Assembly (NCBI GenBank): GCA_013298595.1
Contig: JAAFIG010000014.1
Location: forward strand, 1 to 64,000
DNA from: Deinococcales bacterium
GTDB taxonomy: Bacteria; Deinococcota; Deinococci; Deinococcales; JAAFIG01
Direction of reading: 5' to 3'
DNA length: 64,000 bases
Position numbers and translations under genes: made by a program. Below, piece by piece: positions 1 through 64,000 of this stretch. The stretch's first letter is position 1. Every line of letters starts with the position of its first letter. The notes beneath the pieces were generated by a model. The model was not told the DNA's origin. It did no database searches and saw only the letters and a program-made list of their open reading frames with translations.

Positions 1-1
1 C

Positions 2-148
2 GTTGGACGCAAATCACCGATCAGCTTATACGACCCAACACTGGTCACTTTTGAAAAAGAAACCGTTTATGACCAAGCCGACGCTGGTGGATTCATCAAA
101 CTTAATGCCTTACGCGCTCGAGTTCGTGCACGATTACAAAAGGATTAG
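2..148 (+). CDS. argG: argininosuccinate synthase, C-terminal end (partial, runs off the left edge)
   Basis: Frame-2 translation [48 protein letters not shown]; GRKSPxSLYD...GFIxLxxL is the typical ArgG C-terminus; argH lies downstream. Confidence 0.8.
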
Positions 149-214
149 ATTCTCGAAGAAATAAGCAATGTCGTTACAAAGACTTGCTGTGCATCTGAAA
201 ATATCGGAGGAAAT

Positions 215-850
215 ATGATTCCACTCAATGAATTATTTGTTTTTGCACTGGCTGCACTGGGCTTAGTGCTGACACCAGGACCAAATATGGTCTACTTAAT
301 CTCGAGAAGTATCACCCAAGGACGCGCCGCAGGACTGATATCACTGGGTGGAATCGTGGTTGGATTTCTTTTTCATATTCTTGCAGCCACACTGGGATTA
401 ACTGCTATTTTTGTTGCCATTCCAGCAGCCTACACAACAGTAAAACTATTAGGGGCAGCGTACTTGTTATGGATTGCATGGGAAACCATTCGACCAAATG
501 CAAATTTTGTTTTTGCACCAAAAAACCTGCCACATGACTCGAGCATCAAATTATTCCAAATGGGATTATTCACCAGTATGCTCAACCCCAAAATTGCTGT
601 TTTCTATATGGCATTATTTCCACAATTTATCAAACCAGAACATGGTTCGGTATTACTACAAAGCCTCGAGTTGGGAGTTACCCAAATAACAGTATCAGCG
701 TCCGTCAATACGATGATTATTTTTACCGCAGGCGCAATTGCAACATGGTTTGCCACAAAACCATCATGGGTCAAAGTACAAAAATGGGTCATGGCAAGTG
801 TACTCAGTGGATTAGCTGTTCGGTTAGCACTTGATGAAGCAAAACCGTAA
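215..850 (+). CDS. LysE/RhtB family amino-acid exporter
   Basis: ORF with LysE-type start (LTPGPNMVYLISRSITQGRAAGLISLGGI) and several hydrophobic helices; GGAGG upstream. Confidence 0.9.
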   Translation: MIPLNELFVFALAALGLVLTPGPNMVYLISRSITQGRAAGLISLGGIVVGFLFHILAATLGLTAIFVAIPAAYTTVKLLGAAYLLWIAWETIRPNANFVFAPKNLPHDSSIKLFQMGLFTSMLNPKIAVFYMALFPQFIKPEHGSVLLQSLELGVTQITVSASVNTMIIFTAGAIATWFATKPSWVKVQKWVMASVLSGLAVRLALDEAKP

Positions 851-880
851 GCTTGAGGAATACCAGAACATCATTGGTCA

Positions 881-942
881 CAGGGAGACCACAAGGGTCT
901 CCCCTACACAAAACAAAAACAGTACGGGCTTGCCTCGCCCGA
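881..942. repeat. dispersed palindromic repeat, two hairpins (CAGGGAGACC..GGTCTCCCCTAC and GTACGGGCTTGCCTCGCCCGAAC)
   Basis: Inverted repeats similar to copies near 4590, 4676, 14993, 24914-25043, 28686 and 31114. Confidence 0.65.
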
Positions 943-961
943 ACCGCAAAGGCAAACGCAT

Positions 962-1504
962 ATGCCAAAGAAAAAAGTTATTTCAATGCTCGAGTTTTTA
1001 CGGACAGGTTCGTTTGGTGGATTAACGAATGGGGCGAAAATTACAGAATTGGAGCAACTTTTTGGTGAACCAATTTATACCAAAGACGATGAGGGTAACA
1101 CAGGTAAGTGGGTATACGAAGATGTGGATTTTTACGTCAATCTCGAGTTTAATGTTGTGTATGGAATAGTTATTTGGGGTTTTCGAGATAAAGATGAACT
1201 TGGATCCATACCTCGAGAAAATAAGAACTTCCGAGTTGACCCTTGGCTATTGAGGTGGCAATTAGGACTAGAAAAGACATGCAATGCCTTAAAGTCCGAA
1301 AATCTGCGCTTTCAACAATTACCAAACGTACCAGATGAAGGATACGAAACACTTAAATTAGAATCTGGAACAGAAATTATCTTCACCTGTGATTTTGACT
1401 TGGTTGATGGAAAATATATTCCCGCTCATCCCACACGACTTGTTTATGAAGCAATTTTGAATATCAATTTGGAAAATGCAATAACAAAATTCAACTCACA
1501 TTAA
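962..1504 (+). CDS. hypothetical protein
   Basis: Open ORF of 180 aa; start could be 989 (MLEFLRTGSFGG), since the first codons border the palindromic repeat. Confidence 0.65.
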   Translation: MPKKKVISMLEFLRTGSFGGLTNGAKITELEQLFGEPIYTKDDEGNTGKWVYEDVDFYVNLEFNVVYGIVIWGFRDKDELGSIPRENKNFRVDPWLLRWQLGLEKTCNALKSENLRFQQLPNVPDEGYETLKLESGTEIIFTCDFDLVDGKYIPAHPTRLVYEAILNINLENAITKFNSH

Positions 1505-1512
1505 ATTAACGT

Positions 1513-1866
1513 ATGAATACGACTAACCCCCAATTCTGGCTTGACCTCGAGCAACTCATCTCCTCGAGCACCTTAATTATTGATCGTCCTAAAGGCTCAA
1601 GCCATCCGCGTTATGCAGATTTAATTTACCCGTTTGATTATGGTGAACTCGAGGGAACAAGCGGTGGCGATGGCGATGGAATTGATGTCTGGATTGGTTC
1701 GCTCGAGAAAACTGTTACAGGTGTTTTAGCCACGGTTGACACTGTGAAACGTGATTCGGAAACAAAAATTTTATTGGGTTGCTCGAGCCTCGAGATGCTG
1801 CAAATTCAGAATTGGTACAACAACGTTGCAAAAGTGCAGTGCTTGCTGTTTGAAAGGGGTGTGTGA
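1513..1866 (+). CDS. inorganic pyrophosphatase-like protein
   Basis: IDRPKGSSHPRYADLIYPFDYGELEGTSGGDGDGIDVWIG resembles the family I pyrophosphatase YPxDYG...DGDxxDV signature. Confidence 0.7.
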   Translation: MNTTNPQFWLDLEQLISSSTLIIDRPKGSSHPRYADLIYPFDYGELEGTSGGDGDGIDVWIGSLEKTVTGVLATVDTVKRDSETKILLGCSSLEMLQIQNWYNNVAKVQCLLFERGV

Positions 1867-2384
1867 TGCCTGATTCTTTTGCTTTTTGTGGGTATTGTGG
1901 TGCAAAGTATTCCGAAAATCTACCTGTATATGCACGGACTTGCTCGAGTTGTGGGCAAACGTCATATAAGAATCCGTTGCCAGTAGCGGTATTGCTGGTG
2001 CCTGTGCGTAATGAATTAACGCATATGCAAGGCTTAGTGGTGATTCGTCGTAATATTCCGCCTAAAGTAGATATGTTGGCTTTGCCTGGTGGTTTTATTA
2101 ACTTTGGGGAATCATGGCAAGTCGGTGCAGCTCGAGAATTATTTGAGGAAACTGGTATTCAGGTGGAACCAGAGTTTATTCATGCCGAGTTGGTGTTAAG
2201 TGCCCCTGACAGTACAATTCTGATTTTTGGTATGAGCCTCAGTGTGACCGAAGCGCAGGTAAAGCAAGCTGTTACCTCAAGTGAAACCAGTGAAGTGAGT
2301 ATCATCTGGGACCCTGAACCACTGGCATTTCCTTTGCATGAACTGGCAGTTAATCATTTCTTTGAGGAGTATCGAAAATTGTGA
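1863..2384 (+). CDS. NUDIX hydrolase with N-terminal zinc ribbon
   Basis: CGYCG...CSSCGQ zinc ribbon; Nudix box GGFINFGESWQVGAARELFEETGI. Confidence 0.9.
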   Translation: MMPDSFAFCGYCGAKYSENLPVYARTCSSCGQTSYKNPLPVAVLLVPVRNELTHMQGLVVIRRNIPPKVDMLALPGGFINFGESWQVGAARELFEETGIQVEPEFIHAELVLSAPDSTILIFGMSLSVTEAQVKQAVTSSETSEVSIIWDPEPLAFPLHELAVNHFFEEYRKL

Positions 2385-2890
2385 TTCCAACGCTTCGTAC
2401 AGCCACACTCGAGGATGCCGAGTTAATTGCAGAACTGACTCGAGCCGCTTGGGTTGGTAAGCCCAAGGACTCAAGTGGGCATCGGGAATCAGCTGAAACT
2501 GTTCTGAAAAGTCTTGAGGAAGGCGAAGCTATCATCATGGAACTCGGTGGAAAACCAATTGGGTCGGTGCGAATTTATCCTGTGCTCGAGAACGGTTTTC
2601 CTGTTGCGCTCGAGATGGCAAGACTGGCTGTGCTGCCAGAATACCGAGGTCGCGGCATCAGCACGTGGTTAACCAACGAAGTGATGATTCGGGCATTGAA
2701 CCGAGGTTGCGAAGAGTTGCGCTTAGCTGTGCGAACTGATGAACCTGGATTGGTGAAGTTTTACGAACGAATTGGGTTTTTTGTGGACTCCAGTATTTCG
2801 TACAGTCATGCCAATCCAAACAGTCCTAAACCCATTACGATGCGAAAATATTTGTTTACTCGAGTGCCACCAAAAGGGGACTTTGTATGA
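2381..2890 (+). CDS. GNAT family N-acetyltransferase
   Basis: MARLAVLPEYRGRGISTWLTNEVMIRA acetyl-CoA binding motif; overlaps the previous stop. Confidence 0.88.
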   Translation: MIPTLRTATLEDAELIAELTRAAWVGKPKDSSGHRESAETVLKSLEEGEAIIMELGGKPIGSVRIYPVLENGFPVALEMARLAVLPEYRGRGISTWLTNEVMIRALNRGCEELRLAVRTDEPGLVKFYERIGFFVDSSISYSHANPNSPKPITMRKYLFTRVPPKGDFV

Positions 2891-3114
2891 ATGACACCCA
2901 TCCTAAAATACAAGCCATTCATCTCGAGATGCTAAAATCACTAACTCCAGAAGCCAGATTTAAGATTGCGATGCGATTCTCAAGTGGCGTTTTCAAATTA
3001 TCTCGAGAGCAATTCAATGCTCGTTTTGGTGAACTTGGTTTACAGCGCTGGCTCGAAGCCCATTATGGCAGCAAACTGGCTCGAGGTGCATTAGGGAGTC
3101 GGTATCGTGAATGA
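2887..3114 (+). CDS. small hypothetical protein
   Basis: 75-aa ORF overlapping the upstream stop codon (ATGA-type coupling). Confidence 0.6.
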   Translation: MNDTHPKIQAIHLEMLKSLTPEARFKIAMRFSSGVFKLSREQFNARFGELGLQRWLEAHYGSKLARGALGSRYRE

Positions 3115-3199
3115 GGCACTCGAAGCATTGCGTCCATAAAATTATCCATTTCAGATTTACTCGAGAGCGCCATATTAGAATCTCGATCAGGAGAAATCA

Positions 3200-4588
3200 A
3201 TGTCAGTAACCAATAAAAAACCGTGGGGTGGGCGTTTCGAGTCTGAAACCAGCAAACTTGTTGAAGCGTTTAATGCCAGTGTGGATTTTGATAAGCGCCT
3301 TGTGCTCGAGGATATTGCTGGTTCTAAAGCGCATGTGAAAATGCTTGGTACAGTTGGCATTCTTGAAGCAAGTGAAGTGGCTGAAATTCTCGAGGGTTTA
3401 GAAAAAGTGCTTGGTGAAGTTGAAGCTGGAACTTTCCCGTGGCGTGTCGAACTCGAGGATGTACATATGAACGTCGAGACACGCCTCAAAGAATTGATTG
3501 GTGTAACGGCTGGGAAATTGCATACAGCACGCTCGAGAAACGATCAGGTGGCATTAGATTTTCGATTATGGGTCAAGAAAGCTTGTATTCGAGCCGCGCA
3601 GAAACTCGAGATATTGCGGGCGGTAATGTTGTCCGAAGCAGAACGCAACATGGGCATTGTGATGCCTGGTTACACACATTTGCAAGTGGCACAACCCATT
3701 CTGGTATCGCATTGGTTTTTGGCGTATTTTGAAATGTTCAGCCGTGACATTACCCGTTTTTACGATGCAGCTAATCGCATGAACGAATCGCCATTAGGCG
3801 CAGGTGCATTGGCGGGAACACCTTGGCAAATTGATCGTTTTCAAACAGCTCTCGAGCTTGGTTTTGCTGCGCCAACTCGCAATAGTTTAGACAGTGTAGG
3901 CTCGAGAGATTTTGCCCTCGAGTACCTGAGTGCTTGTGCGATTTGCATGGCAACACTATCGAGATTAAGCGAAGAACTGATTCTTTACTCGAGTTTTGAA
4001 TTTGGTTTTGTGACACTGCCAGATTCGCACACTACTGGTAGCAGCATCATGCCACAAAAGAAAAATCCTGATGTTTCAGAACTGGCTCGCGGCAAAGCTG
4101 GGCGCGTATTTGGCGATTTAATGGCGTTGCTGACTGTTGTCAAAGGCACGCCGCTTGCCTACAATAAAGACTTTCAAGAAGACAAAGAACCAGTTTTTGA
4201 TGCCGCTGACACACTCGAGGTAATTCTCGAGTTATACACTGATATGCTACCGCTTTGCACTTGGAATGCCGCCACCACCGAAATAGCTGCCGCTCGAGGT
4301 TACAGCACCGCCACAGACCTTGCAGATTACCTTGCAAGGCAGGGTGTACCATTCCGAGAAGCCCATGAAGTTGTCGGCAAACTCGTTGGACTTTGCGTCA
4401 AAACCAATCGTCAACTCTGGCAACTCGAGGAGACCGAATTACAAGCTGCCCATGAAAAACTCGATGCTCGAGCGCTTGAAGTTGTGACAGTACAAGCCAG
4501 TGTTGCTGCCCGAACCAGTTACGGCGGCACAGCCCCAATTCGCGTTCAAGAAGCCATTCTCGAAGCTAAGAAAAGAACCCAGCTGTAG
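3200..4588 (+). CDS. argH: argininosuccinate lyase
   Basis: KPWGGRFES...; fumarase/ASL signature GSSIMPQKKNP; RBS AGGAG upstream. Confidence 0.97.
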   Translation: MSVTNKKPWGGRFESETSKLVEAFNASVDFDKRLVLEDIAGSKAHVKMLGTVGILEASEVAEILEGLEKVLGEVEAGTFPWRVELEDVHMNVETRLKELIGVTAGKLHTARSRNDQVALDFRLWVKKACIRAAQKLEILRAVMLSEAERNMGIVMPGYTHLQVAQPILVSHWFLAYFEMFSRDITRFYDAANRMNESPLGAGALAGTPWQIDRFQTALELGFAAPTRNSLDSVGSRDFALEYLSACAICMATLSRLSEELILYSSFEFGFVTLPDSHTTGSSIMPQKKNPDVSELARGKAGRVFGDLMALLTVVKGTPLAYNKDFQEDKEPVFDAADTLEVILELYTDMLPLCTWNAATTEIAAARGYSTATDLADYLARQGVPFREAHEVVGKLVGLCVKTNRQLWQLEETELQAAHEKLDARALEVVTVQASVAARTSYGGTAPIRVQEAILEAKKRTQL

Positions 4589-4589
4589 A

Positions 4590-4698
4590 GGTTAGGCACG
4601 CCTAACCCGCCACAAAACGAACACAAAATTCAAAAACCGATACATTCTAAAGACTCCAACCAATTATTTCCCAAGCAGGGCGAGGCTCGCCCCTACGG
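4590..4698. repeat. dispersed palindromic repeats (GGTTAGGCACGCCTAACC and CAGGGCGAGGCTCGCCCCTACGG)
   Basis: Two inverted repeats between argH and the GNAT gene, same family as those at 28686 and 881. Confidence 0.65.
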
Positions 4699-4736
4699 TT
4701 CAAAGTAAGAATTCTACGACCAATGAGGAGGTCAAT

Positions 4737-5276
4737 ATGTTGCAACTCACGCCAATGGTTCATTTGCCAAACATCAATCCAAATCTCCCGCTTGATCTTC
4801 GTCATGCCAACCTCGAGGATGTGCCTAAAATTTATGATTTAGTCAAGTACTGGGCGGATAAAGGTCGAATGCTCGAGCGTTCTCATGCTTTGCTCGAGTC
4901 TACAATTCATGAGTTTTTGATTCTCGAGAATAATCAGGGCGAGTTAGCTGGTTGTGTTGGTTTGCATCGTATGGCTGAGGATTTAGCTGAGGTGCGAGGA
5001 TTAGCAATTCATCCGAGTTTTCAAGGGAAGGGTTTGGGTCGTTGGTTGGTGCTTGGTACGGAACGGTTTGCTCGAGACTTAGGGTTGAAAAGATTGTTCG
5101 CTTGGACGTATGAGCAACGTTTTTTTGAGAAGTGTGGTTTTTTGCGGATTCCAAGGGAAGTGGAAACTCTGCCTTCTGAGATTCACGCTGAGTGTACGCG
5201 CTGTCAGTTTCAGACCAATTGCCAGGAAATTCCGATGATGAAAATTCTCGAGCGTCCTAAGTTAGCGGTGGCTTAA
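4737..5276 (+). CDS. N-acetyltransferase, probable short-form N-acetylglutamate synthase (arginine biosynthesis)
   Basis: GNAT core VRGLAIHPSFQGKGLGRWLVLGTERFARDLGLKRLFAWTYEQRFFEKCGF plus a C-terminal Cys cluster ECTRCQFQTNCQ; lies downstream of argH. Confidence 0.75.
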   Translation: MLQLTPMVHLPNINPNLPLDLRHANLEDVPKIYDLVKYWADKGRMLERSHALLESTIHEFLILENNQGELAGCVGLHRMAEDLAEVRGLAIHPSFQGKGLGRWLVLGTERFARDLGLKRLFAWTYEQRFFEKCGFLRIPREVETLPSEIHAECTRCQFQTNCQEIPMMKILERPKLAVA

Positions 5277-5614
5277 TGACACCTGTGGAGTTAGTGCAGC
5301 GTCAACTTGAAGCATACAACAATCGGGATTTACCTTTGTTTCTCGAAAATTTCGCGGATGATGTACGGGTGTTTCGTTTGCCGTTGCTTGAGCCTAGTTT
5401 GTCTGGCAAGGCTCAGTTAGCAGAGTTTTATGCAACACAGAGATTTAATCGCTCAAATTTGCATGCTGAAATTTTGCATCGTGTTGTACTCGGTAATAAA
5501 ATTTTTGATCATGAGCGTATTTTTGGTGTGCAAGACAAGCCATTTGAAGTGGTGGTGGTTTTTGAAATCCAGAATAATCTGATTCAAAATATGTTTTCGT
5601 TTTCACCTGCTTAA
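5276..5614 (+). CDS. SnoaL-like / NTF2-fold protein
   Basis: TPVELVQRQLEAYNNRDLPLFLENFADDVRVF pattern. Confidence 0.7.
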   Translation: MTPVELVQRQLEAYNNRDLPLFLENFADDVRVFRLPLLEPSLSGKAQLAEFYATQRFNRSNLHAEILHRVVLGNKIFDHERIFGVQDKPFEVVVVFEIQNNLIQNMFSFSPA

Positions 5615-5615
5615 T

Positions 5616-6275
5616 TTAATCTTCTAGCCACGGAAAACCATTTGGGTTGGCTTCGACTTTTTTCCAGAGAATCTCGTTGTTATGAGCGCGGATTTGCTCG
5701 AGAAACGGAAAATCTGTAGGGTCAACTTGAATACTAAACAGTGGTTTTACAGGGTTTAGATTTGCCCAGTGATGCCCTTGGTATGTAACACCGTCGCGTT
5801 GGTCTTTTGCTTCTTGAGTAAATCCTTGTTTAGGTAGCACATATACCCTGCCAGTTCGGAATGGTTTTTGCTCGAGTGCGGTGTCTTGGACACTAAAAAA
5901 ATAAATGTCTTGTGGCGGCTCGAGTGCAATTTGAATAGCGGCGTTGCTGATGCTCATGGGAATTCGTGGTCGGTCAAGGATTGCATAGAACATTGCCCAG
6001 ATACCATCAGAAGCAGCATAAACCGCGTTCTGATTACCAAACCAATTGGCATCATCGGCTTGCCTTGGTTCAAATGTTTGTATACTCGAGTTTCCTGTAC
6101 CATGAACCAAGTAGTTTTTATGGTGTGTTAGCCAGATTAAAAATGCCCATTTTGGTATGGGTGTTTCACCTAAAAATCCTTGCTCGAGTGCAGTGCTTAG
6201 GTTTTTTTCTAGCACATCTTGGTCTTGGGTCAAGTCGTACTTTGGGCGTGTCAACCAGTAACTTGGTAAGTTCAT
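5616..6275 (-). CDS. hypothetical protein
   Basis: Long ORF; start placed at 6275 (MNLPSYWLTRPKYDL) because TACACT lies 6 nt upstream; the ORF-track start 6341 overlaps the neighbouring gene. Confidence 0.65.
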   Translation of the reverse strand: MNLPSYWLTRPKYDLTQDQDVLEKNLSTALEQGFLGETPIPKWAFLIWLTHHKNYLVHGTGNSSIQTFEPRQADDANWFGNQNAVYAASDGIWAMFYAILDRPRIPMSISNAAIQIALEPPQDIYFFSVQDTALEQKPFRTGRVYVLPKQGFTQEAKDQRDGVTYQGHHWANLNPVKPLFSIQVDPTDFPFLEQIRAHNNEILWKKVEANPNGFPWLED

Positions 6276-6318
6276 GGTTAAAGTGTAGTGGACTTTGATT
6301 GCGAAAAGTGGTTTGTTT

Positions 6319-6975
6319 TCATGATTGAGGCGTAAATCCAAGATGCAATATGTAGGCTCGAGTATTTTGTTGGGCTTGACTGTTTTCTTTTATCACTCGA
6401 GACCATAATTGAGTTATTTCTTGGTGTAACTGCTCGGCTTGGGAGTGTGTCAAATGGATTGTTGTCCAAGAATTCCAAAGTGGTTTGATAGCATCTGGTT
6501 GAAAGTTAACGTCTGGTGGCGGCGTAGCAGAAAAGTCAATACTGACTCTGTTATTTTCGAGTGCACGGATGCAAGTACCACCTGCGGCTGAGTCTGGATA
6601 CAACTCCGAACATGCTTGTACAAAATCAGCGCAGTATTGCTCGAGTAATGGAATTTGCATTGTTTGCATCCATGTTGTGATTGATTCTTGTTTGGTGTGT
6701 GCAAATGGGATAAAAAATTGGTCTGAAACGGCTCGGTAGTATTTGACTGGTTTGCCTCGGCGTGATTCTGTTCGGGTTTGTGTCACTAAACCCCATTCAA
6801 TAAATTTCTCGAGATGGTATTTGAGGCTCGAGGTGGGTTGATTGAGGATTTTGGCGGCTTTTGCAAGGCTTTGTTCTTTTCCTAAAAACACTGCAAACTT
6901 TCTAAAAGTTTCTGGACTAAGGAGTGCTTGGGCTGCTTCGCTGTGAGTGACAAAATGCCAGTGAAGTTGGGTCAT
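6319..6975 (-). CDS. winged-helix (ArsR-like) transcriptional regulator
   Basis: FLGKEQSLAKAAKILNQPTSSLKYHLEKFIEWGLVTQTRTESRRGKPVKYYRAV is a typical wHTH. Confidence 0.8.
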   Translation of the reverse strand: MTQLHWHFVTHSEAAQALLSPETFRKFAVFLGKEQSLAKAAKILNQPTSSLKYHLEKFIEWGLVTQTRTESRRGKPVKYYRAVSDQFFIPFAHTKQESITTWMQTMQIPLLEQYCADFVQACSELYPDSAAGGTCIRALENNRVSIDFSATPPPDVNFQPDAIKPLWNSWTTIHLTHSQAEQLHQEITQLWSRVIKENSQAQQNTRAYILHLGFTPQS

Positions 6976-7071
6976 GTTTTTGACTATACGCTTTTGGCTT
7001 TGTGTTTATGTGTAAAATCTGGTTATGTATTTTTCCAAAACCCTGCAAAGCATTGCTGTCGTTTTACACCG

Positions 7072-7980
7072 ATGCAAAATGATCAACATGGCTCGAGTTT
7101 TGTGAATAAACCTGTTTCTGAACGGCTTGGCTTGATTGGTGCTTTAGCGGCGGTGACTTCGTGGGGCGCGAATTCTGTGATTCTCAAATTCCTCACTGGG
7201 CAAATGAGTGTGACCTTGTTGAATGCCTCAAGGATTTTGATTGCCAGTCTTGTTTTTATGATTATTTTTGCATTTTTACGACGAGGTAAAGGGTTACCTA
7301 AACTCGAGGCACGAGATTGGTTTGCTATTGCTCTGGCTGGTTTTATTGGCACCAGTGTTTACCAGTTGCTCTTTGCTAATGGTATTAAATTAGCCAATGC
7401 CAGTTTAACAGCACTTATCTCGAGCACCAATCCAATTTGGGTTGGCATTCTTGGAGCTTTTCTTGGGTTGGGTTTTACTCGTTGGCAATTTATTGGTGTG
7501 CCTGTCACCATGATTGGCGTGGCAATTCTCAGCTACTCGAGTATTGTTGGTGCCAATGTGCAAATACTGGGTGTGGTTTTGCTGATTGCTTCTAATATGT
7601 GTTGGTCGGTGTACACAGTCATGTCTCGGGGGTTGATGCAAAAAATCAATCCGCTCGAGTTTACTTGTCTGAGTTTCGCTTTGGGTGGTTTACCATTTGT
7701 TGTGTATTCCTTGCCAGCGTGGTCTGAGTTTGGTGCTGTCCCAAGCAATGCCTTGTTTTGGGTAGTTATTTCAGCTTTGCTGGCTCAAGTGATTGGCTTT
7801 ATGGGTTGGTTTATGGGTACTCAAGCGCTTGGTGCAGCTCGAGTTAGTATATTTTTGAATATCACTCCCTTGGTGGGTGTAGCATTGGCTGCCACTTTTC
7901 TTGGTGAACGTATTACACTCGAGAAAGTGCTGGCGGGTCTAATTATTTTGTTTGGAGTTTGGGTAGCCAATAAGCATTAA
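7072..7980 (+). CDS. EamA/DMT family transporter
   Basis: About 10 hydrophobic helices with duplicated EamA pattern; start placed at MQNDQHGSSF. Confidence 0.88.
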   Translation: MQNDQHGSSFVNKPVSERLGLIGALAAVTSWGANSVILKFLTGQMSVTLLNASRILIASLVFMIIFAFLRRGKGLPKLEARDWFAIALAGFIGTSVYQLLFANGIKLANASLTALISSTNPIWVGILGAFLGLGFTRWQFIGVPVTMIGVAILSYSSIVGANVQILGVVLLIASNMCWSVYTVMSRGLMQKINPLEFTCLSFALGGLPFVVYSLPAWSEFGAVPSNALFWVVISALLAQVIGFMGWFMGTQALGAARVSIFLNITPLVGVALAATFLGERITLEKVLAGLIILFGVWVANKH

Positions 7981-9659
7981 GTCTCAAAGGTGATACCACT
8001 ACCAATGGCTGGTGTTTCCATTGTGCAAACTTTATTTTTTCCACTGCGTTTAGCTCGGTACATTTGAGTATCTGCTAAGTCTAAGAGTTTTTCGTGATTT
8101 GCTACACTGATATCAGAACTAATACCAATCGAAGCTGTGATTTGCAAAGTCGGATGAATTTGGTGCCACGGGTATTGTTCGATACTTTGCCGCAATCGTT
8201 CACAAACAGCTGTGGCTTGTTTGAGGGAAGCTCGAGGTAATGCCAGCACAAATTCTTCACCACCATATCGGGCTGCGATGTCTCGAGCACGAATGCAGTT
8301 TCGCATCAGTTGTCCAATGATATTGAGCACTTGATCACCAATTTGATGTGAATAAAAATCATTAACGCGCTTAAAATCGTCTATGTCTATTAAGGCAATA
8401 CTCAGTGGGTAATGGTCTTGTTTAGCTTGTTGTAATTCTTGTTCTAAGTTCTGCTCGAGGAATCTGCGGTTATGAATACCTGTGAGCACATCTTGTTTGA
8501 CCATTGTTTCGAGTTGCTGGGTTTTATGTCCAAGTTCGACCAGTAACTTGGTTTTTGCTTGGTCTGCACCGCGAAGTTTCTCGAGTAATTCTGCAAGTTC
8601 AACATTTTTTAAGCGGTTAATTTCGGCTTCTGCAACTGTTTTTTCAAAATCCCGCTCGAGGGTGAAGAGTCGCAATTCTTGTTCGGCATTGTTTTCTCGG
8701 AGTTGCTGATTAAATTGATGGTATTTTTCATGGGCTTCAAGTGCAGCCACATAAAGCTGTTGTTGTTTGTAAATTTGGTACTGTTCAAACATAATTTGTG
8801 GTCTGAGTGGCATGATTTGTAATTCTTGGGCTATGGTGTCTGCTTCTGTTAAAGAATAAAGTGCGCTGTTATAGTCTGCTAAATTCTTTTGCACTGCCGC
8901 TAGACTGTATAAGCAGTACGCTTTGCCTTCTGGGATTTTTGCTTTCTCGAGCAATGTTAAGGCTTGCTGCAAGACATTTAGTGATTCTGCATACTGCTTG
9001 GTTTTGTTATAGGCTTCACCAAGATTGACAAGATTACGGGTTTTATGGTGTAACAAATTTTCTTTTTCGGCTTGTTGTATCACTTGTTTGAATAACCCAA
9101 TGGCTTCTTCTGTTTTTCCAAGTGCCACTAAACTCATTGCCATATTCCCATTGACCTCGAGTTGCCGAGTGCTGTGTGGGTAATTTATCAGAATCTCGAG
9201 TGCTTCTTGATAATTATGAATAGCTTCTTCATGGCGTTGTAAATCGTGTAGCAAAATACCAATATTCATTTTTATTGGCACAATACTTTCAATATTGCCA
9301 ATATCTGTTTGAATCCGTAAGGCGTTTTCTAAAAATGTCAGTGCTGAGCTTGTATTACCTAGTGTTCGGTAGATACCTGCAAGAAAATTGCTGGCATCCG
9401 CCGTTAGCGAAGGCATATGGTGCCTCCTGCCTGTTTCTAGTGCGGCTGTCAACCGTTCCCATGCTTGATCAAGATTACCTTGCATAAAATCAGCAAAACC
9501 CAGATTACGGTATGCTAAACCAATTGCTAAGGAATCGGCTTTTTCCTTAGCTTGGTGTAACAGCACAGTACTTTGCGAAATCATTTGTTGCGGATTCTGG
9601 TGACGCTCAGTCCATGCCAGTTCCAAACTTTGCTGCAATTCGTTTAATAGCTCTGACAT
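7977..9659 (-). CDS. TPR-repeat diguanylate cyclase (GGDEF domain)
   Basis: N-terminal TPRs and C-terminal DVLTGIHNRRFLE...RYGGEEFVLALPR. Confidence 0.92.
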   Translation of the reverse strand: MSELLNELQQSLELAWTERHQNPQQMISQSTVLLHQAKEKADSLAIGLAYRNLGFADFMQGNLDQAWERLTAALETGRRHHMPSLTADASNFLAGIYRTLGNTSSALTFLENALRIQTDIGNIESIVPIKMNIGILLHDLQRHEEAIHNYQEALEILINYPHSTRQLEVNGNMAMSLVALGKTEEAIGLFKQVIQQAEKENLLHHKTRNLVNLGEAYNKTKQYAESLNVLQQALTLLEKAKIPEGKAYCLYSLAAVQKNLADYNSALYSLTEADTIAQELQIMPLRPQIMFEQYQIYKQQQLYVAALEAHEKYHQFNQQLRENNAEQELRLFTLERDFEKTVAEAEINRLKNVELAELLEKLRGADQAKTKLLVELGHKTQQLETMVKQDVLTGIHNRRFLEQNLEQELQQAKQDHYPLSIALIDIDDFKRVNDFYSHQIGDQVLNIIGQLMRNCIRARDIAARYGGEEFVLALPRASLKQATAVCERLRQSIEQYPWHQIHPTLQITASIGISSDISVANHEKLLDLADTQMYRAKRSGKNKVCTMETPAIGSGITFET

Positions 9660-9684
9660 GCGTACAGTCTACTCGAGATTTATT

Positions 9685-10980
9685 TTATTTGAGTTTACTT
9701 ATTTCTTTGGCAAATAAATCCAAGTCTAATCTGCCACGCCCAATTTCTTTGGTCACATCAGGATTGATTTTATCTATATTTAAGGATTTTTCACGAATCG
9801 CTTTACCAACTTTACCAATATCTTCGTAAGAGCGTTGCCCTAAAGCCAATGCTAAACTGGCTGAAACCATTGGTGCTGCCATAGATGTACCACTCCAAGC
9901 AGCAATTCGGTTCTCTGGGGCTGGTGCATAAATGGTTTCGCCAGGGGCTGTCATACCAACATCATCTTTGCCATAACTCGAGAATCGTGATCGGCGGTCG
10001 TATTTGTCTACGCTGCCAACACTGATTGCCATATCTCCCCAGCGCCCATTTTTGCCATTGCTACCACAAGCTCGAGCTGGGAAATTAACATCGTTATCGC
10101 CGTTGTTACCACTGGCTGTAACCACAAAAATTCCCCGACTAGCAGCATTGTCTAATGCAACTGCAACTGCTTCAGAATCTATAGTGCCTAAGGATAAATT
10201 AATGACTCGGGCACCTTTTTGTACTGCCCAGTTAATGGCTGCAATCACATTGTCGCTGTCACCAATACCGTCTGCATTGAGAACTCGCAGTGGCATAATC
10301 TGGGCTTTTTCAGCAATCTGAGCAATAATCCCTGCAATATTTGTTCCATGTCCATAAGCATTTCCTGGTACTTCTTGTGGCATTGCGTCTTTATCCACAA
10401 AATCGTAGCGTTCCGAAACTGGCACTAAACGCGATTGGAAAGCAGGGTGTTGTAAATCTATACCCGTATCTATAACCGCTATTTTGATACCTCCACCAAG
10501 TTTTGAGAAATTGGCTCGACCTGAAGCTAAATTAATTTGTGACCACGCACTTTGGTTAGAGCCTGTGGCAAAAACAGAGCCGTTACCAGTACCCCATGTT
10601 GCCCAACCACTACCCCATGTTGCCCAACCACTACCCCATGTTGCCCAGCCAGTTGAACCCACGGGCAAACCAAGGGCTTTTGCAGCTTTTTGTGTCTCGA
10701 GGATACGTATTGTACCTTTGTTACCTTGCGAATTATTATCTTGATTATTGCCTTGTAATCGCATTAAACCAGCACTTTGTCCGATAATGGCTTTACCCAG
10801 TTCAGGGTACCATGCAACCAATCTCGAGCCATACATTTCTGGAGTGTCGCTTGGTGCAATAAGCACTGTTGTCAGCGTGTCAAATCGTGTAGAAATTGCT
10901 GTTGAAGCTATTTGGGTATTGCAACTTATTAACCCAACGCTGAGTAATACAATGATGATTTTGCTTGTTCTCTTTTGCAT
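9685..10980 (-). CDS. S8 family subtilisin-like serine peptidase, secreted lipoprotein-like
   Basis: Catalytic motifs VIDTGID, GHGTNIAGII, GTSMAAPMVSA; signal/lipobox-like N-terminus MQKRTSKIIIVLLSVGLISC; RBS GGGAGAAG supports start 10980. Confidence 0.93.
   Translation of the reverse strand: MQKRTSKIIIVLLSVGLISCNTQIASTAISTRFDTLTTVLIAPSDTPEMYGSRLVAWYPELGKAIIGQSAGLMRLQGNNQDNNSQGNKGTIRILETQKAAKALGLPVGSTGWATWGSGWATWGSGWATWGTGNGSVFATGSNQSAWSQINLASGRANFSKLGGGIKIAVIDTGIDLQHPAFQSRLVPVSERYDFVDKDAMPQEVPGNAYGHGTNIAGIIAQIAEKAQIMPLRVLNADGIGDSDNVIAAINWAVQKGARVINLSLGTIDSEAVAVALDNAASRGIFVVTASGNNGDNDVNFPARACGSNGKNGRWGDMAISVGSVDKYDRRSRFSSYGKDDVGMTAPGETIYAPAPENRIAAWSGTSMAAPMVSASLALALGQRSYEDIGKVGKAIREKSLNIDKINPDVTKEIGRGRLDLDLFAKEISKLK
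10590..10652 (-). repeat. three tandem 21-bp repeats encoding GWATWGS
   Basis: TACCCCATGTTGCCCAACCAC repeated about three times; encodes GWATWGSGWATWGSGWATWG. Confidence 0.9.
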
Positions 10981-11301
10981 ATTTACTTCTCCCTTTAGAA
11001 CCTTTGGTATAGCACAAAGGCTCATAATGCCATTTAGCATATGCTATTACTACTTGAATTTAGAGTTTTTTGAACCAAAACCAAACAGCCTTCGGAATTA
11101 TCAAAACTCCCTTAAAGAAAGGGTTTCTATTCTTTGTAAAATCAGAAAAAATTTGTTCAATACATCGTTCTTACAAATTACTTACAGGAAATTACCAAAC
11201 TCGAGTATAAACACCCCAAATATCGAATTGACTCATGTAAACGAATAATTCATGAGCATTATTTGTTGGAAAATTCATGTAATCTCGAGTAACCTAAAAC
11301 A

Positions 11302-12198
11302 ATGAATGCCTTAGAAACCGTTTTAAATGGCTTAATGCAGCGTTACCAATCTCGAGTACCTGATGTCGAAAAGGTTCTTGAGGCTATGGTGCAAGAAAAA
11401 TTGATTTCGAGTGCAGCTGATATCGAAAATGACCATATCGCCTTTCGGACAATGGGTGTGCCACAACTCGGTATGAAATCTTTTGAAAAGATTTTTTTAC
11501 ATTATGGCTATGAGCGCCGCGAAGCGTATCACTTTGCCCATAAAAAACTCGATGCGTTTTGGTACAGCCCACCAAACCCTAAATACCCACGAATTTTTGT
11601 TTCCGAATTACGTGTTCAAGACCTCAGTCTCGAGGCTCAAAAAATTATTACCAGTTATACCAATGAAGTTCCCAACGATCCCGTTGATAATCTCGACTTA
11701 GACAACGGACTCGAGGTAGACCAATTTTTGCACAGCCCCTTATGGAAATTACCAACCTTTGAGGATTACGCAACTCTACAAGCTGAATCCGAATACGCTG
11801 CGTGGGTGATTTACAATCGGTACTACCTTAATCATTTCACTGTTTCGGTACATAATTTACCCGCACCACACAATACTTGCGCTGGGTTTAACGAGTTTCT
11901 CAAAGCACATGGTTTTAAACTCAACAACGCTGGTGGCGAAATCAAAAAAAGCCCCGATGGGTATTTACTACAATCCAGCACAGTTGCCGAAATGATAGAT
12001 GTGACTTTCTCAAGCGGTGAAACCAAACGCATTAGTGGTTCGTATGTCGAATTTGCCGAACGCCGTGTTTTAGCCCAATTCTCGCATCTCGAGCCGAGTC
12101 AGATCAAACGTGAACATCGCCGTGAAGGTTTTGAAGCAGGAAATGCTGATAAGATTTTTGAGAGTACTTTTACTACCCAAACCAATCAACGAACTTAA
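11302..12198 (+). CDS. hglS: DUF1338 family protein, 2-oxoadipate dioxygenase/decarboxylase-like
   Basis: DHIAFRTMGVPQLGMKSFEKIFLHYGYERREAYHFAHKKLDAFWYSPP resembles the DUF1338 family; adjacent to an ALDH. Confidence 0.75.
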   Translation: MNALETVLNGLMQRYQSRVPDVEKVLEAMVQEKLISSAADIENDHIAFRTMGVPQLGMKSFEKIFLHYGYERREAYHFAHKKLDAFWYSPPNPKYPRIFVSELRVQDLSLEAQKIITSYTNEVPNDPVDNLDLDNGLEVDQFLHSPLWKLPTFEDYATLQAESEYAAWVIYNRYYLNHFTVSVHNLPAPHNTCAGFNEFLKAHGFKLNNAGGEIKKSPDGYLLQSSTVAEMIDVTFSSGETKRISGSYVEFAERRVLAQFSHLEPSQIKREHRREGFEAGNADKIFESTFTTQTNQRT

Positions 12199-12254
12199 AC
12201 CCTGTCAGATAACAAAAAAACGTAAGGGCTGCTTTATCTCACAAAGGAAAAATC

Positions 12255-13811
12255 ATGAAAAAATATTCAAATATCATTGGTGGGAAATCCGTCTCGAGTC
12301 AAAAAACCTTCCTGAGTCGTAACTCGAGCAACCTCGAAGATATCCTTGGTGAATTCCCCGATGCTAACCTCGAGCAGGTACGTGAAGCCTGTATCGCTGC
12401 TAAGCAAGGGTTTGATGTTTGGCGTAAAACACCAGCGCCAATTCGTGGACAAATTATTGGCAATATTGGCAAAGCCATCGAACGTGAAAAAGAAGCTTTA
12501 TCCCAATTGCTTAGTCGTGAAATGGGTAAAACCTTAAAAGAAGCTCGAGGCGATGTTCAAGAAGCCATTGATACTTGTCATTTCTTTCAATCAGAAGGAC
12601 GCAGATTATACGGTCAGACCGTACCTTCGGAGATGCACAACAAAGAATTATCCACTTACCGCCGTCCGTTAGGCGTGGTTGGCGTGATTACGGCTGGGAA
12701 TTTCCCTGTGGCAGTACCAAGTTGGAAAATAATCCCCGCTTTGGTAACGGGTAACAGCATTGTTTGGAAACCATCCGAAGATGCTGCTGCAACCAGTTAT
12801 GCCTTTGCTAAATTACTCGAGGAAGGCGGCTTACCAGACGGTGTGCTAAACGTGGTTTTTGGTGGTGGCGCAGGCTCCACTGGCGAATTCTTAGTACAAA
12901 TGATGGACGAAAAGCGGCTTAACAAAATTGCTTTTACGGGTAGCACCGCTGTCGGACGCAAAATTGGTGAAGTGGCAGGGCGTAATTTATCGCACCCAAC
13001 ACTCGAGTTAGGTGGTAAAAACCCAATGATTGTCATGCGTGACGCTGACCTTGATAATGCCGTAGCAGGTGCACTCTGGGCAGCTTTTGGCACAGGCGGG
13101 CAGCGCTGCACCAGCCTTGGTAACTTAATTCTGGATGAACCAATTCATGATGCTTTTATCGAAAAATTTCTCGAGAAAGTCAAAACCATCAAAATTGGCG
13201 ATCCCATAAAACACGAGGATGTCCTGTACGGACCATTCATCAATGAGCGTTTCTACAAAGCCTGGGATGCCCATTACGACATGGCAAAAGCCGATGGTGC
13301 AACATTGCTGCACGGCTCGAGACGCATTACTGATACCAATAAAGACAACTTTATTGGTGACCCAAGCACAGGTTTTTTCGGTTCACCAACCGTTTGGGCT
13401 GGTGTCACCAAGGACATGGATATCTTTAAAACCGAAGTTTTTGGACCAACAGTCAGCATTGTCAAAGTCAATGGCATAGATGAAGCTATCGAAACTGCCA
13501 ACAGTGTAGATTATGGTCTCTCGAGTGCGATTTACACCAATAACCGCATGTGGGCGTACCAATTCAAAGATCAGATTCAAGCTGGTATGAGCAGCATCAA
13601 CAACAGCACCACAGGTGCCGAAGCCCATATGCCATTTGGTGGCGTTAAAGGTTCTGGCAATGGCACAAGGGAATCAGGAATTTGGGTGATTGAAAGTTAC
13701 ACTTACTGGCATGGCGTTAACGACGAACTGAGTGGTAAATTACAACTTGCTCAAATGGACACCGAATACGGCGAAGTCAAACAAGCTTTTGATGTCTCGA
13801 GCTTGATGTAA
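12255..13811 (+). CDS. aldehyde dehydrogenase, likely aminoadipate-semialdehyde/piperideine-6-carboxylate type
   Basis: ELGGKNPMIV, FGTGGQRCTS catalytic motifs; ALDH7-like; RBS AAGGAA. Confidence 0.9.
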   Translation: MKKYSNIIGGKSVSSQKTFLSRNSSNLEDILGEFPDANLEQVREACIAAKQGFDVWRKTPAPIRGQIIGNIGKAIEREKEALSQLLSREMGKTLKEARGDVQEAIDTCHFFQSEGRRLYGQTVPSEMHNKELSTYRRPLGVVGVITAGNFPVAVPSWKIIPALVTGNSIVWKPSEDAAATSYAFAKLLEEGGLPDGVLNVVFGGGAGSTGEFLVQMMDEKRLNKIAFTGSTAVGRKIGEVAGRNLSHPTLELGGKNPMIVMRDADLDNAVAGALWAAFGTGGQRCTSLGNLILDEPIHDAFIEKFLEKVKTIKIGDPIKHEDVLYGPFINERFYKAWDAHYDMAKADGATLLHGSRRITDTNKDNFIGDPSTGFFGSPTVWAGVTKDMDIFKTEVFGPTVSIVKVNGIDEAIETANSVDYGLSSAIYTNNRMWAYQFKDQIQAGMSSINNSTTGAEAHMPFGGVKGSGNGTRESGIWVIESYTYWHGVNDELSGKLQLAQMDTEYGEVKQAFDVSSLM

Positions 13812-13826
13812 TCTGAGTTGCAAACT

Positions 13827-13857
13827 AAAAGGGCAAACAAAACGTTTGCCCTTTTTT
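13827..13857. terminator. Rho-independent terminator
   Basis: AAAAGGGCAAACAAAACGTTTGCCCTTTTTTC. Confidence 0.9.
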
Positions 13858-13885
13858 CATTTATTACTTGGTAAGGGATGCTTCA

Positions 13886-14962
13886 CTAAAGCATTGGCTT
13901 GATAGCTGCCATAAACGCATCAAATCCCGCAAAATCTAATTGTTGTTGATTATCAGATAATGCTGTGGCAGGGTCTGGGTGAACTTCAACATGCACACCA
14001 TCTGCACCTACAGCCAAAGCTGCTTTTGCTAACGGAATTAAAATATCGCGTCGTCCTGCGGCATGCGTTACATCCACAATGATTGGCAAGTGCGTCTCGA
14101 GCTTAGCCACTGCAACTGCACTGATGTCCAATGTGTTACGAGTGGCTTTTTCAAAAGTACGGATACCACGTTCACAAAGCACAATTTGATTGTTGCCTTC
14201 GGATAAAATATACTCAGCTGTCAGTAACCATTCTTCGATGGTACTCGAGAAACCACGTTTTAAAAGCACTGGCTTACCGCTTTTACCAACTTCACGGAGT
14301 AACGCAAAGTTTTGGGCATTGCGTGTACCAACTTGCAGCATATCGGCGTATTCGGCACAAACAGCAACGTCTCTTGTATCCATGACTTCAGCCACAAATA
14401 ATAATCCGTATTCCCTTGCTGCTTTTGCCCCTATCTCGAGACCTGGTACGCCCAAGCCTTGGAACCCATAGGGGCTGGTGCGTGGCTTGTAGGCACCACC
14501 ACGAAACATGGTGATGCCATGCTTTTTCACAATTTCGGCAGCACCCATGGTTTGTTCTAAACTTTCGATACTGCAAGGTCCTGCAATCATGGTTTTCGCA
14601 CCGCCACCAAATTGCACCGATACATTACCTCTCGAGATGATAATCGCACTATCTTCAGCTTTGGTTTTACGGCTGTATTTCAGTTTTGGTTTATCTTCGC
14701 GTTCTTCAAGATCAAGACTGGCTTTGAAAATCTCTTTGAACAATTGCTTAATGGTGCCACTCGAGAACACACCAGGGTTCGCCTTCTCGAGTTGTTCGAG
14801 CATCTCCGATTCGCGTTTAGGATCAAAGTGTCCGATACCTAGTTCTGTTTGTCTAGCACCAATTTTTTTCACAGCTTCGGCGCGTTTTGAGAGGGCGTGA
14901 AGTATCTCGAGGTTAATGCTGTCAACTTCGGTACGTAATGCAGCTATTGTTTGGTCAATCAT
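13886..14962 (-). CDS. aroF: bifunctional chorismate mutase / 3-deoxy-7-phosphoheptulonate synthase
   Basis: N-terminal chorismate mutase (LRTEVDSINLEILHALSKRAEAVKKIG) fused to a DAHP synthase core (MIAGPCSIES, FRGGAYKPRTSPYGFQGLG). Confidence 0.92.
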   Translation of the reverse strand: MIDQTIAALRTEVDSINLEILHALSKRAEAVKKIGARQTELGIGHFDPKRESEMLEQLEKANPGVFSSGTIKQLFKEIFKASLDLEEREDKPKLKYSRKTKAEDSAIIISRGNVSVQFGGGAKTMIAGPCSIESLEQTMGAAEIVKKHGITMFRGGAYKPRTSPYGFQGLGVPGLEIGAKAAREYGLLFVAEVMDTRDVAVCAEYADMLQVGTRNAQNFALLREVGKSGKPVLLKRGFSSTIEEWLLTAEYILSEGNNQIVLCERGIRTFEKATRNTLDISAVAVAKLETHLPIIVDVTHAAGRRDILIPLAKAALAVGADGVHVEVHPDPATALSDNQQQLDFAGFDAFMAAIKPML

Positions 14963-15044
14963 GATACTTTCCTTTTTTGACCTGCGGTATTCTACCGTAG
15001 GGACGGGGCTTGCCTCGCGTTGTAAACGAGTTTTCTATACCAAT

Positions 15045-15068
15045 AAAAAACTTCGGCAAAAGCCGAAG
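15045..15068 (-). terminator. Rho-independent terminator downstream of tatC
   Basis: Reverse strand CTTCGGCTTTTGCCGAAGTTTTTT. Confidence 0.75.
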
Positions 15069-15177
15069 CGTAAAAGGCATCTCGAGTTTTTTCTCTCGAG
15101 TGCCTTAGGTTGTATACCAGTATGCGTTTTGCATATCTCGAGGGTAACGTGTGGCGTGGGGGTTTGTCAACTACTGG

Positions 15178-15969
15178 TTAATCATCTTCCTCGAGTAAAC
15201 CCTTAGCTGCAAGAACCGCATTTTGGCGTTCTGCCAGTTTAGCAAGGAAAATACCGACTTCATACAATAAAATCAGTGGCACACTCGAGATTGCAAGGTT
15301 TACAGGGTCAGTTGTCGGTGAAACCACAGCGGCTAATACCACAATACCAAAAACCGCAATTCGTCGTTGGGCAATAAAAAATCGGCTCGAGATAATACTA
15401 ATTTTTGCCAATAAAAACATGATAACGGGTAGTTGAAACAGTATCCCAAACATCGCAAGTGGCGTGATGATATCGGTGATGTAATCACCAATTGTTAATG
15501 TGGCTTTGACACCTGGTAAAAAGTCAATTAAAAACTGTAAAGCAATTGGTAGGGCAATAAAGTAGGCAAACGAAATGCCTGCGATAAAAGCAATGATCGA
15601 ACCGCCAATAAATGGCACAGCGTAACGGCGTTCACGTCGGGTTAAACCTGGCGAAATAAATGCCCATAATTGAAAAATTAGTACAGGCATAGCCAGTATT
15701 AAACCACCAAAAGCTGCCACTAAAAAGGAAGCTGATAGCTGCTCGGTCACACGTAAGGAGACCAACTCTACAGCAATCCCCTTGGTTTTGCTGTACGCCT
15801 CGAGTGGGCGTTTGAGAATATCAATGGCTGTGGCTAAATTGGCAAATGTAATCCCTGTGCCAACAATCCAAGCGACTGCACTCCAAATGATACGAAAGCG
15901 CAACTCCTCGAGATGGTCAATCAGCGGAGCTTCTTTAAAATTTTCCGATTGCAATTCCTTGCTTGCCAT
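15178..15969 (-). CDS. tatC: Sec-independent protein translocase TatC
   Basis: PLIDHLEELRFRIIWSAVAW and six hydrophobic helices. Confidence 0.95.
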   Translation of the reverse strand: MASKELQSENFKEAPLIDHLEELRFRIIWSAVAWIVGTGITFANLATAIDILKRPLEAYSKTKGIAVELVSLRVTEQLSASFLVAAFGGLILAMPVLIFQLWAFISPGLTRRERRYAVPFIGGSIIAFIAGISFAYFIALPIALQFLIDFLPGVKATLTIGDYITDIITPLAMFGILFQLPVIMFLLAKISIISSRFFIAQRRIAVFGIVVLAAVVSPTTDPVNLAISSVPLILLYEVGIFLAKLAERQNAVLAAKGLLEEDD

Positions 15970-15978
15970 ACGCGGGCG

Positions 15979-16191
15979 TTACGCCTTATCGGAGGCGCTG
16001 TTGTTGGTGACAGGTTTTGGATCATCTTTAAAGCTATCATCTAACTCAGCACGGATGTCTTTACTGGCTTTTTTGAACTCACGGATACCTTGCCCCAGTC
16101 CTTTACCCAGTTCTGGAAGGCGTTTTGCTCCAAAGAATACAAGTGCGAGTACTAAAATCACGATGATTTCGAGCGGTCCAATGTTTGGCAT
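15979..16191 (-). CDS. tatA: Sec-independent protein translocase TatA/E
   Basis: PNIGPLEIIVILVLALVFFGAKRLPELGKGLGQGIREFKKA. Confidence 0.95.
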   Translation of the reverse strand: MPNIGPLEIIVILVLALVFFGAKRLPELGKGLGQGIREFKKASKDIRAELDDSFKDDPKPVTNNSASDKA

Positions 16192-16294
16192 GGTAATTCT
16201 CCTTATGAATGAGTTTCGAGTTGTTTCGTCAGCTCTTAGTCAAATCGTACTCGCAATTCATGAAGTTGAGATGGAGTTTTGACCCGAAAAGTTC

Positions 16295-17731
16295 CTAACT
16301 TGGTTTACGTGACTCGAGCCACTTTCGGATGATGGGTAATTTACCCGCTTTAGCAGTCTCGAGTTTTCGAGTCCAGTACTTGATTGCCCAACCATCTAAG
16401 GTTTTTTGTGTGGCTCGAGTGACTCCAAGTGCACCTTCAGTCAGGTCGGTGGTGAGGGTACTGCCCGCTGCAACAAAAGCACCTTGGTGAATGGTTATTG
16501 GAGCAACCAGTGTGACGTTGGTGCCAATGAATGCGCCATCTTCGACTGTTGTGCGGTGCTTATCGAGTCCATCAAAATTAGCGGTAATCGCTCCTGCCGA
16601 GAAATTGACCTCGCGTCCAATGCTGGCATCGCCAATGTACGCCAGATGCCCTGCTTTGGCACCCTCGAGCAAATGCGAATTCTTGATTTCGACAAAATTA
16701 CCAATGTGCACACCCGCCTCTAGCAGTGTACCTGGGCGGATTCGTGCGAACGGTCCGATATCTGTGCCATCTTGTACCACTGCACCTTCAACAACGCTAT
16801 GTGGTTTGACTACCACAGCGCCTTCAAGTTGCGAATCGGTGACGATGCTGTACGCCCCAATGAGGCTACCTGTGGCAATATGGGTTGTGCCTTGTAACAT
16901 TACACCCGCCTCGAGAATGACATCATTTTCGATGGTGACTGTATCGTCTATGTAGATGGTGTTTGGGTCTCGGAGGGTGACACCATTTCGCATATGCTTA
17001 ACTCGAATTCGGTCGCGTAATACCTTGTCAGCAGCGGCTAGTTGCACACGGTCGTTACTACCCTCGAGTTCGCTAGAAGCAGCTATTTGGGCTACCACAG
17101 GTTTGTTATGCTGGCGGTACAACTCGAGGATATCGGTTAAGTAATATTCTTTCGCTGCGTTGTTATTGCCAATTTGAGCTGCGAGTTGGAAAGCACTCGA
17201 GTCAAAAATGTACATACCACTGTTCCATTCCCGAATGGCTTTTTCGGCTTCAGAAGCTGCTTTTTGTTCAACAATACGAATCACTTCGTTGTGCTCATTG
17301 CGAACAATTCGTCCGTAACCTGTTGCATCCTCAAGCACACCAGTGATGACTGTCATACCAGCTTTGGCGGCTCGGTGTGCAGCTAGGGCATTGTGCAAGG
17401 TTTCTCGAGTCATTAAAGGCGTATCGCCATACAACACAAAAACATGACCTGTATGACCATGCAAAGCACCTTGGGCACACAAGAACGCATGCGCTGTACC
17501 TAGTTGCTCTGTCTGCCGCGCAAAAACAATTGGTTCTGCTGCAAAATGGGCTTCGATTGCCTCTGCACCATGTCCTGTAATGACCACGATTTTGCTTGCC
17601 TCGAGTTCTTTGGCACGTTCGATCACATGCCCAAGCAGTGGTCTGCCGGCTGCTTGGTGCAACATCTTAGGCATCGCACTTTTCATGCGAGTTCCTTGCC
17701 CAGCAGCTAAAATAACAACTGCTAAACTCAT
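16295..17731 (-). CDS. glmU: bifunctional GlcNAc-1-P uridyltransferase / GlcN-1-P acetyltransferase
   Basis: VVILAAGQGTRMKSAMPKMLH nucleotidyltransferase start and C-terminal hexapeptide repeats. Confidence 0.96.
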   Translation of the reverse strand: MSLAVVILAAGQGTRMKSAMPKMLHQAAGRPLLGHVIERAKELEASKIVVITGHGAEAIEAHFAAEPIVFARQTEQLGTAHAFLCAQGALHGHTGHVFVLYGDTPLMTRETLHNALAAHRAAKAGMTVITGVLEDATGYGRIVRNEHNEVIRIVEQKAASEAEKAIREWNSGMYIFDSSAFQLAAQIGNNNAAKEYYLTDILELYRQHNKPVVAQIAASSELEGSNDRVQLAAADKVLRDRIRVKHMRNGVTLRDPNTIYIDDTVTIENDVILEAGVMLQGTTHIATGSLIGAYSIVTDSQLEGAVVVKPHSVVEGAVVQDGTDIGPFARIRPGTLLEAGVHIGNFVEIKNSHLLEGAKAGHLAYIGDASIGREVNFSAGAITANFDGLDKHRTTVEDGAFIGTNVTLVAPITIHQGAFVAAGSTLTTDLTEGALGVTRATQKTLDGWAIKYWTRKLETAKAGKLPIIRKWLESRKPS

Positions 17732-18762
17732 ATGGCTGGTGGCTCCGCAGCTGTGCTCGAGATCAGATTTTTGGGATCTGGTTTAGGTTCTGGCACACCT
17801 TCCCAAGGCTGCTCGGGTTGATTCTTAATGCGTTGCAGCATAACGATACAGATAATAATCAGTGGAATACTAAAGAGTTGAGTGGTAGTAAAAAAGCCAA
17901 TGCCAATATCAGTATTTTCGTAGACTTTCCATGAAAGCGGGTTGAGCCGAAATGTTTCTTCGACACCAGCCCGCATAACGCTATACCAAAGCAGCGTATT
18001 CCAGAAAACCCAACCCGGTCGTCTCGAGCGCAACCAATAAAAAATGGCAATTAATAAAATCACACCAATAAAAATGCCGTACACTTGGGTTAAATGCACT
18101 GGTCCACGAATTGTTTCGGCTACTTGGCAAATAGGTGTAACAATCACTTCACCACTTGGTAATTTACATAATCCTGGCATACCCGCCCAGTTTCGGTCTG
18201 CTTGGAAAATTCCAAGAATATCTGAACTGATATCTGGAAATGTCCAACCAATAGGTAACGTGGTCAAACGACCAATGGTATCTGCTCCATTAAAAAAATT
18301 GCCTAAACGTCCACCAATAATACCAAGGGCTAAACCGGGTGCGTACAAATCTACATATTGATAAAAATTGATACGGTAACGGCGGGCATAGTACAGCAAT
18401 ACAATGACACCAAGAATCACACCGCCATGAATTGATAAGCCACCCTCGCGGATGTTACCTATTTTGCCTAACCAAGAAAAAATCGTGTCTTGGCTGGTAA
18501 AACGAAAATTACTAGGGCTGGTCAACACATAACCCAGACGAGCGCCAATCACACCCCAAACAACCGACCAGAACACCATATCGGATAATAAATTGGTATT
18601 GAGTCCACGCCGTTCGGCAATGCGAGTGGCAAGCACCGCACCAATCATCACACCCATGGTGATAAGAACGCCGTACCAAGCAATAGAGAATCCACCTAAA
18701 CCAGACAGGAGGAATACGCCTTTGAGAAAATCATCGGGGAGTTTAAAAATTTCAGGATGCAC
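17728..18762 (-). CDS. lgt: prolipoprotein diacylglyceryl transferase (GTG start)
   Basis: GGLSIHGGVILGV, LALGIIGGRLGNFFNG; GTG start 6 nt after TATAAT. Confidence 0.94.
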   Translation of the reverse strand: MHPEIFKLPDDFLKGVFLLSGLGGFSIAWYGVLITMGVMIGAVLATRIAERRGLNTNLLSDMVFWSVVWGVIGARLGYVLTSPSNFRFTSQDTIFSWLGKIGNIREGGLSIHGGVILGVIVLLYYARRYRINFYQYVDLYAPGLALGIIGGRLGNFFNGADTIGRLTTLPIGWTFPDISSDILGIFQADRNWAGMPGLCKLPSGEVIVTPICQVAETIRGPVHLTQVYGIFIGVILLIAIFYWLRSRRPGWVFWNTLLWYSVMRAGVEETFRLNPLSWKVYENTDIGIGFFTTTQLFSIPLIIICIVMLQRIKNQPEQPWEGVPEPKPDPKNLISSTAAEPPAI

Positions 18763-18852
18763 CTATCAATTATAAACTGCTTTGTGAGGCAATGCAGAGA
18801 AATAAAAAAAGCAAACCAAAGTCTGCTCTTTTTTCAAGTATCTTTGGGATTA

Positions 18853-19467
18853 TCATTCAGCGGCAATTTTCATTAAACCAGTCTCGTCACGTAGGATAAT
18901 TTTGCCATAACCACTGTCAATCACACCTTCTCGAGCAAGTTCGCCAATCACTTTTGTGACAGTTTCGCGCACCGAACCGACAGCAGCAGCAAGTTCATCG
19001 TGTGTTGCTTGGATTTGTTTTTGTCCATCTGGGCGTAAACTACCGAGTGCTGTTTCGGATAGTTCGAGGATAGAAGCTGCAATTCTGGCACGTAATCGTT
19101 TACCAGCCAATCTTGAAATAGTCACATAACTGCGATTCAAGGCTTCTGCTAGTCTGGCATTTAAATTCAAAGCAATTTCTGGAGTAATGAGGTTAACCGA
19201 GAAAATTTCGACAATGCTTTCTGTGACACTTTCAGCAAAGTGTTGGCGCTCGAGTCCTGCCAAGGCTTCTTCACCAAAGAAATCTGTGGGTTTAACATAG
19301 CGTAATGTCAATCCATTACCCTCGTTATCCATTGTGTGTAAGCGAACAAGTCCGCTTTTTAAACGGTAGATACTATCGGCTTTTCCTGGAAATAGAATAA
19401 TTGCTCCAGGTCTGTATTGAACACTGTCCATGCTTTGACTCCGGGTTACAGTACGTTCGAGGATCAT
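18853..19467 (-). CDS. Crp/Fnr family transcriptional regulator
   Basis: Cyclic-nucleotide-like N-domain plus HTH THDELAAAVGSVRETVTKVIGELAREGVI. Confidence 0.92.
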   Translation of the reverse strand: MILERTVTRSQSMDSVQYRPGAIILFPGKADSIYRLKSGLVRLHTMDNEGNGLTLRYVKPTDFFGEEALAGLERQHFAESVTESIVEIFSVNLITPEIALNLNARLAEALNRSYVTISRLAGKRLRARIAASILELSETALGSLRPDGQKQIQATHDELAAAVGSVRETVTKVIGELAREGVIDSGYGKIILRDETGLMKIAAE

Positions 19468-19695
19468 AAAGATTCCTTATTAACTGAAGAGAAAGTGCTT
19501 TTTCGGACTGTCCGAAATTTTGCATTCAGTTCGTTATGCTCGAGTCTATGGATGATTGATTTTTTTTGCAAACACTTTTCTTGTTGTATGCTTGCCACTT
19601 TTTGTACAGAAAAGCGTATTTTTGCGTCTATCACAGGGTAAATGAGATATAGTTTTGTATTACAATCTTAATCAAATCTTTATCTATTTTGCATC

Positions 19696-19745
19696 GTAGA
19701 ACATCACGCGTTGAAGTCTGGTAACGCGTGAAAATAGCGTTCTAC
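19696..19745. promoter_or_regulatory. large intergenic stem-loop/dyad of unknown role
   Basis: GTAGAAC-at-TCACGCGTT-...-AACGCGTGA-...-GTTCTAC nested inverted repeats. Confidence 0.5.
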
Positions 19746-19866
19746 ACAAAATTATTCGGCACGGCTAAAAACTTTATCAACTAAAGTTCAGTAAGTCCAT
19801 TTACTTGTCTGGAACAAGTGATATTGTACAAAAAGCAGCTTGATACCAAATTTAGTGTAGCCTAAA

Positions 19867-20502
19867 TTACAAAGTGCTTTGGTGATGCTCTGCCCAAACC
19901 CTAAAATTCTCGAGCATTTTCAGACCAACCAATTGCGATTTTTCAGGATGAAATTGGGTCGCATGTACATTGCCACTCGAGACCACACTAACAAACGGCA
20001 AACCATATTCGGAAACAGCACCATTTGATGTTAAACCCATTGGCACATAATACGAGTGCACAAAATAGGCAAAAGCATTTGCATCTAAACCTGTTAACAA
20101 CGGACTCAAGCCGATTTGTTCAAGTTTATTCCACTGCATTTGTGGCACAGGTAAACCCTTAGGAAAACGCTTTAAATGCCCAGACAACAAACCCAAACCA
20201 GACAAATCCGATTCTTCACTCGAGTCGTACAAAATCTGCATCCCGACACAAATCCCCAGAAATGCTCTATTAGCAGCGATATGTGCTCGCACCACCGTTT
20301 CAAACCCAGAAGCCATAAATGCTTCCATCACTTGCCGAAAATGCCCCTGTCCAGGCAACACCAAAGCATCCGCATCCAAAGCATCTAAAGGGTTACTCGA
20401 AACAAGTAAAGTATGACCATGACTGTTAAAACCCGCAGCCTCGAGCGCCTTAGCCGCACTGTGCAAATTGCCTGAGCCATAATCAATCAGCAGTGTTTTC
20501 AC
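19867..20502 (-). CDS. hisH: imidazole glycerol phosphate synthase subunit HisH
   Basis: DYGSGNLHSAAKALE, LPGQGHF, FLGICVGMQILYDSSEE, HATQFHPEKSQLVGLKMLENF. Confidence 0.95.
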   Translation of the reverse strand: MKTLLIDYGSGNLHSAAKALEAAGFNSHGHTLLVSSNPLDALDADALVLPGQGHFRQVMEAFMASGFETVVRAHIAANRAFLGICVGMQILYDSSEESDLSGLGLLSGHLKRFPKGLPVPQMQWNKLEQIGLSPLLTGLDANAFAYFVHSYYVPMGLTSNGAVSEYGLPFVSVVSSGNVHATQFHPEKSQLVGLKMLENFRVWAEHHQSTL

Positions 20503-20526
20503 AAGGCAGAGTATAATGCAAAAATC

Positions 20527-22572
20527 ATGACAACCAAATACCGTGCCTGTAACTTATGCGAAGCTATCTGTGGACTCGAGATTGAACTCGAGGGCGACAA
20601 AGTCATCAGTATTCGAGGCGATGCTGCCGATCCGTTTTCCAAAGGACACATTTGCCCTAAAGCCACGGCACTGGGCGATATGTACACCGACCCCAATAGA
20701 CTTCGCACCCCAATTCAGCGCACAGCCACAGGTTGGGAAAGTATTTCTTGGCAAACAGCCTTTGACGAAGTTGCCAGCAAACTCAGCACCATCAAAGCTC
20801 GAGACGGTGCGAATGCCATTGCTTTTTTTATTGGCAACCCGGCTGTCCATAACTCTGGAACGCTGCTATCCATGCCAAGCCTAATGCGGGCTGTTGGCTC
20901 GAGTAACCGCTATTCTGCCACCAGTGTTGACCAATTACCACAACAAGTAATGAGTGGCTTAATGCTGGGAAATCCAAATTTACTGCCTGTACCTGACCTG
21001 AGTCGAACAAAATACTGGTTGATTTTAGGAGCAAACCCGCTCGCAAGCAACGGCAGTTTAATGACTGCCCCAGGAGTCAAAGATCATCTGAAAAATATTC
21101 AAACTCGAGGTGGCAAAGTTGTTGTCATAGACCCACGTCGCACCGAAACTGCCAAAGTTGCCACCGAGCATGTATTTATACGCCCGAGCACCGATGCCTT
21201 TTTACTCCTTGCCATGATTCACGTTTTGTTTGCCGAAAATTTGGTCAAAATGGGTAAACTCGAGCATTTTACCGATGGACTCGAGGAAATTCGCACTGCC
21301 GTCAAACACTTCACACCAGAACGGGTTGCCAAAAAAACAGGGATTGCCAGCGAAGATATCAAACGTATCACCCGAGAATTCTCGAGTGCCGAAAGTGCTG
21401 TGGCGTACGGACGCATTGGTTTATCTATTCAGAAATTTGGTGCAGTGTGTCAATGGCTTGTTTACGCACTTAATATGCTTACAGGCAATTTTGACCGCGC
21501 AGGCGGCATGATGCTGCCCTCACCTGCTTTTGAAACTGTCCGCAGCAAAGGCGATTGGCTCTTTGGACGCAGCCATACTCGAGTGCGTGGATTACCCGAA
21601 ACCAATGGTGAATTCCCTGTTGCAGCCTTAGCCGAAGAAATCCTCACCGAAGGACAAGACCAAGTGCGTGCCTTTGTGATTACTTGCGGCAATCCAGTCC
21701 TATCCACACCAAACGGCACAAAACTCGAGACAGCCCTAGAATCACTCGAGTTTATGGTTGCCATAGACCCATATATTACAGAAACAACCCGCCATGCACA
21801 CATTATTTTGCCACCCGCTATGGGACTCGAGACAAATCATTACGATGTGACATTCCTTTCTTTAGCTGTACAAAACTATGCAAAGTACAGCCAAGCAACA
21901 ATTCCCAAAGCTGAAAATGCCATGTATGACTGGGAAATTATTGGCGAACTAGCACAACGAATGGGTGGCGATGCCCCCCGAGACCCAGCCGAAATAATTG
22001 ATGCAGGACTGAAACGCGGACGCTATCAACTCAGCCTCGAGCAGCTCAAAGCTAACCCACATGGCATAGACCTTGGAGCGCTAACCGAACAATTCCCTGA
22101 ACGAATTCAAAATCCAGAAAAACGGATTCGACTCGCACCAAGTTTGGTACTTAGCGACCTCGAACGCCTCGAGAACGACCTTGAGACAAAAAACGAAGGC
22201 TATATTTTAATCGGCAGACGGGAACTCCGCAGCAACAACTCTTGGATGCACCATGTAAACCGCCTCAACCGCGATCAACCACGTTGCACTGCGATCCTTC
22301 ACCCAGAGGACGCAAAAACCCTTGGCGCAACCAATGGCACGAACTTACGCATTTCTTCGAGAGTCGGCAGTGTCACCATCCCACTCGAGATCAGTGCAGA
22401 CATGGCTCGAGGTGTCATCAGCATCCCACACGGCTACGGACACGCAACTCGAAACGACGTAGCCAACCATGCCAAAGGCGTTAGCATCAACGACTTAACC
22501 GACGAACTCGAGCTTGATATCTCAGGGAATGCTGCTCTGAACGGCACTCGAGTCACCATCGCTTTGGCATAG
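20527..22572 (+). CDS. molybdopterin (bis-MGD) oxidoreductase, DMSO reductase superfamily
   Basis: CNLCEAICGLEIELEGDKVISIRGDAADPFSKGHICPKA 4Fe-4S motif; VVVIDPRRTETAKVATEH; VRAFVITCGNPVLS. Confidence 0.92.
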   Translation: MTTKYRACNLCEAICGLEIELEGDKVISIRGDAADPFSKGHICPKATALGDMYTDPNRLRTPIQRTATGWESISWQTAFDEVASKLSTIKARDGANAIAFFIGNPAVHNSGTLLSMPSLMRAVGSSNRYSATSVDQLPQQVMSGLMLGNPNLLPVPDLSRTKYWLILGANPLASNGSLMTAPGVKDHLKNIQTRGGKVVVIDPRRTETAKVATEHVFIRPSTDAFLLLAMIHVLFAENLVKMGKLEHFTDGLEEIRTAVKHFTPERVAKKTGIASEDIKRITREFSSAESAVAYGRIGLSIQKFGAVCQWLVYALNMLTGNFDRAGGMMLPSPAFETVRSKGDWLFGRSHTRVRGLPETNGEFPVAALAEEILTEGQDQVRAFVITCGNPVLSTPNGTKLETALESLEFMVAIDPYITETTRHAHIILPPAMGLETNHYDVTFLSLAVQNYAKYSQATIPKAENAMYDWEIIGELAQRMGGDAPRDPAEIIDAGLKRGRYQLSLEQLKANPHGIDLGALTEQFPERIQNPEKRIRLAPSLVLSDLERLENDLETKNEGYILIGRRELRSNNSWMHHVNRLNRDQPRCTAILHPEDAKTLGATNGTNLRISSRVGSVTIPLEISADMARGVISIPHGYGHATRNDVANHAKGVSINDLTDELELDISGNAALNGTRVTIALA

Positions 22573-22597
22573 GGGTTAGTTTTAATGTATCTTTTTT

Positions 22598-23794
22598 CTA
22601 TGGTTTGAAACCATCGAGCAACTTCGAGAATTCTTCGGGTATTTTTACATGGGTTAGTTTGGCAATAAACGGCAATGCTGTTTTCATACCTCGTGCCGTG
22701 GGTTTGAAATCCTTATGGCTTGAAAGTGGATTGAGCCAGATAATACCAGCCGATTGGCGTTTCATTTCTCGCATTGCAACCTCAAGAACTGAGGTTTCTC
22801 CAACATCTAAACCATCACTTGAGATGATGACTAAGGTATCAGGTGTGAGCACTCGAGCTGCATGTTCGCGCAAGAAAATTCGCAAATTATCACCAATTCG
22901 GGTACCACCTCCCCATGCTGCTTGCAGGTCAGGTAGCTCGAGACGGCGTTGATAAAAAAATTGGGTGATATCGGTTAGTGCAGTTGAAAATGTGAAAACA
23001 TCAACCCGACGTGAACGCTGCGCTAAGGCATACGCAAATTGCAACACTGGTTGCGTATGCTCAAGCATCGAACGACTACCATCAAGTAACAAAACAATAC
23101 GTGGGTTGCGTTTTGGATATCCAAGCCAAAACGGTTGTAATGGTTCACCACCAGTGGTCAAACTTTTTCGCAGTGTTTTACGAAAATCAAAACGCAAACC
23201 AGCAGCCATTGAACGCCACTTTCTCGAGCGACCCAAACGTAAATCCCGCACCACTTGCGCTGCTGCTAAAAGCATGGAATCTAACCCAGCAGCATGAACT
23301 TTTGGTGCTTCAGAAGGGCTATGTGAAGCACTGAACAAACCTCGCAAGAAACGTTCGGCTGGCGTGGCATCAGGATCGTCATCATCAGGGCGGTGCTTGG
23401 CTTTAGTACCAACAAAATCGGGGTCTTGTTCGGGATGATCAGACTGAGGTTGTTCTTTTGGCTCGAGACTTGGACTATTGGCAGGTTTATCAGTGATTTT
23501 CTGTGGTTGCGCTTCGGGAGGCAATAGAATTTGTGGAACTCCCTGACGTTCAGGAAAGAAAAAATGTTGAAATGCCTTATCAAAAACTTCAAGATCCTCG
23601 AGTTTTGCACAAGTCACGATGCGTAATGCAGATTGCAAAACTTCACGACCCGCAGGTAAATCTATGATCTCGAGCGAACAAATCGCATCTGCCACTTCTC
23701 CGACACCAATTTTAAATTGATGCTCGAGGCGTAAGACTTCGCAAAACGCTGCAATTTTTTCAAGCAATGCCATGTTAAATGCAAACCCCGCCAC
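22598..23794 (-). CDS. coxE: VWA domain protein, CoxE-like
   Basis: RIVLLLDGSRSMLEHTQPVLQFAYALAQRSRRVDVFTFSTALTDIT (MIDAS-like); downstream of a MoxR ATPase in a cox cluster. Confidence 0.85.
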   Translation of the reverse strand: MAGFAFNMALLEKIAAFCEVLRLEHQFKIGVGEVADAICSLEIIDLPAGREVLQSALRIVTCAKLEDLEVFDKAFQHFFFPERQGVPQILLPPEAQPQKITDKPANSPSLEPKEQPQSDHPEQDPDFVGTKAKHRPDDDDPDATPAERFLRGLFSASHSPSEAPKVHAAGLDSMLLAAAQVVRDLRLGRSRKWRSMAAGLRFDFRKTLRKSLTTGGEPLQPFWLGYPKRNPRIVLLLDGSRSMLEHTQPVLQFAYALAQRSRRVDVFTFSTALTDITQFFYQRRLELPDLQAAWGGGTRIGDNLRIFLREHAARVLTPDTLVIISSDGLDVGETSVLEVAMREMKRQSAGIIWLNPLSSHKDFKPTARGMKTALPFIAKLTHVKIPEEFSKLLDGFKP

Positions 23795-24720
23795 TACGAT
23801 TTTATGGTGACTGTACCGATACCAAAATCAGTCTCGAGTTGTTTTCGCTGCCCAATTTCCTCATTCCAAATTTTTTCCAGTGCAGGTAAATTATGCTCGA
23901 GCAACACCCAATCCTCGCGGGCTTTGAGAATACAACCTCGAGTCAGCATGACTGTACTGGCATCTAAGGCATCGTGGTGCAAATTCATCAATGCCAACCC
24001 CCAATCAAGGGTTTCGGCAACGCCAGGCACCTTATGAAACGGCAAACGCCGCAATGCCTCCATAACCTTGGCAATTTGCACAGCCAGCTTTTGATTGATA
24101 CTAGGCAAACGCGCCCGTAAAATCTCGAGTTCTTGCGCTGTGCTCGGGTAGGATTGCCACAAGTACAAACAGCGCCGCCGCAACGCATCTGACAATTCTC
24201 TCGAGCGATTACTGGTCAGAATCACCCGTGGGCGGTGTTTGGCTTTAATTGTGCCAAGTTCAGGAATCGAAATTTGAAACTCAGCTAATAACTCCAGCAA
24301 AAACGCTTCAAACGCCTCATCAGCCCGATCAACTTCATCGATTAGAAGCACAGGCGCAACATCTTGCGAAATCGCCTCAAGCAGCGGGCGTTTCAGCAAA
24401 AACGCATCGGAAAAAATTTGTGCCTCACGTGCCTCAAGCGACCCCTCGCCTTCGGTCATACGAATTCGCAACATCTGCTTAGGATAATTCCACTCATACA
24501 AGGCACTTGAGACATCCAAACCCTCGTAACACTGCAAACGGATTAAACGCGTGCCCAATGCCTCAGCCAGCACTTTTGCACTCTCGGTTTTACCAACACC
24601 CGCAGGACCTTCAATCAGCAGCGGTTTCTCGAGTGACAACATTAATTGCAACGCAACCGCAAAATCATCAGAAGCAACGAAGCCTTTCTCGACAAATTTT
24701 GCACGCAAATCCGCAATCAT
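23794..24720 (-). CDS. coxD: MoxR-type AAA+ ATPase, CoxD-like
   Basis: LLIEGPAGVGKTESAKVLAEAL Walker A; PVLLIDEVDRADEAFEAFLLELLAE Walker B. Confidence 0.9.
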   Translation of the reverse strand: MIADLRAKFVEKGFVASDDFAVALQLMLSLEKPLLIEGPAGVGKTESAKVLAEALGTRLIRLQCYEGLDVSSALYEWNYPKQMLRIRMTEGEGSLEAREAQIFSDAFLLKRPLLEAISQDVAPVLLIDEVDRADEAFEAFLLELLAEFQISIPELGTIKAKHRPRVILTSNRSRELSDALRRRCLYLWQSYPSTAQELEILRARLPSINQKLAVQIAKVMEALRRLPFHKVPGVAETLDWGLALMNLHHDALDASTVMLTRGCILKAREDWVLLEHNLPALEKIWNEEIGQRKQLETDFGIGTVTIKS

Positions 24721-25892
24721 GCACGCACCGATAAAAACTTCTCTGGGTCTTTGAGAAACCGTCTTTTACAGTTGGCACAAGTAAAGTAATACCTCGAACC
24801 AGCATAATCCGTAAAATGCACAGCCGCTGCGATCTCGATGCGTTCGCCATCAACAGGTGAAATGGCAAACCCTGAGTCAAGACCTTTTTCGGAAATAGAA
24901 TCGTCATTCGCAGCGAGACCATGTAGGTCTCCTGTACCTGTTTTTAACGTTTGTAGGGGCGAATCTTGTATTCGCCCTGTGACTGATAATGAATCAACAG
25001 TCACCGCATTGGTAGCTGGGCGAACATGAAGTTCGCCCCTACGAATTTCCGGATTTTGATAATTGCTTGAGTTCGTGAACATCGGTTGGCTCGAGTCTCT
25101 CACCTTGATGATTTCTGCCAGAATACTAACCGCTACTTCGGCGGGGGTCTTGGCATTGATGTCCAACCCCGCAGGGTTACGAACGGTCGCCACTTTCTCG
25201 GAGGGAACGCCTTGTAACTCGAGCAGTTCGCGCACGGTCACAGCGCGTTTGCGACTGGCAAGCAGCGATACAAATCCAACATCTGCCAACAGCAACGCCT
25301 CGAGAACAGGCTCATCGTAATGCCCTTGGGTGGCAACCACGGCGGCTAGACTCATCCGAGTTTCCAAAGTTAAATTCTCAAGAAAAACGGGTAAATCCGT
25401 CAGTGCCACGGCTGTATTTGGTTCGAGGTCTTGCAGTTCGGCTTGGGTGACAATTCGCACAATTTTATACTCGAGCAGGGCTGCCATGCGTGTTACAGCC
25501 TCAGCGACTGGTGTAAAACCTGCCACCAGCAAAAGTGGTGCAGGGGTGTGTGGCTCGAGATAAACATCCACTGCACCTTCAGAAGCACAAGTCATGGGAA
25601 CAACAATGCTCTCGGCATCGGCTGCATGTTGCAAAATCTCGAGACTGGCATCTGGGCGAATCAGGACAAGGCGGGGCTTACCTGTTTGTAGTGTCTCGAG
25701 GGCTTGTTTTCGCACAATTTCACGGCTGCATGAACCGCCAACAAAACCTTGCATTCGCCCATCGGCAAATACCAAAGCACGATCCCCCAGATGCGAGGAA
25801 ACAGGTGCTTTTCTCGAGACAACTGTGGCAATCACAAAGCTCAAGCCAGCATTTTTAAGGTCAAGGACAGTTTGATAAAAATCGGTATTCAT
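24717..25892 (-). CDS. XdhC/CoxI family protein with C-terminal YHS-like domain
   Basis: XdhC pattern (SSHLGDRALVFADGRMQGFVGGSCSREIVRKQAL) and C-terminal ISPVDGERIEIAAAVHFTDYAGSRYYFTCANCKRRFLKDPEKFL. Confidence 0.85.
   Translation of the reverse strand: MNTDFYQTVLDLKNAGLSFVIATVVSRKAPVSSHLGDRALVFADGRMQGFVGGSCSREIVRKQALETLQTGKPRLVLIRPDASLEILQHAADAESIVVPMTCASEGAVDVYLEPHTPAPLLLVAGFTPVAEAVTRMAALLEYKIVRIVTQAELQDLEPNTAVALTDLPVFLENLTLETRMSLAAVVATQGHYDEPVLEALLLADVGFVSLLASRKRAVTVRELLELQGVPSEKVATVRNPAGLDINAKTPAEVAVSILAEIIKVRDSSQPMFTNSSNYQNPEIRRGELHVRPATNAVTVDSLSVTGRIQDSPLQTLKTGTGDLHGLAANDDSISEKGLDSGFAISPVDGERIEIAAAVHFTDYAGSRYYFTCANCKRRFLKDPEKFLSVRA
24914..25043. repeat. composite palindromic repeat embedded within the XdhC-like coding sequence
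   Basis: GAGACC..GGTCTC; GTAGGGGCGAATCTTGTATTCGCCCT; GTGACTG...CAGTCAC; GGGCGAACATGAAGTTCGCCCCTAC; outer ends are inverted repeats of each other. Confidence 0.8.
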
Positions 25893-25946
25893 AGGGTTCC
25901 TTAGTCGTTTTGCAACCTGACCAGAACTAAAGCAGTGATGTATTCT

Positions 25947-26648
25947 TTAATGAAATCCATAGTCAAACGCCTTATCGCCTTGGGTGCCATGCACTTGGGC
26001 ATTGAAAGAAATAATGATGCGGTCTTTGTCGCCGTCGTAGGGCATGGCTTTGTGATTCAGCCAACTAGGAAAAACAATCAAGTCACCTGCTTTTGGAATG
26101 ACATCAAAATTGCTTTGCTGCAAGTACGCATTACCTAAATCCATGTGCGCTCCGCCAAGTAACCCAAGCTGATGCCCGTAAAAACGTGTAATACCATTGG
26201 TAGCTCCAAGCATCGCATGGTCTTGACGACGTTCGAGCGAGTCTATTTGTACGTAATACACGCCGCTCCAAGAGCAATTGCCGTGATTATGAATATCGTG
26301 GAAACCATAGCGATTGGCAATTTGAAACCATGCTCCAACAATGTGCATTTGCAATTTACTCGCACCAATACTTTGCCAAATACCAGCATTCATCTCAGAT
26401 GCAATCTGAAAAACACTTTCAGAAACAAATGCAAACAACTCTTTGATGCTCGAGTGCTCGTACCTTTGCAACAAATCATCACTCGAAGAATACAAATTCC
26501 CTTGTTTTGCACCTCGAGCTTCTAAATCGGTTTTGCGCTGTGCATAGAATAATTCGATCAAATCGGCATTGATGGTTTCAGCGTTCTCGAGTGAGCGTCG
26601 CAAAATTGGAGTTGCCCAGTGCATCGAAATATTTGGGGTTACATTCAT
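25947..26648 (-). CDS. putative 2OG-Fe(II) oxygenase
   Basis: FHDIHNHGNCSWSGVYYVQ ... GDLIVFPSWLNHKAMPYDGDKDRIIISFNAQ, cupin/2OG HxN...H...R pattern. Confidence 0.78.
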   Translation of the reverse strand: MNVTPNISMHWATPILRRSLENAETINADLIELFYAQRKTDLEARGAKQGNLYSSSDDLLQRYEHSSIKELFAFVSESVFQIASEMNAGIWQSIGASKLQMHIVGAWFQIANRYGFHDIHNHGNCSWSGVYYVQIDSLERRQDHAMLGATNGITRFYGHQLGLLGGAHMDLGNAYLQQSNFDVIPKAGDLIVFPSWLNHKAMPYDGDKDRIIISFNAQVHGTQGDKAFDYGFH

Positions 26649-26666
26649 GACGTGCCTCTCGAGGAT

Positions 26667-28041
26667 TTAGTTTTGCTTAGCATATAATCTTCCACCTGCT
26701 CGCAACCAAACTATTTGATTTTGGTCGTTGCGAAGGTATTCGTATTTACTGCCTTTGAGTTCGGTGTCCAAAAGCACAATAGTGTCTTGCGGTAACAAGG
26801 CACACGTCGCCACTGGTGGCGGTGGAGCTGGCGTGACAGTCACACTCGAGACATCACCAAGTTTGACACTGCGTTTTAATTGCTTATTCTCGAGATAAAA
26901 TTCGAGCGTCGTACCAAAAGCCGCACCAACAAAACTACCAGTATATGCCTCGAGTTCAGATTCGGTTGGCTCGAGTACTTTGCTTTCTGGTTCTTTTAAG
27001 CCTAGGAATTCTTCTTGAATCCAAGCACTTAATTCGTTATTCAGCAATGTGCCTTTGTCAGAGTTTGTCAGAATTGTACAAGCAAAATTGGCTTCTGGGA
27101 CAATCCAAAAAGCACTCATCTGCCCATTTGTCGCACCACCATGTGATAAGACTCGAGTTGTGCCATTGCCATTTTTCCAAGGTACATCTCGCACAAACCA
27201 AGTGACCGCAAATTGATTACCCAAAGCACCTTTAACCGTTGGTGTTTGCATCACCTGCAACGTCTGATTTTGTAACAGAGGCGCACCATCACCCAAATGA
27301 AACTGGGCATATTTAAGTTGATCGAGCACACTCGAATTCAACCGACCAATTGGTGCAATGGCTCGAGCAAATGCCCAAGGACGACTGATTTGCACTTGTC
27401 CGCTGGCATCCACAAAATGCCCAACAGCAAAGCGCTCGAGCATCGTTTCGGCTGGAAAAAAATGAGATTTTGTCATACCCAACGGCTCGAGGATCATTTC
27501 TTGGGCAACTTGTTCATACGTTTTGCCACTCATTACTTCGATGATTCGTCCAGCAATGCCAAAACCAGCATTGTTATAGTGCCAAATAGTTCCAGTAGCA
27601 GTGACTTGTGGTTGCTTTATCACACCTTGAACGTATTTCTCGAGGGCATCATCACCATCACCAGTATCAGAAAACAAATCACCAACCCAACCACCCGTGT
27701 GATTTAGGAGTTGCCGCACCGTCACCTGTGCTGCTGTTGCTTCGTCAGCTAATTGCAAATCAGGTAAGTAACGCCGAACAGGAGCATCCAACTCGAGCTT
27801 ACCCGCCTCGACTAAACGCATGATAATTGTACCTGTGATGGTTTTGGTGGTTGAACCAATCTGAAACAAGGTATCTCGAGTGATCTCCAAAGGATGAAAC
27901 CGATGTGTCACACCCTCGCAGATTGTGTACTCCAAACCATCCACAATCAACCCAAGTGCCACTCCAGGAATCCGCAAACGAGCCATCCCCTCGAGCAAGC
28001 GCTCACGCAACAACACCAGTTTGTTTATCAGATCAACCATT
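26667..28041 (-). CDS. serine hydrolase (beta-lactamase class C / S12 family)
   Basis: QIGSTTKTITGTIIMRLVEAG (SxxK), YNNAGFG (YxN); start placed at 28041 (MVDLINKL). Confidence 0.9.
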
Positions 28042-28066
28042 AAAACCTCAAGATACCAATACTTGC

Positions 28067-28519
28067 TTACCCCTGCTCCGCCATACGGGTTTTGACATTG
28101 GCAAAAGTACCAGCAATCAATTTCTGAGCTTGGGCATCGAGTACCCGTCCGCCCACAGTTGCAATCGGACCACGCATGGTTGCTGCCCCACTCCAATTGA
28201 GCGTTGTAGTGTTATTACCATTATCAATAATATCGGCACCAGCCAGCAAATCCACTACGCTACCAAAACCACCACCATTGATTTTGACATTCATCCGCTG
28301 CCCATCGGCTTGAGGCTCGAGCGTAATCTTAAACTTAAAACTGCCACGTACAGGTCCTAAACCAATACTGACCGTTGCATCAAAATTCGTCGCGTCATGA
28401 ACCACCACGGTTTTAACATCAGGCAAACAAGAAGCTACCTTCTCAGGGTTATTGATAAACGCCCAAACAGCATCCTTACCAAGAGGAACTTGTTCCGTAC
28501 CATTATATTCAAGTTTCAA
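28067..28519 (-). CDS. coxG: carbon monoxide dehydrogenase subunit G (SRPBCC family)
   Basis: YNGTEQVPLGKDAVWAFINNPEKVASCLPDVKTV is typical of CoxG. Confidence 0.88.
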   Translation of the reverse strand: MKLEYNGTEQVPLGKDAVWAFINNPEKVASCLPDVKTVVVHDATNFDATVSIGLGPVRGSFKFKITLEPQADGQRMNVKINGGGFGSVVDLLAGADIIDNGNNTTTLNWSGAATMRGPIATVGGRVLDAQAQKLIAGTFANVKTRMAEQG

Positions 28520-28685
28520 AAAATCACTCCTTTACGACAAATCAAATAAAAAATATTTCCGAACCAACCCTCCAGCGTAGCAAATTTGGGGGAGGATAAC
28601 GAGCCTAAGCGAGTTGGGAGAGGGGTTAACTATTCACCTTCTTTTAGTTAAGCCTAGTCTCGAGGTATGGCTTTAGGTTTGGCTG

Positions 28686-28748
28686 GTAGGGGCGAGGTGT
28701 GCCTCGCCCCTACGGTGAAATTAGGGTGAGGCACGTCTCACCGCCACG
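28686..28748. repeat. dispersed palindromic repeat
   Basis: GTAGGGGCGAGGTGTGCCTCGCCCCTAC followed by GGTGAGGCACGTCTCACCGCCACGG between coxG and coxL. Confidence 0.75.
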
Positions 28749-28756
28749 GTTTATTT

Positions 28757-31096
28757 TTAATCAGCGGCGAGGGCTTCGGCGTTACGAATGGCACTCCAAA
28801 CTTTTTCTCGAGTCAGTGGCATATCGATATGCTTTACCCCAAGTGGTGAGAGGGCATCTATGACGGCATTGACGAAGGCGGCTGGACTGCCAACGTTGGG
28901 GCTTTCTCCGACGGATTTCGCTCCGATGGGATGGTGCGGGCTGGGGGTGACAGTATGCCCTGTTTCCCAACTTGGTGACTCGAGACTGGTTGGCACGAGG
29001 TAATCGGTGAAGTTGGTGGCTAAATTGTTGCCTTCGTCGTCGTAAGCAATTTCTTGCATAAAAGCAATCGCAAAGCCTTCGGTTAAGCCACCATGAACTT
29101 GCCCTTCAACGATCATTGGGTTGATGATCGTGCCACAGTCATCTATGGCTAAAAAGCGCCGAACTTTGGTTTCGCCTGTGTCTCGGTCTACGTCTACAAC
29201 TGCCACATAAGTGCCGTGAGGGAAAACCATGTTGGGTGGATCGTAGTACAACGTTGCCTCGAGTCCAGGTTCATTTTCGCCAGGGTTTGTGTAGGCAGCA
29301 AAGGCAATTTCTTGCATGGTGATGCTTTTACTTGGTGCTCCCATGACGTTAAATTTGTAATCTTTCCACTCAAGATCGTGTTCGGAAACCTCGAGCACGT
29401 GGGCAGCAATTTTGCGGGCTTTTTCACGGATTTTTCGTGCTGCTAGTGCCAATGCGCCACCTGCAACGGGTGTGGAACGGCTGGCATACGTGCCTAATCC
29501 GTATGGTGCAGTGTCAGTATCGCCTTCTTCAACCAAGAAATTTTGTGGGTCTAAACCGAGTTCTTCGGCAACAATTTGCGCCCAAGTGGTTTCGTGACCT
29601 TGACCTTGAGATTTTGAACCAGTGCGAATAATGCCTGAACCACTGGGATGAATACGAATTTCGGCACCGTCAAACATTTTAATACCAAGAATATCAAAGT
29701 GCTTACTAGGACCAGCCCCTGTCACTTCGGTAAAGGTTGAAAGCCCAATGCCCATTAACTCGCCTCGAGCACGTTTCTCAGCTTGCTCTTTGAGCAGTTC
29801 TTTGTAACCAATTCGCTCGAGGGCAACGTTCATGGTTTTTTCGTAATCGCCGCTGTCGTAAATAAAATTAAGTGGCGATTGGTACGGGAATTGCTCGGGT
29901 TGGACAAAGTTTTTGCGGCGTAGTTCGGCTGGGTCTATTTTCAATTCGTCAGCTAGAATATCCATTGCTCTTTCGATCGCGTAACTGGCTTCGGTGACAC
30001 GGAAACTGCAACGGTATGCCACACCACCAGGCATTTTATTGGTGAAGTACGCATCTAAATTGGCATACGCGTTGGGGAAATCGTAACTGCCTGTAACAAT
30101 GCCAAACATACCAGCGGGATATTTGCTTGGGTCAGCGGCTGCGTCAAAAGCTCCGTGATCGGCAACTGTGTTGACTTTTAAGGCTGTTACTTTACCTTCT
30201 TTGGTCGCGCCAATTTCAATATCCATATGGTAATCCCGCGCAAAACTCGAGGTTAGGTTCTCAGTGCGGGTTTCGATCCATTTGACTGGGCGTTTTAAGA
30301 CCAACGCACCCGCAATGGCACAGACATAGCCTGGATAAACTGGTACTTTGTTACCGAATCCACCGCCAAGGTCTGGACTGATAACCCGAATTTTATCTTC
30401 TGGAATTCCGAGCACCAAAAATAAAGCCGTGCGGTAAACATGTGGCGCTTGCGAAGTCACATAAAATTGTAAGCGACCCATTGCATCAAATTCGGCAATA
30501 CAACCACAAGTCTCAAGTGGCGCGGCGTGACAACGCTGAAAAGTCATATGTTGCTTAACTACGTGATCAGCAGCCTCGAGTGCGGCATCGGTTTCGGCTT
30601 TTTTGCCAACATTCCAATTAAAAATATGGTTGGTGGCATTCTCGCGGTCTGGACGCAGAATCACTTCATCGGTCATCGATTTATATGGGTCTGCCATGAC
30701 GGGCAGTGGTTCGTAATCCACTTCGACGAGTTCTGCCATGTCGTAAGCGGCTTCTCGAGTTTCGGCATACACGGCTGCCACTTCTTGATGCTGGTACAAC
30801 ACTTTGCCATCGGCAAGCACCATTTGTTTGTCTAAACCATGAAAGGTTGGTAGCCATCCGACTTTGTAAGCGTTCAATTCTTTGCTGGTCACAACAGCGA
30901 CAGCACCCGGTATTTCCATCGCAGCGCTCGAGTCTATACCGCGAATATTGGCATGTGGATACGGACTATGTACCAATGCCATCCAGAGTTGATTGGGCAA
31001 ATTGATGTCGTCTATATAGTTACCTTTGCCTTGCAGGAAACGCGGGTCTTCTTTGCGTTTCATAGATTTTCCCATCGCGTGTTTTTCAGTTGTCAT
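28757..31096 (-). CDS. coxL: aerobic carbon monoxide dehydrogenase large subunit, form I
   Basis: Molybdopterin hydroxylase large subunit; active-site loop VAYRCSFR matches form I AYXCSFR; GQGHETTWAQI. Confidence 0.95.
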   Translation of the reverse strand: MTTEKHAMGKSMKRKEDPRFLQGKGNYIDDINLPNQLWMALVHSPYPHANIRGIDSSAAMEIPGAVAVVTSKELNAYKVGWLPTFHGLDKQMVLADGKVLYQHQEVAAVYAETREAAYDMAELVEVDYEPLPVMADPYKSMTDEVILRPDRENATNHIFNWNVGKKAETDAALEAADHVVKQHMTFQRCHAAPLETCGCIAEFDAMGRLQFYVTSQAPHVYRTALFLVLGIPEDKIRVISPDLGGGFGNKVPVYPGYVCAIAGALVLKRPVKWIETRTENLTSSFARDYHMDIEIGATKEGKVTALKVNTVADHGAFDAAADPSKYPAGMFGIVTGSYDFPNAYANLDAYFTNKMPGGVAYRCSFRVTEASYAIERAMDILADELKIDPAELRRKNFVQPEQFPYQSPLNFIYDSGDYEKTMNVALERIGYKELLKEQAEKRARGELMGIGLSTFTEVTGAGPSKHFDILGIKMFDGAEIRIHPSGSGIIRTGSKSQGQGHETTWAQIVAEELGLDPQNFLVEEGDTDTAPYGLGTYASRSTPVAGGALALAARKIREKARKIAAHVLEVSEHDLEWKDYKFNVMGAPSKSITMQEIAFAAYTNPGENEPGLEATLYYDPPNMVFPHGTYVAVVDVDRDTGETKVRRFLAIDDCGTIINPMIVEGQVHGGLTEGFAIAFMQEIAYDDEGNNLATNFTDYLVPTSLESPSWETGHTVTPSPHHPIGAKSVGESPNVGSPAAFVNAVIDALSPLGVKHIDMPLTREKVWSAIRNAEALAAD

Positions 31097-31113
31097 ATCA
31101 AAACTCCTTGGCT

Positions 31114-31132
31114 TGGGCGAGGCATGCCTCGA
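31114..31132. repeat. dispersed palindromic repeat (GGGCGAGGCATGCCTCGA)
   Basis: Perfect palindromic core GAGGCATGCCTC between coxL and coxS. Confidence 0.5.
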
Positions 31133-31136
31133 TTGT

Positions 31137-31619
31137 TTAATCGTCGGCGGCTTGAGTGGACATAGCAGTGGCGGCTTGTTGAACAGCTTTAACGATGTTG
31201 TTATAGCCTGTACAACGGCATAGGTTGCCGCTTAGCCCTTCGCGGATTTCGTGCTCAGATGGGTTTGGGTTTTGCTCGAGCAAGGCGATACTGGTCATCA
31301 TCATGCCTGGAGTGCAATAACCACACTGCAAACCATGTTGATCCCAGAAGGCTTGTTGGATCGGATGCAGAACGCCTCCTGGTGCGAGGGATTCAACGGT
31401 TTTGATTTCATGACCTTCTGCCATAATGGCAAAAACAGTGCAAGATTTAACTGGGTTCCCATCGAGTAGTACGGTGCAAACCCCACAACTACTCGAGTCA
31501 CAACCAACGTGAGTTCCTGTTAATTTAGCTTGTTCGCGGATAAAATGTACCAGCAAAGTGCGGTTTTCTACGTCAGCAGTGGTTGTTTTGCCATTGATGT
31601 TCAATGAAATCTGGCTCAT
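31137..31619 (-). CDS. coxS: carbon monoxide dehydrogenase small subunit (2Fe-2S)
   Basis: [16 protein letters not shown] and [10 protein letters not shown]...[13 protein letters not shown] motifs; start 31619 overlaps the coxM stop. Confidence 0.95.
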
Positions 31620-32491
31620 AGGGACACTCCTAAGCGAAGTAAGGATTCTTGTAGCCCTCGCCCAACCAGCACTCGAGCCATATCTTTTTTGTATTCGGCA
31701 GAGCCGCGTTGATCGGCATTGGGGCTGGCAATTTTTGGTGCTTCGGCAGCAGCAGCTTTGCATAACTCGAGACTCGGGCGTTGACCAACCAACATGGCTT
31801 CGGCAGCCGTGACTCGCATAGCAATATGTCCAACAGCAGTAATCGCAACCCCAGCTTGACGAATCGTGCCATCAACATTCATGGATAGTTGCACAGCCGC
31901 TGCACAAGTGGCGTAATCGCCTACCTTACGTTCAATTTTTTGATAACTACCTTGGGTGTGGGCATCAGGAATTGGTATTCGTACTTCGATTGCCATTTCG
32001 CCTTCTTCGATGGCAGTGGTGAACGAATCTACCAAAAAATCATCTATACTGATTTCTCGAGTACCATCTTTACCACGCACAATCATTGTGGCTCGAGAAG
32101 CGAGGGCAGTGGCTGTCCAGTCGCCACTTGGGTCATTATGGCAAATGCTGCCAACAACCGTTCCCATATGCCGCACAATTGGGTCTGCGACCACTCTCGA
32201 GACAGCGGTTATCAGGCTGTAGCGTGCCAAGATATTTTGATCAAACTCGAGGGCAGCATCTCGGGTGGTTGCACCAATCACCAAAAAACCATCTTTTTCG
32301 TGTAAATAAGATAATTCTTTGATTGGATTGATATCCACCAGCACAGCCGGTCGGGCTAAGCGGTAGCGCATTGCAGGAATTAAACTCTGCCCGCCTGCCA
32401 AGACTCGGGCTTCACTGCCATGTTGTTGCAGGGCTGCAAAAGCCTCATCAGTGGAATGGGATCTGACGTACTCGAAGTTCGCTGGAAACAT
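31616..32491 (-). CDS. coxM: carbon monoxide dehydrogenase medium (FAD) subunit
   Basis: [43 protein letters not shown] and [14 protein letters not shown]. Confidence 0.95.
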
Positions 32492-32722
32492 CTGCCACGC
32501 TCCTAAAAAAGAATTCTCGAGCCTCCATTCATAGAAGAAAGCACTGTTGGGGTAACTCGAGTTAGTTGTTGAACAATGCTAGTCTATCGTAAAAGTGATG
32601 GCAGAATGCAACTCTATCTTTCATAGGAGTATTCAGTCTGAGATTTTGTACTCAGTTTAGATTTTTGGCTGTGTGATTTTTGCACAGGCTTTTTGAAATT
32701 TGTATTTTAGACTTATAGAACC

Positions 32723-33475
32723 ATGAATAATAATTCTACTAGTTCCTTGCTTTCGCAAATTCAGCAATTGCAATCGCAGCGTAAGACTGGTCGTTTGCGC
32801 TTATCAAAGCGTGATGGTACCGATATTAATTTGTTTTTTGAAGGTGGAACTTTAGTCCATGCCCAACATGGTTGGACATTTGGTGTACCCGCCTTTCAAG
32901 AAGCCAGCAAGTGGCATGATTACGAAACAAACTTTACATCTGGTATTCCGACACCTTTACGTTCAATTAACCCTGGTGACATCAGCGATATCGCTAGTGT
33001 TGCCTCAGATAACAGCAGTAAGTACGAAGTACCTAAGCAACTGACAGGCTATTTTTACGCAGAAAAACACACTACAACCGATTTAAGTACCTTAGAAGTA
33101 GATGTTCTAGCCCATGCCAATGGCAATTCATTTGAAGATTTACTGATACAAACCCAACAAAACCCAACCACCTTAGCAGCAACCATTAAACAATTAACAC
33201 AAAAACGCTTATTATCCATCGAACAAAGTCCGTGCACACCAGAACAATTAAAAGCTTTGCGTTTACGCAAAAAAGAAGTTAAAGCCAAAGGTTTACTTGG
33301 TATGTTTAGCAAGAAGAATATTGAACTAACCGACCTCGAGTTTAAGGTTTACGATGTCCTCAACGGTGCTGTAAGTTTATGGGATATTCACTTGAACCTT
33401 GGGCTTGCCAGAGAGCAAGTCTGGGAAGCCTACACAGCCCTAAAAAAACGCGACCTCGTTGAGAATCTAGCTTAA
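32723..33475 (+). CDS. DUF4388-like domain protein
   Basis: QLQSQRKTGRLRLSKRDGTDINLFFEGGTLVHAQHGWTFG resembles the DUF4388 N-terminus. Confidence 0.6.
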   Translation: MNNNSTSSLLSQIQQLQSQRKTGRLRLSKRDGTDINLFFEGGTLVHAQHGWTFGVPAFQEASKWHDYETNFTSGIPTPLRSINPGDISDIASVASDNSSKYEVPKQLTGYFYAEKHTTTDLSTLEVDVLAHANGNSFEDLLIQTQQNPTTLAATIKQLTQKRLLSIEQSPCTPEQLKALRLRKKEVKAKGLLGMFSKKNIELTDLEFKVYDVLNGAVSLWDIHLNLGLAREQVWEAYTALKKRDLVENLA

Positions 33476-33501
33476 AACCAAAATCACGGTAGAATGTCAG
33501 T

Positions 33502-35448
33502 ATGAAAAAATTACTGGCATTTTTCCTTGTCTTTGCAACCATTGCCTTTGCCCAAATAACTGGCACCAGAGCGCCCAGTACTCGAGCCGATACTTGGTAT
33601 GCCAATGCTGTGTTTTACCAAGTTTTTGTGCGTTCGTTTCAAGATTCTAATGGTGATGGCATTGGTGATTTAAACGGACTAACCACCAGACTTGATTACT
33701 TAAAAAATCTGGGCATTACGGCTTTATGGCTCAATCCAATTCATCCTAGCCCGAGTTATCATGGGTACGATATTACCGATTACAAAGGGATTAATCCTGA
33801 TTATGGAACACTCGAGGATTTTAAGAAATTAATAGCAACAGCTAAAGCAAAAGGCATTCGGATTATTCTTGATTATGTGCCAAATCACACTGCCAGAAGT
33901 CATCCTTGGTTTCAGAATGCCTTAAAAGGTGGCGATAAGAAAAACTGGTATTTGTTCCGCGATACCAATCCTGGTTGGAAACAACCTTGGTCTAATGGTG
34001 GAGCTGCTTGGCATCCTGTGCAAACAGGGGGTAACACCAATACCCGTAAAGTGGTTTTTCCTGGCTCGATCCAAGCTGCTCTTGGTGGCAAAGCATGGAA
34101 CCCTGATGGTGCCGAAACTCGAGCCACCTCTGTTGGGAATGGTATTTTTGAATTGGTTGTGAAATTACCCAAAGGCACTTACGAGTATAAAGTTGCCATT
34201 GGTGGTGGTTGGACAGAAAATTATGGTGCCAATAGCAAAGCCGATGGTGCCAATATTAAACTCGAAGTACCAGCCGATAACACCATTGTTAAATTTGTCT
34301 TTGACGATAACAACAAAGAAATTCTTGACAGCATCAACAATCCAACTCGAGTTAGTGCACCAACACAAATTCCTGTAGCCACCGAGTTTGCCGTCGAAGT
34401 ACCTAGTAAAACAGAGTATTACTACGGTGTTTTTTGGGATGGAATGCCCGATTTAAATTGGCGTAGCGCCGATGTACGCGAAGCCATGTTTGATGCAGCT
34501 AAATACTGGCTCGAGTTAGGTATTGATGGTTTCCGAGTGGATGCTGGGCGCTACATGTACGAAGAGTTTGATAACAACACCCCAGATTCACAAGATGATC
34601 TGGATTGGGTTTTAGATTTCTCGCAATTTATAAAAGGTATCAACCCAGATGCAGCCTTTGTATCTGAAATTTGGACTTCCAACGAAACGGTCGCTAAATA
34701 CTTCCAAGATGGTAATGGTCAGGATATGGGCTTTAATTTTGATTTATCTCGAGCCATTCGTGAGAGCGTCAATAAAGCCAATGCCGAAAGTATCGGGCAA
34801 GTGTTGGCTCGCGTAACAAAAAGTTACCCTAGCAGTGCGGTGGATGCCATTTTCACCAGTAACCACGATATTGAACGTATGCGGTTTTTTAACAGTGGAC
34901 GCTACCGAAGTGCTGCCACATTATTGCTGACATTGCCAGGTACACCGTTTATTTATTATGGTGAAGAAATCGGCTTACCCAATGGTGGAACAAACAACGA
35001 CGAAGCCAAACGAACCCCAATGCGCTGGGATAACAATGCCTTTGCAGGTTTTTCGACCCGCCAACCTTGGCAACTTTTTAGCACCACCGATGCCAATATC
35101 AATGTCGCAGCTCAACAAAAACCAGGCACGCTCTGGACACTCTACAAAAACCTGATTGCTATTCGCCAAGCAAACCCCGCTCTTCGCAGCGGTGGTTATG
35201 CGCCACTTGAAGTCAATAATTCTCGAGTCTTTGCTTTTATTCGCAACCTTGGCACCCAAAAAATAGCTGTTGTCATTAACTTAGACAGCTCGAGTCAACA
35301 AGCTACCTTAAAAACCAAAGGCACTTTGCTTGAAAAAGGTGGACAAGTACGCGAGTTAACCAGCCAAAAAACATTGGTGGCATTAAAAAACAATTATCCA
35401 ATTAAATTATCACCTTACGGTTTTGTGTTACTCGAGATCAAACCTTAA
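33502..35448 (+). CDS. secreted GH13 alpha-amylase family glycosidase with inserted pullulanase X25-like module
   Basis: Signal peptide MKKLLAFFLVFATIAFA; GFRVDAG, FVSEIW, FTSNHDIER catalytic regions; inserted beta-rich module around 34045-34430. Confidence 0.92.
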   Translation: MKKLLAFFLVFATIAFAQITGTRAPSTRADTWYANAVFYQVFVRSFQDSNGDGIGDLNGLTTRLDYLKNLGITALWLNPIHPSPSYHGYDITDYKGINPDYGTLEDFKKLIATAKAKGIRIILDYVPNHTARSHPWFQNALKGGDKKNWYLFRDTNPGWKQPWSNGGAAWHPVQTGGNTNTRKVVFPGSIQAALGGKAWNPDGAETRATSVGNGIFELVVKLPKGTYEYKVAIGGGWTENYGANSKADGANIKLEVPADNTIVKFVFDDNNKEILDSINNPTRVSAPTQIPVATEFAVEVPSKTEYYYGVFWDGMPDLNWRSADVREAMFDAAKYWLELGIDGFRVDAGRYMYEEFDNNTPDSQDDLDWVLDFSQFIKGINPDAAFVSEIWTSNETVAKYFQDGNGQDMGFNFDLSRAIRESVNKANAESIGQVLARVTKSYPSSAVDAIFTSNHDIERMRFFNSGRYRSAATLLLTLPGTPFIYYGEEIGLPNGGTNNDEAKRTPMRWDNNAFAGFSTRQPWQLFSTTDANINVAAQQKPGTLWTLYKNLIAIRQANPALRSGGYAPLEVNNSRVFAFIRNLGTQKIAVVINLDSSSQQATLKTKGTLLEKGGQVRELTSQKTLVALKNNYPIKLSPYGFVLLEIKP

Positions 35449-35511
35449 ACAAATCTTAACCATTGATTTTGACTGGCAAGAAATTGTCTTTGCGCGGTAC
35501 AATAAAACTGA

Positions 35512-38500
35512 ATGAACCTTGCACGTCACCGTGAACTTGAGCAATGCAATCAACTTTGGCACTTAGCCAAAGTTAGCAAACCACAATTTGCCATGTTGGT
35601 GGGAACTGCTGGTTTAGGAAAAAGCTATTTTTTACGTAATTTCCTTAGCAGCATTAGTGTTGGCTCAGGCGTGTTGGTCAAAGACTCAAGTTTTCTAACT
35701 GGGTTACTTCGCAGTGCTTTTACAGTATTACAAAACGAACGAGAGCCTGGTTTTCTTAGTGCAGCCAAACGTTTTTGCCCAGAACTGACTTGGACTGTAC
35801 TGGCAAAAGAAAACATTGAATTGCAACGCGAACAAGCTTGGTTAGCTGTCGCCCATGCCTTAGAACGTGTCGCAGTGCGCTTAGGTGGTTTATGTATTTT
35901 ACTCGAGGATATTCATGCTTTTAATAGCGATGACATCACAGCTTTGCGTTTTATGTACCGCCAATGGTTGCACAATCAAACACCTATTTTTTTGTTGGCA
36001 AGTACTCGACCAAGTTTAGATACGGCTATTTTTGAAGGCTTAGAAACAGATGCTTTACTTGCAAAAGCTGATACACCAATCAAACTCGAGTTGCATGCCT
36101 TAGATTTTCAAGGTATTACACTTTTAATCCAGAGTATGTTGCCAAATGCAGATGTACCAGCCGAATTATCCAAATGGATTTTTACTCGCAGTGAAGGGCA
36201 TCCGTTGTATGCCAGCGAGCTACTGCGTTTTTTAATCAGTGGTGGCGCAATCCAAAACTTGGGAGCAACATGGCAATTTCAAGCACCACCTGATACCACT
36301 GTGCCACATGGTTTAGAAGCTGTTTTACTCTCGAGGTTAGCTACAGCTCGAGCCGAAAACCAAGTTTGGTTTGCCCTTTCAAACTTAGCCGTACTTGGTC
36401 ATGCTGTCACCCAAGCCGAATGGACAGCATTGTGTCAATTGCCAAATGAAACCATGCAACGGATCTCGAGACGATTGGTGACACTTGGTTTGGTACGAGC
36501 CACACTGACAACAGCCATTGCCCGTTTTGAACCAGCCCATCCTTTATACCCGCCGTTAATTCAGAGTCTACAAACTGAAAGCGAAACCATAGCCAACCAC
36601 CAACGGGCTTTGACAGTCACTCAAGATATCCGACAACGTGCCCGTCATGCTCGAGCTTGTGAGCATCCAGAGGCATTACAAATGACCCAGGAAGCTTTGA
36701 TGTACTTTCAAAATAATTATCAGTGGGCGGATTATTTTGAAAATGCCGAAATCGCTCTTGGATACGAATTAACCAAAAACGAACGCACCGAATTACTAGA
36801 AACCATGACCAATGCACTGGTTATCCAAACACAGTTTCAAGCTGCGATTGATTTGATTGAAAAACAGCAATTAAACACACCTCGAGCCATTCGGTTGTAC
36901 TCGTATTGTTTAGCCCGATTGGTACGTGACCGCGAAGGTTTTGACTACACAAACCGCCATATTGCAGCCCTTAATTGGGAGATTCGTTATTACTGGACAT
37001 GCTTTCCAATGCGTTTAGGGATGCAAGAAGTTGCTTTAGCACGTTTGCAAGAAGCTTTTATTTTAAGTGCCGAAAATAGCGATGAACGCTACACCGCTTT
37101 GATGTGCCAACATTGGTATGCTAAAATTTACGAGCCACACAGTCTGGGTAAACAAATAGAATTATTTGAACAAATTTATAAAATCGAAGAAATTTTAACT
37201 GGTTCGGTCACATTGTGGTATTGGCAAGCTGAAGCATTCACCGAACTTGGCGAAATCACTCGAGCGCAAAATATGATGCAAACCATTCTCGAGCATTTCC
37301 GTATCAAACCAAATGATGGTTCAGAAGCTAATTTGTTGGTAGCATTGGCTCGGGTCAAGGTTGCACAAGAAAATTATCTCGAAGCACGGCAGCATTACTT
37401 AGCGGCTTTACGGGTTGCAACCAGCAGCTTAGATTGGATTCACCAAAGTTACGCTCATTATGGTTTATATATCTGCGATTATGCCTTGGGACTCGAGATA
37501 ACACAACATCTCGAGCGTTACCATGCCACCAATGCCAGTATGCACTTTATTCGTTACGATGCACCCAAAGATTTGGAAATTGCTTGGCGTGAAGCCAGTC
37601 TGGGACGGCTCGAGGCAACCGAACGCAGCCGTATTCAGCCACTTTTAGATGCCGCACTGGGCAGCGATTGTTTTGCTGCTGCACGACTTTACTTGCTCGA
37701 GAATAACCATCAAGCAGCTCTTGAAGTGCTGAAACGCTGGCAACCACAAGTCTGGCAAGAAGTTGGAATGCTCAAAACACAACAAAAACCTGCTGAATAC
37801 GCTTTACTCGAGGGATTAGCTCAGCGCCACAGTGGTAAAAAATCGGTAGCCGCTCGAGCTTTTGCAGAGGCTAAAGAAATCGCAGTCAGCAACAACTTGG
37901 CAACAAAATTACTCGAGATTGAACTCGCATTATCATTGGTGGCTGCTGCTCCAAACGCGGCGGCTCTCGAGCAATTACGCAGTCTTGGTGCCATCGGGCA
38001 AGCCCAATGGTTACGTATATTATTTGCTGGTGCACTTGAATCACTCGAGTTTCATCACAAAACCGATATTAGCAATACCAGTACATTTATTCGCACTCTT
38101 GGCACATTTGGACTCGAGGAAAATGGCAAACTCAAACCGTGGAAAGCCCAAAAACCACGCGAATTACTGGCATTACTGATTTGTGCTTCGCTCGAGCAAA
38201 ACAGTGGTTTTATCACTCGAGAAGAAATCCTTGATACCGTTTGGGCAAACAACGACCCTAGCACCGCCGATGGTGCCTTTCGGGTGACTGTCTCGAGACT
38301 ACGTGACACTCTAGGCAATGCTGCTAAAATCGAGCGTGATTCACAAGGCAGGTATGGTTTAGTCAATGCCAATTTGGATATTAGTCAATTCCTGACCGCC
38401 ATCGAAAAACACGATCTTGAACGGGCAGTCACTTGGTACAACGGTGAATATCTGCCCTCCATAGACTTAGAAAAAGTCAATATTTTACGTGAAAAACTAC

Positions 38501-38778
38501 GAGCCTATTGGCGCGAAACCATGCTCAAACTTGCCTTTGAACACAACGAAACCAGAGCCGCAACAATCTACGAACAATTACTCGAGTCCGACCCACTCGA
38601 CCTTGAAGCTTTGCAGGGTTTAGCCAAGTCATGGCAAGCTCTTGGTGCAAACTTACGCCTATTACGTGTTCTCGAGAAATCCAAAGATCGATTCACTGAA
38701 GATGTTGGCGAGCTACCCCACGAATTAACCCAACTTTTACGGCACGTCCGTAGCTCAAGTTTTGTGGTACGGCAATAA
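35512..38778 (+). CDS. AAA ATPase / TPR transcriptional activator with C-terminal winged helix + bacterial transcriptional activator (BTAD-like) domain
   Basis: Walker A VGTAGLGKSYFLRN; C-terminal DGAFRVTVSRLRDTLG...ERDSQGRYGL followed by TPR-like BTAD. Confidence 0.85.
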   Translation: MNLARHRELEQCNQLWHLAKVSKPQFAMLVGTAGLGKSYFLRNFLSSISVGSGVLVKDSSFLTGLLRSAFTVLQNEREPGFLSAAKRFCPELTWTVLAKENIELQREQAWLAVAHALERVAVRLGGLCILLEDIHAFNSDDITALRFMYRQWLHNQTPIFLLASTRPSLDTAIFEGLETDALLAKADTPIKLELHALDFQGITLLIQSMLPNADVPAELSKWIFTRSEGHPLYASELLRFLISGGAIQNLGATWQFQAPPDTTVPHGLEAVLLSRLATARAENQVWFALSNLAVLGHAVTQAEWTALCQLPNETMQRISRRLVTLGLVRATLTTAIARFEPAHPLYPPLIQSLQTESETIANHQRALTVTQDIRQRARHARACEHPEALQMTQEALMYFQNNYQWADYFENAEIALGYELTKNERTELLETMTNALVIQTQFQAAIDLIEKQQLNTPRAIRLYSYCLARLVRDREGFDYTNRHIAALNWEIRYYWTCFPMRLGMQEVALARLQEAFILSAENSDERYTALMCQHWYAKIYEPHSLGKQIELFEQIYKIEEILTGSVTLWYWQAEAFTELGEITRAQNMMQTILEHFRIKPNDGSEANLLVALARVKVAQENYLEARQHYLAALRVATSSLDWIHQSYAHYGLYICDYALGLEITQHLERYHATNASMHFIRYDAPKDLEIAWREASLGRLEATERSRIQPLLDAALGSDCFAAARLYLLENNHQAALEVLKRWQPQVWQEVGMLKTQQKPAEYALLEGLAQRHSGKKSVAARAFAEAKEIAVSNNLATKLLEIELALSLVAAAPNAAALEQLRSLGAIGQAQWLRILFAGALESLEFHHKTDISNTSTFIRTLGTFGLEENGKLKPWKAQKPRELLALLICASLEQNSGFITREEILDTVWANNDPSTADGAFRVTVSRLRDTLGNAAKIERDSQGRYGLVNANLDISQFLTAIEKHDLERAVTWYNGEYLPSIDLEKVNILREKLRAYWRETMLKLAFEHNETRAATIYEQLLESDPLDLEALQGLAKSWQALGANLRLLRVLEKSKDRFTEDVGELPHELTQLLRHVRSSSFVVRQ

Positions 38779-38830
38779 GCCAGCAAACCCCTTGCAGTTA
38801 TTGGCAAAACATCAGGTAGAATAGCGTGTT

Positions 38831-39385
38831 ATGAAAGAAATTTTATCCGACACCCGCACCCGCATGGGCAAAGCCATCGAAGCCCTCGAGCATCACCTCA
38901 GCGTTCTGCGTACAGGACGTGCAAACCCAAGTATGTTGCAAAAAATTACCATGGATTATTACGGTTCAGAAATGCCAATTAACCAAATGGCAAATATCAC
39001 CGCACCAGATGCCCGTACATTGGTGGTCACACCTTTTGACCGCTCGAGCTTAGCCGGTATCGAAAAAGCTGTCCGAGACTCAGACCTTGGCTTAAACCCA
39101 GCCAATAAAGGTGATGCCTTGTACATCACTATTCCAGCTTTGACCGAAGAGCGCCGTAAGGAACTGGTCAAAACCGCGCATAAGTACACTGAAGAAGCCA
39201 AAGTTGCTATTCGTAACATCCGCCAAGATGCCAATAAAGCCGTTAAACAACTCGAGAAAGATAAACTTGCCAGCCAAGATGAAGTTAAACGTGGCGAAGT
39301 TGATGTACAAAAAATTACGGATGAACACATTGCCAAAGCCGAAAAGACCCTCGAGCAAAAAGAATCTGATATTCTCGGATCGTAA
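38831..39385 (+). CDS. frr: ribosome recycling factor
   Basis: [43 protein letters not shown]. Confidence 0.97.
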
Positions 39386-39399
39386 AAAGCTATAAACTA

Positions 39400-39431
39400 T
39401 AAAAGACAAAAGCTTTCGCTTTTGTCTTTTA
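39400..39431. terminator. bidirectional terminator-like hairpin between frr and the ABC permease
   Basis: AAAAGACAAAAGCTTTCGCTTTTGTCTTTT. Confidence 0.8.
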
Positions 39432-40253
39432 TAAATCTTTACGTTCAAAGATCAGCATACTGGCAACAATACCAATGGCTGTATAAATCAGCAGTAGTAC
39501 TAAAGATTGCTGAGTGGTATAAGTCGAAGCACGCAATGGCGAATAGGCATCTAGGTGTTCGGTTAAAAGCAGCGGACGTAGCCAAGTAAAAACTTTTAGC
39601 ATACCCATCAGCAAAATAACACCAACACCTGCCAGTGCAGCAGCAGCTGTATTTAAGTACAAAACACCAAAAACAATTGCCAGCACTGCTATTGGAGCCA
39701 GAATCACACCAGCCACCAAATACCCCTGCGCTAATTCGGCTAATGCCCCAAAAGGCGATAAATCCCCAGCACCGACAAAACCACCTTCGGCTAAACCAGT
39801 GCCGCCATTAAAGGTGCCAATACCATAGCGAATACCACCAATCACTAAACCACCAATCAGTGTGCTCATTAAAAGCAAAAACGGGTATAAAATAGCAATA
39901 AACAACTTAGAAAGAATAACTCGAGTTCTCGAGACTGGACGCAATAACAATGGGCGCAAAGTACCCCAGTCCATTTCACCGCCAACCAATTCGGCGCATG
40001 TGACAGCGGTTAAAAGCGGTAACATAAATGGCATCATGATGTACAACGCCATACCAGGTACTTGCCAACCAGAAACCAGTAACACATCGGCACCAATCAC
40101 TTCGGCAATGCCTTCGTCTGGGGCAAGCGTTAAAATAGCAGGTAAAATAAATGCCACCAACAAACCAAGTTTGACACTACGAAAACCCAGTAATTTCTTA
40201 AACTCGAGTGAGAGTACACCGTAACCAGCTTGGGTTGACCAATTTTTTGTCAT
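39429..40253 (-). CDS. ABC-2 type transporter permease
   Basis: Hydrophobic helices; ELVGGEMDWGTLRPLLLRPVSRTRVILSKL typical of ABC-2 permeases. Confidence 0.88.
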   Translation of the reverse strand: MTKNWSTQAGYGVLSLEFKKLLGFRSVKLGLLVAFILPAILTLAPDEGIAEVIGADVLLVSGWQVPGMALYIMMPFMLPLLTAVTCAELVGGEMDWGTLRPLLLRPVSRTRVILSKLFIAILYPFLLLMSTLIGGLVIGGIRYGIGTFNGGTGLAEGGFVGAGDLSPFGALAELAQGYLVAGVILAPIAVLAIVFGVLYLNTAAAALAGVGVILLMGMLKVFTWLRPLLLTEHLDAYSPLRASTYTTQQSLVLLLIYTAIGIVASMLIFERKDL

Positions 40254-40305
40254 GGGGATTCCTTTAGACTACAAAGTTATACGATTTTTATCTCGAGCGA
40301 TGATC

Positions 40306-41286
40306 TTAGAATTCGCGTTCAACACGTTCGCGGTAGTATTCGTACAAATCAAAATGATCTGGGTTAGCTTCAAACATGCGGATACCTTCGACTGCTAAAG
40401 CTCGAATGGCTTCAGGGGCACGAAGTTCAGAATCCAAATGAGCAATCACATAAGGCGAACGGGCAAATGAACGGGTCACAAAAGGTTGCGTGGACAGAGC
40501 CGCCGCTGCTCGAGGGGCATCATCTACACGGAAACGAAACGCGGTACTACGCGCACCAAGGTCTACTTCGTCGAGCAATTTGCCACTCGAGAGAATACCC
40601 ACACGATGGGCATACTGCGAAACTTCCCGCAAGTGATGGGTAGATAAAATCACGGCTGTGCCAGAAGCTGCCATGTTAGAAAGCACACGATGCACTAAGT
40701 TAATACCAAGCGGGTCTAAACCACTGGTCGGTTCGTCCAAAACCAAAACTCGAGGGTTGGTGAGAATAGCGGCGGCTAAACCAAGACGTTGGCGTTGACC
40801 CAAACTATATTCTTTAACAATACGGTCCTGCATTCGTAATAATTCCACCAGTGTTAAAACCTCGCGGATACGGTTTTCATCCAGTTTTAAGGTTTCGCGT
40901 AAATCTGTGCCATAACCAAAACCACCCGCTAGTTTTGCATGGGCTTGTAAATTTTCTTTACCTGTCATGTGTGGATAAAAAGCTGCTGGCGCTTCGACTA
41001 CTGCACCCAAAGCACGCCGAACTTGCGAACCGCCTGTGTGTACATCCTTACCGCATAACAACATTTTACCCGCAGTTGGATAAGACAGCCCTGTGATAAT
41101 CCGAATAATCGTGGTTTTACCAGCGCCATTAGGTCCGGCTAAAGCATAGACTTCGCCAGGTAAAACCTGAAACGAAACATTATCCAGCACAGGATAACGA
41201 CCATATCGCTTAGAGACACCTCGGACTTCAATTGCAGGTTCTTTCGCCGTCAGAACAGTACGGGCTGGGGCAACAAATTCAGTCAT
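40306..41286 (-). CDS. ABC transporter ATP-binding protein
   Basis: LAGPNGAGKTTIIRI, YSLGQRQRLGLA, VLVLDEPTSGLDP. Confidence 0.95.
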   Translation of the reverse strand: MTEFVAPARTVLTAKEPAIEVRGVSKRYGRYPVLDNVSFQVLPGEVYALAGPNGAGKTTIIRIITGLSYPTAGKMLLCGKDVHTGGSQVRRALGAVVEAPAAFYPHMTGKENLQAHAKLAGGFGYGTDLRETLKLDENRIREVLTLVELLRMQDRIVKEYSLGQRQRLGLAAAILTNPRVLVLDEPTSGLDPLGINLVHRVLSNMAASGTAVILSTHHLREVSQYAHRVGILSSGKLLDEVDLGARSTAFRFRVDDAPRAAAALSTQPFVTRSFARSPYVIAHLDSELRAPEAIRALAVEGIRMFEANPDHFDLYEYYRERVEREF

Positions 41287-41301
41287 TAAGAACAGTTTAC
41301 A

Positions 41302-42030
41302 TTACAAATCGCTTCCAGCGTCAGATTCATTCCAAACTGGTACGATTCGCCGAAAAGTCTCGAGCGGAATACGTTCAGGTAATCTTGAAAGAAAACCAAC
41401 TGTGGACAGCGCTTGGGTGCGGTGAGCTGCAATAGCACGAAGTTTTGGTACTAGATAAGCTGTCACATCCCGAAAATGGGTTGGCGGCAACCAAGTATCT
41501 GCCCAGTCTGGATTTAAAAGCACAGGATTGGCAAATGAGTACACTTTGGTACCACGTGCCAAATGCCCACCTTGCTCGAGCGCAGCCATAGCCACTTGAT
41601 GCGAAGCAATATGGTCTGGATGGCGATTCGAGCCATCAGCAGGAAAAGTAATCACAATTTTAGGTTGCCAAGTCTCGAGCAAGGCTAAAACTTGAGCAGT
41701 TGCTTCTGGTACAAAATCTTGTAAACCACCCAAAAATTGGGCTGGAGCAGCATCTTGATGATTGCTGGTGCGTTCGGCAGGTGCAGCGTCAGGAAAATCG
41801 AGTTGCACAAAATTTGTCACAGAAACAGCTTTGACACTTTCAAGCAATTCCAAAGCACGAAACTCAGGCAGTTCTTCTTGTGAACACAAACCAAGGCTGC
41901 GCCCACTCGAGCCTTTGGTTAAGGTAATTAAACCTGTTTTTAAGCCCTTTGCCGCAAACTCGGCAAGCGTTCCACCAGTTCCGTAGCATTCGTCGTCGGG
42001 ATGAGCCACAATTAAACAAAGATCAAGCAC
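41302..42030 (-). CDS. PIG-L family deacetylase (GTG start)
   Basis: LCLIVAHPDDECYGTGGTLAEFAAKG; HPDH motif NRHPDHIASH. Confidence 0.88.
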   Translation of the reverse strand: MLDLCLIVAHPDDECYGTGGTLAEFAAKGLKTGLITLTKGSSGRSLGLCSQEELPEFRALELLESVKAVSVTNFVQLDFPDAAPAERTSNHQDAAPAQFLGGLQDFVPEATAQVLALLETWQPKIVITFPADGSNRHPDHIASHQVAMAALEQGGHLARGTKVYSFANPVLLNPDWADTWLPPTHFRDVTAYLVPKLRAIAAHRTQALSTVGFLSRLPERIPLETFRRIVPVWNESDAGSDL

Positions 42031-42135
42031 ATGACAAGCATACCGCAATCTTACAAAGCTCGAGTTATGATAAACCACAATGCAGCAAGCTCCGCAGTTA
42101 TTCACAAAAAGCACTCGAGTTATGAAACAGCTTTT

Positions 42136-43023
42136 ATGATAAATGCCTTACTCGAGGTGATTTTACCTGTTTTGTTTGTGGTCTTAGCTGGTGTTGCCTT
42201 TGGACGTTTTCTCAAACCAGATGCACAAACCATTTCCAAAGTCACACTGTATGCCTTATCGCCAAGTTTAGCCTTTTACAGTCTCGCTCACACCGAAGCT
42301 AAACTCGAGAGTGCTGTCAAAATTTTATTGGCATATATTTTGTTTGTACTGATTATGGGTCGGGTAACTTGGCTGTCAAGCCGCGACCAAACCGATGAAA
42401 CTCGGCGAGCAATGGTAGCTGGCGTGATAACAGGGAACAATGGCAATTTTGGATTACCAATATCACTCTTTGCCTTTGGACAAGCAGGACTCGAGCTAAA
42501 CTTAGTTGTTTTTACCATCAGCATGTTTATGACTTTTGTGGTCACACCCAGCGTGCTCCGCGATGGTAGCTGGCGCTCGAGAATCAAAACTGTGCTCACA
42601 TTGCCATTGATATGGGCAGCATTGGCAGGCGTACTCCTCAATGTACTCGATCTGCAAATACCCACAGGTTTTGACCGAGGCATTAAACTCCTTGCTGATG
42701 CAGCCGTACCAATGCTGCTGCTCAGCCTTGGTCTACAAGTCGGCTCGAGTGGCTTACCAACCCTATCTCGAGCCTTAATTCGCACTGTTGCTTTGCGTTT
42801 GATTCTTGGACCCTTTATTGCCTTATTTCTGGCTTGGTTGGTTGGGGCAAACGGACTCGAGCGCGGCGTACTGATTCTCTCGAGCGCCATGCCCACAGCA
42901 ATCAACGCGTTCTTAATCGCTCAAGAACTCAAAGCTGATAGCAAACTTTTATCAGGTATTGTGATTCTAACAACGCTATTTAGCATTCCTGTGATTGCGA
43001 TTGTCGTAACATTACTGCGTTAA
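42136..43023 (+). CDS. AEC (auxin efflux carrier) family transporter
   Basis: Ten-helix protein starting MINALLEVILPVLFVVLAGVAFGRFLKP. Confidence 0.88.
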   Translation: MINALLEVILPVLFVVLAGVAFGRFLKPDAQTISKVTLYALSPSLAFYSLAHTEAKLESAVKILLAYILFVLIMGRVTWLSSRDQTDETRRAMVAGVITGNNGNFGLPISLFAFGQAGLELNLVVFTISMFMTFVVTPSVLRDGSWRSRIKTVLTLPLIWAALAGVLLNVLDLQIPTGFDRGIKLLADAAVPMLLLSLGLQVGSSGLPTLSRALIRTVALRLILGPFIALFLAWLVGANGLERGVLILSSAMPTAINAFLIAQELKADSKLLSGIVILTTLFSIPVIAIVVTLLR

Positions 43024-43586
43024 ATCTCGAATGGCACGTCTTCATAGATTTCCTTGAGCGTCATAGAAAAATCCGCACAACTAAACTCGAGTGAGCCTGT
43101 TTCCTCGAGAATACTGTACTCCCAAGTTCCAGCAGCATTGCGTTTATAGCACTCGAGAAATTTCTTATCTTGGCGTACTAGCACATACATTTTCAGGCTT
43201 GGAATCTTTTGATAATTGAACAACTTTTCACCACGGTCAATATCTTCTGTGCTATCAGATAGAACTTCGACGATGAGGCAAGGATTTATAATGAGCAAGT
43301 GATTGACATCATCATCGCAACTGACCACAACATCTGGATAATAGCCAACACCATTTGGGGTGCGAAGTTTGACGTTTTCCATATACGCCCCACAGTTTGC
43401 TTTGCTGCGAACCGCGATTCTGGCTTTGGCATAGATATTTCCAGTAATGACATTATGAAATTTTGTAGCACCAGCCATTGCGAACATAAAACCATCCACA
43501 AATTCATGGCGGGTTGTAGCGGTTTCCTCGAGTTCAAGGTACTGCTCGACGGTCAGCCGTTCGGTGTTCGTGGCGACTCTAGGCAT
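43020..43586 (-). CDS. Uma2 family restriction endonuclease-like protein
   Basis: LTVEQYLELEETATTRHEFVDGFMFAMAG...YYPDVVVSCDD...CLIVEVLSDSTEDIDRGEKLFNYQKIPSLKMYVLV. Confidence 0.93.
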   Translation of the reverse strand: MPRVATNTERLTVEQYLELEETATTRHEFVDGFMFAMAGATKFHNVITGNIYAKARIAVRSKANCGAYMENVKLRTPNGVGYYPDVVVSCDDDVNHLLIINPCLIVEVLSDSTEDIDRGEKLFNYQKIPSLKMYVLVRQDKKFLECYKRNAAGTWEYSILEETGSLEFSCADFSMTLKEIYEDVPFEI

Positions 43587-43691
43587 GGGTTTAGTATAGC
43601 GAGGTCGGGTTAATTTGCCAAATTCACTACCGTTTTTGAACAAATATTTGAACTCGAGAAGCCGGTGCTGATGCTTGAGTCATAACAAAAA

Positions 43692-43720
43692 CCACGTTGC
43701 TCTCAAGTTTTGCAACGTGG
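43692..43720 (-). terminator. Rho-independent terminator
   Basis: CCACGTTGC...GCAACGTGG with T-run on the minus strand. Confidence 0.75.
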
Positions 43721-43739
43721 CAGTCAAGGGTTGAGGATT

Positions 43740-45104
43740 TTATTGGGTATTGGCAATGGTCAATTCTAATTCTTGGAGGATTCCTGTAAAGGAAGTCCAC
43801 CCGTCATCTACCTGTACAAGCCAATTTCCAGCCACAGCCGAACCATTCAAAACTGATAATGGATTCTGCGGTTTAACAAATCCTACACAAGTGGGAGCAG
43901 AGGTATAGCACCTTGCTGCAACAGTTGAACTTGCAGCGTCATCAAATGTGACATCAATATCTTGATCACTGTTAAAAGAAGAAGAAGTATCTAAAAATAA
44001 AATTACAGTTGTGTTGTTAGGAGCAGTCAGTCGAATTCGGAGGTCGCCACGAACCTCATGAGCAATCTTGACGCGTAATGTGACCTTAGAAACATTTCCG
44101 ATTAGATTTGAAACATTGAACGTTTGACTAGCGACGGCTCCATAACTGGCTAAACTCTGCCCAGAACCATCAGGAATCGATTGATTTAAACCAAGTCTTG
44201 TGTAGGTTAAGGTTGGGTATAACATTGCCACAGGTAAGTTTGAAGTTCCAGCCGTGCGAACCGAAGTCATGGTTAATTTTGGTGTAGCAACCGATGTCGA
44301 ATTGCTAAAGACCCGAACTTGTGTACCAACTCCAACATTGGTGGCTCGAGCGGCGGCGGCTGTACCATTCAAAGGTTCTTCAAGGCTTTGAACCACATGC
44401 GAAGCATCGTTTGTGGCAACCACAAAAGTCATGGTGAAACGTGAACCCGAAGTGACATCAGCACTAACAGGAATTTTCATGCTCAGGGCAACCCGACCTG
44501 TTGCGCCAGCCGCAAGACTCCGTAAGTGACTCGAGCCACTTTGCCGCACCACAAAACCATACTCAAGGGCGTTTTCTGTGTTGGTCATCAGACCTGCTGT
44601 TCGTGCATCGCTTGTAAAGGTATCGGCTTCGGCAGTGGAATAAGCCTGTAAATCCGAGAAAAATTCTGCTACGGCAACACTGCCATTCGTACCTTGGGCT
44701 GGGAATACATTTTTAATATTGGTGCTGCTTGGCGCTCCGCTAAAGGCATTGATGCTTTTTAAGGCACTCGAGTTTGAATTTCCAGACTTGGCATAGGCGA
44801 TTAAGCTGAGGTTATTAACTGTGCTGGCTGTGTTATTTTTGATGTTATAAACGGCAGTCAAAGTACGCAAACCACCAGCATCTAAGCTCACGAAACTATT
44901 AAATGTGACTTGAATATCACTGTCTGATTTCGGAGTTAAGGCGCTATTTTTTAGCCTAGAAGCGGCAAAAACAGGGTTTTCTCGACTGCCCATTTGAATT
45001 TCTAAAGTACCAAGTACTTTTGGTTGTGCAATATTTGGTTGACTGGTTTGCCCACAACTCAACGTCAAGATTGCCAATGTTGGAATAAGTAAAAACTGTT
45101 TCAT
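43740..45104 (-). CDS. secreted lipoprotein with C-terminal proprotein-convertase P-domain
   Basis: Lipobox-like MKQFLLIPTLAILTLSCG; C-terminal KVTLRVKIAHEVRGDLRIRLTAPNNTTVILF...GNWLVQVDDGWTSFTGILQELELTI. Confidence 0.75.
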   Translation of the reverse strand: MKQFLLIPTLAILTLSCGQTSQPNIAQPKVLGTLEIQMGSRENPVFAASRLKNSALTPKSDSDIQVTFNSFVSLDAGGLRTLTAVYNIKNNTASTVNNLSLIAYAKSGNSNSSALKSINAFSGAPSSTNIKNVFPAQGTNGSVAVAEFFSDLQAYSTAEADTFTSDARTAGLMTNTENALEYGFVVRQSGSSHLRSLAAGATGRVALSMKIPVSADVTSGSRFTMTFVVATNDASHVVQSLEEPLNGTAAAARATNVGVGTQVRVFSNSTSVATPKLTMTSVRTAGTSNLPVAMLYPTLTYTRLGLNQSIPDGSGQSLASYGAVASQTFNVSNLIGNVSKVTLRVKIAHEVRGDLRIRLTAPNNTTVILFLDTSSSFNSDQDIDVTFDDAASSTVAARCYTSAPTCVGFVKPQNPLSVLNGSAVAGNWLVQVDDGWTSFTGILQELELTIANTQ

Positions 45105-45424
45105 TGCTCCTCCGAAGGTGCATCAAGAAAATCCTCGAACGACAAGGGTTGCGTTGTCCCTATCGGTAAACTAACCCCAATCACGTCTATAAAGCAGTGC
45201 TGCTCAAGGATAGGTGGTGTGTACGGCAAACTTTGAAACTTTTTCATTGGAAACACCATAGCAGATCAATAGATAAACGCTTGTGCAGATTTGGCATGTT
45301 GGTACGATGTATTAGTACCCCTATTAGTGACAACAAAATATTGCATCGTAACTCGAGGCGTACTACACTGTCCTCATCACCTCGAGCGGTTAGAATCCTG
45401 ACTCGAGAAACAAGGAGATTGATT

Positions 45425-48148
45425 ATGGTCAAGAATTCTTTTGGAGCGCGTGAAACCCTCGAGGTTAGTGGCAAGAAATATTATTACTACCGACTCGAGA
45501 AACTAACCGAACTTGGATATGATTTAAGCAAACTGCCATTCAGCATTAAAATCATGCTCGAGAGCTTACTGCGTAATTGCAACAATTACGATGTCACCGA
45601 AAATGATGTCAAACAACTGGCTGCTTACAATGCTGCCGCTCCGCTCGAAGTCGAAATTCCTTTTAAACTGGCTCGAGTCATTTTGCAAGACTTTACGGGT
45701 GTTCCCGTTGTTGTGGATTTAGCCAGTATGCGCCACGCCATGAAAGCCCTTGGTGGCGACGAAAAGAAAATTAACCCTATCGTGCCAGTCGATTTGGTGA
45801 TTGACCATAGCGTGCAAGTAGATTACTACGGATCAGCCGAAGCTCTACTCAAAAACTCTGAACTCGAGTTTGAACGCAACCTCGAGCGCTACGAATTTTT
45901 GCGTTGGGGGCAGCAAGCCCTTGATAATTTCGGGGTTGTACCACCTGCTAGTGGCATTGTGCACCAAGTGAACCTCGAGTATTTGGCTAAAGGCGTGATG
46001 AGTAAAGCCGAAGAAGATGGTCTCGAAGTATTATTTCCCGATAGCCTCGTTGGTACTGACAGCCACACCACCATGATTAACGGACTTGGCATTGTTGGTT
46101 GGGGCGTTGGTGGTATCGAAGCCGAAGCTGTGATGCTTGGGCAACCGTTGTATATGTTGACCCCAGAAGTCGTGGGCTTCAAGGTCTCGGGCAAGTTGCC
46201 AGAAGGCAGCACTGCCACCGATCTCGCCTTAGTTGTGACACAGATGCTACGTAAACACAATGTGGTTGGCAAATTCGTTGAATTCTACGGTTCAGGTTTA
46301 AGCAGCATGACCCTGCCAGACCGCGCCACCATCGCCAATATGGCACCAGAATACGGCGCGACTATGGGCTTTTTTCCAATGGACGACGAAGCCATGCGCT
46401 TTATGAAACGCACTGGGCGCTTAGACATGGAAGTCGAAGTGCTCGAGGCGTACATGAAAGCCAACGGCTTGTACCGCACGGATAACACCCCAGACCCAGT
46501 GTTCTCGAGTTTGATCGAACTGGATTTAAGCACCGTCAAACCAAGTCTCGCAGGTCCAGCCCGTCCGCAAGACCGCGTGTTGATGTCGGACATGCCAAAA
46601 GTCTTTGCCGAAGCATTAACCGCACCCAAAGACAAGCGCGGTTATGCCCTAGAAGGCGCTAAACTCGAGAGCAAAGGCACAGTCAAAAACTTTAATGGGT
46701 TCAATGGGCAAATTGGTCATGGTGATGTCGTCATTGCTGCAATCACAAGTTGCACCAATACATCGAATCCAAGCGTGATGATTGGTGCTGGTTTGCTTGC
46801 TAAAAAAGCCATCGAGAAAGGCTTAACCGTTAAACCTTGGGTCAAAACCAGTCTGGCTCCAGGCTCGAGAGTCGTAACAGCTTATTTGGACGACGCAGGT
46901 TTAACGCCATACCTCGATCAACTTGGTTTCCAAACTGTGGGTTATGGTTGCACCACTTGTATTGGCAATTCTGGACCCCTGCCAGACGAACTGGTGGCTG
47001 CCATAAACGAAGGGGACTTGGTAGCTGCCAGCGTTTTATCGGGCAACCGCAACTTTGAAGGTCGGGTCAATCCACACGTTCGCGCCAATTACCTTGCTTC
47101 ACCGCCATTGGTTGTCGCATACGCCATAGCAGGTACAGTCAAACTTAACCTCGAGACAGAACCGCTGGGCAACGACAAGAACGGCAACCCTGTGTATTTA
47201 AAAGATATTTTCCCCTCAAGTGCCGAAATCCAAGCGGCGATGGATGCCACAATCACCGCCGATAAATTCCGTCGCATTTACGATGGTATTGCCCAAAGTA
47301 ACGCGCAATGGAATGCTATTCCAGTTAAAGGTGGCGACTTATTCAACTTTGATGCTAACAGCACCTATGTGCAAAACCCACCGTACTTTGAAGGTTTAAC
47401 CATGCAAGTTGGCACCATCCAACCGATTCATGGCGCAAAAGTGCTGCTGAAACTCGGAGACAGCATCACCACCGATCATATCTCCCCTGCTGGCGCGTTT
47501 AACGCCAAATCACCTGCTGGTAAATACCTCAACGACCTTGGTGTTCCCGTAGCCGATTTCAACTCGTATGGCTCGAGACGTGGTAATGACCGTGTGATGA
47601 CTCGAGGCACATTCGCCAATATCCGCATCAAGAATCAATTAGCTCCTGGCACAGAAGGTGGCGTGACCACATACTTGCCAACAAACGAAGTGATGAGTGT
47701 TTACGATGCCGCCATGCAATACAAAGCCTCGAGTACGCCATTGGTTGTACTTGGCGGCAAAGATTACGGCATGGGTTCATCGAGGGACTGGGCAGCCAAA
47801 GGCACGATGTTACTCGGAGCTAAAGCCGTGATCGTCGAATCATTTGAACGCATTCACCGCAGCAATTTGGTTGGTATGGGCGTATTACCACTTCAATACA
47901 AAGACGGGCAAAATGCTGAAAGCCTTGGTTTAACTGGACTCGAGACATTCGATTTCGTCATTGGTGACGACCTCAAACCACGCCAAGACATCACTGCTCG
48001 AGTTACCAGCCCCGATGGTAGCACTCGAGAAATTACGCTCTGGTGCCGCATTGACACACCAGTCGAAATTGATTATTACCGCAATGGTGGCATCTTGCAA
48101 TTTGTACTACGGCAACTGGCAAGGGAAAGTATGGCAGTAAAAGCGTAA
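45425..48148 (+). CDS. acnA: aconitate hydratase AcnA
   Basis: [72 protein letters not shown] supports start 45425. Confidence 0.97.
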
Positions 48149-48160
48149 GCATCTATTTCT

Positions 48161-48190
48161 ATAAGAGGCGCAACTTAGTGCGCCTCTTAT
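48161..48190. terminator. Rho-independent terminator after acnA
   Basis: ATAAGAGGCGCAACTTAGTGCGCCTCTTAT. Confidence 0.85.
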
Positions 48191-48220
48191 TTGTTTGGTA
48201 CAGAGTGTAAAATCATTGAC

Positions 48221-48766
48221 ATGGCACAAGTGATCTTTTTGAATGGTGCTTCCAGTTCAGGCAAAACAACGCTGACAAAAGCATTACAATCGCACCTCGA
48301 GAAGCCTTATTTGCATTTTTCAGAGGATACATTCTTTTCGATGCTACCCGAAAAACCTTTGTCTCAAGATGAATTCATGACATATGGATTACGCGTCTAT
48401 GAAGGTTTTGCTCGAGCAGCAAAGGTAATGGTTGAATGCCAAAATAACTTAATTGTAGATACGGTGGCATGGCATCCTGAAAGCATGACGGGTTTTGTCC
48501 GTGCATTCGCGGGAATAAAAGTGCTGGCAGTTGGAGTGCATTGCGATCTCGAGATCTTAGAGATACGCGAACAGCAACGAGGCAACCGCACTGCGGGATT
48601 GGCAAAAAAGCAATTTGACCAAGTTCATGCCCAAGCACTTTATGACATTGAAATTGATACCTCCAAAATGAGTATTAAGCAGTGCGTAGAACTGATTTTG
48701 CAAGCCTTTGAGCACCAAAAACCCAATCATGCGTTTGCCATAATGTACAAGCAACTTAAAAGCTGA
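48221..48766 (+). CDS. chloramphenicol phosphotransferase-like (CPT) P-loop kinase
   Basis: VIFLNGASSSGKTTLTKALQ...LHFSEDTFFSMLP...NLIVDTVAW...VGVHCDLEILEIREQQRGNRTAGLAKKQ. Confidence 0.85.
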   Translation: MAQVIFLNGASSSGKTTLTKALQSHLEKPYLHFSEDTFFSMLPEKPLSQDEFMTYGLRVYEGFARAAKVMVECQNNLIVDTVAWHPESMTGFVRAFAGIKVLAVGVHCDLEILEIREQQRGNRTAGLAKKQFDQVHAQALYDIEIDTSKMSIKQCVELILQAFEHQKPNHAFAIMYKQLKS

Positions 48767-48777
48767 AGTTTGTTGCG

Positions 48778-49557
48778 TCAGTTTTGTCCCCACAAACCAA
48801 CCATTGCCGTTTCCAATCCAGCGAAATCGGATAAGCCTTTTGCTTCATAGCCCACTTCTCGAGCAGCTGTATCGCCATACAAACAAGCAAACTGCACAGG
48901 TTTCTCGAGGCTGGTTAAAAACGGCTGTATCACCGTTTGGCTGTACTCGAGATCATCTAAAGTCAAAGTCTGTTTTACTCCCGCGAACTGTAAAGCAAAA
49001 CGTTCTTGTTGCAATTGCTCGAGCAAGGTTTTAGCTAAACCATGCTCGAGTTGCCACACAGCTCGAGCCACCACTGCACGAACTTCTAATCGCATCGTCT
49101 CGAGATTTGGTGAGTCTGAAACCCACAGTGGAACAACAAGCCAATCTTGAAGTAATTTTTCGGGGAAACGGAATCCAAAATCATTTAAGTAACGGTTTGT
49201 CCACCCGCCCTTTTGATCGTCTAGCAAGGTCAAACCAACTTTATAACTGACCTGATTGGTAAACACAGACTCGAGTTCAAGCAACACTTCTCGAGTTGCA
49301 GCTTCCACATCCAGTGCCAACCAAGTCTCGAGCGCCAGATTGACATGTTCTTTAGCCATTGGATTTGCCGAAACCAGCGGAGGTAAAGACAAATCCGCAG
49401 TACGGTCAGCCTTGCCAACTGTGGCTGCGATGTACGCATCGAAACGTTCTTGTCCTCGAGGAACACGGTAGACCTCGAGCAGTTTTTCTAGGGTTGGCAC
49501 AAACTCGAGTTTCACTAACTGAGTTTGCCGTAAAAACTCTTGGTTCACAATTGCCAA
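48778..49557 (-). CDS. hypothetical protein
   Basis: Long ORF with consistent codon usage and many CTCGAG words; no family recognised. Confidence 0.7.
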   Translation of the reverse strand: MAIVNQEFLRQTQLVKLEFVPTLEKLLEVYRVPRGQERFDAYIAATVGKADRTADLSLPPLVSANPMAKEHVNLALETWLALDVEAATREVLLELESVFTNQVSYKVGLTLLDDQKGGWTNRYLNDFGFRFPEKLLQDWLVVPLWVSDSPNLETMRLEVRAVVARAVWQLEHGLAKTLLEQLQQERFALQFAGVKQTLTLDDLEYSQTVIQPFLTSLEKPVQFACLYGDTAAREVGYEAKGLSDFAGLETAMVGLWGQN

Positions 49558-49566
49558 ATGGCGTAC

Positions 49567-50082
49567 TTATAACGCTTTAATCCAATCCAGCTCGAGTTTA
49601 AATTCTTCTGCTTTTTTATTAGCAATAATAAAACCAAAATGTTCGATATTGCTCGAGTCCAACACAGGGTTTCGCAAAGTATTGCCAAAACGGGTAGGTA
49701 GTAAGCTCTTAAAAGGTATATCCACCTCGAGCCACTGTCCAGCTTGGGTGTTAAATTCAAAACGATAAAGAATTCCTCGAGCCGAACCGGTTCCAATTTG
49801 AAAACCATATCGCTTCCCATCGCCACGCACACGGATTCGTAAACTCGAGAAAGCACTGAGGTTATACTGTCCAGCCCCTGAACGCACGCTGGCAAAACCA
49901 CCATTATTCTCGAGCTTCACTCGCCCAGCAAACTCGAGATTACCTGCCACGATTTTAGCTGTGCTACTCGAGACTCCACCCATGACACCGTCATTGACAA
50001 CATACCAAGTGGTTTGATTAGCTTGTAATTGGAAACTTGAAAGCGCCAATGTAAAAAGAGAAGCACTTAGAACTCGAATCAT
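49567..50082 (-). CDS. secreted CIA30 family protein
   Basis: WYVVNDGVMGGVSSSTAKIVAGNLEFAGRVKLENNGGFASVRS. Confidence 0.85.
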   Translation of the reverse strand: MIRVLSASLFTLALSSFQLQANQTTWYVVNDGVMGGVSSSTAKIVAGNLEFAGRVKLENNGGFASVRSGAGQYNLSAFSSLRIRVRGDGKRYGFQIGTGSARGILYRFEFNTQAGQWLEVDIPFKSLLPTRFGNTLRNPVLDSSNIEHFGFIIANKKAEEFKLELDWIKAL

Positions 50083-50131
50083 GTCTCGAGTTTAATCCCA
50101 TTGCTAGGATAAAAATAGCTTGTAGGTAACA

Positions 50132-50160
50132 AAAAGAATGGGCTTTACGCCCATTCTTTT
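50132..50160 (-). terminator. Rho-independent terminator
   Basis: AAAGAATGGGC..GCCCATTCTTT hairpin with T-run on the minus strand. Confidence 0.8.
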
Positions 50161-50172
50161 AAGCAACAAAGT

Positions 50173-50940
50173 TTAGAAAACTACGCCGATAACGTATGCG
50201 CTGGAAGCTCCGAAGTAGACTGTTAAAGTACCCTGAACAATAGCATTGTCGTAACTGAGTGTCATTTTAACTCGAGTATAATTGGGTTGATTATCTTTTA
50301 ATAAGGTTTTGAGGCTACCCAATTTATCTGCATTGACTTGCACATTCAGTTCAGGTTTTTTGCCACTGCTATCGCCTTTAACTTTGACTTTATATTCGCA
50401 TGGTTTACCACTGATTTCAGTAAATTCTGCGGTACCAGTGACGGCAAAGTCTTGGATAACTGTGGTTGCGGAAGTCACAGGTACGTAATTCAGTGGATCA
50501 GCTGCGCTGACCAAACCAGCATCACTGGTCAGTAGTAGACTCGCTGTTAAATTACTGAGTTCAAAACTCGAGGGGCAGGTTTTACCGGCAGCTGCCACCA
50601 GAACAGCATCAGCAATAGCGGCATCTTTGAAACCAATATCTTGACTTGCACCCCAAGTATCTAAACGATCCAAGTATTGTTTTGCATCAGCCGAAATAAT
50701 GGAATCCTCGAATGTACCAATAAATGATTGCATACTTGGTTGTACTGCCTGAACAGTTAATCCAGATTGCACCAGACTGATTGGTCTGCCTTTACCATCA
50801 ATACCTAAAGCACCCCCACCAGCACCAATATTTTGCCCAACAGCCCGTTCTTTATTGACCAATTGAATCGGAGGAGATTTAATGAGACCACACGACACCA
50901 GTAACGATACAGCTGCCAAGCCAATGAATAATTTTTTCAT
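50173..50940 (-). CDS. hypothetical lipoprotein
   Basis: MKKLFIGLAAVSLLVSCG lipobox; GGAG upstream of 50940. Confidence 0.7.
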   Translation of the reverse strand: MKKLFIGLAAVSLLVSCGLIKSPPIQLVNKERAVGQNIGAGGGALGIDGKGRPISLVQSGLTVQAVQPSMQSFIGTFEDSIISADAKQYLDRLDTWGASQDIGFKDAAIADAVLVAAAGKTCPSSFELSNLTASLLLTSDAGLVSAADPLNYVPVTSATTVIQDFAVTGTAEFTEISGKPCEYKVKVKGDSSGKKPELNVQVNADKLGSLKTLLKDNQPNYTRVKMTLSYDNAIVQGTLTVYFGASSAYVIGVVF

Positions 50941-50998
50941 AGTGCACACTCCATACTGGCAAAGTATACTCGCAATGCGTCACAAAAGCGTTACAAAT

Positions 50999-53900
50999 CT
51001 ATGAATTCTCTGATAATGCCAGCAACACGTCTCGAGCGAAAAGCCCAACACTGGTTGTTCGGTATTTGTCAGCCAGAATTCTCAGTGTCTGACGACGCTC
51101 AGGGGTACTTGGTAAAAAGTTTTGTTGTAAAAAATCTAAGTACGCATTTCGTAAGGGTTGATCTAATCTGACTTCTGCTTTACATTCGCGTAATTGGTTT
51201 AAGATCAACTGTGTATCGTAACCTAATCGCCAACCAGCATGGATACGCGCCACAAGCCAAAACCATGTTTGTTCAACATTTTCTTTTTCGGTCAATACCC
51301 AAGCTTTTTCATAATCACCAAAAGACAAGGCATATTGCGCTTCTAGTAAATGCAGATTATCAGCATCTTCGTGTTGCTCGAGTTTTGGTAAATCAAACAC
51401 AAAACCATCACCGAGTTCTAAGGTAATCCGCGCTTCCCAAACCTTGGCTGGTTGATCTTCACCAAAATGAATAACATCTTGAAAATGCTCTCGAGCTATT
51501 TCTAAGTTACCAAGCGCATATTCGACTTCGCCTAGATTAAAGAGAATACTCTTTTCAGGAGCAACTAAACCACTGCGTTGCGCTAATTCCCGAACTGTTT
51601 TGAATCGTTCTCGAGCATCATGAAAATCGCCATCTGACACAACTGTTAAAGCGATATTTGTTGAAATAGCCACTCGGGAGCGCACATCACCTGTTTTTTG
51701 TGCATATTGGGCAGCTTTATCCCAGGCTTTTAAGGTTGCTGGATTGTCATTCATTAAGTAATAACAGGTTCCAAGTTCGTTCCAAGCCATTGCATTCAGG
51801 AAATCATCGTGGCTATCTGTAGCTATTTTTGTAGCAATTGTTGCAAGTCGAGCGGCTCTTACAATATTGCCTAAAGCTTCCTCGAGTTTACATAATGCTA
51901 GAATTGCCCGCACGGTGCCTGATAGGTTTTGTGCTTGTTTACTGGCTCGTAATGCCTCGAGTCCGTGGCGTTTAGCTGCGAGGAAATCGTTTTTTAAGCG
52001 GTGAATCAGCGATAATTCTATCTCGGTTTCTTCGTAGTAAGGGTCGTCAATGCCACGCTGACCGATGATGTCTTTGGCTTTATCTACTGCACCAGCAAAC
52101 CGCAACACATTACCAAGTTTTAACCGTGTTTTAGCGATTAAATTGTTGCCCCCCTCGAGTTTATTAGCATTGTCAATCACGTATTGCATCATCTGCATGG
52201 CTTCTTCGTTACGCCCAGTGTGATCTAAAACTTCTCCGAGGTGATATCTGGCTTCAAAGGCGCTGAGTGGTTCGGTTGGTAGTTTTGTGGTTGCCTCAAG
52301 GGCTAAACGGTAAGCGCGTTCGGCTTGAGAGTAGGCAAACGTGGCTTGGGCATTAGCACCTGCTTGTAAGGCTTTCTCGAGGGCAGTATCGAATTGTTCG
52401 GCATAAAAATAATGATGGGAAAGATCGAGTGGTTCAGCTCGAGTTTCGAGTAATGCTGCCGCTTTGCGGTGCAATCGGCGGCGTTTCAGGGAGATAATGC
52501 CATCTAAAAGAATATCGCTATACAGTGGGTGGGTAAACCTAAACCCTTCACCGTTACTACCTGGGATTTCGGTGGCAAGTCTGGCGCGAGTCAGGCTTTC
52601 TAAGGCTTCAAGTGCCGCATCGTCTGTCCATTCGAGCAGTTGTCGAACATCTTCGTATTGCCATGCTCTACCAAGCACACTAGCAGCTCGAGCAAATTCC
52701 AGAGATTCTGGTTTTAACGCTTCGATACGGTGTGCAAGTAAGTCGTTCAGGCTTTCTGGTAAACCTTCTATTGAATGGCTCCATTGGTAAATACCATTTT
52801 GCCGATAGACAGCCCCACTTTCCAACATGGCTTTGAGACGTTCCTCAAGCACCCATGGGTTACCTGCGGCATGTTGAACCAATTCTGTTTCGAGAGATGT
52901 GTCTATGTCGCTGTCAAGCCAAGCAGCCAGTAATTCTTGCATCGCTAAGTCTGACATTGGCGTTAATGCAACTTGCACCTTAGGACGAGTTAAGCCTTTT
53001 GGCAATGTTTGACCTTCAGGTAAATCCTCGAGCCGATAGGATAAAATTAAACGCGGTTTTTGGGCAGCTCGAGTGGCATGCGATAAAGCGGCTAAGGTAC
53101 TATCGTCTGCCCAATGCAAATTCTCGAGCACCAACACCGTAATTTGACTAGTAAGTTCAATAAATTCAGTAAACGCTTCAAATAACCGCAACCGCGCTAC
53201 TTCAGGCGGCAAGTTAGCATCACTGGCAACCGCTGCACCTAGTGAAGGCACAAGCCTCGAGAGTTCCTGACGAATGGTTTCTGGTAATTGATCTATAAAA
53301 TTTTTATGACTGCGTTGCAAATTACCAATCATTCTCGAGATTGCCCCAAATGGCGTTGGGTCGTCAGGGATAGCTTCACCAATAGCAAAACGAGTACCTG
53401 CTCCTCTGGCAGTATCAGCTAATGCTCGAATCAATCGTGATTTACCACTACCAACATCGCCTGTGACAGCGTAAATACCATAAACTGGTTCTGGTTCTTC
53501 AAGAATTGGTAATAACAAAGCGATTTCTTTATCACGACCAATTAATGGCGCGAGCAACAAAGCGTCAGCTCGAGCGACCTCATTGGAAATTGCTGCATCA
53601 AAAGGTTGAGTCAACATTGTCGCCAGCACATCACGGACAGCTAAAGCGCTCGGATAACGATCTGCTGGGTTTTTCTCGAGCAGCTTTAAGACCAATGCCT
53701 CGAGTGAAGCTGGAATCAGTGGATTGATACTTGAAGGTTTTGCCGGCGGGGCTTGAATATGCTGCATAATCACTTGGGCTAAACCATCACCCATAAAAGG
53801 TGGACGACCCGTTAATGCCCAAAACAGCACCGCCCCAAAAGCATATAAATCCGCACGGTAATCGAGTTGCGCCCCTCGGCATTGCTCAGGAGCCATATAC

Positions 53901-54409
53901 AACACCGTACCGACCACTGCTCCAGCTCGAGTTAAAGCCACGGTACCCTCAAGCGATTTAGCTAAACCAAAATCCATCAGTTTAGCTTCACCATCTAGGG
54001 TCACACGGATATTATCTGGTTTTAAATCGCGGTGAATAATACCTTGTCCATGCACCGCAGCTAACGCATTGGCAACACCTGCAAAGACTTGAATAATGCG
54101 TTCGACACTGGGTTTAGTACTCACAAAATCGGTTAAATCTGTGCCACGCACATACTCCATCACCAAAAATGGCACACCTGCATCTTCGCCGTACCCAAGT
54201 ACTTTGACCACATTTGGATGCACTATCCGCTCGAGTGCTTTGGATTCACGACGTAAACGTGCACCGCCTTGCAATGCCACCATCTCATGTAATCGCTTTA
54301 AAGCAACCAATTCACCTGTCACGGTATCCAATGCCAAAGAAACTCGTCCCATAGCACCAGCCCCGAGTTCTTTGACTATTTGATAACGAACCACTTCGGC
54401 AACAGACAT
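50999..54409 (-). CDS. serine/threonine protein kinase fused to AAA ATPase and TPR domains
   Basis: HRDLKPDN, LMDFGLAKS, APEQCRG; Walker A VTGDVGSGKSRLIRAL; C-terminal TPRs. Confidence 0.93.
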   Translation of the reverse strand: MSVAEVVRYQIVKELGAGAMGRVSLALDTVTGELVALKRLHEMVALQGGARLRRESKALERIVHPNVVKVLGYGEDAGVPFLVMEYVRGTDLTDFVSTKPSVERIIQVFAGVANALAAVHGQGIIHRDLKPDNIRVTLDGEAKLMDFGLAKSLEGTVALTRAGAVVGTVLYMAPEQCRGAQLDYRADLYAFGAVLFWALTGRPPFMGDGLAQVIMQHIQAPPAKPSSINPLIPASLEALVLKLLEKNPADRYPSALAVRDVLATMLTQPFDAAISNEVARADALLLAPLIGRDKEIALLLPILEEPEPVYGIYAVTGDVGSGKSRLIRALADTARGAGTRFAIGEAIPDDPTPFGAISRMIGNLQRSHKNFIDQLPETIRQELSRLVPSLGAAVASDANLPPEVARLRLFEAFTEFIELTSQITVLVLENLHWADDSTLAALSHATRAAQKPRLILSYRLEDLPEGQTLPKGLTRPKVQVALTPMSDLAMQELLAAWLDSDIDTSLETELVQHAAGNPWVLEERLKAMLESGAVYRQNGIYQWSHSIEGLPESLNDLLAHRIEALKPESLEFARAASVLGRAWQYEDVRQLLEWTDDAALEALESLTRARLATEIPGSNGEGFRFTHPLYSDILLDGIISLKRRRLHRKAAALLETRAEPLDLSHHYFYAEQFDTALEKALQAGANAQATFAYSQAERAYRLALEATTKLPTEPLSAFEARYHLGEVLDHTGRNEEAMQMMQYVIDNANKLEGGNNLIAKTRLKLGNVLRFAGAVDKAKDIIGQRGIDDPYYEETEIELSLIHRLKNDFLAAKRHGLEALRASKQAQNLSGTVRAILALCKLEEALGNIVRAARLATIATKIATDSHDDFLNAMAWNELGTCYYLMNDNPATLKAWDKAAQYAQKTGDVRSRVAISTNIALTVVSDGDFHDARERFKTVRELAQRSGLVAPEKSILFNLGEVEYALGNLEIAREHFQDVIHFGEDQPAKVWEARITLELGDGFVFDLPKLEQHEDADNLHLLEAQYALSFGDYEKAWVLTEKENVEQTWFWLVARIHAGWRLGYDTQLILNQLRECKAEVRLDQPLRNAYLDFLQQNFLPSTPERRQTLRILADKYRTTSVGLFARDVLLALSENS

Positions 54410-54487
54410 CTCTGAGGCTATTATGCCTGTTAAAGCCTCAAGTTGCGAGGGGGGAAGCGAATTTGAACTTCAACTGAAAACTTGAGA

Positions 54488-55744
54488 TTAAATATCGTAA
54501 GTCACGCGTTTACTCAGCAAGCGATTTTGCAAAAGGGTAACCACAAAGACAATAACAAATAAAACAAATGCCATCGCACTGGCATAACTGTAATTACTAT
54601 CACGAAAGCCTTTATCGTATAAGTATTTAACAATGGTGGTGGTGTCTTTAAGCTGACCACCATCTGGGGTTAAGACCAGAATTTGAGTGAACACTTGAAA
54701 GGCTCCAATTAATCCTGTGATGGCAAGAAAAAACGTGGTGGCTGAAAGTAAGGGCCAAGTGATATGCCGAACCTTATCCCACCAACTTGCCCCATCTAAA
54801 CTGGCAGCTTCGTAGTATTCAGGTGGAATGGTTTGTAAACCCGCTAATAAAATCACCACGCTATACCCAAGATGATGCCAGACACTCATCACCATGATCG
54901 AACACAAAGCAACACTGGGACCTGCTGCCCAAACGGGTAACTCGAGACCACTAAGCACAGCAAAAATTCCATTAGGGTTCTCGAGCCAAGCGATTTTTGT
55001 ACCAATAGCTGCGTTAAGTAATCCGAATTCTGGGTGATAAATCCATTTCCAAACAGCCGCAGCAGCCGTTAATGCTGTGACATACGGCAAGAAATAAAGG
55101 GTGCGGAAGATTGTTAAGCCCCGAATTTTTTCGTTTAGCAAAATTGCAATCACCGTGGCTAAGAAAATCCCGATTGGTACTGTACCAACCACATACCAAA
55201 AACTATTGAGTAAACTCTGCCAAAAAACAGGATCACGCAACAAAGCCGCATAATTCTCGAGTCCGCTCCATTCAGGTGGTTTGAGGAAATTAAAATCACG
55301 TAAAAAAGACAAAAACAACGCATAAAACGCAGGAGCAAAATGCCAAACAATCAGTAATAACACCGCTGGGAAGACAAAAATCCAACCCCAAATATCGGCT
55401 TCGGCAGCTCGAGGTAATTTGGTTACTGTTAACAGTAATGGCACAATACTGGCAAAACCTGTTAATCCTGGTAATAACCATGCCCAACCACCAAGCAACA
55501 CCGCCACAAAGCTCGAGATACCAAGAGCAACCGTTACACCACTTGCCCAAGTTATTCCTGTACTACGAGCAGTCACCCAAGCCAAGGCTGCTAAGATCAT
55601 GGCACTGCCCATTACCAGCAACAATGCAATCGTTCCAGATAAAAAACTCAGAGCTGTTGCTAAACCCAAACTCAGACTCGAGCAAGCAGCCACTGCAAAC
55701 CAACCAAAGACATTTTCTGGAACTCGAGAAGAAACCATCTGCAT
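54488..55744 (-). CDS. carbohydrate ABC transporter permease (MalF-type)
   Basis: EYYEAASLDGASWWDKVRHITWPLLSATTFF EAA motif. Confidence 0.92.
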   Translation of the reverse strand: MQMVSSRVPENVFGWFAVAACSSLSLGLATALSFLSGTIALLLVMGSAMILAALAWVTARSTGITWASGVTVALGISSFVAVLLGGWAWLLPGLTGFASIVPLLLTVTKLPRAAEADIWGWIFVFPAVLLLIVWHFAPAFYALFLSFLRDFNFLKPPEWSGLENYAALLRDPVFWQSLLNSFWYVVGTVPIGIFLATVIAILLNEKIRGLTIFRTLYFLPYVTALTAAAAVWKWIYHPEFGLLNAAIGTKIAWLENPNGIFAVLSGLELPVWAAGPSVALCSIMVMSVWHHLGYSVVILLAGLQTIPPEYYEAASLDGASWWDKVRHITWPLLSATTFFLAITGLIGAFQVFTQILVLTPDGGQLKDTTTIVKYLYDKGFRDSNYSYASAMAFVLFVIVFVVTLLQNRLLSKRVTYDI

Positions 55745-55791
55745 TTGTCAAGTATACCCAGAGCCGCTGGCATAGGGTATCATCTGCAACC

Positions 55792-56244
55792 ATGCGTTAC
55801 CTTTTTTTAATTGCAATACTACTCGGTGCCAGCTTAGCGGATGCTCGAAGCAGCAATGAAACCCGAGTTACCAGTATCATCAATGCCCTGCGTTCCAGTG
55901 GCGCTCGTTGCAACGGCAGCGGTGGAGTCCGACTAGGCACACTACGTTACAATGCCACACTCGCTCGAGCCGCTCGTCAACACGCCATTCATATGGGAAG
56001 TAAACGTTTTGTCTCACATTACTACCAAGGCATTGGACCACGCACTCGAGTTGCCCGAGCAGGGTACCGTTACAGCCGCATGTCCGAAATTATTTTCCTT
56101 GGTAATGGCGGCGCATCTCGGGCTGTTAACTGGTGGAAAAATTCGCGTATTCACTGCTGGGCAATGACCAATAGCAATTACACCGAAGTTGGAGCTGCTT
56201 ATTTTAATGGTGCTTGGGTTGTTGTTATGGCAAAACCGAGGTAA
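55792..56244 (+). CDS. secreted CAP/SCP domain protein
   Basis: MRYLFLIAILLGASLADA signal; NATLARAARQHAIHMGSKRFVSHYYQGIGPRTRVARAGYRY. Confidence 0.85.
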   Translation: MRYLFLIAILLGASLADARSSNETRVTSIINALRSSGARCNGSGGVRLGTLRYNATLARAARQHAIHMGSKRFVSHYYQGIGPRTRVARAGYRYSRMSEIIFLGNGGASRAVNWWKNSRIHCWAMTNSNYTEVGAAYFNGAWVVVMAKPR

Positions 56245-56262
56245 GACAGCGCCTAGCTACTT

Positions 56263-57609
56263 ATGGACGAACTTCACGGACGCATCCCACCTCATAACCT
56301 CGACGCTGAAGCCAGCGTGCTGGGCAGCATTCTCTTAGATAACGAGGCATACCATAGTCTCGAGGGGCAATTGCGCCCCGATCAATTTTACAAAGAAGCC
56401 AATCGTAAAATCTTTGCAGCCATCGAAAACTTGGTATCCCGAGGCAATCCAGCTGATGCCGTTACATTGATCGAAGAACTTCGCACCAAAGATCAACTCG
56501 AGGAAGTTGGTGGCGTAGCCTACTTAGTAGGTTTATCTGACGGCGTACCAACCAGTGTATACGCTAAATTCTATGCCGATATTGTCGTTGAAAAAGCCAA
56601 TTTGCGTGGCTTAATTCAAGCCTCGAGCAAAATCATGCAAATGGCATACGATGAAGCAGCCCCTGCCGAAGAACTGATGGATCGGGCAGAGAAACTTGTT
56701 TTTGAAGTTGCTCAACAAAAAAGCCAACAAGTCTTCCAAGAGATGAATACGCTGGTCAATGAAACTTTCGAGTACATCTCGAAAATCACCAGCAACCCAG
56801 GATTTACCACAGGTGTACCAACAGGGTTTCGTGACTTAGACGAAATGACCACAGGTTTACAACCAGGCTCGTTAAACGTAATTGCAGCCCGTCCGAGTAT
56901 GGGAAAAACTGCTTTTGCACTGTCTATCGCGCAAAATATCGCTGTACGCCAAAACAAAGCAGTTGCTGTTTTTAGTCTCGAGATGCCGGCTTCGCAATTG
57001 GTCTTACGTATGATGTGTGCCGAAGCTCGAGTGGACATGAACCGTGTACGTCAAGGTGCACTTAATGAAAAAGATTTCGAGCGTTTAGTTAATGCTGCTG
57101 GTAAGTTATCCGAAGCACCCATGTTTATTGACGATGGCTCGGATTTAACTGTTACCGAACTTCGCAGTAAATCCAGGCGTTTAATGGCAGAAAAGGATTT
57201 GCATTTAATTGTCATAGATTACATGCAATTAATGTCTGGCAGTGGAACAAGCAAAGGTGGTGGCGAGAATCGTCAACAAGAAATTTCAACCATCTCGAGG
57301 GGATTAAAATCCTTAGCTCGAGAATTAAATATTCCTGTGGTGGTGTTATCACAGCTTTCGCGGCAAGTTGAGCAGCGCCCTAATCATCGTCCGATGTTGT
57401 CAGATTTACGTGAATCAGGTGCTATAGAACAGGATGCAGACCTTGTTTCGTTTATTTACCGCGATGAGTATTACCATAAAGATTCCGAGAAACAAGGTAT
57501 TGCCGAAATTATCATTGGTAAGCAACGTAATGGTCCTGTTGGCACAGTAGAGTTGCAGTTCCACTCACAGCATGTTAGGTTCAACGACCTAGCTAAAGAA
57601 GGCGTTTAA
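56263..57609 (+). CDS. dnaB: replicative DNA helicase
   Basis: RIPPHNLDAEASVLGSILLDN; VIAARPSMGKTAFALSIAQNIA; VIDYMQLMSG; LSQLSRQVEQR. Confidence 0.97.
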   Translation: MDELHGRIPPHNLDAEASVLGSILLDNEAYHSLEGQLRPDQFYKEANRKIFAAIENLVSRGNPADAVTLIEELRTKDQLEEVGGVAYLVGLSDGVPTSVYAKFYADIVVEKANLRGLIQASSKIMQMAYDEAAPAEELMDRAEKLVFEVAQQKSQQVFQEMNTLVNETFEYISKITSNPGFTTGVPTGFRDLDEMTTGLQPGSLNVIAARPSMGKTAFALSIAQNIAVRQNKAVAVFSLEMPASQLVLRMMCAEARVDMNRVRQGALNEKDFERLVNAAGKLSEAPMFIDDGSDLTVTELRSKSRRLMAEKDLHLIVIDYMQLMSGSGTSKGGGENRQQEISTISRGLKSLARELNIPVVVLSQLSRQVEQRPNHRPMLSDLRESGAIEQDADLVSFIYRDEYYHKDSEKQGIAEIIIGKQRNGPVGTVELQFHSQHVRFNDLAKEGV

Positions 57610-57678
57610 TTGCTGGGCAACAATACTTTATGTCCCCCTTGAAATTATACCCTACTTATACGCTATAATCATATCACT

Positions 57679-58179
57679 ATGGGTCGTATCACTTTTAAAA
57701 CAAACACACTCGAGCGAATCTCGAGTCATGGCTTGCATTTAGGTTGTCCAGTATGTGCTGGTAAACTGATGCTTAAAGATACTCGAGATGGCGACCAAGC
57801 CTATTGGTGTCATACTTGCAATCGTGGTTGGCGAGCAGGGCATTTACCACCAGAAGCGCGTCAAGTCAAAGCTAAAGTACTCGAGTCAACTGAAACACCA
57901 GTCGAACCTATTACACTCGAGCCTGAACCGATTACTATTGTTTCACAACGCGTACCAAAAGCAAAATTAACACCAGCACCTATTACCATCGCGCCTGAGC
58001 AAACAGCGCCTGTTTTACCTCGAGTCAAAACACCTCGCAGCCCTAAAACAAAATTAGTACAAGCAGTCCCCCAAACAGTACAACCCAAAGTTGTTACACC
58101 TACTCGCAGAAAATCAAAACCACAAAACCCTGCGAATACAATCTCGCAAAACACTGTTCAACACGATTTATTTGCTTAA
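57679..58179 (+). CDS. hypothetical zinc-ribbon protein with Pro-rich tail
   Basis: CPVCAGKLMLKDTRDGDQAYWCHTCNRGW; leaderless-type TATAAT promoter. Confidence 0.7.
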   Translation: MGRITFKTNTLERISSHGLHLGCPVCAGKLMLKDTRDGDQAYWCHTCNRGWRAGHLPPEARQVKAKVLESTETPVEPITLEPEPITIVSQRVPKAKLTPAPITIAPEQTAPVLPRVKTPRSPKTKLVQAVPQTVQPKVVTPTRRKSKPQNPANTISQNTVQHDLFA

Positions 58180-58207
58180 CAGTGGAACCCGTGCTGTGTC
58201 CACAATG

Positions 58208-58630
58208 TCAAACCAATTTCGCCCAGCACCACTCGAGTTCAGCTGTTTCACTCCAAGCCAAAGCAACTTTGCCAGCTTCGCCATATAAAATTGCATGCTG
58301 ACCATATGTTTTAGCTAATGCAATCATCTCCTCGAGTGGTTGATCAAAAATCACAAAACCAACTTCTTGCCATTCACCATCAGGGCTAACACCCAAACTT
58401 GGGGCAAACTGCCAATCATTTTTCGCCACATCAGCCTCGAGTACTTCATGCCTGACATTATTGACCAATTCTGGAAGCTGTTGGCTGCGTGGGTTATAAG
58501 CAGTAATGATAATAAATTTTCTACCTGCGAATAAAACATCTGTGGTTGCTTCACTCGAGAGCGTAAATTGGATGTCATCAGCAGTATAGATTGTCTTGAG
58601 GTATGCCGTTCGGAAATCCTTAGCATTCAT
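58208..58630 (-). CDS. DUF3293 family protein
   Basis: FIIITAYNPRSQQLPELVNNVRHEVLEA...FVIFDQPLEEMIALAKTYGQHAILYG. Confidence 0.75.
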   Translation of the reverse strand: MNAKDFRTAYLKTIYTADDIQFTLSSEATTDVLFAGRKFIIITAYNPRSQQLPELVNNVRHEVLEADVAKNDWQFAPSLGVSPDGEWQEVGFVIFDQPLEEMIALAKTYGQHAILYGEAGKVALAWSETAELEWCWAKLV

Positions 58631-58675
58631 AGCTTAAGTGTAACATTGAATCTCGAGCGGTGAATTCTGGGCTGG

Positions 58676-58981
58676 TCATCCATCTTTCCAATATGGTGGT
58701 TTTTGGGTAGTTCGTCCCACTGCCAAAACAAGTAATAAATCATCCGTTAATTGATAAAAAATACTGTACGGAAAACGAGTTAAAGGCATTTGCCGAATAT
58801 TTCTTGAGCCTGCAATTACAGGCATAACATCGTATTTGGTTAATAATGCCAACCGATCCTTTAGTTCGGCACGAAAAACCACTCCAAAACCAGCGCGTTG
58901 CAACTCGAGATATTGTTCGATGACCAGCACTTCATCAAGTGCCAACTGAAGATATGCTGCACGGTATGGTTTCACAAACAT
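58676..58981 (-). CDS. RelE/ParE-family toxin
   Basis: Small ORF with ...RNIRQMPLTRFPYSIFYQLTDDLLLVLAVGRTTQKPPYW, adjacent to an antitoxin-like ORF. Confidence 0.8.
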   Translation of the reverse strand: MFVKPYRAAYLQLALDEVLVIEQYLELQRAGFGVVFRAELKDRLALLTKYDVMPVIAGSRNIRQMPLTRFPYSIFYQLTDDLLLVLAVGRTTQKPPYWKDG

Positions 58982-58982
58982 T

Positions 58983-59183
58983 TTAGTGTATTTCCTCTGC
59001 TAGAATCACTGGAATCTTGTCTTGTAAGTGCAGATCATAACGTCGTTCGGCTTCTTCAACCCAAAGCTTGATGATTTCTTTTTTAGCGGGCACATCCAAA
59101 GTACCTAAGAGTTCTTGCACCAAAGCAATTCTTTGTCGTATGTCTAAACCCAACGCTTGATCTTTAATCTCTTGAAAACGCAT
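58983..59183 (-). CDS. addiction-module antitoxin component
   Basis: MRFQEIKDQALGLDIRQRIALVQELLGTLD...LWVEEAERRYDLH; TATTAT 6 nt upstream of 59183. Confidence 0.75.
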   Translation of the reverse strand: MRFQEIKDQALGLDIRQRIALVQELLGTLDVPAKKEIIKLWVEEAERRYDLHLQDKIPVILAEEIH

Positions 59184-59311
59184 AGCATCATAATACAGGA
59201 CTGGTAAAACCCACCAAATCACGAAGATAAAAACTTTTTGAAGCTCGTTGTTGGTGTCGCGTCCCCCATTTTGTAACGCATTATTCCTTCAAGAAGGTGC
59301 TACCGTAAGAC

Positions 59312-60355
59312 ATGGCTAAGACTGATGTTCTGATTATTGGCGCTGGACCTGTTGGCTTATTCGCTGCCTTTTACACTGGAATGCGTGATCTTTCGATGCG
59401 AATTGTGGATCCGCTGCCTGAACCAGGTGGGCAATTAACAGCTCTGTACCCAGAAAAATACATTTACGATGTGGCAGGCTTCCCAAAAATTCGCGCCAAA
59501 GAATTGGTCAAAAACCAAGTAGATCAACTTGCACCATTTCACCCGATTTACAACCTCAACGAACGCGCCGAGAAACTCGAGAAACTTGCCGATGGTAGTT
59601 TTTCCTTAATAACTGACAAAGGCAACAAGTACGAAGCCGCCGCTGTAATCATTGCTGGTGGCGTTGGCGCGTTTGAACCACGCAAAGTGGTTGCACCGGG
59701 TATCGCCGAATTTGAAGGTAAAGGTGTGCAATACGCGGTCAAGAACCTCGAGATGTACCGAGGCAAACGCGTCTTAGTCATGGGTGGAGGCGACAGCGCC
59801 GTAGATTGGGTATTGATGCTCAAAGACGTTGGTGCAAAAGTCACCCTGATTCACCGCCGCGATTCCTTCCGTGCTCACGCTGCCACCACCAACCAAATGA
59901 TTGCCGCTCATGATGCAGGTGAAATCGAAATCCTTACACCCTACGAATTACGTCGCCTCGAAGGAGACAGCAAGCTCGAGCGAGCTGTGGTTTTTAACAA
60001 CGCCACCCAAGAAGACAAAATTCTCGAAATAGACGAAGTGCTCAGCATGGTTGGGTACTTATCCAAACTCGGACCGATTGCTGAATGGGGTTTAGAACTC
60101 GAGGGCAGCCGTATCAAGGTTTCGCCTGTCATGGAAACCAATATCTCAGGAATTTATTCGTGTGGCGATATTTGCGCTTATCATGGCAAATTAAAACTGA
60201 TTGCCACGGGGTACGGCGAAGCTGCCATCGCTGCTAATCATGCGGCTGTGATAGCCAACCCAAGCCTCAAATTTGAACCAGGACACTCGAGCGAAGCTAA
60301 AGATGCTCCAGGCACAAAACCCGCTGTTGCCCCAGTGGTTGGCGCGGATGATTAA
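59312..60355 (+). CDS. ferredoxin/flavodoxin-NADP+ reductase (thioredoxin-reductase-like type)
   Basis: [51 protein letters not shown]; no redox CxxC. Confidence 0.92.
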
Positions 60356-60360
60356 GTCTT

Positions 60361-60753
60361 TTAACCCCACAATATTGTTAAACCCGCTAAACTTGTTAAT
60401 TTTGCATCATTGGTGACAAAAACCAAGTCTTCAAGCATTGCTTGTGCTACCAATGCCCTGTCAAATGGGTCTTGGTGAGGCGTTATTGCTTGTCCTGCCA
60501 ACAAAGCATGTTCTGTTGTAAACGCCAACGATTCAAAACTATAGATTTGTAAACTCGCTTGGAACGACTTGTACAAGGGCGCAACCTGAGGCAATTTACC
60601 AATGTTGAATTTAATACTGATTTCCCAAGCACTCACATCTGAAACAAAAACTCGATTCTTTTTATCTCGAATGACTTTTTTAACTCGAGTTGGCAGTAAT
60701 TTAGGTGCTGTATCAAACACAATGAGCGTATGAGTATCAAGCAGTAAATTCAC
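60361..60753 (-). CDS. PIN-domain (VapC-like) toxin
   Basis: LLLDTHTLIVFD...VSDVSAWEISIKFNIGKLP...DPFDRALVAQAMLEDLVFVTND. Confidence 0.9.
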   Translation of the reverse strand: MNLLLDTHTLIVFDTAPKLLPTRVKKVIRDKKNRVFVSDVSAWEISIKFNIGKLPQVAPLYKSFQASLQIYSFESLAFTTEHALLAGQAITPHQDPFDRALVAQAMLEDLVFVTNDAKLTSLAGLTILWG

Positions 60754-61034
60754 TTTTTAGCCTTCTTGGGTATGGCAATATCATCAAACTTTGTGGTTTC
60801 AAAAAACGACCCTAACAAATCTTGTGGCAACGGTTCTAACAATTGCTCGAGAAAATCCTCTGGGATGACTTGTTCGTGTAAACCAACTGGACGTAAACTT
60901 TGGTTAGACTCAAGTGGTACAAGCCGAACTAAGCCTTTTCCATGACGAGCAACAACTATCTCTTCACCATTTAAAGCTCGGTCAATCAGTTGCGAAAAAT
61001 GAGTTTTGGCTTCTTGCACTCCAACTTTAACCAT
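60750..61034 (-). CDS. Phd/YefM-type antitoxin
   Basis: MVKVGVQEAKTHFSQLIDRALNGEEIVVARHGKGLVRLVPL; overlaps the toxin start. Confidence 0.9.
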   Translation of the reverse strand: MVKVGVQEAKTHFSQLIDRALNGEEIVVARHGKGLVRLVPLESNQSLRPVGLHEQVIPEDFLEQLLEPLPQDLLGSFFETTKFDDIAIPKKAKK

Positions 61035-61142
61035 AGCTCGAGTGTACAAAAAAAGACTTTATTAGTCAAAACAAGTCGGAATTATCAAAACTCACGTCTT
61101 GACCGAATGCCTTTGCACTGGTACACTTTTCGAGCTTTGCAC

Positions 61143-61232
61143 GGAGAGGTGTCCGAGTGGTTTAAGGAGCACGCCTGGAAAGTGTGTGTACTGTCAAAGG
61201 TACCGAGAGTTCGAATCTCTCTCTCTCCGCCA
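61143..61232 (+). tRNA. tRNA-Ser(GGA), 3' CCA encoded
   Basis: Class II cloverleaf: GGAGAGG acceptor, CCTGGAAA anticodon loop, long variable arm, GAGAGTTCGAATCTCTC T-arm, CTCTCCGCCA end. Confidence 0.95.
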
Positions 61233-61241
61233 AAAAGAAGC

Positions 61242-61261
61242 CCCTCGAGAAAACTCGAGGG
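61242..61261. terminator. bidirectional terminator whose stem consists of two CTCGAG words
   Basis: CCCTCGAG-AAAA-CTCGAGGG; T-rich flank on both strands. Confidence 0.8.
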
Positions 61262-61282
61262 TCATTTTGTAACACAGAAACT

Positions 61283-61738
61283 TTAAGCAGCAGTAACGTT
61301 TAACTTCAAAGGAATTGGCACTTCTGGGTGTGGTTTGTAAACCACGCCGTACTCACCAAGGTCTTTGATGGCTTTGCCCATTTCAATCTTACGACGATCA
61401 ATGGCAAGACCTGTTTGTTGTTCAACAGCATCTGCCACCATTTGACTGGTAATAGCGCCGTAAATTTTACCTTCGCCTGCTTTGGCTTTAAGTTCCACAA
61501 CAAGCTCGGCAAATTGACCAGCCAATTTCTCGGCATCGGACTTAATTGCCTCGAGACGTTTGACTTTGGCTCGGAGTTGGGCTTCGAGGTTTTTCAAGCT
61601 GGCAGGTGTAGCATACGCAGCCAATCCACGTGGTACGAGGAAGTTACGTGCATAACCTGGACGAACTTCGACAATGTTACCTGTGGTGCCAAGTTTTGAA
61701 ACTGGCTCGAGAAGAATCACTTTTGAGTTCTTAGACAT
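61283..61738 (-). CDS. rplI: 50S ribosomal protein L9
   Basis: KVILLEPVSKLGTTGNIVEVRPGYARNFLVPRGLA. Confidence 0.97.
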   Translation of the reverse strand: MSKNSKVILLEPVSKLGTTGNIVEVRPGYARNFLVPRGLAAYATPASLKNLEAQLRAKVKRLEAIKSDAEKLAGQFAELVVELKAKAGEGKIYGAITSQMVADAVEQQTGLAIDRRKIEMGKAIKDLGEYGVVYKPHPEVPIPLKLNVTAA

Positions 61739-61750
61739 GATTGCTCCTCC

Positions 61751-62104
61751 TTATTTCCGCACGAGCTTATCGGTGAATGGCAACAATGCAATCATCCGAG
61801 CGCGCTTAATGGTGAGCGCCAAACGACGCTGATTTTTTGCATTCACACCTGTGCGTTTACGTGGCAAGATTTTGCCTGTATCGGACACAAAGCGACGCAG
61901 CATTTTGGCATCGTGGTAATCGGTGACTTCGAGTTCACCTGTTTTGAAAGGGTCTACGCGTGGCTTACGCGGACGCTTTGCGCCCTTGCCGCCGCGTTTA
62001 TCGCCGCGTTCGCCGCCGCTATCGCGGTCGGAGCTGTTGCGGTCGTTACGGTCGTTGCGGTCGCGTGAACCGCTATTACGATTGTTTGGTTTACCAGCGG
62101 GCAT
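61751..62104 (-). CDS. rpsR: 30S ribosomal protein S18 with extended Arg/Asp/Gly-rich N-terminus
   Basis: Core [55 protein letters not shown] upstream of 62104. Confidence 0.95.
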
Positions 62105-62232
62105 AAAAAACTCCTTGGGAGTTGAGCTTTTGGCATTTGCCATTGGCTCGAGCGCCTGAGGCGCAAAAAATTTAATGAATTACGAAAAATAAAAACCATT
62201 TTGCTTTTCTCTAGCAATCGCTAGAAAGCTGC

Positions 62233-63099
62233 TTAAAACGGTAAATCTTCTTCTGGCGGGAAATCTTGCAAGCCGTTATCAATGTCTGGTTTCGCATGGG
62301 ACCCTGCGGCAGGTTGCCGCGTCGGTGCGTAACCGCCGGCTTGGCGATTCGCACTCGGGGTGGTTCCAGTACTGCCAGCAGTACCAGGACCGCGAGCCAG
62401 TATTTCAATACGTCTTCCTTCAACTCGGGTGGTTGAACGTTTATTTCCTTCACGATCTGTCCAAGACTCGTTGACTAAGCGCCCTAAAACCATGACAGGA
62501 TCGCCTTTTTTCAGTTCACCTGCTGCTTCTGCTAAGTCGCGCCAAAGGTTAACTTCGACGTAATGGGTTTTTTCTTGCCAGTTTCCGGTCTTGTCTTTCC
62601 AAGATTCATTGACAGCAATTGAAATTGTTGTTACCGCATCACCTGCGGGCGTGTAACGAAGCTCGGAATCTCTGGTTAAATTCCCGATCATCACCACTTC
62701 GTTCAAGGCATTGGTCAAGCGCTTACCGCCAACACTATCGGTGACAAGTGGTTCGGCTCGAGTGCCGTATTGTGCCACTTCGACACGAATCGCTTTGACA
62801 TTAACTGCGCTGCGTTTTTGCCCTTCTGGGGTTTCCCAAGTTCTGAACTCGAGTGAACCTTCGACCAGCACTGGATCGCCAGACTTTAAGTTACCATCGG
62901 TGAAACGTTCGGCTTGTTGTCCAAGAATGCTAACGCGGTGATACCACGGCAAAACCCTTGCACGACCATCGTTTCCCATGACGTTATCTTCGCCAGCCAC
63001 TGTTAAATCCGCTACTGCAATACCACTAGGGGTATAACGCAATTCAGGATCTCGTGCCAATGCACCCATCAAATAAACGTGATTCAACCCTCTTGCCAT
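62233..63099 (-). CDS. ssb: single-stranded DNA-binding protein with two OB folds
   Basis: Two tandem SSB repeats (LMGALARDPELRYTPSGIAV... and MIGNLTRDSELRYTPAGDAV...) and C-terminal DFPPEEDLPF tip. Confidence 0.97.
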   Translation of the reverse strand: MARGLNHVYLMGALARDPELRYTPSGIAVADLTVAGEDNVMGNDGRARVLPWYHRVSILGQQAERFTDGNLKSGDPVLVEGSLEFRTWETPEGQKRSAVNVKAIRVEVAQYGTRAEPLVTDSVGGKRLTNALNEVVMIGNLTRDSELRYTPAGDAVTTISIAVNESWKDKTGNWQEKTHYVEVNLWRDLAEAAGELKKGDPVMVLGRLVNESWTDREGNKRSTTRVEGRRIEILARGPGTAGSTGTTPSANRQAGGYAPTRQPAAGSHAKPDIDNGLQDFPPEEDLPF

Positions 63100-63189
63100 G
63101 CTAATTCCTCTTCTCGAGCAGATTGCTCTTTAACTGGTTTTCGGCGGTATCTCGGTAAGCGGGTCTAATGCTTGCTCGAGGCGAAAAGT

Positions 63190-63525
63190 TTACGCCGATT
63201 TCTTGGTACGCCATTCTGGGCGTTGCTTAACCACCATTACACGGCGCACATGGTCGCGTAAACGCAACGATGTTTGCAACGTATTGGTAGCGGCTTCTGG
63301 AAGGTCTAAGCGATACACCAAGTAATACGCTTGCGAGTCTTTCTTGATGGTATACGCCAATTTGCGATTACCCCATTCCTCGAGCGCGGAGACATTACCA
63401 CCACCGATTTTGACTGCATTTTCGATGTATTCTTTTTCTACAGCGATTTGCGTTTGGTCAAGATTAGGGTTGAGTAACACATTTAAGTCGTAATTAGCCA
63501 TTAAAATTTCACCTCCTTCGTACAT
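63190..63525 (-). CDS. rpsF: 30S ribosomal protein S6
   Basis: YDLNVLLNPNLDQTQIAVEKEYIENAV...WGNRKLAYTIKKDSQAYYLVYRLD. Confidence 0.95.
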   Translation of the reverse strand: MYEGGEILMANYDLNVLLNPNLDQTQIAVEKEYIENAVKIGGGNVSALEEWGNRKLAYTIKKDSQAYYLVYRLDLPEAATNTLQTSLRLRDHVRRVMVVKQRPEWRTKKSA

Positions 63526-63695
63526 GAAATCACACCGCTAAACGCGGCGCGAAGGCAAACTATATCAGGCTTAGGCGTTTCGGACAAGTGATAAACCTTG
63601 CAACGAAGTTCTCAACTTGTGTTACACTAGCGCTGCATGAAAAAAGCATGGGCTTACTATGTCTGATGAAATGCAATTAAAGGAGGCTACACCGA

Positions 63696-64000
63696 GTGTC
63701 AATTGAGTCTGGGGCAGTAGTAGAAGGTAAAGTTACACGAGTCACCGATTTTGGTGCGTTCGTAGAAATCAAAGATACAGGCGAGACAGGCTTAGTGCAC
63801 ATCTCGCAAATAGCACATGAATTTGTGCGAAGCGTATCCGAACACCTGCGCGACGGACAGGAAATCACTGTCAAAGTCCTCGGCAGGGACGACAAAGGTC
63901 GCTTGGATTTAAGTATCAAAGAACTCCAAGAAGAACCCGAAGAAATCCCCAAACCCAAGCGAATCGGTAAGCAAGCACCTGCTTTCGAGGCTAAACTCCG
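63696..64000 (+). CDS. S1 RNA-binding domain protein (partial, GTG start)
   Basis: VSIESGAVVEGKVTRVTDFGAFVEIKDTGETGLVHISQIAHEFVRSVSEHLRDGQEITVKVLGRDDKGRLDLSIKE; AAGGAGG upstream; absent from the ORF track because of the GTG start. Confidence 0.88.
   Translation, partial: MSIESGAVVEGKVTRVTDFGAFVEIKDTGETGLVHISQIAHEFVRSVSEHLRDGQEITVKVLGRDDKGRLDLSIKELQEEPEEIPKPKRIGKQAPAFEAKL

Follow-up and report, generated by a model that had tools for sequence, protein, structure and literature searches.

CTCGAG behaves like a highly iterated palindrome across the genomes of uncultured Deinococcales bacteria

Results

CTCGAG is extremely abundant in a Deinococcales genome and several of its relatives

In a group of uncultured relatives of Deinococcus and Thermus, the palindromic hexamer CTCGAG occurs about every 170 bases, roughly 50 to 90 times more often than expected, in genes, between genes and in every reading frame. 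The enrichment is strong enough to make Leu-Glu the most over-represented amino acid pair, which indicates that something acting on the DNA itself is making or keeping the word. Our starting point was a 64,000-nt stretch of genomic DNA (hereafter the window), in which CTCGAG occurs 382 times, whereas dinucleotide shuffles give 7.1 copies on average and at most 14. Among palindromic hexamers, the next commonest has 47 copies. The window is part of a 4.58-Mb, 68-contig genome (G000) that contains 27,159 copies, but only 15 copies of the word read backwards, GAGCTC. The features discussed below are listed in Table 1.

Table 1. Coordinates of features in the window and in the rest of the genome
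Position	Strand	Feature	Details
1..64000	.	CTCGAG array	382 copies spread over the whole window (6.0 per kb); G000:C6:1-64000
20527..22572	+	Molybdopterin oxidoreductase gene, 681 aa	18 CTCGAG sites; frame 0 (CTC GAG, Leu-Glu): 20575, 20587, 21259, 21280, 21724, 21745, 21826, 22036, 22168, 22384, 22507; frame 1 (nCT CGA Gnn): 20798, 21104, 21578, 22406, 22547; frame 2 (nnC TCG AGn): 20898, 21381
20575..20592	+	Two in-frame CTCGAG (20575, 20587)	Coding LE-I-E-LE of GLEIELEGD
20798..20803	+	CTCGAG in frame 1	GCT CGA G, KARDG
20898..20903	+	CTCGAG in frame 2	GGC TCG AGT, GSSN
3200..4588	+	argH	14 CTCGAG sites (9/2/3 by frame)
12255..13811	+	Aldehyde dehydrogenase (P5C dehydrogenase-like) gene used to name the lineage	Relatives in MAGs titled Deinococcales bacterium and Trueperaceae bacterium (518-aa alignment)
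61143..61232	+	tRNA-Ser(GGA)	Structural RNA gene without CTCGAG
24953-24981 and about 28683-28715		Dispersed inverted repeat GTAGGGGCGA...TCGCCC	19 copies of its GTAGGGGCG start in 460 kb of G000, also matched in G001-G003
L021:1444-2571 (G000:C15:67964-68851)		HpaII-like C5 methyltransferase	An overlapping 503-aa PF01170 ORF follows; also L023, L022
G000:C34 about 76.2-80.5 kb (L096)		CTCGAG-free island	Low-GC polysaccharide biosynthesis genes
G000:C66 about 77.6-81.1 kb (L104)		CTCGAG-free island	HEPN plus GmrSD defence pair

The word is similarly abundant in three other genomes of the same family (f1), with 26,619 copies in G001, 27,118 in G002, and 28,178 in G003, and in two genomes from one genus of a sister family (f2), with 21,868 copies in G012 and 14,690 in 1.9 Mb in G016. 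In these relatives, GAGCTC is found 2-25 times. We refer to G000-G003, G012, and G016 as the HIP genomes, after the highly iterated palindromes (HIP) of cyanobacteria. Two other members of f2 have 13,552 copies (G008) and only 683 (G004). Relative to dinucleotide expectation in the sampled stretches, enrichment is 55x in G000, 40x in G001, 16x in G002 (GC 60%), 35x in G003, 47x in G012, and 30x in G016, in all of which CTCGAG is the top 6-mer, whereas it is 8x in G008, 11x in G015 and 0.5x in G004. In the HIP genomes, density stays at about 6-9 per kb while GC ranges from 45 to 60%. These genomes are MAGs, sampled at 30 to 460 kb each for composition and with naive ORF calls. In 111 genomes of the class, a weaker excess is widespread, for example 11,982 against 257 in G068 and 12,737 against 802 in G104. 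The latter, a 48% GC genome in a third family (f3), displays an intermediate form, with frames 40/4/10 against 4.3/0.7/0.9.

CTCGAG is enriched independently of reading frame and shapes protein sequences

A first-pass annotation had noted that CTCGAG occurs in all three frames of the molybdopterin oxidoreductase gene and encodes most Leu-Glu pairs in argH, and had interpreted this as selection or mutation bias acting on DNA. The examples it gave are correct. In the molybdopterin oxidoreductase gene, the 18 sites fall 11/5/2 in the three frames, whereas synonymous-codon shuffling within the gene predicts 1.42/0.51/0.06 (p=0.0005, 0.0005, and 0.0015 from 2000 shuffles). In argH, for which 1.02/0.26/0.24 sites are expected, 9 of 13 Leu-Glu pairs are CTCGAG, although Leu not before Glu uses CTT 11, TTG 8, TTA 8, CTG 6, CTC 4, and CTA 2 times, and Glu not after Leu uses GAA 24 and GAG 3 times. 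What could not be seen from single genes is that the same holds for the whole window, the whole genome and a clade.

Indeed, across 366 ORFs in 460 kb of G000, the frames hold 1293/545/430 sites against 147/64/22 after synonymous shuffling within genes, i.e. all three are enriched (8.8x, 8.5x, and 19.8x). This test is conservative because the shuffle keeps codon counts that the word has already inflated. Non-coding density is nearly the same as coding density (5.42 versus 5.94 per kb). The word accounts for 66% of Leu-Glu, 62% of [SPAT]-R-[EDGAV], and 38% of X-S-[SR]. It drives not only codon choice but also amino acid choice. The proteins contain 1954 Leu-Glu against 849 expected (2.3x, z 37.9), the strongest of 400 dipeptides, followed by Ser-Ser, whereas the reversed pair Glu-Leu is at expectation. 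Leu-Glu is the top over-represented dipeptide in all six HIP genomes, but G004, which is without the word, has no such excess. Although about half of the in-gene sites are in frame 0, as would be expected from codon-pair or protein-level selection for Leu-Glu, this explanation is refuted by the shuffle test in frames 1 and 2. In addition, non-coding DNA is enriched as well, Glu-Leu is not in excess, and Leu-Glu not written CTCGAG is below the expectation for all Leu-Glu in G000 (666 of 1959, against 851 expected).

As a positive control, we applied a script of the same kind to 150 kb of a Nostoc plasmid (pANSO36A), which was used after an artificial HIP1 query against plasmids found nothing. 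HIP1 (GCGATCGC) was found at 553 per Mb, with frames 38/21/5 against 3.6/2.4/0.3, indicating that frame independence of about 10x is how a HIP looks in this test. CTCGAG is entirely absent from this sequence (18 expected). A plasmid of Allomeiothermus silvanus shows only 2.3x and is therefore not a useful model.

Sites are kept or re-made at orthologous positions

Next, we compared orthologues in G000 and G001, which share 80% protein identity but are near saturation at synonymous sites (fourfold identity 0.43). Conserved Leu-Glu that is CTCGAG in G000 is CTCGAG in G001 in 80 of 90 cases (0.89), against 28 of 51 when G000 lacks it. For X-S-[SR], the corresponding numbers are 25 of 30 and 12 of 27. 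Much of the conservation at Leu-Glu is high equilibrium use, because the probability of a site when there is none in the partner is already 0.38 to 0.80, and in frame 2 the split serine codon blocks create memory by themselves. When pooled over two independent genome pairs, the odds ratio for site memory is 4.7 (chi-square 38). Sites are thus both re-made often and remembered.

The word is sharply defined and its copies exclude each other at short range

With the sites masked from the null, CTCGAG is 92x its expectation in G000, whereas the best one-mismatch word (TTCGAG) reaches only 3.05x and transversions at positions 2 and 3 are mostly at or below 1x. No extended consensus is seen beyond modest biases of the flanking base. 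The chance of meeting the next site in G000 is 1.7-2.3 per kb below 20 bp and about 7 per kb beyond 75 bp, which is 3 to 4 times lower at short range. A dip at short distance appears in the other HIP genomes too, whereas Glu-Leu pairs show none. This exclusion could reflect hairpin avoidance, since two near copies form a 6-bp stem. Beyond 75 bp the hazard is flat, and no long-range regular spacing was seen. Six gaps over 1.2 kb exist in 460 kb of G000, and the two that we examined contain low-GC polysaccharide genes and a HEPN-GmrSD pair, as expected of recent arrivals.

These properties bear on two alternative explanations, both of which we consider unlikely. The first is pure context-dependent mutation bias with no recognizing function, which would be consistent with the nearly equal density in coding and non-coding DNA and with transition one-off words being the commonest neighbours. 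However, a six-base, strand-symmetric specificity with most core transversion neighbours depleted is hard to get without a protein reading the whole word, and short-range exclusion is not expected from context-free mutation. The second is that CTCGAG is a DNA uptake word driven up by biased natural transformation. Thermus and Deinococcus are probably naturally competent, uptake words can accumulate by molecular drive (PMC1939737), and islands that look acquired lack CTCGAG. On the other hand, 6 to 9 per kb is far beyond what kb-scale uptake fragments need, and there is no even spacing at that scale. Moreover, the known uptake sequences of Pasteurellaceae and Neisseriaceae, which are also short words over-represented genome-wide, are non-palindromic, have 9-10-bp cores, and are described with a gradual over-representation of mismatched forms (PMC1939737), whereas here it is nearly all-or-none.

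Other palindromes are depleted. All other palindromic hexamers together are at 0.30-0.48 of expectation in the HIP genomes, against 0.63-1.04 in the other relatives sampled. In G000, 25 of 64 are below 0.2 of expectation. GAGCTC, GCGCGC, ATGCAT, TTCGAA, and AGGCCT are almost absent, and GGCC is at 0.00-0.02 in G000, G001, and G003 (0.01 in G000). Palindromes closest to CTCGAG are the most depleted (median 0.21 versus 0.39 and 0.53). The Nostoc plasmid shows a milder version of this depletion (0.68).

Outcome of the METHYLTRANSFERASE test

High-frequency HIPs in cyanobacteria generally track cognate methyltransferases (PMC4390886). In the orphan methyltransferase model (Elhai 2015), the best-documented special case of a DNA-level process, an orphan enzyme would methylate the site, and methylation-directed mismatch repair or a function of the methylated site would create and keep it. 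CTCGAG methyltransferases exist elsewhere, an orphan enzyme in Nocardia (PMC4752239) and an m5C enzyme in Halorubrum (PMC8112702), and most HIP genomes hold several methyltransferases each. We searched five methyltransferase families in 16 genomes, and the XhoI endonuclease (PF04555) and an XhoI-linked methyltransferase in 111. No methyltransferase shared by all HIP genomes was found, although these MAGs are 58-94% complete, specificity cannot be read from sequence, and an enzyme of another family cannot be excluded. The one clearly vertical enzyme (L021 in G000; 74% identical in G001, 59% in G012) is HpaII-like, and a plasmid relative sits next to an HpaII-family endonuclease. Its target is hence probably CCGG, matching the depletion of CCGG to 0.06-0.23 in G000, G001, and G012.

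No XhoI endonuclease was found in any HIP genome, which argues against XhoI-type restriction-modification as the cause. XhoI/PaeR7I restriction-modification systems recognize the same word, but restriction seems to lower site counts, since carriers in one genus (g10) have 0.7-0.97 CTCGAG per kb against 1.65-2.0 in non-carriers. In three genomes (G018, G042, and G048), the XhoI endonuclease is next to a PF01555 methyltransferase, and CTCGAG density is about half that of their genus mates without XhoI. In G009, an XhoI endonuclease gene interrupted by stops is next to an M.XhoI-like gene, and relatives of that methyltransferase stand in several genomes without a PF04555 hit, which we infer to be Thermaceae-like from genome sizes and protein likeness. 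The XhoI-linked gamma methyltransferase has 43-53% relatives in seven genomes of other families but in no HIP genome (G002 best 26%), and carriers in another genus (g13) do not have clearly more CTCGAG than non-carriers. The XhoI-linked PF01555 methyltransferase has only weak relatives there, 23-28% over long stretches. CTCGAG also has no GpC, which the published G-meC repair model needs. We consider the orphan methyltransferase model possible but not likely.

Discussion

The interpretation of the first-pass annotation, that selection or mutation bias acts on the DNA, is supported by our findings, although which of the two is not settled; selection and a repair or mutation bias predict nearly the same patterns. 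By its behaviour, CTCGAG belongs with HIPs, which are exact palindromes with extreme over-representation (about 1000 or more per Mb) that are not bound to a codon frame (PMC4390886). We infer, with moderate confidence and without having identified the factor, that a dimeric protein reading the duplex hexamer (a modification, repair or chromosome-architecture factor) gives an advantage, or a repair bias, to alleles that carry the site. Near-cognate words would thus be repeatedly turned into CTCGAG, losses would be repaired or purged, and sites closer than about 20 to 50 bp would be disfavoured because of footprint or hairpin cost.

Like CTCGAG, HIP1 and the alternate HIPs of cyanobacteria (GGCGCC, GCSGC, RCCGGY, and GGGATCCC) are exact, clade-wide palindromes found in all codon frames, with other palindromes under-represented. 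There are, however, several differences. CTCGAG is found in another phylum, is a 6-mer with 67% GC and no GpC, whereas known alternates that replace HIP1 are at least 75% GC and all are from cyanobacteria, and it reaches about 5,900-9,200 per Mb against 500-2,500 per Mb reported for most HIPs (PMC4390886). It also makes Leu-Glu the top dipeptide, which HIP1 does not do for its own dipeptides in the Nostoc plasmid, and no cognate methyltransferase was found in the families searched. For the orphan CTCGAG methyltransferase of Nocardia, which is not tied to restriction, the reported signal is motif clusters near dnaA and not genome-wide iteration (PMC4752239). In the literature we searched, no paper describes a CTCGAG HIP or a HIP in Deinococcota.

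It is possible, although this remains tentative, that CTCGAG is the target of a methylation-independent, clade-wide DNA-reading system in Deinococcota (architecture, repair or recombination), whose pressure is strong enough to rewrite codon use and proteome composition. It would then be one of the densest sequence-specific landmarks in any bacterial chromosome and would show that HIPs arise convergently without the cyanobacterial enzymes.

The function and origin of HIPs is a long-standing question, for which the evidence came from one phylum. Weaker forms in relatives, some probably with cultured members, would make this question testable at the bench. An independent, several-fold denser case in Deinococcota separates what may be general (exact palindrome, frame independence, avoidance of other palindromes) from what is cyanobacterial (GATC/CGATCG methylases, GpC). 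It also shows a DNA-level signal bending protein sequence, which matters for codon, dipeptide and phylogenetic models.
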